From Prosopocoilus inquinatus (lineage: Eukaryota; Arthropoda; Insecta; Coleoptera; Lucanidae), in NCBI GenBank assembly GCA_036172665.1, contig CM069876.1, positions 4,030,001 through 4,094,000 on the forward strand: 64,000 nt of DNA. Reading direction: 5' to 3'. The notes beneath the pieces are model-generated. The model had not been told where the DNA came from, did no database searches, and worked only from the letters and a program-made list of their open reading frames with translations. Of this stretch, positions 1-64,000 are shown piece after piece (the first letter of the stretch is position 1; every line of letters starts with the position of its first letter). Made by a program: the position numbers and the translations under genes.

Positions 1-1590
1 CATCGCTTTTTAAGTGGATGCATTATGTTGCTTATATTTATCCTTTTTATGCATCATTAATTAAATAACTGATAAGTACATCCTTAATGCAAGACCAAAC
101 AACAGTAAGTTATTTATTTATGTAATGAGACCACCCAGCACACTGAAGCAATTGATAAAGTGACATGAAGCAAAGAGGTTATTATGATTAATAATAATTT
201 TAATAAGAGTGTAATCACGCGAACGTTCCGTTCGCATAATAATCGATTCTCATTTATTCAAAAGCAATCGATATTAACTGGTTATGCAACGTTCGTCATC
301 AGCTTGCCTTTGTTAATTGAGTTACATTTTAGATTACTTGATGCGTGCAAGAAAATCATCAGTTTTAAGAAAAAACTAATTATTCCAATTATTTTCGGGA
401 ACAGTGTAAATAAAACAACATAAATATATGAAATGTATCAACTTTGAAAGACAACAAATAATTGTTTTTAAAATAATAATTAGATAATTACGTATTTTCT
501 TACGATTATTTGCAATTATTGTCTCTTTTGTTTTTTAGATTTTTGAATATACTTTCCACGATTATTTGCAAAATGATTTACTTGTTGAAATAAAATATCA
601 CAAAATATTTAATTGTATACAAAAATAACTGCTAATCTGTGATATTTTATAAGACAAAACGTTAATACCTGTCACAAATTAACATTATATTTAAAGTAAA
701 TTAATAAAATATATCAAAATAATAATAATCTCAAACTTAAATGTCGGAAGAAGTAAGAAACCCAATATAGGCAAACCGCATATTGTTGAAATTAGGAAAA
801 GAATAACTTTCTTAATTTGAGAAAATATAGTGGGTATTCTATTTAAAATAACAAAGTTGGAACCCATTTGAAGAGTTTCTTGCAAAAAGTCCCTAAGTCG
901 TTTTTACTTATTTTAAGATAATTACTCTTTAGTGTTCGTTTAAAGCTGAAGTTCTTACTCGAACTGTTGGACACATTTTCTTTAAGGTGTTATGTAAAAA
1001 AAAACTTGTTGAATTTATTAAAAAAAATATTATCGATTTAATTTAGGGACTTCTTAACAAAATTTAACAATGTGCGTACTACTGGGTCTCTCATAACGTA
1101 TGGAGGAGTTTGAAACGGCAGCTAGAAGAGATCAAAATAATTTTTTTTTCTTATTAATTTTTTAATAAAAAAAACAATTAACAAAGAAGTTACAAGAGTA
1201 TAAATTAAAATTAATGAAGAAACAAAAGTAAAAAAAAATATGTGAAGTAATATTTTACGTTTTAAATCCAATTTAAGGTATTTAAGAATTAGTTGAACAA
1301 TGCGTTATATGAAACATATATTTAAAAAAACGTAGTCACATAAAAGTTACGATTTTTAATTTTTTGTTTCAAAAACAACTATTCATATTGTTAAGAACCA
1401 CTGATTAATTAAAACAAAACTAAAATATGGGCCGACCTAGACATTTTGTGGTGTTTTTGATAAATTTAGAGTTTATTTAATAATAAAGTTGCATTTTGGG
1501 AAATAAATTTCATTAATTAAGAAGACATAGGTATAAATTAAAGAAGAAATTGATAAACTTAAGCTGCTGTAACTCTCTTATTATTGGGTT
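1..1590. other. AT-rich stretch with no gene
   Basis: I see nothing coding or repetitive that I can name here. Open frames are short (the longest are 79 and 64 codons), of low complexity, and resemble no family. The stretch is rich in A and T runs, as expected for insect intergenic or intronic DNA. Confidence 0.6.
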
Positions 1591-1599
1591 TTGGTTAAC

Positions 1600-2575
1600 A
1601 ATTTTGGCTTAGATGAAATTTCAATTAAACTTTTCGAAAATTATTTAACAAATAGAACTCAAAAAGTTAAACCCCAAGGCAAAATTACTAATTTCTACCT
1701 CTGGAGTTCCTCAAGGTTCAATTCTTGGTCCGACTTTGTTTAGTATACACCTGTGAGCTGAAAAATGTCTTACAATCTTGTGAATATCATATGTACGCCG
1801 ATGATGTGCAACTTTATTATTCATTTTAAATAAAAGATTTAGATGAAGCTATTACCAAAATAAGTATAGAATTAAAAAATCTCGTCGAATATTCTGCACA
1901 ACTTTCGCTGTTAGTTAATCCTTCTACATCGGCAGTTATGCTGTTTGGATGTATTTCTGAAGAAGTGATAAGTTCAGTAAAGCTCACTATTAATAATACA
2001 AGGTGAAAAATTTAGGGGTAATTATTGATCAATCATTACGATTTAAGTCTCATATTATGAAGTGCATTCAAAAAGCATATTATGCTTTCAAATTATTATA
2101 TCCGCATACACTGATTCTTAACACTGAGATAAAGAAAATGTGAATCTCTTGTTTTATCTCAATTTTCCTATAGTTCGCCTGTAATATCACCTTGTATGGA
2201 TTGTTACGAAAAACGTACTGGCCACAAAATTCATCTTTATCTACGGAATTCGAAAATATCAACACGTAACATACAATCTTAAAGACATAGGTTGATTAAA
2301 CACGGAAAACAGAGCAAGCCTTCAGGCTGCTGTATTTTATCAACAAGTTATAAAAACTAAATGTCCGCCGTTTCTAACTGCCAAAATAAAATACAGAACT
2401 GATGTTTATAATTTAAACGTCAGGTATCAAGGAAAAATCTCGCCATCTCTTTATCGAACTGTACTGTTTGATAGGAGCTTCTCATTCAATATTTATCATA
2501 TTTACAACTCAAAAAATTTAATAACAGTCTTCAGATCGAAATTTAAAAAAATGTTATTGGAGAAGTGCTAAACAG
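1600..2575 (+). pseudogene. Non-LTR retrotransposon (LINE) reverse transcriptase relic
   Basis: This is a decayed copy of the second half of a LINE reverse transcriptase, readable only by moving between frames. Around 1700-1735 it encodes SGVPQGSILGPTLF, the reverse transcriptase B-domain signature. Around 1793-1822 it encodes YADDVQLYY, the catalytic YADD box. At about 2010-2090 it encodes NLGVIIDQSLRFKSHI, the thumb-side motif. At 2330-2570 it encodes the C-terminal part, ending KKMLLEKC then stop. Several stops and frameshifts separate these blocks, so it is dead. The 5' half (endonuclease, fingers) is missing, as is usual for 5'-truncated LINE insertions. It resembles the relic at 53.1-54.1 kb (YADDVELYY, similar C-terminal block), so the two may be one family of the Jockey/CR1 type; the clade is a guess. 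Confidence 0.8.
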
Positions 2576-2754
2576 GGTTCGTACTGTTGTATGATATATG
2601 TGCAATTTTTCTCATTTAAATTTTTCTTTTGTTCTGTACATATAAATCGTTATTAGTGAAAGCCGCGTTTATTATGTGTTTGTTGTTTATTTATAACAAC
2701 TTTAAATACGTGGGATGTTTACTTCAAGGTGGTTAGGTAGAGTAGGATAAGATA

Positions 2755-3140
2755 TATACCTTTATTTTGAATAATTTCATCACTAAAAATTTACAATACT
2801 TACAATCATCCATATAGTCAATATTTGCTATGATCCTCACTGCACGTCGTCGAAGTCCAAAAATTTAGTGCCTTATTTCAGAGTGTCCCCACGTTAACAT
2901 TGAGTATGTGATAATACTGCTCACTAGTGCTAAATAGGTTGTTCTTAGTACACGATCAGAAACACAATTTGAAGGATTTCGTAATACGTATATATTTCTC
3001 GAAAGTTTGGTGCTGAGATAGTTGCCATGTTCATTCCATTTTAGCGCGGGATTCAAGAGCACACCGAGAAAACGAATTGAGCTAAGGTCCTTTTGTTGGA
3101 AAACCTTCGGTGAAAATACCATCGATTGAGATTTGTTGTC
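2755..3140 (-). pseudogene. LINE reverse transcriptase C-terminal fragment
   Basis: Reading the minus strand from 3122 downwards gives FLGVLLNPALKWNEH, followed by a helical segment and YSMLTWGHS. This is the usual end of a LINE reverse transcriptase, where a 'YG...WG' motif precedes the C-terminal helix. After the frame stops at 2865, another frame continues FGLRRRAVRIIANID (about 2790-2865), matching the common continuation in Jockey/CR1-type proteins. At least one frameshift is therefore present. No catalytic domain remains. It is a truncated dead copy, on the strand opposite to the neighbouring relic at 1.6-2.6 kb. Confidence 0.7.
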
Positions 3141-3366
3141 ATTCCGAATTCACCTCAGCCTCCGACTTCTACTGAGCTATGGCAACCAAACAGGTAGGAA
3201 CCTTACTTACAAAAAGTGTTCATTACAACCTCTCCCACAGATAGGAACTTATTAGGTCGGTGCTAAGTTTATCGAAAGAATACTTTTTTAATTTATCTTT
3301 ATGATTTACAATTGAAATTTTTTCAAGTAATTTAATATCAAAAAATTAATAATTGAATAAAAGCAT

Positions 3367-5974
3367 TACCGATGAGAAGTTAGCAATAAAATTCCAGCAA
3401 TAAAATTATGAAATTTCAAAACGCTGCCACCGCTAAAATAACGATGACAGATCAATAATATTTAATCTATTACAAAGAGTATAATGTGTAGATTCCCCTC
3501 ATATCAAGAAACTGAAAAAATATTTGATATTAAGTTAACTATAACTATTTAAACCAGCATAAGTCATTATTCATATATCGCACCAAAACAATTGCTTTCA
3601 CTGAAAATTTTCACACAGTGATAAAGTAAACATACATATCTATTTAATAATGCCTTTAGAAAGTTTTAGCCGGTTGATTTGAAGTAATTAGAAATTAATT
3701 AAAAGTGACGCTCGGACCAATGAAAGAGTACCAATTATTACAAAGTAATAAGTTGTGACATTGGCAAGAGTAAAACAATATTAACTTTACATTGTCCGTT
3801 CTGAATTATTTTGTACTTAAAAAATCGAAATTTGTACAAACAGCAAATATTTCATGGTTATTACGAAAAGTATTGAATTTATAAGTACGAATTTAAACGG
3901 CTCCAAACCAAAAAGTAGAAGTAATTCTTGCAATTTTCGATCTGCTTATTCTAAATTACGGTTATGAGAAATGCATTATGAAGAAATCAAAAACAATAAC
4001 ACGATATCTTAAGTAAAAAAGGTCTGACACAGAAACGTGAAAAATCGTTTCAAATTTTCTTGTGCATCCAACAGGTAAGAACACAAGAGCAAATTTTATT
4101 CTATTGAATATTTTTTATAAACATAAATTAATAAGCTAACCATTCGGATGAGTTAACTGACAAATATCCATTAGCTGCTTCAGATCTTTAGCAAAACTGA
4201 GAAAACCGGAAATCTTCTTTTTTTCTGAAGTATTAGAAGAATTTTCATAAGATGCATTTTCTGGCCCAGAACATGCATCTTATGAAAATTCCTTTTATTA
4301 AAAGATTTTTACAAAACTCAGACAAAAACACCTTTTATAATAAACAAATAAACCAAAATTAATGTTTTCAAATACATAAACAGTTTTCAAATGTTTTGTT
4401 CTTGAAACACAGCCATCTTAATGAATTTGTAAAAAGTCAAAATATCTTCTTTATTTATTAATTTCCGATAAAATGATAAAAAATAATTTTAATTCAGAAT
4501 TTCATTCTCTATCGATTGGTCAAATAGTATACAGCGTGTTCTATTTAAAAGAAAGTGTTCTATTCTCTTTATTTCGTAAACGCGTTGTTCATTTTTTTTT
4601 GTTTGTATGCATCGTTGCAATCAGCGCAAAAAATACTACTAGTTTGCTAATTTAACCGGATATGTAACTTTAATAATAAAAAAGTAAAGTAATAGTGCCT
4701 AGTTATTTTTGAACAGTCTGTATACAGTGACAGCTAAATCGTTCGCACCATATGGGAAATTTTTTTATTATTGATTTGTTGTGTGGCTAAAAATAGCACT
4801 TATTTAGGGTACGAAAATTACAAAAAAAAATTGTTATTTGGAATTGTTGGGCAAACTAGATACAATTTTAGTAGAATTCGATAAGTATTTACAAAATGTG
4901 TTTCTTGGTTACCAGAGATTATTCTCTTCGGCCTAATACTTCAGAAAAAAAGAAGATTTCCGGTTTTATCAGTTTTGCTAAAGATCTGAAGCAGCTAATG
5001 GATGTTTGTCAGTTAACTCATCCGAATGGATAGCTTATTCATTTATGTTTATAAAAAATATTCAATAGAATAAAATTTGCTGTTGTGTTCTTACCTGTTG
5101 CATGCACAAGAAAATTTGAAACGATTTTTCACGTTTCTGTGTCAGACCTTTTTTACTTAAGATATCGTGTTATTGTTTTTGATTTCTTCAGAATACATTT
5201 CTCATAACCCTAATTTAGAATAAGCAGATCGAAAATTGCAAGAATTACTTCTACTTTTTGGTTTGGACCCGTTTAAACTCGTACTTATAAAATCAATACT
5301 TTTCGTAATAGCCATGAAATATTTACTCTTTGTACAAATCTCGATTTTTTAAGTACAAAATAATTCAGAACGGACAATGTAAAGTTAATATTGTTTTACT
5401 CTTGCCAATATCACAACTTATTACTTTGTAATAATTGGTACTCTTTCATTGGTCTGAGCGTCGTTTTTCATTAATTTGTAATTACTTCAAACCAACCGGC
5501 TAAAACTCAGAGGGTAGTTTAAACGATAGATTTCGATCCATGCTTTCATTATCTGCAAACAGAATTTTTATGCAAGTGTTGTGAGAAAAGTTATGAACAT
5601 TTGAAATTGGTACTGTTTCATTGGTCCGAGCGTCACTTTTAATTAATTTCTAATTACTTCAAATCAACCGGCTAAACCTTCCTAAAGGCATTATTAAATA
5701 GATATGTATGTTTACTTTATGAATACGTGAAAATTTTCAGTGAAAGCAATTGTTTTGTTGCGATATATGAATAATGACTTATGCTGGTTTAAATAGTCAT
5801 AGTTAACTTAATATCAAATATTTTTTCAGTTTCTTCATATGAGGGGAATCTACACATTATACTCTTTGTAATAGATTGAATATTATTGATCTGTGATCGT
5901 TATTTTAGCGGTGGCAGCGTTTTGAAATTTCATAATTTTATTGCTGGAATTTTATTGCTAACTTCTCATCGGTA
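3367..5974. mobile_element. Foldback-type element with ~0.9 kb inverted arms and 7-bp target duplication
   Basis: The left arm (3367 to about 4240) is the reverse complement of the right arm (about 4935 to 5974) with few mismatches. Both ends start TACCGATGAGAAGTTAGC when read inward. The element is flanked by identical AAAGCAT heptamers (3360-3366 and 5975-5981), a good target-site duplication. The right arm is longer because it carries a partial internal duplication: the block containing ATTGGTC(C/T)GAGCGTC occurs at about 5447 and again at 5617, with an unrelated spacer between. The central loop (4241-4934) has only a 60-codon frame with no resemblance to a transposase. It would depend on an enzyme encoded elsewhere. 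The superfamily is not clear from the ends. Confidence 0.85.
4239..4291. repeat. Short perfect hairpin inside the foldback loop
   Basis: The 19-nt arm at 4239-4257 (GAATTTTCATAAGATGCAT) is repeated as its exact reverse complement at 4273-4291, around a 15-nt spacer. It lies at the inner end of the left arm of the foldback element and has no counterpart at the mirror position on the right arm, so it is separate from the large inverted repeat. Confidence 0.7.
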
Positions 5975-5981
5975 AAAGCAT

Positions 5982-7100
5982 TTGCTTCATTTTTATTCAA
6001 ACGGTCCATTATGCATTATACATATTGGTATGTATGTACATATGATTACATGTAAGAACTGAGTATTTCTCGACTAACGAATTGTTTAATAATTCGTATT
6101 TTAACAGTGTATTTTCAGAACTGTAGTGAATTATATAGCGCCCGTTGTCTACAATGATGAATTACCATCAGACAGGTCCAATTAGACGTGGTTCACAATC
6201 GAAACGGTGCAGCAGGATAAGTTCACTTCGGCTTTCAAAGCGACTGCAACGGGAATGCACTGAAATGGTGACCTGGATGCGTGGCAATTATTCGGAATGA
6301 TTTAATACCTGAAATTGGCGGATAATAGGGTGTATTTACACGCCAATATACCTCTCAGTTCCGACAACAATATCAAGGACGTTAATATATGTTCCTGATG
6401 AATTTACATGGAAAAGACGAAGTGAAGGAAAACACGCAGGCCGCATATATTTCACTTGCGCGACGCCTATAAATTATGAAAGTAATGTGCGACATAATAC
6501 CTTAAATTAATATATCTTGGACGTTTATTTTATTGATAATTTATTTTGCGGCATGTGTTCGTTCTTCTGTAAAGGTCAAGCTGTTATTATTGTTATTTCT
6601 GCTGCTACTAAAATTCTACCAAAGGCTGACAATTACGTGCACCAAGTATGCTGCTTCAAACATAAATCAAGCCGTAAAGAAAAGAAGACTAGAACAAGAT
6701 TAGAACAGCTCAGAATCATGCAGAAACAATAAACTGCTAAATATATTTCTAAATGCATTCAAGTATTACACTTTCAGAATAAATCGAGGAAATGTGATGA
6801 AGGTAATTTAATGATGAAAATGTACCTACTTCGGTCATTGAATTGAAAACCTGTTATGAAATTATATTTCTTGTATTCTAATCAAAAAAGGATTGTGTGT
6901 AGATCTATAAGCTTAATCATCAACATCCTTATAAAATTATTTTTTAATTCCGGCCATATCCAATGAGATAAATCATCAATAAGATAATCAAATATCGGAT
7001 GAAAGTATGGAATCTCATAAGCGGCACGTTAGGTAGACGGTATTCCGATCGCGTACTTTGCGTTTGTTACCGCGTACAATGATAAAAATCTGGAGTTAAT
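5982..7100. other. Unassigned single-copy-looking DNA
   Basis: No gene recognised. A slightly GC-richer part at about 6170-6490 contains no long frame. The 71-codon frame at 6517-6732 ends in a lysine/arginine-rich tail but matches nothing I know. Confidence 0.4.
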
Positions 7101-7102
7101 TC

Positions 7103-7823
7103 CCTCGCGTTCATCCGTTTGCGGAGTTACGAAAAACGGAGTTAGGATGTTTACCATTTAAACGTATGTAATAGAGCAGAGTTAAGCTTATCCTTGTTGG
7201 AATAAACACTCATTTTTAGATACAATTTAGTCGGAAAAAGAGAACAATAACGCCAAATTCGATGAAGATTAACAACTTTTCAGATAGAACTTTATCCATA
7301 TTTAACACTGAATGGGCAGATTATAATTAATCCCAAAAATTTTTATGTGTGTATTCATCGCTTTAATAGTCCGATGTTAATGAACTAGCACGTTGCATTC
7401 CGGAGACAAACTGACCGTAAACGTCCATACAAATGTCCTAAGTTTGCTAATAATCTAATAATTGTATAATGTTACTAATGTTAAGCTAATCTATGAAACA
7501 AAATAAGTTTCCAATTAGAACTTATTCAACTTGACTTTTTCTTATGCACATCAGGAGTGAATTTTAACACTTTTTGGACGATAAGGTGTTCCTTCGCGTC
7601 CATCCGTTTCTGCAGTTAAAAATCGGAGTTAGGATGTTTACCCTTTAAAAGTAGCAGTATAGTTTATCCTTGTTGGAGTAAACACTTACTTTCAGACATA
7701 ATTTAGTCGGGAAAAGACAACAATAACACCACATTGGATTAACAACTTTTCATGTAAAACTTTATCTATATTTAACACCGATTAGGAAGAAAATTTATCC
7801 CAAAAATTTTTATGTGTGTATAT
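7103..7823. repeat. Diverged direct duplication (two ~240-bp copies ~480 bp apart)
   Basis: Copy 1 (about 7103-7355) and copy 2 (about 7591-7823) share a long series of blocks in the same order: TTAGGATGTTTACC, TTATCCTTGTTGGA(A/G)TAAACACT, AATTTAGTCGG, GATTAACAACTTTTCA and CCCAAAAATTTTTATGTGTG. They differ by many substitutions and small indels, so the duplication is old. The 235-bp spacer has no partner. Nothing here looks coding. It could be two insertions of one repeat or an old tandem duplication. Confidence 0.75.
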
Positions 7824-8712
7824 CATTAACTACCTAAGCTATTAGCTTATATAATGAAAATAAAAGTGAAATTTGGAATTATTCAGAAGTAACATGTCTT
7901 AAAGGGCTCGCTCATTTCGATCAATCCTAACTAAAGAAAGGAATACGCTGTTCACGGTTCTACAAATTACAGAAGAATTGATTGTAGAATTTGCAACGTT
8001 ATTGGGTAATATCAAAGAATCTCTGGTTTCAATCTCTTTTCTAATACATACGACGAAATATAAGTAATTTAATTTAACCTTGAAACAGGAACTTCGTAAA
8101 ATAAATGAAACTATCCCGATACAGCTAAAAACTGCTCAAAGCATTTCATTCAACTTGTTCGTCCTTGGTCGGCCATCTTTAAGATTACATGTACGTATTT
8201 TGTGTAATCTATTTCACGGTGTACTTTCAGCGTTTGTTTATAATTTTTAAGTATACAAAATAGTCAGCTAAGGCAAAAGAGGTTAATGCTAAATCTGGAA
8301 AATACGGATGATGATCGATACGAGTGCCAAATTTGGAAGCACTTTATGACGCATGACGGTGGAAAACCCACGAACGAATTTGTCATCTTAGCGGATTGAA
8401 AATGTTGTTAAAGTAAAAAGATAAATATCCTAACTTTTACAGTTATTAATGGGAATTTATTATTTTCGTAATATTTATTACGTTTTAGGACAAGCAGAAA
8501 AATGAAAAATAAAACGTTTTTCCTATAGTAAACCCGATCTGCGGACACAGCGTGTAAAGCAGTATTATATTGAAGCATGAATACATACAAACACGTATAG
8601 ATAATTATTGGAAAGGCTGCAAGAGTACCCGTCGTAAATAATTTTAGGTCGGTCGGATTAATACAGTCGAGCGGTAAAGTAGTGGACAGGGGTTGTAAAG
8701 ACCTGGGCGTCC
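7824..8712. other. Unassigned AT-rich DNA
   Basis: I see no gene, RNA or repeat structure here that can be supported. Short frames (up to 60 codons) resemble no family. Confidence 0.4.
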
Positions 8713-9820
8713 TTAAAGTCCATGACTGTACATTACTTTCTCGAAAACTTTAGATAGGCAGTTAAGTAAAGCGATAGGTCGATAGTTAACAACATTGTGG
8801 GCGTCACTTTTCTTAAAGACAGGTACAACAATCGCAGTCTTTAGGAGATTTGGGAAAACACCAAACTCTACTGTTTTATTAATAATGTAGGCTAACGGAC
8901 TGGAAATTTGCTGGACGATGGTATTTAGCACGTGGGTGGATATATTGTCTATTCCATAACTATTCTTATTTTTTTAATTATTAACAATTTTAACCACTTC
9001 TGTTGGGTCGGTTGGCAAAAAGGCAAAAGTTTTGGGATTAAACTGACTCCTTGTGTAAGAATCAGTAGGACCAGGCCCGAAAGAATTTGCAAGAGCATGC
9101 TCAGCAACTGATGAAAAATGATTGGCAAAGAGTTCAGCCACTTCTAACGGTTGTGATACAGATACCTTCTTAGATATTAACATAATGTCAGTATTGCGTT
9201 TAGTGCGACCAAGTCTTTCGTTTATTGTTTTCCAGGTTGTTTTTTGTTTATTGTTTGAATTGTCAATTACGTTGCTAAAAAACTGTTTTTTAGTTTCGAT
9301 AATTAATGTCTTATATGATTTTTTTGTTTGCTTATAGATTTCGTGCAACTGAGGAATGTCAAAATTCTAATGTAAGTTTTTTAACTCATCGCTGGCAGTC
9401 ATGAGAGCGTTGTTGATCCAACCGGAAGAGTATGATTTTTTGGATCCTTTTTTAATCAACAGTGAAGCATCAATTTCGGTACGTAGCTCCTTCATGAAAG
9501 TGTTAAAAACATCATCGATATTTTGAGGGCTACATATTGTGTAACAATAATTAAAATTAAACTTAGCTAAGAGATTCTGCAGTAACTCTAGGGATGCGTT
9601 ATTAACGTTACGACAATATAAAGATACGGGCTTATTCACAGTTTTGACAGATACAGAAACTGGATTGAGACATAAGAGTAGAGCGTTATGATCACCTAAG
9701 TTGGGATGAATTACAACTGAGGTACCTGCTTTTGAGTGAGCCGTAGTCGTAATTATATAGTCGATTTTAGTGGAAGAAGTTTTGTATATTATATTAGTAT
9801 ACACTCTAGTTGGATGGTTA
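8713..9820 (-). pseudogene. LINE fragment: endonuclease end to start of reverse transcriptase
   Basis: On the minus strand the frame at 9804-9367 carries the end of an apurinic-type endonuclease (TKIDYIITT, then the catalytic-loop motif LGDHNALLLCL). The frame at 9348-8974 is the basic linker, ending in the helix that precedes the reverse transcriptase (DPTEVVKIVNN). The frame at 8931-8713 is the reverse transcriptase fingers (FPNLLKTAIVVPVFKKSD, then NYRPIALLNCLSKVFEKV). The polymerase core with the YADD box is missing, so the 3' end is deleted. The protein continues upstream across the hAT insertion at 9829-11551, into 11552-11593. Stops between the three frames show it is dead. It is of the Jockey/CR1 general type. 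Confidence 0.85.
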
Positions 9821-10383
9821 TTCGTAACCAGGGTTGGAAAGTTTAAAACAAACTGTTTAAAACATAGTGATTAAAACATATTTAAAACACCGAATTAAAA
9901 ATACACCATCTGTTTTAAACATGTTTTTTTTGCTAATGTTTTAAATTAATTTTTTGTAATTTTAAGCTAAAAAAGAACACTTTTGATAAAAGTGCTTTAT
10001 TCTAATGTTTTAAATTCATTCATTTAGTTTTAAGCTAAAAAAGAACACTTTTGATTAAGTGTTTTATTTTTGAAACGTAATACTGTGTAACCAGAAGCTA
10101 CTTGTTTAGGGCCGGTATTTCACTCACAGCTTAACTTTAAACTTTAGTTTATTCCCATATCAATTGTTTTAATAACTGTAGACAATGCCTGGCTGAGCAG
10201 ATGACGTGATGACTACACTGTAGCTCTTTTTTGAATTGATTATAATGAGTTCATTAATTATTACTGATCACTAGAATAATATATTGCAAAATTTTAAAAT
10301 ACCTTTTCAATATTTAACTTTTTATTATTTCGTTTTTGAAACATAGTGGGTCCTCCGTTTCCCTGTTCATACTATGGGCTACG

Positions 10384-10480
10384 GCATGAGTTACTATGTA
10401 GCAAACTAGCTTGAATTTGTCAATCCTAATGCAATGTTAGGTCAAAAAGTGATCGTAGGATGTCGCTGTTTAAACTATTT
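10384..10480 (+). repeat. Diverged fragment of the hammerhead repeat family (3'-end module)
   Basis: This block carries TTGTC(A)ATCCTAATGCAATG, then TTAGGTCAAAAAGTGATCGTAGGATGTCGCTG. It aligns with the terminal module of the ribozyme-bearing elements at 31.3, 36.4 and 50.5 kb. It ends TTTAAACTATT, like the 44-bp copy at 38101, rather than ATTTTATATG, so it belongs to a second subfamily. No ribozyme is present in this fragment. Confidence 0.75.
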
Positions 10481-10514
10481 ATAACGTTATCGTTTCATTT
10501 GTCTTTATTGAATT

Positions 10515-11065
10515 TCTACCGTGTGCCCCAAGGCCACATATTCGTCCTTCTAGAATTTTAAGGTTTGTTTAAAATTTGAAAACGATAAATTAAACAAAAA
10601 TTTAATTTGAATTTTCAGACTATACCTACTGGTCTTTCGGTTTCGCTGGAAGTAATATCAACTTTGTTATTTTAAATGGAACACCCTACATATTTTCACA
10701 TATTTGGAATTTTTGTTTTCCAGTCTTGAAAGCCACGAGTCATGTATATTAGTTCTAGTGCGATCGAGTAATTTGAAAAAATTACTTCTTTGGAGTATAT
10801 TTGATTTTAGTTTTTATTGGGAATTTTTTTCTTAGTATGTTGATGCCAAATACTTTATACTTTCTTTGAAAATCATTTAAAACATCGCGACCGTAGATCC
10901 TAAATAAAACAAACTCTGCCTTAAATTATTTAGAGGTCTATTTCGTAAAAAAACGTTAAATTTAAAAGGGTGTTAAATTTTGTTGCTGCGGTAACAACCA
11001 ATCAAGGAACTCGCCTCTTAAATTATTATCAAAGTACATACATTATTTTTAGAAGGGTGCATAAC
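10515..11065. repeat. Decayed copy of the palindromic element family found at 19.4 and 21.9 kb
   Basis: The left side (10523 onward) matches the arm of the 19436 element: TTCTAGAATTTT, AAACGATAAATTAAACAAAA, GGTTTCGCTGGAAGT and TAAATGGAACACCCTACATA. The right end shows the inverted TTTTTAGAAGGGTG (about 11045-11058). It is heavily mutated and sits inside the hAT element, so it is a passenger older than, or inserted into, that transposon. Confidence 0.7.
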
Positions 11066-11167
11066 GTAACATTACAAACTTTTCAACTTTCTTTTAATTA
11101 GAGATCGAATTTAAATAAATTCTTTTTGTTGTGTCAAATAATGTCAAATAATAATATGTACAGATAA

Positions 11168-11240
11168 AACACCGACATCCTACGATCGCTGTTCGAGGTT
11201 TTCACTGCAATCAAAAACGATTTGCCACAAAATTTTTAAT
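11168..11240 (+). repeat. Rearranged fragment of the hammerhead repeat family
   Basis: The first part (ACCGACATCCTACGATCGCT) is the inverted end of the 3'-end module. It is fused directly to GTTCGAGGTTTTCACTGCAATCAAAAACGATTTG and AAAATTTTT, which is the end of the ribozyme module in plus orientation. Only the distal 3' side of ribozyme stem I survives and the catalytic core is deleted. This is the same head-to-head arrangement as in the intact copies, collapsed by deletion. Confidence 0.7.
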
Positions 11241-11295
11241 AATATGTACCTTTTTATGTAAGCTGTAAGGGCAGTTTAAACATTTAAAAGTTGTT

Positions 11296-11429
11296 TTAGG
11301 GCCATTTGCACCACTTTCATTTAAAATTTAAGCTCCACTTAACTCCATAGAAATAATTATTGTAACAAACGTTTCTATGGAGTTAAGTGGACCTTAAATT
11401 TTAACTGAAAGTGGTGCAAATGGCCCTTA
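11296..11429. mobile_element. Palindromic PIF/Harbinger-like MITE with TTA target duplication
   Basis: The element at 11299-11426 starts GGGCCATTTGCACCACTTTC and ends with the near-exact reverse complement. Its arms (containing TCCACTTAACTCCATAGAAA and its inverse) fold over almost the entire length. It is flanked by TTA on both sides (11296-11298, 11427-11429). A 3-bp TTA duplication with GGGCC ends is typical of Harbinger-derived MITEs. It lies inside the hAT element. Confidence 0.75.
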
Positions 11430-11551
11430 AACAGCTGTTTTTTTTTGTTTAAAACATGTTTAATTTAGGGTCAATTTTAAACATGTTTTAAAACAAAAAA
11501 AAAACAAGTTTTGTTCTTTAAAAAAAAAAAAATAGTTTTCTTCCAACCCTG

Positions 11552-11593
11552 TTCGTAAGGGTAACGGTATTAGAACTAAGATCCCTGTTAACT
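11552..11593 (-). pseudogene. Upstream piece of the LINE endonuclease split by the hAT element
   Basis: The minus strand reads VNRDLSSNTVTLT directly up to the hAT target duplication, continuous in sense with the endonuclease end at 9820 and below. The piece is cut off on its other side by the MITE at 11597. Confidence 0.6.
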
Positions 11594-11594
11594 A

Positions 11595-11797
11595 TACACA
11601 GAAAAAAACTGTGTAATAAAAAGTACTACAATTTGTAGTAAAATAGGGGATTGTTACAAATTGTAGATATTTTTCACGTAATTGTAGTAAATTTAATGAA
11701 TTTAAAATGCGTGTGTAGTAAAATGCCCTACAATTTGTAAAAAAAATGCTGCATTTGTAGCTATCCCGTATTTTACTACAATTTTTTTTACTGTGTA
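11595..11797. mobile_element. Short MITE with TA target duplication
   Basis: The element at 11597-11795 begins CACAGAAAAAAACTGTG and ends TTTTTTTTACTGTG. Inner blocks TTGTAGTAAAATA are repeated in inverted order near both ends (about 11632 and 11770). TA flanks both ends (11595-11596, 11796-11797), suggesting a Tc1/mariner-type MITE. The terminal repeats are imperfect because the left end has a small insertion. Confidence 0.6.
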
Positions 11798-11799
11798 GG

Positions 11800-12390
11800 T
11801 TCCGACACCATGGTTTTACTTACATCTTGGGTAAAATATCATAGCTAAGCAAAATTTCTTCTCCAACAATTCAAACATAACATAAAACATGAATGCAAAA
11901 CGCGGATAATTAAAAAGAAAAGACGTGTGTGAATTTTTAATTTTTACAACTTCTAATTAACGCTTCATGTGAATAACTCTCTTTCTTTTATGGTAGAATA
12001 ATATCACGATCATATCATTACATTCGATGATAATTGCGTAAAACCGCAAAGTAAAAAAAAATTAACTTAAAACATTAATTAATTTTATGTATGCTTGTTT
12101 TCAAAAATTTTTCGAAATGTCACGAAAAACATTAAAAAATTAGATAATAATTGTTACGGGCTTGATTTTATCTATTAGTTTATTATATCCTCTTGGAAAC
12201 TGGAAGAACGATGTTACTAAATCTGTTATATATAAACCTTTTCGTATTATTTTCAACTTTAAATGAAGTTCGCCTCAATACACTTCCTTTGAGTTGAAAT
12301 TGTTTTCTTTTCTTGAGTTAATTAAAACTGTATGATGATATTTTTATATATTGTTATGACTTAAATGTTATAATTGCGTGCAGTACTTGA
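11800..12390. other. Unassigned AT-rich DNA
   Basis: No gene or repeat structure recognised in this stretch. Confidence 0.4.
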
Positions 12391-12399
12391 AATTTGATA

Positions 12400-12910
12400 A
12401 AAACAAGAAATATATGTGTTTATGGTGTAAGTACCGCCATCTGTAAGCGATGCGAACAACTACACACGTACAATCGTAGAGGAGGAGCAGGATTAAAGGC
12501 GCAAATCGAATTAAATACAAGGGATAAATTTAATTCTGGCCCTTATTTTCAGGTCGTACCGAAAAGCGGTCCTCGACTATTTACCATAAAGATTCGAAAA
12601 ATTTCTTGCCGCAGCACGGCGAGGTCCTCTCGTGGCGCGCAAAAAAGCGATACTTTAATTTATGAATTATTTACCGGGCCCGAAAATATCGTCGTCGTTT
12701 CCAGTCTAATTGGATTTAGCATTCCAGGTGACGAAGGTACATTCTACAGGTCGCGTCAGCTCGTTGGATATAAGTGATTTAGAAACATTCGCGGTTGTTG
12801 AGATTAACATTCCCGCATCCTACGAAGACCGGTCCCCGTCAGAAAGCCGGGGCAGGCCGCCAGTTTGGTTTCAGGACGCCGCGCTTCTGGTCATTTGTTC
12901 AGTTCGATCT
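12400..12910. other. CpG-rich block of unknown function
   Basis: This half-kilobase is clearly richer in G, C and CpG than its surroundings, for example GTACCGAAAAGCGGTCCTCG, CTCGTGGCGCGCAAAA, and the GC-rich run at 12826-12885 with a small CCCCG/CGGGG hairpin. A 127-codon plus-strand frame (12394-12777) opens with TTG and lacks a convincing ATG. Its translation is basic and I do not recognise it. Options are a host regulatory element or promoter, an untranslated exon, or a decayed LTR. No splice or poly-A signals decide among them. Confidence 0.4.
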
Positions 12911-12949
12911 CTTGTATACATAATTAAATTGCTTGCTTATTTTACATAA

Positions 12950-14008
12950 ATCAGTTGTTGTATGATTAAAAAAAAAAAAAATTAAAAATCGCGAAACAAT
13001 TTGCCCGATTTTACGTATCCTTAAATTTTGTGTGATATTCCTCAAAAAAATAAAGTGTACATGATAACGTAAAAAAACATTTTTCATTTTTCAAAACTGC
13101 AGCGCCATTTTAAAACATAGCCTTGTGTAATGGTAGTGAAATGAAATATAACTTAACCTATTGAGAACTGCTTCTCTTTTTGAGTGGTAAAATGGTATGG
13201 TTGGTTTTTATTTAATCGGTTCGTAATTAAATTCAGCATTAAGTTTAATCACCAAGCGCAGCATTTTTAAATACCTTTTTATTTAGTTATTCTGAGCATT
13301 TTATTTTCCATTAGTAACTAACAGCATGCTTTTTTATTTCTCAGTTTAGGAATTTGTAAATGCTAATCACAGATGGGGGTATGTGCAAGTTGAAATAAAA
13401 ACGTTTAATGCACAGTTAATACACAAGTGTATGTTCGCCTTACATTGGTCACTTATATTTTGTCATTGATTTGGGGTTATGCACTAAAACACTTTGATTA
13501 CTCAGAAACCGAAACAAAAAAAAAAAATTTTGAAAACCACATCTTCCGTGTTTTTTTCTTTTACAATAAATAAACAATCAAGAACAATTACTCAAAGATA
13601 ACTTACTTTATTCATTACTGAATGGGTAAATTGTAATCATAATTAATTCCGATGTATTAACTACTGTAAAAAGTAACGCTCCTGTGGATATTAATTCAGC
13701 ACGCCACTCTTAAATTTTAACCAAATAAGGTAAACACAATTTTATAAAACTTGTCATTTAATTGACTAAGCTCTGTTAGCCTGAAACTATTCCGAAATAA
13801 AAGGTTTTAAAAATGTTGCATTTAAAACTGTAAAAGTAAAACTAAACTAGTTATTTCCTTTTGCGAGTGTATCGAAAGGCTAGTTCTACAAGAAATGCAG
13901 TTACTTTACACGCATATTTATTTAGATATTTATGTTTGGAAACTATGCATATTAGGACCAAACTTATGCTAAATTGTGAATTATCCATAATATTAGTGAC
14001 AATCAAAA
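12950..14008. other. Unassigned AT-rich DNA
   Basis: No gene, RNA or element that I can support. Frames are short and of low complexity. Confidence 0.4.
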
Positions 14009-14078
14009 TTGAAGAAAGCGTAAATGCCGAAGGTCACTAAAACCTTTTAGTGACCTTCGGCATTTACGCTTTCTTCAA
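14009..14078. repeat. Perfect palindrome, 34-bp arms with 2-nt centre
   Basis: 14009-14042 (starting TTGAAGAAAGCGTAAATGCC) is repeated as its exact reverse complement at 14045-14078, with only CC between. The flanks also share a direct repeat: ACTTATGCTAAATT occurs just upstream (about 13966) and just downstream (about 14078). The perfect match implies a recent event. Confidence 0.85.
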
Positions 14079-14246
14079 CTTATGCTAAATTATTGTCCAC
14101 GTATCGCTCGCGGTTAGCTTGTCCAATATTTTCAAGAAAAAAAAATATATTATTTTGGAAATGTGAGAAGTTGTGTTCTCATTAAATTGAAACTAAATTT
14201 AAAATCGTTTGTATACATCCAAGCGACTTATTGTGTACAATGCGTT

Positions 14247-16275
14247 GTCTTAACTAGTGCTGGCAAAAACCGGAAAAAATTGAAACCGAATAATCGGTTT
14301 CTTTAGTAACCGGTTTTGGATAAAACCGGTTATCCAAATAATGGTCAAAACCGACTACTCGAAGGGGATGGGACGATTCGCCGTCGCCAATTCGCCGTCG
14401 CCGATTCACCGTCGCCAATTCGTCGTAGAACCAATTCCTCGTCGATCCAATTTACCGTCCGCCCAATTCGCTGTCCCATGTTATTCCTTTATTTAGCTTG
14501 ATAAAACACTTTCTGACCATTTTAGATAATATCCAAGTTATACCTACGAATTGAAGAAAATAACTATAATTTCAGTACGTTTCAAGTAAATTAAAATGGA
14601 CTTTACTATTGTTTTTTTATTTCAAGTTAAAATAAATTCCTAATTACAGTGCGACCACCCTAAGACACAAAGTTACGAACAAATTGGTGCTGTACGTACA
14701 CATAATCATAATTCTATTTTTTTTAATGGAACCCTTTTTTCAATTTATAATTTTAAATGACGAGCTTTTATGAATCAATATTTTGAAAGCAGTCGACTTT
14801 TGATATGTAGTGATTTTGATTGATATGAAAATCAATATGATTTTGAACAGAATCTGAAAATATAAAAAAGAAGAATTGGAGGGATTTTACGAACACCCTG
14901 AAGAATAAGAAATACTTCCTGGAAGACCAAATTTTTTTATCTGTTTCTTTATCTATGTATCACATTTAATTAATAACAAATTATTTTATTTTCCATTAAT
15001 TATGTTAACTTCTTTATTTTATTTACATATAATTATCGGTATATTATTATTTGGATATGTACCTGGACTTAAAACTTTAATCGCTGACGGCGAATTTACC
15101 GACGGCGAGTTTTCCGGCGGTGAATTGTACCTACGACGAATCGGCGACGGTGAATTGGCGACGACAAATCGGCGATGGCGAATTGTCCTAGACCCCTACT
15201 CGAATATCCAAAAACCGATTATTCGGATATTCGAGAAACCAACTATTCGAGTATCCAAAAACCGACTATTCGGATATTTGAAAAACTGTCTTCTTGAATA
15301 GTTTCAAAAACAGACTTCTCGGATATTCGCGAAATCTGTGATCAAAAAATCAGCTTTCGGATTATCCGAAAATCGGTTAATTAAGTATTAACAAAAGCTG
15401 ATTAATAAAAAACAGACTCGACTAAATATTAATTCTAATTTTCGTGGTCTTTATTCAGATGAAGATGTTTTGAAACACTTCAGTTTTGTGCTTCTCTTGT
15501 CCATTTTAATGTATTAGCTATATTTCTAATTTATAAGGACTCACACATCGGCAACGTGACACAAACTCCTCTAATAATAGTTTTCGTTTCCTTTTGTTAA
15601 ATACTAGATAAATGTTAATTATTCTTGTTCTGTCTAATGAACAATATTCAACAAATTGTAAAAGTGATACAAATATTTTGTGCTGTAAAAATTCATTACG
15701 GTGCCGAACAACATCTGTACCATAATAAACTTTTGTTGAATTCTGCGAAAGACGGTTGGGTACGGTCGAAAAGGCTACTCAGAACAAAAAGTAAAATTAC
15801 TTTAATTCTTCTTCTTCTTCTTCGACTTCTAATATGTGGATTAGAAGAACCACTTGACCACTTACATTTTTTTGCGTAGTGAACATAACAGATAAGATTT
15901 ACCTTAATTTCTTTTTATACTTCCAACATTTACTCATTTTTAATTTCATTTAAGTTTTAAATTTGCTGCCTCAAATTCCTAACAACATCTTTGAATGGGT
16001 AAAAAAAATTAATAATTTGTTGTGTATCCAGTTATTTGAATTTCAAGTAGTTGGGCTATTTGAATATTTTTCATCATTCGAATAACCGGTCATTCGAGTA
16101 TCTGATTATCCAAAAACATATATTATTCGAATATCCGATTATCCAAATAATTGGATATTCGAATAACCGATTATCCGGATAACCGGTTTTCGGTTTTGTT
16201 TAAAACCTCGGATAATCCAAAACCGGATAACAGGTTATCCAAAAAACCGATTTGGTTGCCAGCACTAGTCTTAAC
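14247..16275. mobile_element. hAT-superfamily non-autonomous element (14255-16267) with perfect 8-bp target duplication
   Basis: The ends read TAGTGCTGGCAA on the left and TTGCCAGCACTA on the right, a perfect 12-bp terminal inverted repeat. GTCTTAAC flanks both sides (14247-14254, 16268-16275). Both subterminal regions are dense in short motifs built from ACCGGTTATCC, CGAATATCC and their inverses (14270-14360; 15200-15390; 16080-16250), which are likely transposase binding arrays. No transposase is encoded; the longest inner frames (84 and 99 codons) resemble nothing. A second element is nested at 14363-15197. The perfect duplication indicates a fairly recent insertion. Confidence 0.9.
14357..15203. 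mobile_element. Nested element with GCCGTCGCC subterminal repeats (14363-15197)
   Basis: The left end reads AGGGGATGGGACGATTCGCC; the right end, read inward, AGGGGTCTAGGACAATTCGCC minus the last residue. ACTCGA flanks both ends (14357-14362, 15198-15203). Next to each end lies an array of 14-16 bp units of the form ATTCGCCGTCGCCA, seven on the left and a similar inverted set on the right. The roughly 500-bp core is AT-rich and non-coding. Fragments of the same family lie at 26408-26470 and 53207-53279. The superfamily is unknown. Confidence 0.8.
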
Positions 16276-18230
16276 TGTAAGAAATACGTTTAATAAAAGT
16301 ACGGCTTTTTTACTTATCTGTATCAAGCTAAATAAAATTTTATTATGAAACATCACGGGTTTCACAAAACAATTGTTAATCAACGATTAATTTAATTCTC
16401 TGATTAAGGAAAGTCGTGGGATGAAGTTAACAATAGATTTGAAACAACCAATTATATTGTTTCACCCAACCAATCACAGGCTTTAATCACGCTGTTAAGT
16501 TAATCAGTGATTAAATAATTTTTGTGTAACTGGAGGTTAGGATTGTTATTTTTTAAACGTTTCTACTCAAATTCAATTGAATTAAGAAAATACAAATTAA
16601 TATCCAAAAATATACTTCGAGTTAAACATAGAGTTAATAATTCAATTAAATAAATGCATTGTGTTCCTTACAGCACTAATTTTTAGGAAAATTATTACAA
16701 ATACATCATCAAACATTATTTTAAAACGAGTAATTGTATAAGGTGGCCACGGAAAACAAACAATAATAATAATTATTTTGCCCGTTTTTTACAGCTACCT
16801 TAAACAATTGAACGTTTGAGATTAAAAAGGGCCCAAGTCCGAAATTTTTGAAAATCAGTTTATTACGGATACTTAAACTCTATGTGCTTTTCCTATTATT
16901 TGACACCAAAAAAAAAAACCTAACTTTGGTAGTATAGCCGGATATATAACGGCTAGAAAATACATTTTAAACGAACATGGACCTAAGTCCTAGATTTGGG
17001 TCTGTTTTGTTCTGGCACAGCTCTCTGCCTAATCTAATCTGTGACCGATTATTTTCTGTAATAAAGCGAATGAAAAAGAAAGTCCGAATATTTTAAGAAT
17101 GGCAAGATCTAATTTCCAATTTGAAGTAAAGAAACTGATATTTAAAGATTTCCTAAATTTTAAGGAGCACAAAGCTTTTATTTTCAAGAAAAGAATTCAG
17201 AATAAAAATCAGAAATACCAGGTGACCAAATATAAAGTCTTCAAATTTTCTAAGGTCATAAAAATAATAGATTTTTTTGTAATAACTCAAAATCCATTTC
17301 ACCAGAATGAATGAAGAATGAATTAAGAAGAAACAAATAATTCAGATTATGAAAAATGAGATTAAACAAGTGAGTTAATATTAATTACCGTTGTTAATTT
17401 ACCGAATGTAGTTTTAATTTTCCCCTATTATTAATGTTTATTTAATTAATTTATTACTTATATATAAATATCATAATTTATTAATAAAATTTAGTTGGAT
17501 GTTCAGTCAAAATTATTATTATTTCTAGTAATGTTCCAACAATTGAAATACCGTTTTTATGTCGTTATAATATATATTTGTATATAGAAATTTAATATAC
17601 TGAAATTTGAAAGAAGAATTTTGAATATTAAGAAAATAACAGATTTTTAAAACCTTTATTCTCATTTTCTCATAATCATTCCGGTAATCTTAGACGGTTC
17701 TAAGGCTTTCAAAAAATATTACAGATAGGTATAGGAAATCACAAAAATGAAAGCAATTTTTTAAGCGAATAATTTAAGATCTAGAAATATAGGGCACGCC
17801 GTTTAAGAAAATTGAGTTCAGTCATTTTGAAATTTCTGATATTTTGCTTATTATTATGATCACCCTGTAACAATAAATGCATTTTTAGTAATGGCTTATG
17901 ATAAGCTTAAGTATCAACTAACTCTAAACCAAAAATTGTTTTCTTGAAGTTAAAAATAATTAAAATAATTGCTGCAGAAGACAGTTTTTAGATAAAATAT
18001 TAAATATGATTCTTGGACTGTTTATCACTTATACAATCGTTAATACAATTACAATTACACATTCGGCTTCATTTTAGTGCCAATCTCATATTTTCAATAT
18101 TCAGTTGGCTCATAACCAGATAGCGGATTTCCAGCCTTTAAAACATTTTTAATTAATTCATATCGATCTATTCTTTTCTCACAGTTTATTTATAAACTCA
18201 AGACATTACTTTTTAAGGAAATTGAAACGA
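16276..18230. other. Unassigned AT-rich DNA with one short lysine-rich frame
   Basis: I recognise no gene. A 71-codon plus-strand frame at 17099-17314 (starting MARSNFQFEVKKLIFKDFLN) is rich in K and F and could be a remnant of a transposon-associated protein, but I cannot name it. The rest is low-complexity sequence. Confidence 0.35.
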
Positions 18231-18249
18231 ACCTCCTAACAACAAAAAG

Positions 18250-18312
18250 TTTTTTAAAAACTATATACGTATTTCGGCAGCTATGCTGCCATCTTCAGTA
18301 GACTACTTCTTA
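18250..18312 (-). ncRNA. Hammerhead-like ribozyme motif in a Penelope-like element 3' region
   Basis: On the minus strand, CTGAAGA (plus 18292-18298) is followed by a strong stem (GGCAGC, loop ATA, GCTGCC) and then GAAA (plus 18272-18275). After it comes a 2-bp stem III with loop ACGT and the cleavage site AUA. These are the ordered parts of a type I hammerhead. Two points are weak: one U bulges between CUGAAGA and stem II, and stem I shows only three clear base pairs next to the core before an irregular region. It starts about 100 nt past the stop codon of the PLE frame at 18408, where PLE terminal repeats are known to carry hammerheads. It is probably a weak or dead ribozyme. Confidence 0.6.
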
Positions 18313-18407
18313 ATCACAAGAGAAGTGAACGTGTCGTGCCTATCGCTACCTTATATACTATACGCGTTCCGCTCCAATGAAGCGTAGACTCCAAAGAAGC
18401 GAGCACC

Positions 18408-18960
18408 TCACCGGATTGCGTCAACCAAACGCCCATGGTCTGTGTTCATTAAATCTCCTTTATTTTTGTGTATGAGAATGGTTTCAAAACCGTCCAATTC
18501 CCTGTTGCTTGACGTTCCTTTTACTAACCTAAGATTGTTTAAATCTATTTTATGACTGGTGTCAAAAATATGTTGGGCAACACTGGATTTTTCAATTCTG
18601 TTGAACTTTGCTCTGCTGTGCTCTTTAAAACGTGTTAGTTTATTTCTTTTTGTTTGCCCAATATATTTTTAGAGCACCCTTGACAAGATATTTCATAAAT
18701 TCTTAATGTCTGATTTGGTTCAGTTTTGACTTTGGGGTTTGTTAATAAACGTTTTGAAGTATTATTATTAGTATGTGCGATTGTGTACCCCTGCGTTTTA
18801 AAACTGGTATTTAAACCTTTGGAACAATTTTCGTCGAACGGAATTTTAATGTATTTGGATGTGTTTGATTCTATCGGTAACAGAGTAGTAAGTTTTTTGA
18901 TGTTGGGTTTATTTACAATTTTCCTTACTTTTACTTTTTACTTTACATTTGCTCTTAACT
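18408..18960 (-). pseudogene. Penelope-like element, C-terminal GIY-YIG endonuclease region
   Basis: Minus-strand translation gives the linker typical of PLE proteins (KYIKIPFDENCSKGLNTSF), then ISCQGC, YIGQTKRNKLTRFKEHS and VAQHIFDTSHKID. It then reads RELDGFETILIHKNK and ends DHGRLVDAIR at a stop at 18408. YIGQTKR plus the following arginine and glutamate-containing helix are hallmarks of the GIY-YIG nuclease that PLEs carry after their reverse transcriptase. A one-base frameshift separates ISCQGC from YIGQTKR, so the copy is dead. The reverse transcriptase lies further upstream and is missing (5' truncation near 18960). A hammerhead-like motif follows in the 3' region. Confidence 0.85.
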
Positions 18961-19435
18961 TCAAATTCAAATTTATTTAGCCCTGTTGATCCACTTATGG
19001 TCAATGAATTGTGTAAGAATAAGAAATCAAAAATCAATTCGGGCTCCCCCTTCCCAAAATTAAAAAGAGTTCGATTAGTATCTAGTAACTTAGGAAAAGA
19101 GTCAATAACTTATGTTTTTATAACAAAGAGTAAGAAATAACAGTACAGCATATAACCTTCTTCTTCTCTATAAATTATGTAAGAAGAATTTTATTAGTGT
19201 TTGTGTACTTGTTTGTAATTTAGGGTAATTTAGGGAAGACATAAAAAGCATAACCCTACCTCATTTTTTATTTTTGTTTATGTTAACCAAGTAAATGATA
19301 AATTACGGCAACAGACCTGTAATATTTTACGGACTGGTATGAAAGAACTGTAAAATTTTACAGGCTTGTAGAAAAGGAGATTGTCTGTTTACATCACCAT
19401 GACCACGTCTAGCTAGAAATAACGCCTTCAATATA

Positions 19436-20408
19436 CCGGGTGTCCCGCGCCATGTGTTCACCCTTCTAGAATCTTTATTTGTTAATCGATTAACCTGAAT
19501 TTTGGAGACAATAAATTAAGCAGAAAATGGAATTTTTTGACATACTGTTAGTCGTCATAGGACTTCCGGTTTCGCCGGTAGTGATATCAAATTTCTTATT
19601 TTAAGTGGAACACCCTATATATTTTTACAAATTTAAGATCTATGGATCATTACCAGTCCGGATGCGTATCAATAGATAATTTTGGTTTCCACGACAACGG
19701 AAAAATTTTTTTTTTTATTTTTCAATCTAGAAAGCTATGAATCGCATTTTTTCGGTCTAATGCGTAAATCAAGTGTTTCGAGAAAATCATTCCTTTGATT
19801 GTATTTTGCTTTTTAACATTTTTACAGCATTTGAAATTTTCATTGGGTCGTAACTCATTTTTTTAATAGATATTAAAAAAAAATTAAATTATTTTCAAAG
19901 AAAATATAACGTATTTGGTATCAGCGTACTCAGAAAAAAATGTTCTGTTGAACCAAGCTAAGAAACATGTGAAGTTCTATTGAATAAAATGAGTTAAGAC
20001 CTAATGAAAATTTCAAATACTGTAAAAATGTCAAAAATCAAAATACCATCAAAGGAGTGATTTTCTCGAAACACTTGATGGATTAGATCGAAAAAATACG
20101 ATTCATAGCTTCCTAGATTGAACAATAAAAAAAAGTTTTTTTTTCGTTGTCATGGAAACCAAAATTAACAATTGATACGTATTCTGACTCGTAATGATCC
20201 GTAGATTTTAAATATTTAAAAACATATAGGGCGTTCCATTTAAAATAAGAAAGTTGATATCACTTCCGGCGAAACCGGAAGTCCTATCACGACTAGCGGT
20301 ATGTCGAAAAATTCCATTTTTTGCTTAATTTATTGTCTCCAAAATTCAAGTTAATCGATTAATAAATAAAGATTCTAGAAGGGTGAGCACATGGCGTGGG
20401 ACATCCGG
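19436..20408. repeat. Palindromic element, copy 1
   Basis: It opens CCGGGTGTCCCGCGCCATGT and closes with ACATGGCGTGGGACATCCGG. The two halves are long inverted copies of each other, including CACCCTTCTAGAATCTTTAT, GACTTCCGGTTTCGCC and GGTTTCCA(C/T)GACAACG and their inverses. Part of the left arm near the centre (around 19865) is deleted relative to copy 2. ATA borders both ends, as in copy 2. No protein is encoded. The RNA of either strand would fold into one hairpin of nearly a kilobase. Confidence 0.85.
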
Positions 20409-20419
20409 TATAGTATTCC

Positions 20420-21150
20420 ATTTAAAAAATAATAAGTTAGGTTTGTAACTTATTAAATGGACAACCTGTATATTTGAAAATAATTTTAAATTATGCAGAA
20501 TGAAAAACTACACAACTTTTGTTCGGACATTTTCTTGATAAAATGAATTTAAAGGGGCATTTTTGGACTTTTCCAGAAACACCCTACAACCGCAATTTAA
20601 TAACCAAGGCGCGGATTCATATATTTTTTTAGTACACAAGCGGAGCGTCGCATATTTCTAAACCCAGTGCTCTCGCACTCGAATAAATTAGGGCCGCTTG
20701 ATCTGAGTGTGTACCAAACTGAAACAACCAACAGTCGACCGCATATTTTCTCTCTTTGTTGTGGATAAGCGCAGCATTCAATACTTCGTCGGCTCGCTGA
20801 CTTATTTGAAGGACAAATTTAACGAACTTTTTCTATGAAAGCTGAGCGAGCTAAAGATGTGCGCGCTGATTTTTTTATTTCATTTAAAATGCAATTTATG
20901 TAGCAAGTTTCTACTTGTTCTCTGCGAGGCGAGCCGCTTATGGAAAATGGGCAAAGCGTGGCGTATAAATAAAATCGTCCGGGATTTGTTAATAACAATC
21001 TCTTGGATTTAAATGACCAACCTGTAGATTCGAAAATAATTTTAAATTATGCGGAATGAAAACCTACACAACTTTTGTTAAGACCGATAAAATGAATTTA
21101 AAATGGGCATTTTTGAACTTTTCCAGGGGTTTAGGACACCCTGCACAATC
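20420..21150 (+). repeat. Direct pair of a short AT-rich repeat, third copy at 28905
   Basis: 20440-20600 and 20995-21150 share AAAATAATTTTAAATTATGC, GAATGAAAA(A/C)CTACACAACT, GATAAAATGAATTTAAA and GGGCATTTTTG(G/A)ACTTTTCCAG, ending near ACACCCT. The spacer (20600-20995) includes a GC-richer run with CGGAGCGTCGCAT and many CpG. A third, more diverged copy lies at 28905-29045. Nothing coding is seen. Confidence 0.75.
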
Positions 21151-21746
21151 GCATACACATTCCAAGACAAAATAAGTTTAAAAACGAATAGCGCAAACGA
21201 AACAGAAAAAAAGAAACTTAACAGATTTCAAAATTCACTTACCTCTACACGACACTAATGCAGCTATAATCACTCACACTCTTTTAATCTACAAATAAGC
21301 GAATTTTTTTACGGACAAATAGAATAAAATTATTGAAATTTATTGAGGAGTGTAACAATCACTTCTATTCGTTTACCGAACTGGCCGTAAACTGTTGAAG
21401 CAGCGCATGTATCTCGAAAAAAAAATTGAATAAGAACGCGTTAACCAGAGCCCACTCTGCTTGCAGTTTTTTTTTCCGTTCGTGAATCACATTTATAGAA
21501 AACATGAGTTTTAATCATTAAAAACGTTTTTAATACCGCCACGAGATAATATTATATCGACAAGAGAATCTTTCTTTACGTAATTTCTTGCAAAGAGCAA
21601 AGCAATGAGGGCGTCGTAAAATTAAAGTAATTAAAGTTAAAACGAATAAGCGAATAAGTTAAGCCGCGTCCACAACAATAAAAATATACAGGGTGTTAAG
21701 TTAAGCCGCAACAGTAGATAACTTACTCTTTTGAATTTTTACTAAT

Positions 21747-21890
21747 GGCCAGTTACACCAAACACTTAAGTCGAACTTAAATTTAAGTGCTGCTTATAAT
21801 GTGACATTTGATGTTACACAAAATTTTAGTAAGTCACATCTAAGCGGTGCTTAAAGTTAAGTTCGACTTAAGTGTTTGGTGCAACTGGCT
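21747..21890. mobile_element. Palindromic MITE
   Basis: The left end GGCCAGTTACACCAAACACT and the right end AGTGTTTGGTGCAACTGGC are inverted copies. The inverse symmetry continues inward (TTAAGTCGAACTTAA and GTCACAT/ATGTGAC blocks). It resembles the GGGCCATTTGCACCA MITE at 11299 in design, and may be a related Harbinger-type family, but a clean TTA duplication is not visible here. Confidence 0.65.
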
Positions 21891-21899
21891 ATATTTATA

Positions 21900-24065
21900 C
21901 CGAGTGTTCCGCGCCATGTGCTCACCCTTCTAGAATCTTTATTTATTAATCGATTAATCGATTAATTCATTAATTAATCAATCGATTAACCTGAATTTTG
22001 GAAACGATAAACTAAACAAAAAATGGAATTTTCCGACATACTGATAGTCGTCACAGGACTTCCGGTTTCGCCGGAAGTGATATCAACTTTCTTATTTTAA
22101 ATGGAACACCCTACATATTTTTACATATTTGAAATTTACAGAGCATTACGAGTCCGAATACGTATCAATTGTTAATTTTGGTTTCCATGACAACGAAAAA
22201 AAAACTTTTTTATTTTTCAATCAGTTTTTGATCTAATTCGATCAAGTGTTTCGAAAAAATCACTCCTTTGATGGTATTTTGATTTTTAACATTTTTACAG
22301 TATTTGAAATTGTCATTAGCTCTTAACTCATTTTTTTCGATAGAACCTCATATGTTTCTTAGCTTAGTTCAACAGAACATTTTTTTCTGAGTACGCTGAT
22401 AGCAAATACGTCATAGTTTCTTTGAAAGTCATTTGAAATAAAGGGAGCGGAAAATTTCAATAAGACATGCTCCATTTTTAATTATTTCCAAAGAAAATAT
22501 GACGTATTTGGTATCAGCGTACTCAGAAAAAAATGTTCAGTTGAACTAAGCTAAGAAACATATGAGGTTCTATCGAAAAAAATGAGTTAAGAGCTAATGA
22601 AAATTTCAAACACTGTAAAAATGTTAAAAATCAAAATACCTTCAAAGGAGTGATTTTTTCGAAACACTTGATCGCATTAGATCGAAAAACTTCGATTCAT
22701 AGCTTTCTAGATTAAAAAATAAAAAAGTTTTTTTTTCGTTGTCATGGAAACCAAAATTAACAATTGATACGTATTTGGACTATCAATGCTCCGTAGATTT
22801 TAAATATGTAAAAATATATAGGGTGTTCCATTTAAAATAAGAAAGTTGATATCACTTCCGGCGGAACCGGAAGCCCAATGACGACTATCAGTATGTCGAA
22901 AAAATCCATTTTTTGTTTAGTTTATCGTCTCCATAATTCAGGTTAATCGATTAATAAATAAAGATTCTAGAAAGGTGAGCACATTGTAACGGTTAATTTT
23001 TACTACTTTTCATTTTATAATTTCTTGGCCGCTTCAGCGCCTAACACTTAGAGGACAATTCCTACATCGTCTTTGTTTTGATAATTCAATTTGATAAAAA
23101 CTTTCAGGATTTGATCCGCAGAGTGGGGTCAGCGTTTTCGGCCGAGTTAAAGCAGGTTTTCCAGCTTTTTTTTCTCGTATCGACCGCCTTGTGTGTGTGC
23201 GGTACACCTTTTCGTTTAACAAAATTTACATTTCCTAAGTTAATTTCGGTGTGAAACTCCTACTATTTTTAGGAGTTTCAAAGCAGACGCACATTCCCTA
23301 ATAATTTTTTTTTGGACGGCGTGGAGACTCCATCTTGTCTAAGCTAGCCGAGGAACATTCAGGAACCATTGACTTTTCTGGGCATAAAAGAAAAGCTTCT
23401 TAATTTCGGTCCAGGCTGAAACAAAAAGCAAGGCTGATTTATTTGGTGAGCGTTTTTGTTATTCTTACCTGTTTACTCCATTCTTCTTGTCGATGAGACG
23501 GGAACTGGAATAAAACCAAGGCAATAACTACACCCTGCATACCCGACGTGATTACGCAACCCTTTTGTTTATTATTTAAATTTTCTTTTATATTTTTGTA
23601 ATTGCTTAATTATTATAATAATAATATATAGTATTTCCAATTTTTTTATTTACTATTGATTTGAGCTGTACATATTACCGTAAACTGAGTAAAGCTTTAC
23701 CACAGTACTATTCAAAGAAAACTGTCAATATTTAAGCTATTTCATTGAATTTTTGAACAATTTTTTTTATTAACCGTATCAGATTACTTAATTTTCTGAT
23801 TAAATTTTTTTTTTACATGTTCTTTTACCTTTTTCTTTACTTTAAAACTTTGAACCGAATCCGGCCCGTCTTCAAGCCAAGTATTTCCAATTTTTTTATT
23901 TGGCCGCAAGATCCATACAAAAGAAAAATTGGTGGCGCCTATTATATTATCTTTTTCATACTTTACCCACGACCTTGGCCTCCGTCAAAAGAAAATCAAC
24001 TGACTAGCCGTAAGTATTGGTGTACTGAGTTTAGTTTAAGTTACAACATGGCGCGGGACACCCGG
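21900..24065. repeat. Palindromic element, copy 2, split by a solo LTR
   Basis: This is the same family as 19436-20408, with a more complete centre (around 22440, between ACGTCATAGTTTCTTTGAAA and its inverse TTTCCAAAGAAAATATGACG). The right tip is interrupted: GTGAGCACAT (22975-22984) is separated from ATGGCGCGGGACACCCGG (24048-24065) by the 1061-bp solo LTR. Without that insert the element would be about 1.1 kb. Confidence 0.85.
22981..24049. mobile_element. Solo LTR (22985-24045) with 4-bp target duplication ACAT
   Basis: The insert starts TGTAACGG and ends GTTACA, fitting the TG...CA rule for LTRs. It is flanked by ACAT on both sides (22981-22984, 24046-24049). The uninterrupted sister palindrome at 20.4 kb has a single GAGCACATGGCG here, which proves the insertion. 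Its 1061-bp length and lack of any coding frame fit a solo LTR left after recombination of a full retrotransposon. A 4-bp duplication suggests Ty3/Gypsy-like or related. Its sequence is unlike the LTRs at 37.2 and 38.3 kb. Confidence 0.75.
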
Positions 24066-24228
24066 TATATTGAAGGCGTTATTTCTAGCTAGACGTGGTC
24101 ATGGTGATGTAAACAGACAATCTCCTTTTCTACAAGCCTGTAAAATTTTACAGTTCTTTCATACCAGTCCGTAAAATATTACAGGTCTGTTGCCGTAATT
24201 TATCATTTACTTGGTTAACATAAACAAC

Positions 24229-24758
24229 AAAATTACCCTGTAAAATGTCATTTACTAGAAAGGTGGAAATAAAAAATTATGCAGAACGTACGTTTCTGGT
24301 CTGCAAATAATCTGGAAATATCGTCCAAACTAATTCAAGCATTATTTTGTTATAATAAACTAATGCTTTTCTTCAAGACCATGTCCATACATTTCAAACA
24401 CATTCTTTATCAACATAATGTATTCGCTTTTCTATAAAATTAAGGCTCTTGGATATTCCTAGGATATCTGGTAAAAACCAATATAAAAATAAACAAAGCA
24501 GCGGCGTAGATTTCAACGTCGCCGCTGAACGTTTTGTATGCCCGAGACAATCTCACCCTCGCGCTCATACATCAGAAACAACCGTTTGATGCAAATTATG
24601 ATAGAATGCCTTTACAGTTTCTTTCAAATTAATAATTATGAAAACATTATAATTCTTTAACGTAAGTTTTAAAAAGATTGGCATAATACATTTCATTCGT
24701 ATCAATTATAGCGCCGTCACTGCGAAAAGAACGCGTCTTCATTTGAAAATGTTTCGGT
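24229..24758. other. Unassigned DNA upstream of the candidate exon
   Basis: No element recognised. A small CpG-rich patch (24500-24570) precedes the TATA-like box described next. Confidence 0.35.
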
Positions 24759-24786
24759 TATATAAACAAGTTTTTTATATCCAGTC
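24759..24786 (+). promoter_or_regulatory. Possible core promoter (TATA-like box plus CAGT initiator)
   Basis: TATATAAA at 24759-24766 is followed by TCCAGTCG, whose A is at 24783. That is 24 bp downstream, slightly short of the usual spacing to an arthropod CAGT initiator. It sits upstream of a short ATG frame (24818-24892, 24 codons) and of the candidate coding exon at 25118. Sequences like this arise often by chance in AT-rich DNA. Confidence 0.25.
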
Positions 24787-25117
24787 GACCAAAACTGTAG
24801 TGGTTATTGCGTACCAAATGGAGTTTTCGAACTACAACTGGTTTGTTATGTTGTTTTTACAGGGCAGACGCATTAAAGATTCAGCTTATTAGTAGTTCCT
24901 CGTTTATTTAACAAGACCTTCGGCCTAAAATCCTCCTGGGTCTGATAATAATATTCTAATGTTTTGGAATTTTATACGCTTACTTCTCAAAATGTTAATG
25001 CGCTTATTTATTAGGTATTTTCTGCGTTTAAAAATCAGTATTTAATTTATTAAGTGCTCAGTTATGCGTTAAAGGGGCTATCCGAAACATTAATATCTAA
25101 AATAAATCCATTTTAAA

Positions 25118-25157
25118 ATGTTTCAGTCTAATCCTTATTTTCCACCGAATGCCTCTG
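25118..25157 (+). CDS. Candidate first coding exon of an unidentified host gene
   Basis: An ATG in a good context (TTTAAAATG) opens a frame reading MFQSNPYFPPNAS. After one further base it meets a strong splice donor, G|GTGAGTG, at 25158. The peptide is of normal, non-repetitive composition (Q, S, N, P, Y, F), unlike the lysine- and isoleucine-rich noise frames nearby. This is what a short start exon before a long intron looks like. No following exon could be identified in the window, so the gene cannot be named. TTTCAG immediately before TCTAAT could instead be an acceptor, making 25127-25157 an internal micro-exon. Chance is a real alternative for a 40-nt object. Confidence 0.35.
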
Positions 25158-26400
25158 GTGAGTGAACGTTTTTTTTTATTTTCTCTTGTTATTGTGTAAA
25201 GAGTTCTCGAATCTCAAACACATCTTGACATTTTTCTGCCCGAATAAACATCACTTCTAAATGACGTCTCTTATGCGGACTATATTCTGCTTTTTTCCAT
25301 ATACGTATCATATGCAATTGTAACACAACACGATTTTTCATTGTGTTCTCACCAGACAAAGCGAGACTCCGACAGAGGCGTAGCATAGGTAGAGACCTTG
25401 TATGCTTTCTGTTTGTGCATGTACCGAACTAATACCCATCAGGATTTGACTGGCGTGAAATTTTTCGGAAATTCGGCCTCGTTAGGAATCTGATTTATTC
25501 GGCTTCCAAATGAAACGGTCGCAAGAAAGGCTTCAGAGTGAGACCAAAACATTTTTTGACACAAATTATACACATGAAAATCCTCTCAGAAGATGCCCGA
25601 CTTAAATACCCAACGTATGTAAATTACACTACATTTAATTACGAAACGATTTTACTGAATAATTAATAAATAATAAGTTTATTGACTGTAACGTAACGTT
25701 AATGATGGACGGTTCTCCTTAATTAAGTTGTAACAATTAATCACCCGTCACATCAAGCAACAGTGAACGTAAAGGCTAATGACGCCTTTACAACTAGTTT
25801 ATACACGTTCGCCGATGAAAAATGTAATCTCTTGACTCATCCTAAGGTTGATTAAGGTACTTTATTTGTGCGTGGTTGAGAATAAAGGGAAAATTCGTTT
25901 GAATGGGGTGGTCATTTGTAAGCATCAAGAAGACGAACTTGCAAGGCCTTGTATACCTACCTGACAAATCGAATTTAAAAGTATATTTCGCTCTTCTGTT
26001 TTGTTTGTTACGCAAACAAATGATTTAATTAAAAAAATCTTGATTCTTTATTGTAGATTACCTATTACATAACATTAACTATGTACATCATTGATTAATT
26101 TTGAGCTACAGGTTAACTGCCTCCTTTTTGTGTCTGTTAATAAATAACAATATGCTTTCACGATTTAATACGTAACATCAACAGTTCTACATTAATATTA
26201 AAAGTAATTTTAAACAGTACCATATTTTGCACCGAAAGTGAACGTAAGTGAAAATTAATGATATTGGTAATTAATGTATAATATAATTAATGGTGATTAA
26301 TTATATTTAGTACTCCTAATTAATTTGGTAATTAATCAGATACCGTATTGAATAACATATTTAGAAGGTTTACCAAAAACATTCGTAGATATGTTTGTAA
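25158..26400. other. Unassigned DNA (possible intron)
   Basis: No gene or element recognised. A 65-codon minus-strand frame (25386-25189) is followed by nothing familiar. If the exon at 25118 is real, this is the beginning of its intron. Confidence 0.35.
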
Positions 26401-26407
26401 ATAAAAA

Positions 26408-26470
26408 TGGATCTACGTCGATGGAGGGAATGGGAGGATTCGCTGTCGCCGATTCGCCGTGGCCAGTTTT
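26408..26470 (+). repeat. Fragment of the GCCGTCGCC-repeat element family
   Basis: It carries GGGAATGGGAGGATTCGCTG and then GATTCGCCGTGGCCAG, matching the left tip of the element at 14363. Only the tip survives. Confidence 0.65.
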
Positions 26471-26513
26471 ACTTAACTTGAAGAGTTTTAAAATTCTTTA
26501 CCCTTAGGGCCGA

Positions 26514-26630
26514 TTTCATAATGGGACTTTAAATTTAAAGTTGCTTTAATCTAAGAAAATACATTTGTTTCCCTATGCTTAGAGTGACTTCAAATGAAAG
26601 CTTAAAGTCTGATTATGAAAATGGCCATTA
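26514..26630. mobile_element. PIF/Harbinger-like MITE, copy 1 (26517-26627), TTA duplication
   Basis: It starts GGGCCGATTTCATAATGGGA and ends with TCTGATTATGAAAATGGCCA, an inverted repeat, flanked by TTA on both sides (26514-26516, 26628-26630). TTTAAATTTAAAGT and its partners give internal symmetry. A sister copy lies at 54349-54474. It is about 111 bp and non-coding. Confidence 0.75.
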
Positions 26631-26639
26631 ATTAGAAAA

Positions 26640-27300
26640 TTTAAATTAATTTAAGCACTTTACATTATATTATTTTTCTTATCTCATCCAAAGGAATTTG
26701 TCAAATAGCTTTGTCATAAGTCAAACGAGGTTCGTCATTGGTCAATTCCGGCCAACTATCAATGAAAAAGCTTATTTTTACCTAATTACGGAATATATCT
26801 TTGTTTAAATCACTAAAACTACGATAAATTGTTTGGATACATCTCTTGAATGATTCCGAGACGAATAAAAGAATTTTACAGTACGTTGTAAGTTGAATAT
26901 AGGTAGAGAAGTGATAATAACACAAAAGTTATCTATCTTAAGACCATAAAATGTAGCATGGTTGGAGAGCTCGTAGAAATGGCATATGGAGTCTTCCCTT
27001 TGAAAAAAAATAAGTAATTTTACAATATGCAAACTGAATCGTAATGTTGTCGATAATCGCTAAATTTTTTAAAATATTGTAAGAGTAGAGAGGTTTAGAA
27101 ATATTTTGATCTAAAATTTTTTGCAGTATCATTAAAATTGACAATTTTGAATCCATCAAATATGACCTATTTTTGCAAAGAATTAAAAATAACTCTGTAA
27201 ATACTAAAAGCAAGTAAATATTTTATCATCTCTTTAAAGGTTAGTCGAAACTGCAACAAAGTATATTAAAATTAAAGAATTTAAAATATAAAAAGTTAGG
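26640..27300. other. Unassigned AT-rich DNA
   Basis: No gene recognised. The minus-strand frames of 75 and 91 codons overlap each other and look like chance. Confidence 0.35.
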
Positions 27301-27304
27301 TGCA

Positions 27305-28889
27305 CCTATGTGCAAAAAAATAGCAGTGTCCATTTTTTTAAATTTAATGACGCAAGTATCGTTAGTACCGTTTCTCCGCGAGCGCCATCTATTAGAAAGT
27401 AGTGCTAATATCCATTAAACTGAATTAAAATAAATATAACAGTACCTGCATCTCAGCATTATTCAATTGTTTAAAAAAATGTTTTGTGCAAAATAATAGC
27501 ACTACAGCGCTAAGTACGGAAAAGTAAGGTGCCAGCTAAAAAAACTTTCGTTATTTTGTTAATTGGCGGAAGAATAAGTAAAATTAATTGAATTAAGATA
27601 GGAATTTTGAATGACAAATATTTTAATTACCTCAAATGGGGCGCGCTAAACCTTGCAGTGATGAAAAACGAAAGCTTATAAAAAATTACGTTCTCAGGAT
27701 AAAACGCATGCATTCATACAAGACATCCTTGGCTGCTCTAGTAAAATGATTGCAAATGTGCTGAAATGGACGAAAAAACCAGAAAGTCGAGGGAGAAAAA
27801 GGAAAATTGGGCTGCAGCGATTTGTTAAAATGAATCCTTTTACAACATCCGCCAAAGTAAAACAAGAACTAAATTTGGAAGTAAAAACTTCTACTATACG
27901 TCGAAGGTTTATTGAAGTTGGTTTATTTGGCAGAAATCCTAGGAAGACACCATTACTGCAACCACGGCATGTGCAAAAAAAGGATTAGCTTCGCCAACGA
28001 CCATCTAACTTGGCCAACTAAAAAATAGCAAAATGTTCTTTGGACGGATGAGGCTAAAATAATTTTATTTGGTACTGGAGGACGTCGACATTTTATAAGA
28101 AGACCGGAGAACGCAGCGTATGATCCACGCTATACTCTAAAAACAGTAAAGCATGGAGGTGCAAAAATTACGGTGTGGGGGTGTTTCTTATATTACGGCA
28201 CTGGTCCGACATTTCAGATAAAACAAAAAATGGACGCGCGAATTTATGTAAATATTTTAAATAATATTATGCTGCATTGGGCCGAAGAAAATATGCCTCT
28301 TCGCTGGGTCTTCATGCAAGACAACGACCCAAAACATACCAGCAAATTAGCCAAGCAGTGGTTTGCATCTAATAAGATTCAGGTCATGCACTGGCCAACT
28401 CAGTCTCCTGACCTGAATCCCATTGAAAATCTTTGGGTTGATGTTAAACAAGCTGTATTTAAAACCATTAAATGTTGAGGAACTTTGGCGAGTAGTGGAA
28501 TCAGCCTGGTCTCAAATTCCTATTGAACGGTGTCAGCGATTAGTTCATAGCATGCCTAGACGTTGTGCAGCAGTTTTAGCAAATAAGGGTTATACTATCA
28601 AAAATATTGAACAATGTATGATATTTGAGTTCAATCTAATAAAATATTCTTATGTTATTCTTATACTTTTGTACTACTGCTATTTTCTTGCACACCAGCG
28701 ATCGTTTTTTTTTTGTTAAGCTGTTGCATTATCGTGATTGCTTATAAACTGAAGCAATATTGAGATTAATATTACAAATGTTAGAGTGAACATAATCTGA
28801 ATAGAAATCACTCATTAATATTTTGTAAAATAAATTTCAGAGACTTTTCAACAAATAGTCGTTGGCACTGCTATTATTTTGCACATAGG
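27305..28889 (+). mobile_element. Tc1-family DNA transposon (dead copy)
   Basis: The ends are CCTATGTGCAAAAAAATAGC on the left and, read inward, CCTATGTGCAAAATAATAGC on the right. The right end is followed by TA; the expected TA on the left appears mutated to CA. The 1585-bp length is normal for Tc1 elements. The single inner gene is the broken transposase at 27636-28719. Confidence 0.85.
27636..28719 (+). pseudogene. Tc1-type transposase, frameshifted
   Basis: The frame starts MGRAKPCSDEKRKLIKNY at 27636, shifts near 27690, and continues with the helix-turn-helix part (SSKMIANVLKWTKK; then STIRRRFIEVGLFGR) to about 27985. After a second shift it carries the first catalytic aspartate (LWTDEAKIILFG, about 28040). 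The second is in FMQDNDPKHTSKLAK (about 28315), and the glutamate in SPDLNPIENLW (about 28405). There are 34 residues between the second aspartate and the glutamate, the DD34E spacing of Tc1. A third shift near 28475 precedes the C-terminal part. All catalytic residues are present but three frameshifts make the enzyme dead. It would have cut and pasted the element at TA sites. Confidence 0.85.
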
Positions 28890-28904
28890 TATATGTAACT
28901 TATC

Positions 28905-29045
28905 TAACAAACAACCTGAATATTTTAAAATAATGTTTAATTACGCGAAATGAAAATCTACACAACATTTATTGAAATATTTTCTTGGTGTAATGAATTT
29001 AAAGGAACATTCTCGCACTTTTCCAGAAGTTTGGGACACTCTGTA
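28905..29045 (+). repeat. Third copy of the AT-rich repeat seen at 20.44 and 21.0 kb
   Basis: Shared blocks are AAAATAATGTTTAATTACGC, GAAATGAAAATCTACACAAC, AATGAATTTAAAGG and CACTTTTCCAGAAGTTTGGGACAC minus its last four bases. It is more diverged than the pair inside the composite structure. Confidence 0.6.
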
Positions 29046-29730
29046 GAGTATTCTTGTATAGAATGATAGCGTATTACAGAATTTTCAGACTTTTAGAAGA
29101 CACCAATAGTTGGCAGCCTCGAAGTTGGTTTCTCCTTCTGGGAAATTGCACACCGTTTGAATCGAAATCATTCTTCGGTGCTTTAGATGTGAATATCCTG
29201 GTCTGAGATTGGGTAGTAGACGACCGCAAAACACAAACGATCTTGATCGTTTTAACGTTTATTCCGATTTTGTTTGTGGCAGAGAGACATATTTTACATT
29301 TCCTTTGAAAGATCGTTCCAGGCATTATATCTTATTATTCGTATTCTTACAATACAAGGTACGATGCACGATTTATACATCTTTAGTTTCCATCAGGGCA
29401 GGTGAAATACCGGTCAGTATCGTTGTATCGACAAGATTTTGAGTCTGTTTGGTCCTAGTGCCATTGAATAATTTTCCGACACGATTAAAGTTAAATTTGA
29501 AAATGTATGAAAGACACTTATTTTAGTTACTTAATTATACACCATGTATACATACATGTTAAAACCAAAATCAAAATAAAACTTATTGGTAGTTGTTTTA
29601 CTCAGACATTTGGAATATTTACGAGAAATGAAGTCTGAAGTAATGAACACGTGCACTTGACAATAAAAACATCATAAGATCATCATCCTAAAGATATTTA
29701 AAACCACAAGTTTATAAAATGAGGTAATGA
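29046..29730. other. Unassigned DNA
   Basis: No gene recognised. Overlapping frames of 77-83 codons on both strands (29074-29442) are not convincing. Confidence 0.35.
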
Positions 29731-30938
29731 GTTTCAGGCTAGTCATAAATTTTCTAATTATTAAAATAACTATCAAATTTCATCCAATTTTCATTCTAGT
29801 CATCTATATACCACCATTGTGCAGTAGTAATGATTATTGTGTGCTTATCGATTTTTTAATGTCTTTATCTTGTTTATACGGATCTGAAATGCTTCTTTTA
29901 GGAGATTTTAACATCCCTGAATTTGAGTCATGCTCCTCTGGTGAACTTAAAATAACGCCACTCTATAGTTATATGAAAAACTAATCACATTTTTAATCAG
30001 AACAACAGACTTCTGGATCTAGTTTTCCTAAACACTTTCAGTCAATGCTGCGTATCTAAAGCAGATGATCCCTTTGTACCAGAAGATGTTCACCATCCAG
30101 CTCTTGGTATCGATTATGTTGTTTCTAAAAAAAACAGAAAAAGCTTCATTCTACTTCTGATTTAGAGTACAACTTCCGCAAATGCAATTTTAACCAACTC
30201 TATGAATCATCACTTAACGCCAGTTGGTCCTTCCTTGAGTCTTATTCTACTGCAGATACTGCACTTACTAAATTTTATGCCGTACTAGACGACATTTTTA
30301 AAATTCATGTACCAAGGAAAAAGTTTCCTCCGTCACGTACATATCCCACTTGGTTCACTATGGATATAATTAAAGGATTAATAAAGAAAAATACTCTCTG
30401 GAGAAGGTACAGGAGAACTAAATCAATCGAAGACTATAATCTTTTTAAATCATTAAGATCTTCAATTAAAACTGAAATTAAAACTGCTTATGCATCGTAT
30501 TTACAACATATCAACAACACCTTAAAACGCAATCTTACAGCTTTTTGGTCTTTTATACGGTCTAAAAGTGACTCTAATAATATTCCATCTGAAATTACCC
30601 ATAATGACAAGAATTTGAATAATCCCGAAGACATAGTCAATGCTTTCGCTGATTATTTTGCTCAATCCTTTATTAATAACAGTCATGTACAGGTTAATCA
30701 AGACTCTCTTACCTTAAACACAAACGTGCTAAACATAAACTGAGTCACTGAAGATGATGTAATTCGGGCTATTAAGAAGTTGAAACCTAAAATGACGTCA
30801 GGTCCAGATGGAATTCCTGCCTTTGTTGTACGAGATTATATTTATGTCTTTGTCAAACCTTTAACTAGGATATTCAATCTTATCCTTGGCTCTGGTCAGT
30901 TTCCGTCACTGTGGAAAGTTTCAAGAATCTGTCCTGTA

Positions 30939-31378
30939 CATAAAAAAGGTATTTAGAAAAATTTTGTGCAAATCGTTTTTGATTGCAGCGAGAACCTCGA
31001 GCAGCTTCTGGACAGCTGTTTCAGCCCTGCTTGGGGCTTCTTCAGCAGAAACGTAGCTCGACATTCCCGCTGCAGACCAAAAACGACTTGCCCAATTTAT
31101 TCGCAAATGCGATGTAAGAATGATGAACATATAAAATAGCGACATCTTACTATCGCTTTTTGACCTAACATTGCAGTAGGATAGACAAATTGAAACGGGA
31201 TTTGCTCCTAATGAGTCCCCCATGCAAGGCGGCCATTATGCTTTGACAGCAAGCATGGCCGCCTTGCATGGGGGACTCATTAGGAGCAAATCCCGTTTCA
31301 ATTTGTCTATCCTACTGCAATGTTAGGTCAAAAAGCGATAGTAAGATGTCGCTATTTTATATGTTCATAAAAAAGGTA
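30939..31378. mobile_element. Hammerhead repeat element, copy in the LINE (30952-31365)
   Basis: The insertion is flanked by CATAAAAAAGGTA on both sides (30939-30951, 31366-31378). It interrupts the LINE codons for the VHKKG motif. Part one (30952-31215) is the ribozyme module and the 3'-end module in minus orientation. Part two (31216-31365) is the 3'-end module in plus orientation, preceded by GCAAGCATGGCCGCCTTGCA. The two 3'-end modules face each other head-to-head and can pair over about 150 bp. There is no protein: the short frames seen in it recur in other copies only because the DNA is repeated. The terminal CAT may belong to the element, giving a 10-bp duplication instead of 13. Confidence 0.85.
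30997..31061 (-). ncRNA. Type I hammerhead ribozyme (copy 1)
   Basis: This has the same 65-nt fold as the copy at 50650-50714, on the minus strand: CTGAAGA, stem II AGCCC/GGGCT, GAAA, stem III with loop AGCT, and GUC at the cleavage site. It differs by one base in stem I (CAGAAG instead of CAGAGG), which changes a U-G wobble to a U-A pair. The stem is therefore kept or strengthened. Confidence 0.85.
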
Positions 31379-33147
31379 GTAAATCTAATATTCTCAATTA
31401 CAGACCGATATCAATTATATGTAATTTTGCCAAAGTCTTCGAGTTGTTGCTTCATGTCTTCTCTTATAATCATGTCTCACATATTTTAACCGTAAACCAA
31501 CATGGGTTCATAAATGGGCGATCAATTGAAATCAATTTGGTGTCAGTTACCCAATTTTTGTGTGAAGCCTTAGATGCCCAAGGCCAGGTAGACGTTATCT
31601 ACACGGACTTTTCGAAGGCCTTTGATACGATCGACCACGAGTTGCTGTTGCGTAAACTGGATTATTTTGGTTTTTCTGATAATTTGATTCAATTAATAAC
31701 ATCTTATTTGAATGATCGCTACATGTTTGTAACACTCAACGGACATAAATCCAATCTATTTAAACAGCAAAGTGGGGTACCACAAGGATCTGTGTTGGGC
31801 CCTCTGTTGTTTAGCATTTTTATCAATGATATTTCGGATAGCCTTGATACTTCGTTTTTAATGTATGCTGATGATTTCAAAATCTATCGTACTATAAACT
31901 CAGTAGAGGATTCAATTCATCTACAGAAGAACCTTGATGCAGTGTACGAATGGTGCAGGGAAAACAATCTTCCATTAAATGTCTCGAAATGTAATAAAAT
32001 GACTTTCATTTCAAGAAAACAACGTCTTGAAACAACATACAAAATTGATGGCACAGCACTTGTTAGACCCGATACTTTCCGAGATCTTGGTGTAATATTT
32101 GATCCTAAACTTACTTTCAGTAACCATATTGATTATATTGTTCAAACTGCCTTTAAGTACTTAGGCTTCATCATTAGAAACGGAAGAGAGTTCTCAGATT
32201 TTAATACCTTAAAACTTCTTTATACGACGTATGTCAGATCTCGTCTGGAGTATGCATCGTTAATCTGGTCTTCCATACACAATGTTTACATTTCCTCACT
32301 TGAACGGGTGCAGCGTAAATTCTTAAAAGCAGCTGCGTATTTCGCTGATGGGACCTATCCACCTAGAGGTTATCCTCAAGACCTCCTTCTGCAACGATTT
32401 AATCTGACATCGTTAGCCTCAAGACGTGTTGAACATTCGATAATTTTCCCGTTTAAGGTGATACATAACATACACGACTGTCCCATCCTACTTTCTAGAA
32501 TTAGTCTTAGAGTTGGTAGACCTAATTCCAAAATAAGAAACGTATTTTATGCACCCAATGTCAGAACAGATACAGGAATGAGTTCTCCGCTTAAGCAAAT
32601 TATTTATAATTATAACTGTGTTGAGCAATCATTGGACATATTTAATTGCACAATTTTGGAAATAAGAAATGCGATTCATTAAAACTGGTGTACTCAAGTG
32701 TCCTATAATTGGGCTTGTTCCGTTGGACACTTTAAGCAAATAATAATAATAATAATAAATATTTCGGTGTCAATTTTTTTATTAACCATCCTTTATGATC
32801 TCAGTATGTAGCAATTTGCCAGTAGAAATGAAGAGTATATTTACAAAATTTGCAACGAAATATGGTAAGTTAAAATTTGCTAGCAATTTCATAATTTTGT
32901 ATTGACTCCAGGCTTATTTTCGGCGAGTTTTATTCAAAATTTTTACTAGTCACTAATATCATGGATAATCCTTTGGGTTTGATTTCACAATTGTCTCTTT
33001 AGGGGTATTAGAAACGATTTTACAAGTCATATCTTTTTAATAATAATAATATTTATGTATTCTAGTTTTTAATACCGCATAATGTCATCAGTCTCTGTCA
33101 TCAGTTTTCACCAATTTTGAGAATCCAGAAGATTGCCTACCTGTATA

Positions 33148-34990
33148 ATAATAATAATAATGTTTATTTTGAGACTGGTACAGATAAGTTCGAGAAACGT
33201 CGCAATATTTTAAAATATGGTTAGCTAGAAACTATAATGTAATATCAAGTAATTGAATCCCCTGTGACGGAGAAACTTAGATTAGCTTTTGGTATTATCA
33301 CTGTCATACTTAAACTGATAAAAGTCATGTGACGAATATTGCTCTATTTCTATTAACAGGTTAAATATTTCATTTTTAACAGCATTTAAATTCTGTAGGT
33401 TAAACATTACCCTGTAACTTAATGGTTGATGGCTTCATACAAGAGTATCGGGTACCTCGCTCCAATTTGGTTAGCCTGTGAGCCATTATCGTTTCTAGTG
33501 ATGTATCAGCTGACATTATTGTTTTCAAAATTTACAAATAGATGTCTGTTTTTGAACAAGTATAATAAGCATTTACAGGTATATATTCCGTGTACTGTGA
33601 GAAGGCGCTTTGATTGGAATATTCCGCTGCAGGATTCTCCTGGAGATTGTTTGAACATAATTCGTATTGCTCTTTCTTGCATTGTAAAGATGTAATCGAT
33701 GTGTGCACTGTTTCCCCAGAATATGATTCCATATTGTAGATGAGGTATATACAATTCAGATTTGCGTCCACCTGTAAACCGACGTATTGCGCATTATTTT
33801 CCAAAATGTTTTTTTTTTGTCGTTTAAGTTTATGCGGGATGGGTTATCACAGAAGTTGATACTTTTGAATAGTGTACACTTGGTTTTACCGTCATTTTCG
33901 ATTAAGTTATTGATATACAACCAATCATCCATGTTCCTCACAGATTGACATACTAATTGCTTTACGTCCATGAACGTGGTACCGGTGACTAGCATGCAAG
34001 TAACATCAGCATAATTGAATATGTGGCAGGAGGATGTTTCGTTTTTTAGAGGCAGGTTCAAAAAGAGAATGAATATTAACGGGCCGAGAACGCTGCCCCA
34101 AGGTACGCCTATAGAGATTTTTGTTACCTTGAATTCCTAGCTTCCGTGTTTATGCATCATAACTACTTTTTGTAATCTATTGGAAAAATATGATTTTACC
34201 CAATCGAGGGCATTTTCCCTGATACCGTAGCAATCCATTTTTGAATACAAGATGTTGTGGTCTAGCGTCTCGAGTGCCTTCGTCAGATCCAAGAACACTT
34301 GAAGTGAAATCATAAACGGCAGTTTCGAAACCTTTGCCCTTCAAGAAACCGTGTTGGTTCGGATTCAAGAGGTTGTGTCGCAGCAAAACATTCTGTACTC
34401 TATTAAGCATTTTCAAAAATTTTGGAGAAGGATGATACCAGACTTATGGGCCTATAGTTAGATATATCTTCAGGGTCTCCTTTTTGTAAACTGCCCAGTT
34501 GCTAAGGGTGAATTTACGATGATAACGAGGGGAAGTGCTAGCTGGTAAATACTTCTTTTTTGTAAAAACAAGTTGTCAAAACCTGCACTCCTCTTACTTT
34601 TTGGCGTACTGGTAATATCGAGGACTTCTTCAATAAAAGTGGGATGAAGAAAAATAGATATGTGGCATTCATATTGACCTCCGTATTGTCTTCATCCGGG
34701 GATGTTACTTTTCTGAATATCCTCTACACGAGAGGCGAAATAGGTATTGAAAGCTTCTGCCGATAGGCTAGTTGGGACATTTTTGGGTGATTTCTTTCCC
34801 ACGCAATCTAAGACAACCTTGAATTGCAATTGAAATATATGAAGGTGGTGGAAGTTAAACAAATACTCTAACGGCTTCGGAGACATCAAAAGGAGTAATT
34901 CATAGATTGTGGCGATGTTATCAAGAATTTGGAAATCCAAAAGAATAGCGTGCGGGAAAACCACTAATGTCAGGCAGGTGAACAGAGCTC
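33148..34990 (-). pseudogene. Decayed LINE, minus strand
   Basis: Several short minus-strand frames line up as one LINE. 34964-34692 has the pre-reverse-transcriptase helix (LSAEAFNTYFASRVEDIQ). 34416-34177 has MLNRVQNVLLRHNLLNPNQHGFLKG, shortened here to its key part NPNQHGFLKG, matching the motif before the polymerase core. 34061-33756 has the position of the YADD box as NYADVTCMLV, so the second catalytic aspartate is lost. 33754-33506 has HLQYGIIFWGNSAH, the C-terminal motif. The 3' end has (ATT)n on the minus strand at 33148-33165. Many stops and shifts. The matching endonuclease piece may be at 35884-36066. Confidence 0.75.
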
Positions 34991-35039
34991 GTTTATACTG
35001 AAGGATCTATAATGGCAAATAAATAACGGGATCGCGTTT

Positions 35040-35190
35040 TGTAGCGTGTTGCCCTTCTCGTAGCTGAGGAATTGCTTCCAAAGTTTTGTTTGATGCACCA
35101 TAATGCAAGGCCTTAAGTGAGCCTGCACAGTCGCCAGGCTTAAATCCAACTGGGCATGTTTGGGGCAAACTCAAAAAACCAAACCAATTT
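35040..35190 (+). pseudogene. Relic of a Tc1/mariner transposase
   Basis: The plus strand reads LMHHNARP at about 35093-35120 and EPAQSPGLNPTGHVWGKLKK at 35128-35187. These correspond to the second-aspartate motif (usually QDNARPH) and the glutamate motif (usually SPDLNPIEHVWG) of the family. The aspartate and the glutamate are both substituted and the spacing is collapsed. It is a short dead fragment lying inside LINE-derived sequence. Confidence 0.6.
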
Positions 35191-35883
35191 AGACCTTTTC
35201 AGATGCATTGAATATCACTTGAATGGAATAAATTAACCACTTGATCTTGTCAGTACTGCGGCGATGCAGGGTATATTAAAAGCAAGGCCTCCTCTTGCTT
35301 TTAATTTTAAATTAAAAAAAATCATGTTTAGAATAATAAGTTCCTTAGAAATTGAAATCCGAAATTAAAATTATTAGATACATAAAATTGTTATTTAAGA
35401 TTTTTCAGTAAAGCAGTATTTAAACTGAAAGAAGTCAAATTAACTATTACGAATTGGTTTAGTCATGTTCGATAAAATATTCCTCGTCCAATTAAAGTAA
35501 CTTTGAATGATGAATCAATATTAATAAATATATATATTATCCACATTTAAAGTTCTGGCTCTCAACAATAGAAGAAATATTATTGCAGTGACTGTACAAG
35601 TACTTTCTATATTCCTACGGCAAGAACTAATTTATTATTGAGATCGCCTGTTTATTTAATGTGTTCTACGTTGTATGAAAGGTGACTTATTCTTTGATAG
35701 TCTCACGTCTTTACTTGAATTAATAATTAGAAATTAAATCTTTCTCAATGTTCTTTAACAGTGACTTTGATTAGGCTTAGTTCTACCTTACCTTTTAATG
35801 TTTTATTTGCTTTTAGTTATGTAGCTTTAGTGGATAACAAGTGGGGGTAAAATCATTTTCAATGGAGTTATTAAGGCCCAAAT
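35191..35883. other. Unassigned AT-rich DNA between LINE pieces
   Basis: No gene recognised; no repeat structure visible. Confidence 0.35.
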
Positions 35884-36170
35884 TTAAGATTTTCTTTGTT
35901 TAGGTTCTGAAAACTGCGTGGTTGAAAGATTAAGCACTGGTGGGTGGAAATTGTGATATGTTTTGCGAAGATAAACAAAGAGGTTGTTTACGAAATTATT
36001 CAAGTTTTGATGAGGGGCGTGAATTATTGCTACTGGGAAAAAATTCTCTTTCAATTTGAGTGGCAACAGAAGCAGTTGACCGATCCCGCTTGGGAGTGTT
36101 GTTGTTTACCACATCGTTAATCTGAGGGGTGGCGACAAACGGTCTTCCTGTTAATCTGAGTAATCTCAAA
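35884..36170 (-). pseudogene. Possible LINE endonuclease fragment
   Basis: The minus-strand frame 36066-35884 reads FPVAIIHAPHQNLNNFVNNL, resembling the central 'VYRPP...NNF...L' segment of LINE endonucleases. It is collinear with, and upstream of, the LINE at 34990-33148, so it may be its 5' part. Catalytic residues cannot be placed. Confidence 0.4.
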
Positions 36171-36309
36171 TGAGACGTCAGATGAACTATTCATAAGGAG
36201 GCATTCGCATCAGGCAAAAATTGATGGTGAAAGAACAAATCCAATCACAAAGATGACGATGTCGATGAGTTTTGGTCAGGCGACTCCCATATATTTTCCA
36301 TAGGACAAC

Positions 36310-36607
36310 AATACCAAGAACGATGAACATATAAAATAGCGACATCTTACTATCGCTTTTTGACCTAACATTGCAGTAGGATAGACAAATTGAAGCGGGA
36401 TTTGCTCCTAATTTTATATGTTCATCATTCTTACATCGCATTTGCGAATAAATTGGGCAAGTCGTTTTTGGTCTGCAGTGGGAATGTCGAGCTACGTTTC
36501 TGCTGAAGAAGCCCCAAGCAGGGCTGAAACAGCTGTCCAGAGGCTGCTCGAGGTTCTCACTGCAATCAAAAACGATTTGCACAAACATTTTTCTAATACC
36601 AAGAACG
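36310..36607. mobile_element. Hammerhead repeat element, compact copy (36323-36594)
   Basis: It is flanked by AATACCAAGAACG on both sides (36310-36322, 36595-36607), an exact 13-bp target duplication. Part one (36323-36410) is the 3'-end module in minus orientation, beginning ATGAACATATAAAATAGCGA. Part two (36411-36594) starts with the last bases of the 3'-end module in plus orientation (TTTTATATGTTCAT), then the full ribozyme module, and ends AACATTTTTCT. It is 272 bp, non-coding, with no A-tail. Confidence 0.85.
36487..36551 (+). ncRNA. Type I hammerhead ribozyme (copy 2)
   Basis: Identical in all core and stem positions to the copy at 50650-50714: CTGAAGA at 36503-36509, a 5-bp stem II, GAAA, the short stem III with AGCT loop, and GUC with cleavage after 36537. 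Confidence 0.88.
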
Positions 36608-37175
36608 TTTAACACAAACAAACAGAAAAAAGGTCGAAACAATTAATATCTGACTTTGAGTAACTAAAACTGGGCGTCACAACGACACCCTTTGAAACCA
36701 TGGAGAACTTCAAATCGCATTTTGCGGTAAAACTCTAAAAAATTAATATTTCCACCGGTACTTTCAACAATAGTAATATCCGTGTGATAAAAATCCTAAT
36801 TTTAAGCCAGTTAAAAAAAGTAGTGCTGCGTTGTCTGGCATTGCAGTACAACGTCAAAGTTTTCGACATTTTTGACCGCCTGTCCTATACCTATTTATTG
36901 TCTCCCATTTATATTTGAAGCACAACTCGATAATAGACCACCTAAATTTGTTCTTTTTAGTAACATATAATCGTGTTCATTGCTACACATATGGAATCGT
37001 CACAAAATATTATACATAAAGCACGCAAGTATTCAAGAAACATGTGTCCCAAAATTTTGTAATCTAGACGCCGATGATGGTAAAATGTACGTCGACTACT
37101 AATCCGTAACTGGTATGGTGGATCAGATAAGTCTCAAAGTTTTTCGATTTTTTTTTGCTCAATTTGAATATTTAA
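36608..37175. other. Unassigned DNA
   Basis: No gene or repeat recognised. Confidence 0.35.
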
Positions 37176-38089
37176 GTATTGTCGCGGTAAGAGTGTAGCG
37201 CCTCCACCATGTCGTGGTAAGAAGGTGGTGCTTCCACAATGTCACGCTTACCGGGATGGCGTAGGGTTTCCAGAGCTTTAAACACAAATTTTTACAAAAA
37301 TTGATACCTTTTATTAATATTAAATTTAAATTGTTGGGAGGTTTTTCGTCGATCAAAACGGTATGGTCGTCCGTGCGGTGTCTGCGGTTAGCGTTGGCTT
37401 GGCCCGGGTAGCGACGTACTTTGCCTCCGGGCTGCGGTTGTAGCTGCGATGGTCAAGGTCGGCTCGTTGTGACGTTATCCATGGCGGATGACTATAGTCG
37501 ATCGTTTGGTCCTAGAAGAAGTAGCATGTCCTTGATGCGGCAAGCAAAGGTGCGGTGGTGGCTTCAGCTGGGTAGGCTGGTTCGGCTCACAGGGACTGTG
37601 GTTGACCGGGGTTGAAATTGGCAGCTTCTGGCTGGAAGTTGACGGGCAGTGGCAGAGAGACGTCCTACAATCGGCCTTAGGATGAGATGATCTCGGGAAC
37701 AGCGTCCTTGGTCGATGAAATGGTCCTGAGCGGCTCCCCTTCTTCGAGTTTGCTGGCACTAATTCCATTCCCACCGTAGTCAAGCTGTGCTCGACTGCCG
37801 TCCAAATTTTAATCCGCACTTTTTATACGCAGTTTTTGTTTATTTGCGCATTGCGTTATTCGTGTTATGCCCAATGTTCTGTGTGTCAGTTGATGTAATC
37901 GCTTGCCCCAGTTGCCACGATTCTGCCGATGTTTTATTATGATTATGACATACGAACCATCTTATATCGTGTTACCTCACTTATTTCTATTACATTCCGA
38001 CACTCTTGAAATTGCCCTCGATTTCAAAAGCCCGTGCTTTAATAGTTTCCTTTACTATTTTTTACGAAAAACTCCCATCGCGACAGTAT
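37176..38089 (-). mobile_element. Solo LTR (37180-38085) with 4-bp target duplication GTAT
   Basis: The block begins TGTCGCGGTAAGAG and ends CATCGCGACA, with GTAT on both sides (37176-37179, 38086-38089). The TGTCGCG/CGCGACA ends and 4-bp duplication fit a Ty3/Gypsy-type LTR. On the minus strand it carries a TATA box (TATAAAAAG, plus 37819-37827) and a poly-A signal AATAAA (plus 37310-37315), so it is oriented on the minus strand. It is markedly GC-richer than the flanks. Frames of 64-114 codons inside it are not genes. The internal part of the retrotransposon has been lost, presumably by LTR-LTR recombination. Confidence 0.8.
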
Positions 38090-38157
38090 TAAATACTTAA
38101 ATAGGTCAAAAAGCGATTGTAGGATGTCGCTGTTTAAACTATCCATTAAATATTTAA
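38088..38157 (+). mobile_element. 44-bp micro-insertion of the hammerhead family 3' end (38101-38144)
   Basis: Only AGGTCAAAAAGCGATTGTAG and the following GATGTCGCTGTTTAAACTAT are present, the final part of the family's 3'-end module. It is flanked by ATTAAATACTTAA (38088-38100) and ATTAAATATTTAA (38145-38157), a 13-bp duplication with one difference. A copy truncated to its last 44 bp indicates which end is laid down first by reverse transcription. It lies at the very edge of the solo LTR and overlaps that LTR's own duplication. Confidence 0.8.
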
Positions 38158-38265
38158 ATTGTTAATATCAAAAATCGAGATAGGTCTACCGATTAAAGGG
38201 CAAAGGTTAGTATTAAAACATTTTTGTAGCGTTGCAGTGCTTTCCGACATGCTTATTAAATAGAT
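38158..38265. other. Short spacer before the Gypsy element
   Basis: Nothing recognised. This is the 5' flank of the retrotransposon, and its last bases do not match the 3' flank. Confidence 0.4.
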
Positions 38266-39571
38266 TGTTACCGTGCAAATTTCCCCGGTTGTTTTGAGCC
38301 ACCCTGTATGTTGTGTTGCGAGCTAAAAATAGATGTGTTTTTAGGCGAACAGTGGGCGTGGCGCGAACTCCACTTCCTTTGCATTTGCGGTTTCTTTTAT
38401 CGCCCACGTAACCCCTTTGATAATGCCGCTCGTTCCGAGCCGCGCTTAAATTACACATATTCCGCACTTGTTTTTACGACCTCGTGTTCTTTGAGAGAAT
38501 ACGTTTGTTTATTTTACTCAAGGAATTGTTTGGGATTGTTTGCGATTTCATTCTATGTCGCAATATCTACCGCCGTGTGAAACGAACTATGGCGTTCGAA
38601 ATTGATTGGCTGGTTTTAATCAGACATTCAATGGATGATTCTGGAATGTTCTCCCCCCCCCCCCCCGTTTTAACTCGTTACCACGAACCAAGGTCTGGAT
38701 TCATTCCAAAGTTGATTCCCGCAGTGATCGCAAGTATTTTTGTGTGGGTGATTTTCACTTGGTGTTGTGCGTGAATTCGTCCTCTGCGTGGGCAAATTCC
38801 CCCTTCGGCTTTGGGCCGGATTCTGTGCGATCGTTGCAGCAATAAACGCTTGTTTGGCGTTTTTCTAAGAAAGCCTGCTTGTTAGGGCAGGTGAGTTAAT
38901 AAGTGTGGGAATGTGTTTGATTCGTGTGTAACGGGGGCATATTTGTTTCTTTCTTCAGGCTTTTTCCTTCCCCCTTTTATATTGCGTTTGGGAGTTCGGA
39001 ATTTCTGCGAGAAGTGTAGAAATCACCTTCCGCCGTCGGACTCGACCTGAGACGCGACGTGTTATCCTTCCCCGTGGCTGTCGTGTTGCGGCCCGATGAA
39101 AAATTTGTGCCCGCCTGACTGACTATCGGACAAAGTTGGATCTTTAACGCTATTTTTGATTGATTATTGAAACTTTTGCTTTATCTGTTTTATAAGCAAG
39201 CTTCCTTTTTGCGTAACCATTTAACCTGTAATTGGTTTTTGTTTGTTTGTGGCCTTTACGCGCCACTATAAGGTACATTGTAATTTTGTTGTGTCGCATT
39301 TATTTTGTTTGATGTGTTAGTATGTAAACGGATTACCTTTATTTCTTTGTTCTGTCTATTTTGTGTGGTAAATAAAACAATCTTGTTTAACAAGGACGTA
39401 CCGCGTTTTTCTTAATTTCCCGCGGAAAGAAAATTAAATTGAGTGGCGCCTTTTTATTAGGTTGTTGGTTTGAGATTACTCCCACCCCGTCACGACTGTT
39501 TGCTGCCGGATGCGTCGAAACTAACGTCACGATGCAACATCTGCCTATCTTACGGAAAAGGTAAGGTAGCA
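38266..39571 (+). repeat. 5' LTR of the Gypsy element
   Basis: It begins TGTTACCGTGCAAATTTCCC and ends AAGGTAAGGTAGCA, matching TG...CA. It carries AATAAA at 38841 and 39371 and a C14 tract at 38653-38666. A well-formed short intron is possible at 38891-38958 (GTGAGT ... TTTCTTTCTTCAG). The exact outer limit is uncertain by up to four bases because the two copies also share the two to four bases outside TG. Confidence 0.9.
38891..38958 (+). other. Possible 68-nt mini-intron inside the LTR
   Basis: A consensus donor (GGGCAG|GTGAGT) lies 68 nt before a pyrimidine-rich acceptor (TTTCTTTCTTCAG|G). The length is typical of short insect introns. The same pair occurs in the 3' LTR at 46922-46989. 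The diverged LTR at 62063-63521 keeps the same donor in the same position just after AATAAA (CAG|GTGAGTTAAT at 62650), which suggests it is used. Confidence 0.45.
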
Positions 39572-39684
39572 AGTTTTGACGCCCAACGTGCGGGGCCTCG
39601 ATTTGTTTTGCGTTTTGTTTTCCGAAAAATTACGTCCAAGTTAGACAGAATTGTTTGTTTTATTGCGGAATTTTGCGCTTTGAT

Positions 39685-42600
39685 ATGGATCTTAAATTGT
39701 TACCCGATCGCCTTAATGCGGAAGAAATTAACTATGAACTCTTAGCGAGAGGTGTACAATGTGATGGTAATGTTGCGCAAAAAAGAGCGTACCTCAGACG
39801 ACAATTGCGTTTGGAAAAAGATTTGCGCTTACCTTTACCCAAATATGACGTGTTATTTGACGAAGACGCGACTGCCCTTCAGGAAAAGATTAGCGAGATT
39901 CGCTGCTTAATTGAGTCTGTCCCTGGCTCGACCGCTGTTTGCATTGTAGACAAAATTTCAGCCAAATTGGCTCACGCCATCGGACGCGCACAGCGTTCTC
40001 AGCCTTTGACAAACGACGAAGTACAACAACGTAAGTGTATTTTACAGACGTTAAATGAACTCGCGTTTGACTTTGAACAGACGACGTTAAGTTTCAGTCC
40101 TAAAGAAACTGAAGTTGTTAGGGCTCATGCGTCTCCCTTACTTGATTTAACGGCGATTGCGGATCATTTTCGAAATGATCAATCATCCATGATTTGTGTC
40201 AGTCCGAATGTTGTTGCGTCTCCTAGTGCGACTTCGTCGCCAAAAATTACGACGTCCCCGCCTAAAGCTGTTCTTCTTGAGTCCAAGGTTACGACACACC
40301 CTGTAACCGCGATCGAAATTAAATCGGTTCCTGTTTCCAAATGGGGTTTAACTTATAATGGGAATAATAAGATTCTCTCCCTTAGCGCCTTTTTGGAACG
40401 CGTTAGCGAACTCCAAATTTCGAGAAACGTTTCGGAAGCAACTCTGTTCGCTTCAGCGTCCGATTTATTTCGCGATAAAGCTTTAATCTGGTTTCGGGCA
40501 AATCGGAAATTTTGCAATAATTGGTCCGAATTCGTGCAAGGTCTTCGTGACGAGTTCCAACCCCATAACTATGACGACAAGTTATTTGAGGAAATAAAGA
40601 AACGCACCCAGGGTCCCGACGAATCAATGGGAATTTATATTTCTGTCATGCTCAATTTATTCGATCGTTTGAGCATCCCTGTCACGGAAAATGTTCGCAT
40701 AAAAATTCTTCTGAATAACATTGCCCCTTTTTATCAGCGTCAGTTAGGACTAGTCGAGGTTACTTCTGTCACCCAGTTATTGAAGATAGGTAGACAATTA
40801 GAGGTTCGTAAGTCCGCCGTAGAGGCATACATGCCTCCACCTCGTAAGAACAATACTCTAGAGCCTGACCTAGCCTATGTACAAGCCTGCGCACCAACCG
40901 TAAGTGAGTGTAAGGTAGATCCTCCTAAACCTACCAAAGCGTTTAAGTGCTGGAATTGTCAAAAGACAGGCCACCTATCCCGTGATTGCTCTGAACCCTT
41001 ACGTAGGCATTGTTATCAATGTGGACGTCCCAATGTCACCACTAAGACGTGCCCCCTGTGCTCGAAGAGTCCAAAAAAACTCCCGAACAACGCGTTAGAT
41101 GACCGGCTAGTGCGTTGCTTTAAAGTAACAAATCCGATCGAATCTCTGACTGTACAACCTGTTTTAGACTTTGTCCTAGCTCATGCAAAAGATGACGAAC
41201 GCCCATATCTGTCTGTATCCATCTTAGGCATTCCATTTCTTGGCCTCCTTGATTCAGGTGCGTCTCGCACAATTGTTGGTAGTTCAGGATGGGAAATCCT
41301 TCAGACTTTAAACTTACCTTTTACGAAACATGTGACGTCATGCACTGTTGCGAATGGACAACCCTGTAGTAGTCCTGGTAATGTTACCACCCCTATCCAA
41401 CTTCGTGACCGGGTCAAAGTGATTGACGTTCTTGTCGTTCCTGAGTTGCCGCATTCCTTAATTCTCGGCGCAGATTTTTGGAAGTTGATGGGCATCGTCC
41501 CTGACTTGCGCTCCGGTGAGTGGATTTTTGGAAAGGAATTCATTGAATCAGTCGAACATGTCACATCTTGGGGTCATCTGACACATGATCAACAGACCCA
41601 ACTTAATGAACGGACCGAACAGCTGTTTGCTGATTCCAGAAACCGTGAACTAGGATGTACCCAATTGGTCGAACATGTCATCCGTACTGATAGCCCACCA
41701 ATCAAACAACGATATTACCCGATTTCGCCAGCAAGACAAGCCATCGTCGATACAGAACTTGACGACATGATTAAGCGTGGAATTGTTGAGAAATCTAAGA
41801 GTGCTTGGTCATCGCCCATTCTTCTTGTACCCAAAAAGGATGGTTCTTTCCGCTTTTGTGTGGACTATCGGAAGCTCAACCAAGTTACGACCAAGGATGC
41901 TTATCCTCTACCTTATGTCTCGAACACCCTTGACAAACTCAAAGATGCTAAGTATCTATCTTCCTTAGATATCAAGTCAGCATACTGGCAAATTCCGGTT
42001 GCCGAAGAATCTCGCCAATACACCGCTTTCACCGTACCTAACCGCGGTTTGTATCAATTTCGCAGAATGCCTTTTGGTCTTCATAATTCTCCTGCAACTT
42101 GGCAAAGATTTATCGATTGTGTAATCGGTGCTGATCTTGAACCACAGGTGTTCGTCTATTTAGACGACATCATTATTGTGACTCAAACCTTCGACAAACA
42201 TCTCGAAGTACTCTCCGAAGTCCATAAACGCCTGACCGAGGCCGGACTAACCTTGAACGAAGAAAAATGCCATTTTTGTCTTAGCGAACTCAAGTACCTA
42301 GGGTATGTAGTGGATCGTCATGGTCTTCATGTTGACCCTGAAAAGGTACAGGCAATTCTTAAGATGCCTAAGCCAACTACGGTTAAGGAAGTTCGCCGTT
42401 TGATAGGAACTGCTTCTTGGTATCGGAGGTTTATCCCTGGATTTTCCACTATTATCTCCCCTTTGACAAACCTGCTTAAGAAAAATTCTAAGCATAGGTG
42501 GGATGAGACTTGTGATGAAGCTTGGGGAAAAATTCGTGAGCACTTAGTTTCTGCTCCAGTTCTCTCATGTCCCGACTTCACCAAAGAATTTACGATTCAA

Positions 42601-44238
42601 ACGGACGCATCCGATTATGGTCTTGGTGCTGTCCTTACCCAAGAACAAGACGAAGGTGAGAAAGTCATCTGCTATCTAAGCCGCTCGTTGACCCGAACCG
42701 AGCGTAACTTTTCAACAACCGAAAAGGAACTCCTTGCGATGTTGTGGGCCATAGAAAAACTTCGGCCTTATGTAGAAGGTTCGCACTTTAAGGTCATCAC
42801 AGACCATCACTCTCTCCTTTGGCTTAATAAGTTGCAGAATCCTTCCGGTCGATTGTGTCGTTGGGCTGTGCGCCTACAACAATATAACTTTAGCGTCATC
42901 CATCGCAAAGGAAAAGATCACGTTGTTCCTGATATGCTTTCTCGAACCGTCCCTGTTATCGACTCCATCGATTTTGACAACGTTCAGGACAGTTGGTACT
43001 TGAATTTCCTCAAGAAAATTCGTTTGACTCCGGAAAAGTTTCCTAGTTTCCGTGTCGAGGGAAATGTCATTTATAAACTGGTCCGAAACACATATTATCG
43101 TTTGGCTGAAGATGAACCTCATTGGAAGACTGTTGTCCCAAAGGATTCTCGGACAAAAATACTTCAAGAAAGTCATGACTCTCCAACCAGTGGTCATCTA
43201 GGAATTTATAAGACGTATAATAGAATCGCTCAAAATTACTATTGGCCTAAGATGCATGCTGATGTGGCAAAGTATGTCCACCGCTGCCAGACGTGTATCC
43301 GTACCAAACCTGAACAAAGGGCTCCAGCTGGTATGATGGGAGGTCACTCCAAGATTACTCGTCCTTGGGAGGTCATTAGTATCGATCTTGTTGGACCACT
43401 CCCTAGATCTTCTCGTGGTTACCAATATATCCTAGTGGCTACTGACTGTTTTAGTAAATTCACCCTGTGTTTTCCTCTTCGTAAAGCTACCGCCCCAAAG
43501 ATTGTGCAGCACATTGAGGAAAATATTTTCTTAGTTTTTGGTGTACCTCGCACCGTTATTTCCGATAATGGAGTCCAATTTAAGTCCAAAGAGTATCAAA
43601 AACTTCTGACGTCATACCATGTACGCCCTGCGTACACTTCGTATTATCATCCTAAGGCGAACCCTGTCGAACGCGTTAACCGCGTTATTAAGTCTATGTT
43701 GACTGCTTATGTGGCGGAAGACCACCGCAAATGGGATCTATTCTTGCCCAAGGTCGCTTGTGCTCTTCGAACCGCTCGTCATGAAGTTACTGGTGTGACT
43801 CCATACTTCCTCAATTTTGGTCGTGAGATGTGCCTAAAAGGTAGTCTAACCCCTGATAGTACCCCTGATAAAAATGTGTCTTTGGAAGTTGTCCCTCAGG
43901 ATCCTAAGGATTTACAATCTCGTACCGGTAAGTTTGCCGTGCTATATAAGGACGTACAAGGAAGGCTGCAAAAGGCTTACGAGAAGGCTAAAGGCCGTTA
44001 TGATCTCCGTAGGCGTAAGGTTGAGTATCACCCTGAACAACGGGTTTGGCGTAAAAATTTTGTATTGTCGGATGCTTCTAAGCATTTCGCGGCCAAGTTG
44101 GCCGATAAGTTTGTTGGGCCTTTCCTCATTAATCGTCGTGTGTCGTCAGACACGTATGAACTTAAGGATTTTGATGACAATATACTTCCTGGCACCTGGA
44201 ATAGTGAACATCTTAAACCAGATCCCCCTGATGAATAG
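39685..44238 (+). CDS. gag-pol: Gag-Pol polyprotein of a Ty3/Gypsy retrotransposon
   Basis: It encodes all proteins for particle assembly, reverse transcription and integration of the element. From ATG at 39685 it is 1517 residues; the frame is open 30 bases earlier but without an ATG. Capsid-like Gag spans about 220-400. Zinc knuckles are CWNCQKTGHLSRDC (422-435) and a second, histidine-free C-X2-C-X9-C-X2-C (443-459). The protease has DSGA at 523. Reverse transcriptase spans about 690-860 with YLDD at 825-828. RNase H has TDASDYG (D974). Integrase has the HHCC finger (H1164, H1171, C1201, C1204), catalytic D1234, D1294 and E1329, and a GPF module at 1478. Gag and Pol are in one frame, with no frameshift site or stop between them. 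All catalytic residues are intact, so it may be active. Confidence 0.96.
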   Translation: MDLKLLPDRLNAEEINYELLARGVQCDGNVAQKRAYLRRQLRLEKDLRLPLPKYDVLFDEDATALQEKISEIRCLIESVPGSTAVCIVDKISAKLAHAIGRAQRSQPLTNDEVQQRKCILQTLNELAFDFEQTTLSFSPKETEVVRAHASPLLDLTAIADHFRNDQSSMICVSPNVVASPSATSSPKITTSPPKAVLLESKVTTHPVTAIEIKSVPVSKWGLTYNGNNKILSLSAFLERVSELQISRNVSEATLFASASDLFRDKALIWFRANRKFCNNWSEFVQGLRDEFQPHNYDDKLFEEIKKRTQGPDESMGIYISVMLNLFDRLSIPVTENVRIKILLNNIAPFYQRQLGLVEVTSVTQLLKIGRQLEVRKSAVEAYMPPPRKNNTLEPDLAYVQACAPTVSECKVDPPKPTKAFKCWNCQKTGHLSRDCSEPLRRHCYQCGRPNVTTKTCPLCSKSPKKLPNNALDDRLVRCFKVTNPIESLTVQPVLDFVLAHAKDDERPYLSVSILGIPFLGLLDSGASRTIVGSSGWEILQTLNLPFTKHVTSCTVANGQPCSSPGNVTTPIQLRDRVKVIDVLVVPELPHSLILGADFWKLMGIVPDLRSGEWIFGKEFIESVEHVTSWGHLTHDQQTQLNERTEQLFADSRNRELGCTQLVEHVIRTDSPPIKQRYYPISPARQAIVDTELDDMIKRGIVEKSKSAWSSPILLVPKKDGSFRFCVDYRKLNQVTTKDAYPLPYVSNTLDKLKDAKYLSSLDIKSAYWQIPVAEESRQYTAFTVPNRGLYQFRRMPFGLHNSPATWQRFIDCVIGADLEPQVFVYLDDIIIVTQTFDKHLEVLSEVHKRLTEAGLTLNEEKCHFCLSELKYLGYVVDRHGLHVDPEKVQAILKMPKPTTVKEVRRLIGTASWYRRFIPGFSTIISPLTNLLKKNSKHRWDETCDEAWGKIREHLVSAPVLSCPDFTKEFTIQTDASDYGLGAVLTQEQDEGEKVICYLSRSLTRTERNFSTTEKELLAMLWAIEKLRPYVEGSHFKVITDHHSLLWLNKLQNPSGRLCRWAVRLQQYNFSVIHRKGKDHVVPDMLSRTVPVIDSIDFDNVQDSWYLNFLKKIRLTPEKFPSFRVEGNVIYKLVRNTYYRLAEDEPHWKTVVPKDSRTKILQESHDSPTSGHLGIYKTYNRIAQNYYWPKMHADVAKYVHRCQTCIRTKPEQRAPAGMMGGHSKITRPWEVISIDLVGPLPRSSRGYQYILVATDCFSKFTLCFPLRKATAPKIVQHIEENIFLVFGVPRTVISDNGVQFKSKEYQKLLTSYHVRPAYTSYYHPKANPVERVNRVIKSMLTAYVAEDHRKWDLFLPKVACALRTARHEVTGVTPYFLNFGREMCLKGSLTPDSTPDKNVSLEVVPQDPKDLQSRTGKFAVLYKDVQGRLQKAYEKAKGRYDLRRRKVEYHPEQRVWRKNFVLSDASKHFAAKLADKFVGPFLINRRVSSDTYELKDFDDNILPGTWNSEHLKPDPPDE

Positions 44239-46291
44239 GTTCACCCTATTCGTTCTTTCGACCTGCGGGATGGGTCCCTTAGAATTCTCCCGACGTATCT
44301 TCTGCGTGGAGTAAAAGGCTCCTAAAAGATTCAGTCCCAATTCCTCTAACACCTTTGGAATCGAACGTCTTCGGATGTTCACGTGTGATGAAGGTACTTT
44401 TCGGACAGTCTAGTCGTTTGCGAGAAGTCGCCTTGCAGTTTGCGGAAGTTGTGGGAATGACAAGAGAGTCGGATCTCGTGAAGACTCTTCTTGCCCTCTC
44501 TTTTCGTGAACTTCGCTATGAGTGACGTCTGGCAGGCCTCGCGATTGTGACGTGAGATGCCTCTATCCACATGCATATTGCTTTCCTTTCTTCTTGTTTC
44601 ACCCTTTCTTCTACTCTAACTCTTCCCCTTTCGGATTGATCAGCTCGGCCCTGCCGACTCTGAGATATCTCTTAGCACCCGCCAGAGCGTGTGGGAGTTC
44701 CAAGCGTGCTGGATCCCGTGGAGGTATCGCTTGCCCTCTCTCTCTGACGTATCGCTATCGGATGTTCCTCAGAGGAATCGGAGCTGTAGTATGGTGTGTT
44801 CCGATTGGAGGACTTTTACTTTCCTGTTGTCTGTCTTCCTCAACTTCTCTTTTTCTTTCCCCTTCCCCCCCTGTAACCTCTACCTTTTTGGGTGTCCTTT
44901 TGAGATTTAGTCATCTCAAATTTTTTTTTTTTATTACCCGGATTCGACTTTCTTCAGTTTACTTTTTCCTAAAGTAGGAAAACTCCCGGTTGTGACTGTT
45001 TTTCGCCTGACGAGAGCTTATCTCGTTGTGAGGAGTTTTATTTTGTTTTCGTGTCGTTTGGTGGGATGGCGATATTCCCTACCTTGATCCCTGCTTAGGC
45101 TTGCGTTGGTCCACAGACGGATTATGACCTGTTTGCGGTCTTGGAGTGTGAGGATCGTGGTGTGGAGTTCGTCGTTGTGGGTCTTCTTAGAAGACAAATT
45201 TTGTGACGGAGCTGACAACTCCTCGTGACTAGGGGATCCCCAGGAATAGAGTCTTTTAACCTTAGTAAAATTTTCTTCCCCGTATTTTAGTTTTGCCCTG
45301 GGAGTAGGATTTGACTTCAGGTACCGTAGTGTGCCTTATTGCTTCGCGGTTCGACCTTACCAGTCGACCACGAATTTCACTTGCTTTATAGCAAAAGTTC
45401 GCGTTGATCACCGGATCATTTAATTTTTTTTCTCCTTCCCTTTTGTCTTCTTCTTCTCGTTTCGAAAAAGACTTCCGATGGACCGAGATCGTTTGGATTT
45501 TCATTTTGTTGTTATTATTTGCTCTTACCATTCATTTTGTCCCGTATATTTCATTGTAGTTTACCATTTCCATAGTTTTTACCCCGGTTTTGTTTTAGTT
45601 TAGTTTCGAAGTTTGTCCCCGGCTTGGTTGTTACAGTCTTAGGACTCTGCCACCTCTCAATGTCTGTGACACGCGCGCGGTTGGTTGTGGTTTGGGCCAA
45701 GTCCTGGACAGACGGGTTTCTTTTTTGTTTTACATTGTTGTGGATCCAAGTAAATTTCTCGGTGATGTTAGTCTTTTCCAGGATGTCCCAGCATCCTTAG
45801 AATACTGTCAAATTTTACGTTGCCTGGGAAACTCTTTTGGTATTTGAGGATTTTGTAACATTTCAACGAACATTGCTTGGGTATTGGCATGGCCGCGCGG
45901 TGTATCGATCGGTAGTGGTATAGTTAACTTCCTCTTCTGGTGTTTGCCAGGTGGCGTGGTGTTTCCTGGTCAGACGATGTTGATGCTTGTCAACATGCGG
46001 ACCCCACCTGACTCTTTGTTTCCCTTTTTCTCTTCTCGCGTACCAGTCCGGTTTGTGCTCCGTGTGGGCGTGTTGCTGCTTGGGTAACGTTTAGTTTGAA
46101 TTTTTCCCGTGGTCTTTGACCAATGTTCGTTTTGTGTAAAGTTTCGTCCGCAGTCTTAGACTATGAGTTTCCGTCCGCGTTCCCGTATCGTTGCCTTTCC
46201 CCATACATGCCCGGATTATTCTGAGTGTCTCTCTATAGTTTCGTCTAGAAATTTTCCTTAGGTAAAATTTCCATCGAAGTAAGGGTGGGAT
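44239..46291 (+). other. Long 3' non-coding part of the Gypsy element
   Basis: Two kilobases lie between the Gag-Pol stop and the 3' LTR. The longest forward frame (44522-44977, 151 codons) is rich in S, F and L from pyrimidine runs. It has no signal peptide plus furin-site plus transmembrane pattern, so it is not an envelope gene. The strand is T- and CT-rich. The end holds the purine tract that would prime plus-strand synthesis. It may be a lost third gene or a regulatory/packaging region. Confidence 0.7.
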
Positions 46292-47602
46292 TGTTACCGT
46301 GCAAATTTCCCCGGTTGTTTTGAGCCACCCTGTATGTTGTGTTGCGAGCTAAAAATAGATGTGTTTTTAGGCGAACAGTGGGCGTGGCGCGAACTCCACT
46401 TCCTTTGCATTTGCGGTTTCTTTTATCGCCCACGTAACCCCTTTGATAATGCCGCTCGTTCCGAGCCGCGCTTAAATTACACATATTCCGCACTTGTTTT
46501 TACGACCTCGTGTTCTTTGAGAGAATACGTTTGTTTATTTTACTCAAGGAATTGTTTGGGATTGTTTGCGATTTCATTCTATGTCGCAATATCTACCGCC
46601 GTGTGAAACGAACTATGGCGTTCGAAATTGATTGGCTGGTTTTAATCAGACATTCAATGGATGATTCTGGAATGTTCTCCCCCCCCCCCCCCCCCCCGTT
46701 TTAACTCGTTACCACGAACCAAGGTCTGGATTCATTCCAAAGTTGATTCCCGCAGTGATCGCAAGTATTTTTGTGTGGGTGATTTTCACTTGGTGTTGTG
46801 CGTGAATTCGTCCTCTGCGTGGGCAAATTCCCCCTTCGGCTTTGGGCCGGATTCTGTGCGATCGTTGCAGCAATAAACGCTTGTTTGGCGTTTTTCTAAG
46901 AAAGCCTGCTTGTTAGGGCAGGTGAGTTAATAAGTGTGGGAATGTGTTTGATTCGTGTGTAACGGGGGCATATTTGTTTCTTTCTTCAGGCTTTTTCCTT
47001 CCCCCTTTTATATTGCGTTTGGGAGTTCGGAATTTCTGCGAGAAGTGTAGAAATCACCTTCCGCCGTCGGACTCGACCTGAGACGCGACGTGTTATCCTT
47101 CCCCGTGGCTGTCGTGTTGCGGCCCGATGAAAAATTTGTGCCCGCCTGACTGACTATCGGACAAGGTTGGATCTTTAACGCTATTTTTGATTGATTATTG
47201 AAACTTTTGCTTTATCTGTTTTATAAGCAAGCTTCCTTTTTGCGTAACCATTTAACCTGTAATTGGTTTTTGTTTGTTTGTGGCCTTTACGCGCCACTAT
47301 AAGGTACATTGTAATTTTGTTGTGTCGCATTTATTTTGTTTGATGTGTTAGTATGTAAACGGATTACCTTTATTTCTTTGTTCTGTCTATTTTGTGTGGT
47401 AAATAAAACAATCTTGTTTAACAAGGACGTACCGCGTTTTTCTTAATTTCCCGCGGAAAGAAAATTAAATTGAGTGGCGCCTTTTTATTAGGTTGTTGGT
47501 TTGAGATTACTCCCACCCCGTCACGACTGTTTGCTGCCGGATGCGTCGAAACTAACGTCACGATGCAACATCTGCCTATCTTACGGAAAAGGTAAGGTAG
47601 CA
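46292..47602 (+). repeat. 3' LTR of the Gypsy element
   Basis: Same sequence as the 5' LTR except for one substitution (47165) and a C19 tract (about 46679-46697). It is preceded by AAGTAAGGGTGGGA. Frames of 61-90 codons in it are identical to those in the 5' LTR because the DNA is duplicated; they are not genes. Confidence 0.92.
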
Positions 47603-47763
47603 AACTTAATTTTTATACGTGATTAATTTAAGTATTTTTGGATCTTTCTGGATATTACATCATTTTGTCGGTTTAAAAAATAAAAAATAATAAATAAATA
47701 AAATCCTCGGAGAGAATTGTTTTTAAGGAATTAGTTGGCGTTGCAGGAGGCAGCCAACTTAGG

Positions 47764-48061
47764 GTAGAAAAAAGGACTACTCTTTTCAATTTCCTGGAGT
47801 CAACTGGTTCCTTAAGCTCGCAGTCGCGACCAGATTCTGGACTGATTTTAAGGTTATTACAAGGCAGATAAATATACAAGTCATTTAGAATACCGGGACT
47901 TCCTGACGGAAAGTAGAAAAAAGGACTACTCTTTTCAATTTCCTGGACTCAACTGGTTCCTTAAGCTCGCAGTCGCGATCAGATTCTGCACTGTTTTTAA
48001 GGATATTACAAGGCAGATAAATATACAAGTCACTTAGAATACCGGGACTTCCTGACGGAAA
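47764..48061. repeat. Tandem duplication, period 149 bp, two copies
   Basis: Copy 1 (47764-47912) and copy 2 (47913-48061) both start GTAGAAAAAAGGACTACTCT and end GGACTTCCTGACGGAAA. They differ at about eight positions. The period is not a multiple of three, although minus-strand frames through each unit read a similar peptide (YIYLPCN then CELKEPV). It lies just outside the Gypsy 3' LTR. I do not recognise the unit. Confidence 0.85.
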
Positions 48062-49020
48062 TTTTCTTTGAGAATAACAGGCAGTAGAAAGTTTGTATTT
48101 TATAAACAAGTTTAATCGTTTATTTTGACAAAATTTCCCTGATTATGCGCACCTGTAGTAAAAAGTGAAACATGTTTCATGAATTAGTTTTTTAAAAATA
48201 ATTTTAAATTAGCAAAACCGCAGAATTTCAAAGTTCCACAAAAAGCCTCAAACGTAACAAATCCCAACACAAGCCGAAACCCCATCCAAGTTTGTAGACT
48301 CGATAACATTTTCATTTACAGATTTCCCCGTTCACCTGGTGGCAACAAAAGATCCCATTTCTCTAACGTCGAGCACCATTTTACAACCGCACTCCGACGG
48401 AAACCGCTTTTCCTTTTCGGCTTTTTGTCGACGCGTCTCTGTTGGGAGCATGTGTTGTGCGTTCGGCGTCGAGACGAGTTCGCTGTAGTTCAGCACAAAG
48501 CCACGGCGGCTGGATTTGTTGGCACCCGTGTCGAACAAATGATTGCAGAGAAGTTGATCAAACTACGCCTGAGGGTGGGTCGAACCTTCGGATCACTGTT
48601 ACATTCATTTCCAACTCCGAATTCGTTTGGCTACTCCGTAGAAATCAATATCAGAATGATTTGCTCAAATTTATCGCTCTAAAATATTGTAAAAATAGAG
48701 CACCTTAATCTGATAAATTCGAATACTTGTAAAAAGTAACATAGTTCAAACCTGAAGCTTTTGCTTTTATTTTATAATTCTGTCTAGCACGTATATCCTT
48801 TACTTTACCAAAGCAAACTACCTCTTAATGCTTTTGTATGCTTTGTACGAGTCTTTGAAGATCCCTCCATAGTTCAATTAAAGATTGTGTTAACTGCTAA
48901 GGAATGTGAGGCACAGGCATTTGTGAACAAGTTTTTCCAAGATGTTTCAAACACACAACATCAAAATTGTCTAAGGAACACAAGGTTTTCTATGGCAAAG
49001 GACAACATTAGGACTTAAAC
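48062..49020. other. Unassigned region with a CpG-rich, possibly exonic part (48320-48610)
   Basis: A CpG-rich block follows TTTACAG at 48315-48321, a plausible plus-strand splice acceptor. From there a plus frame reads DFPVHLVATKDPISLTSST for 54 codons to a stop at about 48486. The minus strand is also open (68 codons, 48538-48332), and a further plus frame runs to 48682. Because several frames are open, I cannot choose one. It could be a host exon, an untranslated exon or a regulatory element. Confidence 0.3.
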
Positions 49021-49029
49021 TGAAGTATA

Positions 49030-49560
49030 TTTTTTAATAATAATAAACTTTATTGCCCAACAGAAAGAAAAAGCATTCCAATTACAAAGTAATCTATATA
49101 AAAAACAAGGAGGCATGTGTAGTGATGACGACATTAAGAAATGTATAAATCAATAAATCAAGTGCAGCTCAATCACACATCTAAGGAAACTTGAACTAGA
49201 AAAGTAAGAAACAAGTAACTAAGTAACTAACCAAACATTAAGCTATGTAACACTAATCTAGGTAACTACTAAGCTGGTTGTAGACATTTAGCTGATTAAA
49301 ATACTAGATCTACCAGAAATAATACAGCATTTAGCTTTAAATAAACTAACATACTAACTGTAAAGCATTAAACCTCGAAACAAATAAATCTCTTAAAGAC
49401 AAACAGTCTTGAAGACAGGCGGACTGCCTTAATTAAATAATAAAGCATAAGACTAAGAGTCAAAATCTAACCAACCTATATACCCAATCTTCAGCACACA
49501 ATGAAGTCGCTCATAGCTTAAACTCCTTTATAATAAAAAAAAGAATAAACGCAATAATCC
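49030..49560 (-). repeat. Probable 3' end of a LINE
   Basis: On the minus strand the block ends with TTGGGCAATAAAGTTTATTA followed by repeated ATT units. This resembles the tail of the LINE ending at 33148 (AAATAAACATTATTATT). The rest is AT-rich and non-coding, as expected for a 3' untranslated region. No reverse transcriptase reading could be found upstream. Confidence 0.45.
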
Positions 49561-50228
49561 TCAATCTTCAACCAATCCCACAACTATCCGTGACCTACGG
49601 CTCTTAAAGAAGAAAGTTTCAGATTGCAATCTTGTCATTTCAAAGTCTGATAAGCGACAAGGTATTGTCATTCTAGATCGCAATACTTATATCTTGAAAG
49701 TGGAATCCTTTCTTAACAATCATGGTTTTATGCGACTTAATCCCAATCATCTGGCCTCTTACAATTCCCAACCAAATACTTTTTTACAAAACATCGAGGA
49801 CCCGCTCGTGTAGCTCCTAGTAAAGTTATAGGTTAAATGTTAAACGAATTAAAGACAAAAAAAACTCTGATCTACTCCACAGAAGTTCTCCTGTGGAGTA
49901 GATCAGAGTTTTCTTTTTCTTTAATTACTGCATTTGAAACATTGTCAACTTTCGAGACAGCAAAATGACGCGACCCGATGCGCTGTCGTGAGAGAATTGA
50001 GCCTTAGAAAGAAGAACTAACTCCACCTTTGCCAATCATTTATTTGAAACTTCACATAATTTAGATTCCAATTCTAACGCCATTTTACATCACAATCTTT
50101 CGAAATGGAAAACCCTCAATATTACTGAAGAATTGGAAATTTTCTTACACGATAATTTCTACCCGTCTTATCTTCATAACGATCAAACGCGCTTCAACAC
50201 GGATAATTTCTTTCAATTTATAAATTGA
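49520..50228 (+). pseudogene. Penelope-like element with internal deletion
   Basis: The plus strand first reads TIRDLRLLKKKVSDCNLVIS and then SDKRQGIVILDRNTYI (about 49580-49690). This is the N-terminal to reverse transcriptase entry region of PLE proteins, where a 'DKG..VV.D' motif is typical. After a gap holding an unrelated hairpin, it reads STFANHLFETSHNLD and LNITEELEIFLHDN, ending FFQFIN at a stop at 50226-50228. That is the C-terminal end of the GIY-YIG region. The polymerase core and the YIG motif are deleted. A ribozyme-bearing insertion follows immediately (target duplication starts at 50232). Confidence 0.75.
49847..49926. repeat. Long hairpin, ~36-nt arms with 8-nt loop
   Basis: The inner arms AAAACTCTGATCTACTCCAC+AG and their exact inverse surround AAGTTCTC. 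Outside them AATTAAAGACAAAAAAA pairs with TTCTTTTTCTTTAATT with a few mismatches, giving an 80-nt hairpin with outer bulges. It lies in the deleted middle of the PLE. Size and shape are like a miRNA precursor, but a replication or repair palindrome at the deletion junction is equally possible. Confidence 0.7.
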
Positions 50229-50286
50229 CAACATTACATTTTATAGAAAAATTTTGTGCAAATCGTTTTTGATTGCAGTGAGAACC

Positions 50287-50351
50287 TCGAGCAGCCTCTG
50301 GACAGCTGTTTCAGCCCTGCTTGGGGCTTCTTCAGCAGAAACGTAGCTCGA
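50287..50351 (-). ncRNA. Type I hammerhead ribozyme (copy 3)
   Basis: Exact inverted partner of the ribozyme at 50650-50714; all core residues and all pairs are the same. In a long transcript the two inverted copies could pair with each other and block folding of both. Confidence 0.88.
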
Positions 50352-50649
50352 CATTCCCACTGCAGACCAAAAACGACTTGCCCAATTTATTCGCAAATGC
50401 GATGTAAGAATGATGAACATATAAAATAGCGACATCTTACTATCGCTTTTTGACCTAACATTGCAGTAGGATAGACAAATTGATTGCATGGGGGACTCAT
50501 TAGGAGCAAATCCCGCTTCAATTTGTCTATCCTACTGCAATGTTAGGTCAAAAAGCGATAGTAAGATGTCGCTATTTTATATGTTCATCATTCTTACATC
50601 GCATTTGCGAATAAATTGGGCAAGTCGTTTTTGGTCTGCAGTGGGAATG

Positions 50650-50714
50650 TCGAGCTACGTTTCTGCTGAAGAAGCCCCAAGCAGGGCTGAAACAGCTGTC
50701 CAGAGGCTGCTCGA
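50650..50714 (+). ncRNA. Type I hammerhead ribozyme (copy 4, reference description)
   Basis: A self-cleaving RNA motif. Outer stem I: UCGAG (50650-50654) with CUCGA (50710-50714). An internal loop follows, CUACG opposite CUG. Inner stem I: UUUCUG (50660-50665) with CAGAGG (50701-50706), including two U-G pairs. Core: CUGAAGA (50666-50672). Stem II: AGCCC (50673-50677) with GGGCU (50684-50688), loop CAAGCA. Core: GAAA (50689-50692). Stem III: A-U and C-G pairs closing the loop AGCU (50694-50697). The cleavage triplet GUC ends at 50700. The very short stem III with a self-complementary AGCU loop is what is known from hammerheads of Penelope-like elements and retrozymes, where pairing between two copies helps cleavage. 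Confidence 0.9.
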
Positions 50715-50910
50715 GGTTCTCACTGCAATCAAAAACGATTTGCACAAAATTTTTCTAAAATTTTTCATTATGCTTTGACAGCAAGCATGGCCGCCTTGCA
50801 TGGGGGACTCATTAGGAGCAAATCCCGCTTCAATTTGTCTATCCTACTGCAATGTTAGGTCAAAAAGCGATAGTAAGATGTCGCTATTTTATATGTTCAT
50901 TACATTTTAT

Positions 50911-53100
50911 GTTCTTTTAAGTCTAAACATACTGCTTGACGATGTCAATTTATTGACGAAGCTGCGGTCATTGCTTCCTAGCATTAAAGCTTGTACTGAG
51001 ACTTTGTTTGTCTCTGTTCCAATTGTTAACCTACAAATAGCATGGAGCTTCCAATGATTATCCATTGTAACATTTACGTAAATTTGTTACAAAGTCATGT
51101 ACCAATGGGGAATGTTTATTGGTTAGTTCGACACTTCTCTGGAAGTTTTCCATAAATATTACCACCTTATTAAGCGCCTGGTACATGATATTTTCGACAA
51201 TTAAAAAACTTATTCCTGAAATCATTTGAACAATTTATTGGTCGTAGCAATATAAAAACTGAATAGATCAGAAATTATTAACTAGATTATGTACACTTTT
51301 TCTTATTATACTCCAGTTGAAAGAAAATGCTATTACAATAGGTAGAAAATTTAAAACGATGAACGCAATAAGTTTCAAAATTTTTTAGAGTATAACAAAC
51401 CAGTTAAAATAAATCTAGATAAAACTGATGAACGAAAAAATTAACTACTAGATGTACTAATTTCTTAACGCATTTGATTAAACATTCTAGTAACACATTT
51501 TGTTTAAATTCAAATGAAAACGAAAATTAAACGTGTTATTTATCAAACTCTGTCTCATTTCACTTTGGCCGTTTAACTTATTGAATTTATTACGACCGCA
51601 TTCATCAACATCTTCAATTAATTGTGACCTGAAAAGGTACGCTCGGTTTGGACTGGATGATGTCGTAGACCGACAAAAAAAAAAACACCTTCTCATTCTC
51701 TTCATCGAGCTAAAGATCTTGAAGGGTAAAGCGTTAGTGCCGGAAACATATGTTAACCTGTTATCAGGTTTCAATCAGGCGTGTACTTAAATGGATGGTA
51801 TGTAATTATCGATTTATCGTTCTTTCGCACCCAATTACCTTATTTTCTAGTCCATAAATCATAATTAATTTCGAGTTACCGGTATTAATAAACCACTATT
51901 TTAGGATTACCTTGTGTATAATTCGTATAGCCGACGCATTTTGGATTTTCAGTTTCGTGGTAAATAATTTTGTGATGAAAGATTCAAGAGTTTTTTTTTT
52001 CTTCAATTTGTTCAGCAAACGACCTGATAATTAGTTGCAAATACTACTTAGAAATAATTACAAAGATTTGAGTCTGAAGATAAGGCGAGTTAAATTATGC
52101 ACATATTATGAGAGCTTCCTGCTAAGCAGTGATTATATAATAATTACAAATGATTATTTTTCCACACACATGTAATATACTATAACGTCCTAATTGCAAT
52201 AGATGCGTTTGTTCCTCGGTTGTTTTGCATAAATAATGGTGTTTAATTGTTACACGCAGTAAAGTAAATGTAGCTGGCTAGTTACCTGGTGGAACGTAGT
52301 AATGCATGCTACGATGGCTATAAACTGGAACTAAGTACATGTTGCATAATGGCTGCCGGCCACTTCCGGTGCCATAAGGGCGGTGCTGTTTACATGTGTA
52401 CAACAGTCCCCATATCGGACCAACAGGACATCGTAATTTTGCTTGCGTGTTATAATCGCTCTCTTGCGAAACCCGTAAAGGTGAACGACATAATTCATGT
52501 AAGCACTGAATTCGTGAATATGTATGCACTTAGATTTTTCTTGCTAATTAAGTCGAAAATCTTGACAAGATCAATGGTCCTCATTACGAAAAGAAAAAAA
52601 AATACTTATTTAAAGTGTTAAAGGTAAATGCGATGCAGGTAAGTATCAACTACGTCTGCACAAAAATCTTTATCTTGGAGTTAAACAACAGACAAAAAAA
52701 GATTTGTGAAAGTTTGTAGACAATACAAATTTCACATGACGTGGAAGGTGTCTCGTTTAAAATAAAAAAGCCGTATCCCACCATCACTGTTTTGGTTCAA
52801 ATTGTATGGATGAAAACAATTCTGCTTTAGATCTCTAAAAAAGAATGTTTTGAAACTTTTGTTCTTCAAGGGTATTACTCCAGAACGCACTGTTGAGACA
52901 TTCTGTATAATGACAACATTATAAAATTATTATTATTATACAGATGGTCCCGATATAACGTGCCAAAAACTCCGACTAGTAATTCACCTTGTCAAAATGA
53001 GTGAAAAAGTCTGCAAGATACATCGCAAGGTATTTGAATGTGTAAATTAAATCATAGTAATAATTGCCTACCCAAAATGAACAAAAATAAAAGAAGATAC
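50911..53100. other. Unassigned DNA with a possible minus-strand exon at 52287-52529
   Basis: The first 140 bases continue the flank of the insertion. Further on I recognise no element. A moderately GC-rich patch at 52290-52500 is open on the minus strand (RCPVGPIWGLLYTCKQH...YYVPPG) and ends at CCACCAG|GTAACTAG, a plausible minus-strand donor. A strong plus-strand donor (GATGCAG|GTAAGTAT) lies at 52638. Neither can be tied to a gene. Confidence 0.3.
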
Positions 53101-53109
53101 AAAAGAAAT

Positions 53110-54090
53110 CCTACCACTAAACTAATTTATCTCTAATACAGCATAATAATAAGTTAGTATACATTCTGCAAGTGCACGACACTGTCCTGTAAAAAAATAG
53201 TGATAATTGGATCGACGGCGAATTGGTTCTCCGACGAATTGGCGACGGTGAATCAGCGACGGCGAATCGTCCCATCTCCACATCAGAACGAAATATAATA
53301 TTATTATAAAGATACGGCGGCTTCTCTGTAGACAGAATTTTATTATAAAAACAGTAAGTGGGCAATCCCCTGCGATTCTCCATATTCAACCAACTGACAA
53401 CTTTTAATTTATGAGAAATACCTTCAAATTTACGAATATTGAAAACATATCTAAGACAACAAATTTGAATTTTCTGAATACTACAAGCAGAAATAGAATC
53501 AAGAGCAGCATGGTACAAAGGTATGTAAATAGTAAAATTTTAGACATATCGGGATTTATATGGAGTGCATGCTGAAGGAAAGATGAATAAAAGCTTCTGA
53601 AATCCTCACTAATTTCAGATTCTGCTTTTTGCCAATCAGAAGCTTTGATAGTGTAGTATAATTCAACATCATCTGCGTACACATGTTTATTACAGTATTT
53701 TACAATACCGAGGAGGTTGGAAGTATAAAGAGTAAAGCGTTAGGGGACCCAGAATAGAGCCTTGAAGAGCCCCTCTCAAAACAGGTTGAGGTGTAGAATA
53801 AACGTTATCGACATTCATGGTTCGTGAGCTTTCACTCAGGTAACTATTTAAAAGAGAAACAGCATCGAGGCCCAGACCAATATATTTTAAGATTGACAAA
53901 AACAAAGCGTGACTGATTATATCAAATGCCTTGCTGAAATCAATTGATAGACTAAGGACTACCATGTCTCCTTCATCAGTGGCTTTCAGAATATCATCGG
54001 TCACTTTCGATATGTCAATAGTGCAGCTGAAGTCTTTTCTAAATCCTGATTGAAAAAAATTGTAATAAGTTGTGATCTTAAACTAGTTTC
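53110..54090 (-). pseudogene. LINE reverse transcriptase relic
   Basis: The minus-strand frame 54004-53690 carries IDFSKAFDIISHALF and GALQGSILGPLTLYSL, the polymerase A and B domains. The frame 53682-53404 carries YADDVELYYTIKASD with the catalytic aspartates. The frame 53518-53279 carries the C-terminal part (QKIQICCLRYVFNIRKF; RRGLPTYCFYNKIL). Stops and shifts separate the frames. The 5' part is missing. The C-terminal coding part is interrupted by a GCCGTC-type repeat at 53207-53279. Closest relative in the window is the relic at 1600-2575. Confidence 0.8.
53207..53279 (-). repeat. GCCGTC-family repeat inserted in the LINE relic
   Basis: Read on the minus strand: GATGGGACGATTCGCCGTCG, then ATTCACCGTCGCCAATTCGT and GAACCAATTCGCCGTCGATC. 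Unit order and unit variants are the same as in the left tip of the element at 14363. Only the tip array is present, without the AT-rich core or the opposite tip. Confidence 0.75.
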
Positions 54091-54345
54091 ATACGTTGAA
54101 GTTTTATGACTGTTTCAAATTTTTTTTTAAAGAGGAAAGAGGATGCTTATTAGTCGGAGATCTTTAAGTGATGTAGGCTGTTTAACTTTTGGTGATGACT
54201 TAATTACAGCATGTTTCCGTATTTTTGGAAAAGTATTATCACAAATGGACGAATTAATAATATGGGTGATAAAAGGTAAAATAAATGAGCAACACGTTTT
54301 AGTCACTGAACCACTTTCTCCTTTGTGAAATCAGTCAAATATGAA

Positions 54346-54477
54346 TAAAGTCCGTTTTTATAATAAGACTTTAAATTTAAAGTTACTTTAACCTAAAAAA
54401 AATACATTTGTTTCCCCATACTTAAAGTGACTTTAAATTAAAGCTTCCTTAAAGTCTGATTATGAAAACGGCCATAA
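54346..54477. mobile_element. PIF/Harbinger-like MITE, copy 2 (54349-54474), TAA duplication
   Basis: It is the sister of 26517-26627: shared ACTTTAAATTTAAAGTTACT, ATACATTTGTTTCCCCATAC and AAAGTCTGATTATGAAAACG. The tips are inverted (AGTCCGTTTTTATAAT and ATTATGAAAACGGCCA). TAA lies on both sides (54346-54348, 54475-54477). It is 126 bp and non-coding. Confidence 0.75.
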
Positions 54478-55291
54478 GTTATTTACATTTATCATCAAAT
54501 TTGTGCTGTAAGTCTAAGTTGGATCATAAACATTGTAACGTCCCACCCTGACATCACAATTCATATTATAAAATTTCTTTTTAATCGCAATAATTAATAG
54601 TATTTTATGCGGCGAGAGGGTTTACGAATCGTGTCTTTTACAAGTAAGAAAATCACTTGCAATAACTGCTGTATCTACATATAATGGAAATTGAAACGTG
54701 TCAAATAACAATCACTGACGTGTTGTAAAAATTATTGTTTCAACTGTATTTCATTTTTTTAATTTTGTTTAGTATTTTCTGATTTTTATAATACAAACAG
54801 AACAAACTTTCTTCCTTATCCAAAAGGCCCCACAAAAACTTCTCGCCCGCGGCCTCGCAATTCTTAAAGTCGCCTCTGCAGCCAAAAAAACGTGGATACT
54901 TTTCTTGACGTAAATTTAACGATACTAAAACTTTTGCTGGGCAGCTGTAATTATGAACTGTGAACTACGAATGACAAACAAATTATCTTTTTAAAGATAT
55001 AATTATTTTCCATTTTTGCCTTAGCTGTATGGGCAACATGGACCAATATCGTTAAAACTGAAAAAATAACTGAACTTTATTAATTATTGTCCGTCATTCG
55101 TAAGTGTCAGTTAATAATTACAGCCACCCAGTAAAATTCTAGACGTTATTAAATTTAAAATGACCAGTTTTCTTGGCGGCGAGAGTATATTATTAGATAT
55201 GTATTTCCTGTGTTACCGGAAGGAAAAATTACACGTGTTGCTCAGCCTTAAAGTTTACGAACGTTACGAGAAGAATTTATATTCTCTAGAA
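54478..55291. other. Unassigned AT-rich DNA
   Basis: No gene or element recognised. Confidence 0.35.
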
Positions 55292-56736
55292 CAGCGTTTC
55301 TCAAACTATGGGGCGCCCACGAACTTTTATTGGGGGTCTACAAGGGTTTTCTCAGGGAGTCGGAGTTGTTAAGTCTTGTGTAATGCAGGTCTTGCTGAAT
55401 AGTTTATAAAAAAAAGTAAAAAAATTACATATAATATTAAATGAATTGGAATTAGCTTGAATAAAAGAGAAAAAAAAGACATTCATTTGATTATCAAAAT
55501 CAAAACACTCCTAAAATACGAATAAATCGAATGAAATAAAAACAAAAGACGATCGTCAAACAAGACCGGATGATAATAAAAATTGTGTGACACTCATAAG
55601 TCAAATCGACATAAACTGGTAGTTAAAAAATAAAAACAAAACGAATGAATTATACTAAAAGAAAAAACAAAACTCGATCAATTGCTCATATTGAAAATTA
55701 AATGAAACAAAGTCTAATAAGGAATTAAAAAAAAGATGATCGTTGACGAAGATGAGACTTAAGAAAAAAATATATATAAAATTAACGTACAATCAAATCG
55801 AATGAAGACATTGGCGATTGTTAATTGAGTTTGATTCAAAGAGAATAAAACTGAAATCGAATCAAGAAAAGAAAGAAAAACTATCGAGGTATTATCAAAA
55901 AAATAAAATAAAATAAAGACAAGCAGAATAATAAATTGTCACGATTTAACAAAATTTTATATCTGTATGAAACATTATTAGTATATCTACACTTGCTGTT
56001 TTTTTTAATATTATTTAAATCTGAATGGGGTCAACGGTAATTTTTATTTCCTTGTAAGGGGTGGGTGGTTTTAAAAAAAGGTTGGAAACCCCTGCTTTCC
56101 ACGCACGTACCGGAACTTATACTATTAAATACAAATATCTCGAAAACTTTTCGTTTTATTAAAAAATTATTTAGAGAAATTGTTATCAGAATTTAATTTG
56201 GAATCCAAATGTTTACAGATATACCGGATGTTCCATTTCAGAAAACAAAATGTCAGTTTATATCTCGGTTATTCGTTGTGCTTTTGTTATTCGGTACACA
56301 TCAGCAAAAACTTTGAATTAGTCTGTATAAGTTTTGTATCAAACGTTTCTTTCTGATTAAAAGTTGAAGGGGGTGGGAATTCTCGCGTAGTCAGCAAGCA
56401 ATAAATTGTGTCAGTGAAGACCAAAATTTAATACTCGCGACTATAAATATACCGTGAGCTTTTTTTTTTACTTTGAACATACAATGTAAATATTCCCATG
56501 TTCAGGTTTAAAAAAAAACGTGTCAGGATATGCAAACAAGCTTCAACAGAGCAAATTTGCTGTTTTCGTCAGTTATGAAGTGCAAGGACGAGTCCCAAAT
56601 ATTAAGAAAATACTGTGAAAGCATTTGATAATCGTTTAGCATCAGTGTTCAAGTTCGAGATTCGGCTGGGAAGGGGGCGTGAATCATAACACAGCTCAAA
56701 AGGGGCTCACGAAACCTAAAAGTTTGGGAAACGCTG
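55292..56736. mobile_element. hAT-like element without a recognisable target duplication
   Basis: The tips are CAGCGTTTCTCAAACT on the left and, read inward, CAGCGTTTCCCAAACT on the right (15 of 16 identical), of the CAG(T/C)GTTTCTCAAACT type common in hAT elements. The inside (1.45 kb) is AT-rich and non-coding. A second hAT-like tip (GGTTGGAAACCCCTG, ending at 56093) lies inside and could mark another element's right end. The octamers outside the tips (CTCTAGAA and CGTATTTG) do not match. Confidence 0.6.
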
Positions 56737-59041
56737 CGTATTTGAGCAGTCTCGATTTTTCAAGTCGTAATTCAGATTTAAGCTGACCAGATGCAGTATT
56801 ACAAACACCCTTCTGAATGTACTCTATTTTTGATAGTGGATCATTTACTATGATAGCGTATGCAAAATCGGAAAGCATTATAAATAACCCTGAATGGTTA
56901 CCATCAAATATTGTACGTAAACTGCAAACTAGGATTATAAATTGTATTGTGACATGTGATAAGGGCCCAAGTTGTGACATGAGATAAGGGTCCAGGTTTT
57001 CTCGGAAGTATTTAAACTTTAGTAGCGCAAAAAATATTATAAAATCTGTTTTCCCCAATAAATATGACATTGATCGGTAGAACCCTAGGAAATACCGGGT
57101 GTGATCAAATTAGTTTCACATATTAATACTGCAAGTTCCTCGTCATGTAAGAGAATTAATGCCGCAATTATCAATGGTCTAACTCAAAAACAAAAAAATT
57201 ACCTACTAAAGGAGCGTTGGTACATTTGTTTGAGAACTTCTGGTCGATCATGCTTAAAGACATCACAAAATAAAACTCCAGCAAAAGTCAAGGTCAAGTG
57301 CTTGATCGCATTTTTAAAAGCTGTGATGTTTTATGTAAACACAATATCAAATACATAGTGTCCCGGTGGTGGCCCACGTTTGCAATTTGATTCAAGAAGA
57401 CCATTTTAAATCTACTCTGACTGATTATATGGAATTACATTTGTTTTATTAGATAATCGACAATAATTAGATCTTAGTGTGAATCACATAAACATAAACT
57501 TTATTCTTTATTGAATGACTAAAGAGTCTTCAATAACGACAAGACTAAATAAATAAATAAATACGTAAAATGAACAAGCATTCGACAATAATTTAAGTAA
57601 AAGATAGGTTCTTTGTCAGATACTCCTCGATGTCGATTATTTATACAGTGTAAGCAGAACAAAATAATCAAATCATAAATGAAGGGACGATGAATACCGA
57701 CGTAACTTTTACTTATTGTTACACTTTTGTCAGCAGAAAATTAACTTAATTAATCCAGTAAGTAATGAAACAAACGTGATGGATGTTTATTTTCTTTTGG
57801 TATGGAATTGCTGAGCGAAGATTTTATTGACCCAGTGCCCTTCATTTCGATGACGCTTTATTGCTTTATGTTTTATTTATAATGTAATGTTTTGCTTAGA
57901 AAAATCCACACACGATCGGTCAGAGGTTCTCAAACAAAAAGACTCCGGGCTCTTGTGGGGCTTTAATTTCTTACATTTTTCACCAAAAAAATGAGGATAT
58001 GCAGGATTCGTTTTCTTAAGTGATGAAGAACTTACAGTTTTAATATGTGAAACTTATTTGATGACAGCCTGTATATATGTATACTTATAGTTTTACACGT
58101 TTAGAGATTGTGAATTCTTTTTGTAATTATTACCTGATTAAGCTGTTACGAATTATTATTTTTTTTTGTATCAGTCTTAAAATTTTTATATTAATTTGCG
58201 CATTCTCTTACTGTTTTATATAATTAGGTATCTACAATTAAACCGGATTCCTCTATGTACGTTGTACGTACATAAACGTAAATCTACAGAAATGTGTTGC
58301 TTCATGCAAATTCTAGACTTTTATCGTAGATGTTATGGTAAGCTGCACACACAATTATCCGCCGAGGGGATACTGATACTAAAAACGCGTAATAGACGAG
58401 TGTCCTTTTAAACATAAAATCTAGCTTAGCGTACGTAACACCTTCGTGTCATTAAAAAAGCATTAAATGATATTAAAACTGAATTAAAATGATAAATGCA
58501 TTCCTAAAGAATGCAAATAACCTATCCTACAGGCGTGTAATGATTATGAAAAGCAGCTTCACTCACACATGCAACGTCGTAGGCAAATTAACATTCACCG
58601 GCACGTTTTTAAAATTAAAACAACATTATAATATGAAAGCCAAAGAATAGTAGATTACACCAAATTTAAGAATTTCCGTACAGAGAGAATTTGTTGCAAA
58701 CTTACCCGTCCATTAAGATGTAAATATTGTGTTGTGTGAGCTTGTAAGTAGCTGTCCCTGGTTTTGAAAGGAACAGTTTTGCATAATTCAGAAGACAGCT
58801 TCAATTTAATATGCATGCAATTACCGGTTTTTTGAGATTTATTTTTGTGTTTGCCTACGACGTGAATATTAAAACTAAATTACCTCTGAACAGCCTTACA
58901 TGCAAAGTTAAACGTTTTTACATCAGTTTTCAACCAAATTTGGTAAAACATATTCAAATCAGATGAATTGTAAATTTAGTTTCACAAATTACTTTTGCTT
59001 TTGTTGTTTTATTTATACGTCTGAAGGCTACCCGATAATAA
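56737..59041. other. Unassigned AT-rich DNA
   Basis: No gene recognised. A minus-strand frame (57070-56696, 124 codons) and a plus-strand frame (57101-57358, 85 codons) match no family I know. TTTATTCTTTATTGAATGAC followed by (AAAT)n at about 57500-57560 could be a LINE tail on the minus strand, but no reverse transcriptase is next to it. Confidence 0.35.
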
Positions 59042-59283
59042 AATTGAATCGACGAGTACATAATCGTGTTCAGTCCAAATTTACTGTGTTTAGAAAACAA
59101 CAAATATCTTTCTAGGTCTTTATTTTAAATGAATTATTGGCTTAAAATTCTTTCAGGCAAGGACATCTGAAGCTCACTGAAGCCAATAATTACTTAAAAT
59201 AAAAATCTAGGGAAAGCTACTTGTTGTTTTCTCAACACAGTAAATTAGGACTGAACTCGATTATGCACTCATCGATTCAATTG
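59042..59283. mobile_element. Palindromic MITE-like element
   Basis: The arms (59042-59145 and 59185-59283) are inverted copies with about ten differences: AATTGAATCGACGAGTACAT outside, CAAATTTACTGTGTTTAGAA in the middle and TTATTTTAAATGAATTATTG inside. The 40-bp loop has no partner. No clear target duplication. Non-coding. Confidence 0.75.
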
Positions 59284-60375
59284 GAAAAACAACAAGGATT
59301 AAAAATATAAATTCAACCGTATTAGAATTGAACATTATGTTAACATATTTGATCATATTTTAATATTTTACAAAAATTTAAAATAGCAGCTTGAAATTTT
59401 GACGATTATTGAACGAAACAATTGAATCTTTTTTATATACATGCCCACAATTTCAGCCCAAAATTTTTGTTATTCGGTAATGTTTCATTCGTGGTCTAAA
59501 TTAGGCCTGAACAGGAAAGCACGAAGAGAGCGAGCAAGTAGTAGCCGCCTAATATTCGTCGGGCATCAATGGAAACGAATGGAAAAGTATGGTAACAATG
59601 AACCGATTAAAAATCGAATGTAAATTCTCAGAAGTGACGAAAAAGTTTTGTTTTTGTTATTATTATTTGAGATAAAGCGACAGCTAATACTGCGAAGCAG
59701 GGGGATATCATTGGAAATAAATTTTGTGGCTCCAAATGTGTTTCAAAATATGTGATTTTTCCTATTAAAGAAAATTAATCCCTGTGCTACCAACTGCAGA
59801 AGGTGAGTCGAAACAGGTGATTGAGAAATTCAATTTTTTTTTATATCTTTTATATCTTACCACAATCGTATTCTGCATCACTTGCCCTTTCTGCCAAAAG
59901 TATGACATATTAACGGATTATACAGGCTATTCAAAAAGTGTCACAAGCTTCGAGGAGGGTTAACTTGGCCCAAGATACGCAGCAGAATGTTAATGAAAAT
60001 TGATATACCAATGGGAGATTTCGGAGATGCGGAGGATTTATTCCTTTTTGTAACATTTGTACATTGTATCTCAACTTGCATTTTCGTATTCTAATCGACA
60101 AAGATTCTGTCAAACATACAATTTGTAGTCGACCTTCAGTGGTTGATGCACAACTTTACGAATTTTCGCTCTGCCTGTTTACTTTAACATGGAATGGAAA
60201 CTGTCAATTGAAAATTTATGGGCGTATTTCCATTAATAGCGTCTTCAACTGATTACTCTAGACTGCTCTCAGAGTATTTGTTACAGTCCAAATCCACCGA
60301 ACTAGCGCCTTTGCGTGTTTTCCTGTAGACGTGGCATTTGTCAAAGGTCTAAATTCGCTTCTTGTTTTCACTCTG
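59284..60375. other. Unassigned DNA
   Basis: No gene recognised. CAGGCTATTCAAAAAGTGTC at 59925-59944 looks like a transposon tip, but no partner was found. Confidence 0.35.
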
Positions 60376-61997
60376 TACAGAATGGACCATTTCTGATGGT
60401 TTTCCAGGGTTTCTCAGTTATTTAGAGCAGCAGAAGAAAACCGTTCTCGCGACCTAGTGCTACTTTTTCGAGAAAAACCGAGTGAAAATAACAAAAGTTA
60501 GCTATCTCGATTCGTTCGAGAAATATCGGCCAAAAGCGAATTTTCGCGAAAAACTATTTTTCACAATAACTCGGTAATTTGATGAGGTATTTTGAAAATT
60601 CACAAACTGTTTTATTCAGCAACGAGCGCAGATCTAACTGACATTATTGTCTTTCATAAAAGCCGCCGTTTTGCGAAACCGAATATAACTTTAAAATTTT
60701 AAATGGACACCGCAGTTGGCTATGACACCAGTAAATTGCTTGTTTCCCTACCTTTTCAAAAATATATAACTCGATACATTTATTTTCATAAACAACGAAA
60801 TTATTGAATATTTTCATTTTTCTACCGCAACAAAGAATGCTAGGGCATTAAGTAGGCTTAGATTGCTAAACTCAACAAATGAAGAAAAAATCATAATGTG
60901 ACGCTGTCCTGTCAAAATTAAAAGGTCACGTTACGATGGTTTGTTACGATAATTTGGAGAAATGGGACATGCTTACAGCATATACCGAGAGCAGGAAGGA
61001 TTTAATTACAACATCCGAAATATACTTCACTAGATACCCAGAAAGACGGCAACCAGATTCAAGAGTTTATATGAGAATTGAAAATAATTTAAAACTGTAT
61101 GGAGCTTTTGAGAAACCCAAACCAAAAAAGTACAGTAAACCTGAGAAAGAAAATGAGGTTGTAAACGTTTTGGCGTTGATTGAAACCAATCCAAATATTT
61201 CTTCGAGAGAAATAGAAAACAATATAGGAGTAAGTAAAACAAAAACTTTACGAATTTTACAATAGCATAAATTTAGACCATGCAAAATTAGAATGAATCA
61301 TTTTCTATATCCGGAAGATTTTCAAAAAAGGACAGAATTTTGTCAATGGTGCTTAAATAAGTGTAGATTGGACAATACTTCCCAAAATAACATCATTTAG
61401 AGAGACGAAGCCCGATTTACCAACTACGGAACATTTAATCGTCATAATCATCATCACTGGAGCAATGAAAATCCTCATGCCACAACTACTCGACGTCGGC
61501 AAGGACGATTTGGAGTGAATGTTTGTTGTTTTCTTAAAAAGAACAAGTGATACTATTTTACGTATGAGCAAAATTTGAATGCTGCTAAGTTAAGAAACCT
61601 TCTATCTTTTTTAATGTTTTCTATTGAAGAGTTTTTTTCTTTAAGAAATTACCTGTAGTTTTGTGTAAGTCGCAGTAGGTTATGCATTACTAATTATTAC
61701 TTCTATTTTTTAATTGATGTAGAATTTTGAACTCGATCGTATTCCTCCTAAGTTTGTTAATCTGGAGATTTAAATGACTCTATAAAATCTAATAGTGCTT
61801 ACAAGTGGGTTCAGAATTGTAGCATGTTATAAATTAGTTTCAGCTATTGTAACAATTGATTTTTTGAGAAAAACCAATAATATGAATATCTTTTAGTTTG
61901 GTGCATAGGTAACTTGTTGGTCGTGAGAACGGTTTTCTTCTGCTGCTTTAAATAACTGAGAAACCCTGGAAAACCTTCAAAAATGGTCCACTCTGTA
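60376..61997 (+). mobile_element. IS630/Tc1/mariner-type transposon (60378-61995), dead
   Basis: Near-perfect terminal inverted repeats of about 80 bp start CAGAATGGACCATTTCTGAT on the left and, read inward, CAGAGTGGACCATTTTTGAA on the right. Both carry TTCCAGGGTTTCTCAGTTAT and GAAGAAAACCGTTCTC. TA flanks both ends (60376-60377, 61996-61997). At 1618 bp it has the normal size for the group. It holds one broken transposase gene. Confidence 0.85.
60936..61570 (+). pseudogene. Mariner-related transposase with DUF4817-type N terminus, truncated
   Basis: The first frame (60936-61265) has the N-terminal helix-turn-helix of this common insect family: a SEIYFTRYPERRQPDSRVYM motif (usually 'RYP.RR.P....F') and a second helix-turn-helix (NPNISSREIENNIGVSKTKT). 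After a stop at 61265, another stretch reads LYPEDFQKRTEFCQWCLNK, then RDEARFTNYGTFNRHNHHHW. This contains the first catalytic aspartate in the place of 'TDEA.FT..G..N.HN.H.W'. It breaks off near 61570. The second aspartate and the catalytic acid near the C terminus are missing, so it cannot be active. Confidence 0.8.
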
Positions 61998-62062
61998 CAA
62001 CAAGAATTTTAGCTCAGTTTATTATCTTCAAGCTATTTTTAGCGAATCAAAAAAGCAAGGCT

Positions 62063-63521
62063 TGTTGCCGTGGGCGAGCGAGCGGAATGTGTTTTACGCT
62101 GCTCGAGCCTAAGAGTGAATTGAACGATGAATTACCGGATCGCTTATTCACTTCGCTTTATACTCAGTTCTTCGAAGAAAGCATTTCAAATTAGAAACGC
62201 GTTTCTTGAATTTATTTAAAATCGCAGGAAAGTTCATGGTGTACGAAATAATTTCAGGTGGCGCTTTCGTTTTCGCTTCTCGTTTGCGACGGATTGTCAA
62301 AAACTACGGGCGCTCTTTGGACGCGATCATGACATTCAAATCTAATTGGTTAAGTTTAATGTCACGTTCTACCGGATTGGTTTACTTTCTTCGGTTCTTT
62401 TCTTTTCTCCCTCTTGACTTTTTCAACCAGTTACCCCGAATCGAGCCTACAACGAATTATTCTAAAATTAGCGCAGGGGTGACCACGTTTCGTGTTATGT
62501 GAGGGTTTGTTGACCTTTTTTGGAAATACTCCCCTTGGGAAGATGAAGTAGAAGTTGCGGCCTTAGTCGGACTTACGTGGTCATTCTGGGTGATAAACTG
62601 CGGATTTCCACGCTTCTCACAGTCTGTTCGTGTCCAAAATAAAGGTCAGGTGAGTTAATATTCGTGGGGTTTAGACTAGTTCGTGAGTTACGATGTCGTT
62701 TTTTGCATCATTGTAAACCATCTCATCTCCGACGAGGCGCTCTTGCGCCCGAATATTGCTCCTGGGTTCTTGACCCTCGGAGGAGCTGCAGACCTCCGTT
62801 GTCTGACGAGGAACGGGTCGCAAAAGATGTAGAGGTTGCTGAGTTTACGGAGCTTCGACCACCTTCTGGATCAATGGGACGCTGCGCTTGGACATGTCGG
62901 ATCTTTCTTTTATTGTTTTTAATTTATTGGGCAGTTTTATTAGCCATTTGCCTGAATAAGAATTCCTAGGCGGACTTCGCGGATTAAAGTGAAGCGATTT
63001 TGTGTAATTGGGCAGTCTCGTTGTAAATATTGTGTATACGAGTCCAGTCAGGACTATTTGCGCCAGTGTTATCTTTGATTAAGGGTTTATCGATTGTTAG
63101 ATTGATAAATTTTTGATTCAGATCTAACTTTATGCACTGGAAGGATGTGGTCATTTTTGAGTTTGTACGAAAGTCAATTTTACGTTAGAACTAAACTTGC
63201 CGGCCTGGTGCGGTTTGTTTACTATTTATTTTTTTTATCGGGAAGTTTTGTTTTTTGTATCCCACACACCTCCAGGTATTTCGATAATTATAATTTAGTA
63301 TAGCTTAGAGAAGCGTTTCTTGCGCGTTTTCGAATCTTGCTTCGCCCAACCGACGCTGATTTTCTTGTGTTTGATTTGGAACTTTTTTTTACCTGTGTTA
63401 ATCGTTTTGGCTGAAGCAACAGAAATAAAGATAGTGTAATATTTTGTATGACTCGCATTTTATTTATTTTTCCGCGGTACCTTCCGTATTAACCTTTCTA
63501 TTACCTGAACAGGTACGTAGC
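62063..63521 (+). repeat. Diverged LTR related to the Gypsy LTR (solo or terminal)
   Basis: The start TGTTGCCGTG and end GGTACGTAGCA resemble the start TGTTACCGTG and end GGTAAGGTAGCA of the LTR at 38266. In between, matching blocks keep the same order: AACCAGTTACCCCGAATCGA (versus AACTCGTTACCACGAACCAA), AATAAA at 62639, and CAGGTGAGTTAAT at 62647 with TGGG after it. It is GC-richer than its flanks. No primer-binding segment follows the end and no target duplication is seen. Frames of 98, 101 and 79 codons in and after it are not convincing genes. The LTR limits are inferred by analogy only. Confidence 0.5.
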
Positions 63522-64000
63522 ACATTGTCGCTTTGTCTTCCAGAAATAATATGGTTTGAAATGCTAGCTTCCTATTTGTCTTTTGCATCAAATATTCTAA
63601 CGTCACCTTTTCTCCATTGGTTGAGCCTTTTTGATCCGTCTAAGCAATTGAAGGAGACGGAAATGCGTCCTGGTGCGGTGTGATTTTACGACAGTTCGAA
63701 GCAAATCTTGCTTCATCATTTCGTGAATCTGTTCAATTAAAGATCGCAAGATTCAATGAAACGGTTTATCTGGTAGTTAAGTGACTCGACTAGTCTTCAG
63801 AAGTACTAAATTGCCTTTTAATTTCAAACGAACTGTTGAATTTAGACAGGTATGTTTAACCTAGTTATTAATCTCTCTCTTTCGTTAAAATCGTTTTACG
63901 AGGAGCTTCCTTCAACGGGGAGCTTGTTTAACTGGTGCTTTTCTTTTAAATTGGAGCTACATGTATTGAAGTTGATTGGGCTCTTATTTTCCGAATATAT
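63522..64000. other. Unassigned DNA at the window end
   Basis: No gene recognised. If the LTR before it belongs to a full element, internal sequence would start here, but no Gag reading is visible. Confidence 0.35.

Follow-up and report, generated by a model that had tools for sequence, protein, structure and literature searches.

What kind of element carries the hammerhead motifs of this Prosopocoilus inquinatus locus, and how did its copies come to lie in mirror image? We analysed the whole stretch of 64,000 nucleotides (hereafter called the window), which has a GC content of 34.8% and contains Gypsy and LINE elements. A sequence-only reading had described four complete type I hammerhead ribozymes in a short repeat family, and had suggested that this family is an undescribed non-autonomous hammerhead retroelement. 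That reading covered the motifs only; added here are a 312-nt unit, the head-to-head arrangement of its insertions, their target-site duplications and a fourth copy of the element.

Results

Four hammerhead motifs in three insertions

The description of the motifs holds for all four, in both position and strand. Insertion C carries a direct copy at 50650-50714 (plus strand, predicted cleavage 50700/50701) and an inverted copy of identical sequence at 50287-50351 (minus strand). The motif of insertion B, at 36487-36551 (plus strand), is again identical. That of insertion A, at 30997-31061 (minus strand), differs at 1 of 65 positions, by a G-U to A-U change in stem I. The count of four complete ribozymes needs qualification: there are four motifs, but they are spread over three insertions, and C is palindromic and holds two of them. 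Moreover, the motifs are near copies and are therefore not four independent witnesses.

All parts of a type I hammerhead are present: CUGANGA, GAAA, UH at the cleavage site and three stems, with stem I open. In the copy at 50650, C3 of CUGAAGA is position 50666, stem II pairs AGCCC with GGGCU (50673-50677/50684-50688) and GAAA occupies 50689-50692. Stem III has 2 bp, with AGCU closing it, and C17 is position 50700 (unit 217). Stem I comes in two parts, an inner GUUUCUG/CAGAGGC and an outer UCGAGC/GCUCGA whose termini fall exactly at 50650 and 50714; it includes a bulge, UAC/U, and the loop CAAGCA is also present.

Such motifs are rare by chance. A loose hammerhead pattern matches 4 times in the window against 0.36 expected, and a strict scan of the two strands, with pairing required in stems I, II and III, finds the same number in the window and 0 in 400 Markov-1 resamples. 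Covariance models were less generous. At the gathering threshold, Rfam gave 0 matches in the window to any family, and a permissive search (up to E 10) gave 18 matches, no hammerhead among them. We rejected the microRNA matches to the palindromes, as all 18 Rfam matches score below their own gathering score and reflect long hairpins. A 91-nt stretch searched alone matched RF00163 (Hammerhead_1) over its full length with 23.8 bits (E 0.00036, for 91 nt). The gathering score is 34, so the covariance hit above threshold that the sequence-only reading had proposed as a check was not reached.

Predicted folding gives a mixed picture. For a 169-nt arm, the minimum reported by RNAfold is -78.6 kcal/mol, and enforcing the hammerhead gives -72.6, tertiary contacts being outside the model. 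The optimum uses another core pairing, and the hammerhead fold lies 6 kcal/mol higher. Free folding of 73 nt gives z-scores of -2.5 for the three identical copies and -3.2 for copy A, in a fold where part of the core is paired to stem III. With the hammerhead enforced, stem I is predicted to have 44 pairs. Insertion A has three changes in this arm and all keep the pairing; they include a two-sided compensatory change at unit 159/239 and the G-U to A-U change at 178/222. As it comes from two distinct sequences only, this covariation is suggestive, not strong, evidence for the ribozyme fold. The two pairs of stem III with AGCU, ACAGCUGU, are identical to their own reverse complement, so that action as a dimer is possible, as reported for axolotl hammerhead motifs (PMC7229834).

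Is the motif nevertheless a chance pattern, or a dead repeat that has no ribozyme function? The missing Rfam match at threshold and the disrupted core of the minimum-free-energy fold would fit such a reading. Resampling does not (0/400), and neither does the conservation of the motif: the ribozyme core is intact in all four arms that span it, and the changes in A leave the stem paired. We regard a chance or dead motif as extremely improbable.

A 312-nt unit and insertions flanked by 13-bp duplications

The motifs are part of a 312-nt unit, read here from insertion C (50484-50795, plus strand, with C17 at unit 217). Its GC content is 42.9%. Folded as a circle it reaches -112.3 kcal/mol, compared with a resample mean of -73.4 (sd 8.0; 0 of 100 as low), with 65% of bases predicted to be paired. 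Coding capacity is small: one lap of the circle is 104 codons, and ATG frames reach at most 96 aa on the ribozyme strand and 48 aa on its complement. A 151-aa frame that runs across insertion B matches no Pfam family. No PLE (Penelope-like element) protein was seen, and the 4 ORFs of the window scanned with Pfam gave no GIY-YIG match.

Besides the three insertions that carry hammerheads, a search of the window with the unit from C found a fourth, insertion D, and two relics, E and F. Insertion A (30952-31365, minus strand, 414 bp) lies inside a LINE reading frame. Insertion B (36323-36594, plus strand) has 272 bp, and insertion C (50245-50897, minus strand) has 653 bp and presents its two hammerheads in mirror image. 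Insertion D (11162-11236, plus strand, 75 bp) is diverged and lacks the ribozyme core.

Exact 13-bp direct repeats border all four insertions: 30939-30951 and 31366-31378 for A, 36310-36322 and 36595-36607 for B, 50232-50244 and 50898-50910 for C, and 11149-11161 and 11237-11249 for D (low and high side in each case). Random pairs of points at the same separations reached 13 bp in 5 of 4000 cases. Indeed, joining the flanks of A with one copy of the repeat restores a 503-aa open LINE frame. This marks A as a clean insertion, bounded by a true target-site duplication.

The LINE-like element that holds A extends over 30129-32682, its reverse transcriptase frame split by the insertion. We considered whether the reverse transcriptase frame at 31444-32682 might be a PLE flanked by pseudo-LTRs at 30.9 and 36.4 kb, and rejected this because that frame is LINE-like and interrupted by A; a PLE between the repeats is also ruled out by every repeat having duplications of its own. 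Decayed LINE-like reverse transcriptase fragments were recognized by eye from the translations at 33756-34443 (minus strand). The window also holds a Ty3/Gypsy-like element (38263-46983) with an intact 1527-aa gag-pol frame (39655-44238). The 300-nt stretches of its terminal repeats are identical, so that this element is probably a recent insertion. Among the best 120 of 4402 matches (7968 scored) to its protein, the two that name an organism are both from arthropods, Popillia japonica with 62% and Cordylochernes scorpioides with 41% identity.

Fixed outer ends and variable inner ends

All four insertions share one layout. Read in the orientation of the ribozyme, an inverted arm is followed by a direct arm (4/4). 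In A, the inverted arm runs from unit 102 past 1 to 283 (132 nt) and the direct arm from 307 past 312 to 276 (282 nt). The arms of B cover unit 105-16 (inverted) and 93-273 with one extra nucleotide (direct). In C, read on the minus strand, the inverted arm starts at unit 102 and goes through a full lap to end at 1 (414 nt), and the direct arm covers 35-273 (239 nt). The divergence of D makes its limits approximate: ~97 to ~72 for the inverted arm and ~223 to ~270 for the direct arm.

The outer ends of these arms are nearly fixed, at unit 102-105 and 273-276 in A, B and C and at ~97 and ~270 in D. We refer to the position near unit 273 as site 1 and to that near unit 102 as site 2. Bases shared at the ends, up to 3 nt on the site 2 side, leave the limit of duplication and element uncertain by as much. 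The inner ends are variable: 283/307 in A, 16/93 in B, 1/35 in C and ~72/~223 in D. By eye, the sequence shared at the junction is 0 nt in C, 2 in B, 3 in A and about 2 or more in D.

The outer ends differ from the predicted cleavage site (217/218), which argues for internal initiation and against a start at the termini of a monomer released by self-cleavage. We consider two-sided internal initiation probable. The templates themselves can be described further. The inverted arm of C, at 414 nt, is longer than the 312-nt unit, and its template was therefore circular or multimeric. The cleavage site is crossed without a break by the long inverted arm of C and by the direct arms of A, B and C. Those templates were therefore either uncleaved there or religated; a template of more than one unit is required by C alone. 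Both arms of A carry a private change at unit 33 and were therefore copied from one source. The direct arm of D ends about five nucleotides short of the cleavage position; this would fit a cleaved template and, as a single case, proves nothing.

Only C exceeds one unit (414 nt, in one arm) and the window contains no tandem array. A plain tandem array, which the 312-bp spacing might bring to mind, is ruled out by the inverted arms and by C alone going beyond one unit. Relics E (10400-10479, plus strand) and F (38102-38144, plus strand) preserve nothing of the unit beyond the stretch upstream of site 2. We tried both as head-to-head copies and kept them as relics, because no inverted arm was found and the best exact repeat is 8 bp in each case. 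By eye, F has a repeat of 15 bp with one mismatch at 38088/38145.

Could the mirror images arise by folding back? A single cDNA or antisense RNA that snaps back and primes its own copying would yield palindromes, and PMC3846280 favours such self-priming, on an antisense template, as the source of the inverted copies in rotifer Penelope. The long complementary arms of C and A, with 239 and 108 unit positions common to both arms and loops of 34 nt and about 24 nt between them, would suit such a process. However, the two arms have only 13 positions in common in B and 0 in D, so that a fold-back cannot have primed D and hardly B. Moreover, self-priming does not predict a fixed site 2. We judge it very improbable for this family.

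The main rival explanation is twin priming by a LINE, which would have moved the same retrozyme and inverted part of it on the way. Twin priming is known from human L1 and yields inverted 5' parts, duplications and microhomology at the junction. LINE-type reverse transcriptases are present in the window. The target end may also pair with the RNA at site 2: its last bases, ATG in A and C or G in B, continue the unit, making homology-guided priming possible. But CAT occurs at 8 places in the unit, whereas site 2 hardly varies among A, B and C and D comes near it; microhomology alone is therefore insufficient. A duplication of 13 bp in 4 of 4 insertions, few as these copies are, is not readily explained by twin priming, and site 1 is internal and has no poly(A) or microsatellite tail. 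LINE twin priming is accordingly an unlikely account.

The window holds other inverted repeats as well. Of 11 such structures tested, none has a duplication of 13 bp (the longest are 11 and 10), and a mechanism common to them and the hammerhead insertions is therefore not shown. They include large inverted repeats at 3366-5975, which measure 575 and 371 nt, are 96-97% complementary and may have a 10-bp duplication (3358/5973), and an inverted repeat of 81 nt at 60374-61999, close to whose ends lies a direct repeat of 11 bp. At 19432-22984, copies of another repeat family (85-94% alike) form a cluster in which they are nested and inverted. A 149-bp unit is present twice in tandem at 47764-48061, with 96% identity between the copies.

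Discussion

The element is almost certainly a family of metazoan non-LTR retrozymes. This class, with type I hammerheads and with insects among its hosts, was described by Cervera and de la Pena in 2020 (PMC7229834). As reported there for other members, the hammerhead is of type I with a short helix III, the unit of 312 nt falls within 150-450 bp and its GC content of 42.9% is below 50%. No LTR was seen, the ends of the insertions are not repeats of each other and the 13-bp duplications exceed 4 bp. The predicted circle is highly paired, and in place of a large coding frame the unit has no coding capacity for its own mobilisation. It is not an autonomous PLE: the insertions measure 75-653 bp, and a unit whose frames do not exceed 96 aa has neither reverse transcriptase nor GIY-YIG endonuclease.

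The proposal of a non-autonomous hammerhead retroelement is thus well supported, by four insertions with target-site duplications, the short longest frame and the intact core of every arm that spans it. "Undescribed" can apply to the sequence family only, since the class is in print. Patterns from the unit had no match in viral and prokaryotic DNA collections, which says little given those sources.

Could the unit instead be a solo pseudo-LTR derived from an autonomous PLE, and not an independent retrozyme? PLE pseudo-LTRs carry type I hammerheads (PMC7761336, PMC11167929) and can move without the coding region (PMC3846280). Relics E and F together with copy D also point to a wider, diverged family. 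Yet the hammerheads of PLEs are described as minimal, and helix III or the tertiary contacts are usually missing from them (PMC7761336), whereas those found here have a helix III of two pairs and a predicted stem I of 44 pairs. Moreover, in C one unit runs on into the next and no coding region separates them. A pseudo-LTR origin therefore seems improbable, and we continue with the independent retrozyme.

How would such a retrozyme insert? On balance, we favour PLE-type two-sided target-primed reverse transcription of the retrozyme RNA, a reading that leans on the anatomy of the insertions. Multimeric transcripts would self-cleave at unit 217/218 and be ligated to 312-nt circles. A reverse transcriptase with an endonuclease would nick the target strands 13 bp apart, so that both strands offer a 3' end. 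On a single RNA circle or multimer, extension of one of these ends would begin at the internal RNA site 1 (unit ~273) and extension of its partner at site 2 (unit ~102), likewise internal. Both cDNAs would run away from their ends, could circle the template more than once, and would be joined at no fixed position, with 0-3 nt shared at the junction. Head-to-head arms, fixed outer ends, variable inner ends and a constant duplication would all follow, because two cDNAs would start from internal sites of their own at a break staggered by 13 bp. The copies are few, only four with one diverged, and this small sample limits the claim about mechanism.

The same anatomy makes a PLE the somewhat likelier source of the enzyme, probably provided in trans. 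All four insertions, again a small sample, have the features of PLE-type insertion: head-to-head inverted arms, duplications and internal start sites. In rotifers, Penelope copies often lie head to head with inverted pseudo-LTRs and have 8-10-bp duplications, some copies having none (PMC3846280). In vitro, the purified PLE protein of Anolis cleaves both strands of the target and extends them, and it starts inside the RNA at a site that has no homology to the target (PMC11167929). That PLEs move retrozymes is already a published guess: they are called a strong candidate mover of metazoan retrozymes in the Discussion of PMC7229834, on the grounds of co-occurrence, shared hammerheads and tandem layout, and mobilisation by PLEs is also proposed in PMC7761336 and PMC8969392.

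These observations bear on what moves retrozymes in animals. The combination of fixed outer ends, a constant duplication of 13 bp and arms placed head to head is a structural fingerprint. Copies that show it can be counted across a genome and set beside the PLE copies found there, so that the question is amenable to direct test. Moreover, an arm longer than the unit, as in C, is evidence at the level of sequence for a circular or multimeric template. The Discussion of PMC7229834, as well as PMC7761336 and PMC8969392, raise the possibility that metazoan retrozymes are a kind of SINE. We tentatively extend this, at slightly less than even confidence, to an analogy in which animal retrozymes would relate to PLEs as Alu does to L1. 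The PLE protein would take up the circle produced by the ribozyme, make a fixed 13-bp staggered cut and prime cDNA from both broken strands at two dedicated internal sites of the same RNA. Each insertion would then capture two cDNAs joined head to head and, in C, one that made more than one circuit of its template.

The comparison with known systems brings out what is particular to this family. Metazoan retrozymes are reported in tandem, from dimers to large multimers (PMC7229834), whereas here all copies are head to head and 3 of 4 have about one unit or less per arm. Circular RNA has been demonstrated for metazoan retrozymes in that work, whereas for the present element it is a prediction. 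The word "inverted" occurs 0 times in the main text of PMC7229834, as distinct from its supplements, and in PMC7761336 only in the reference list; the parts of the retrozyme and Penelope literature drawn on here describe no mirror-image layout for a retrozyme. The LTR retrozymes of plants, as set out in PMC7229834, are also non-autonomous and spread via circles made by ribozymes, but they have type III hammerheads, LTRs, a length of about 700 bp and 4-bp duplications. Schistosoma W-elements and satellite-like hammerhead repeats (PMC8490949) are likewise short repeats for which possible duplications and inverted repeats are mentioned; in the portion of that paper used here, W-elements are satellite-like and appear without a two-site head-to-head insertion.

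Unlike the 312-nt unit, PLEs encode a reverse transcriptase and, in most cases, a GIY-YIG endonuclease. The duplications are 13 bp here and 8-10 bp in rotifer PLEs (PMC3846280). The start sites lie ~170 nt apart, one of each per insertion (4/4), whereas the two start sites of the Anolis PLE are adjacent, with the same sites serving both strands and an optional tail of 30-40 bp (PMC11167929). With PLEs, as described in PMC3846280 and PMC11167929, the family shares head-to-head inverted copies, short target-site duplications, internal starts, the use of both target strands and type I hammerheads.
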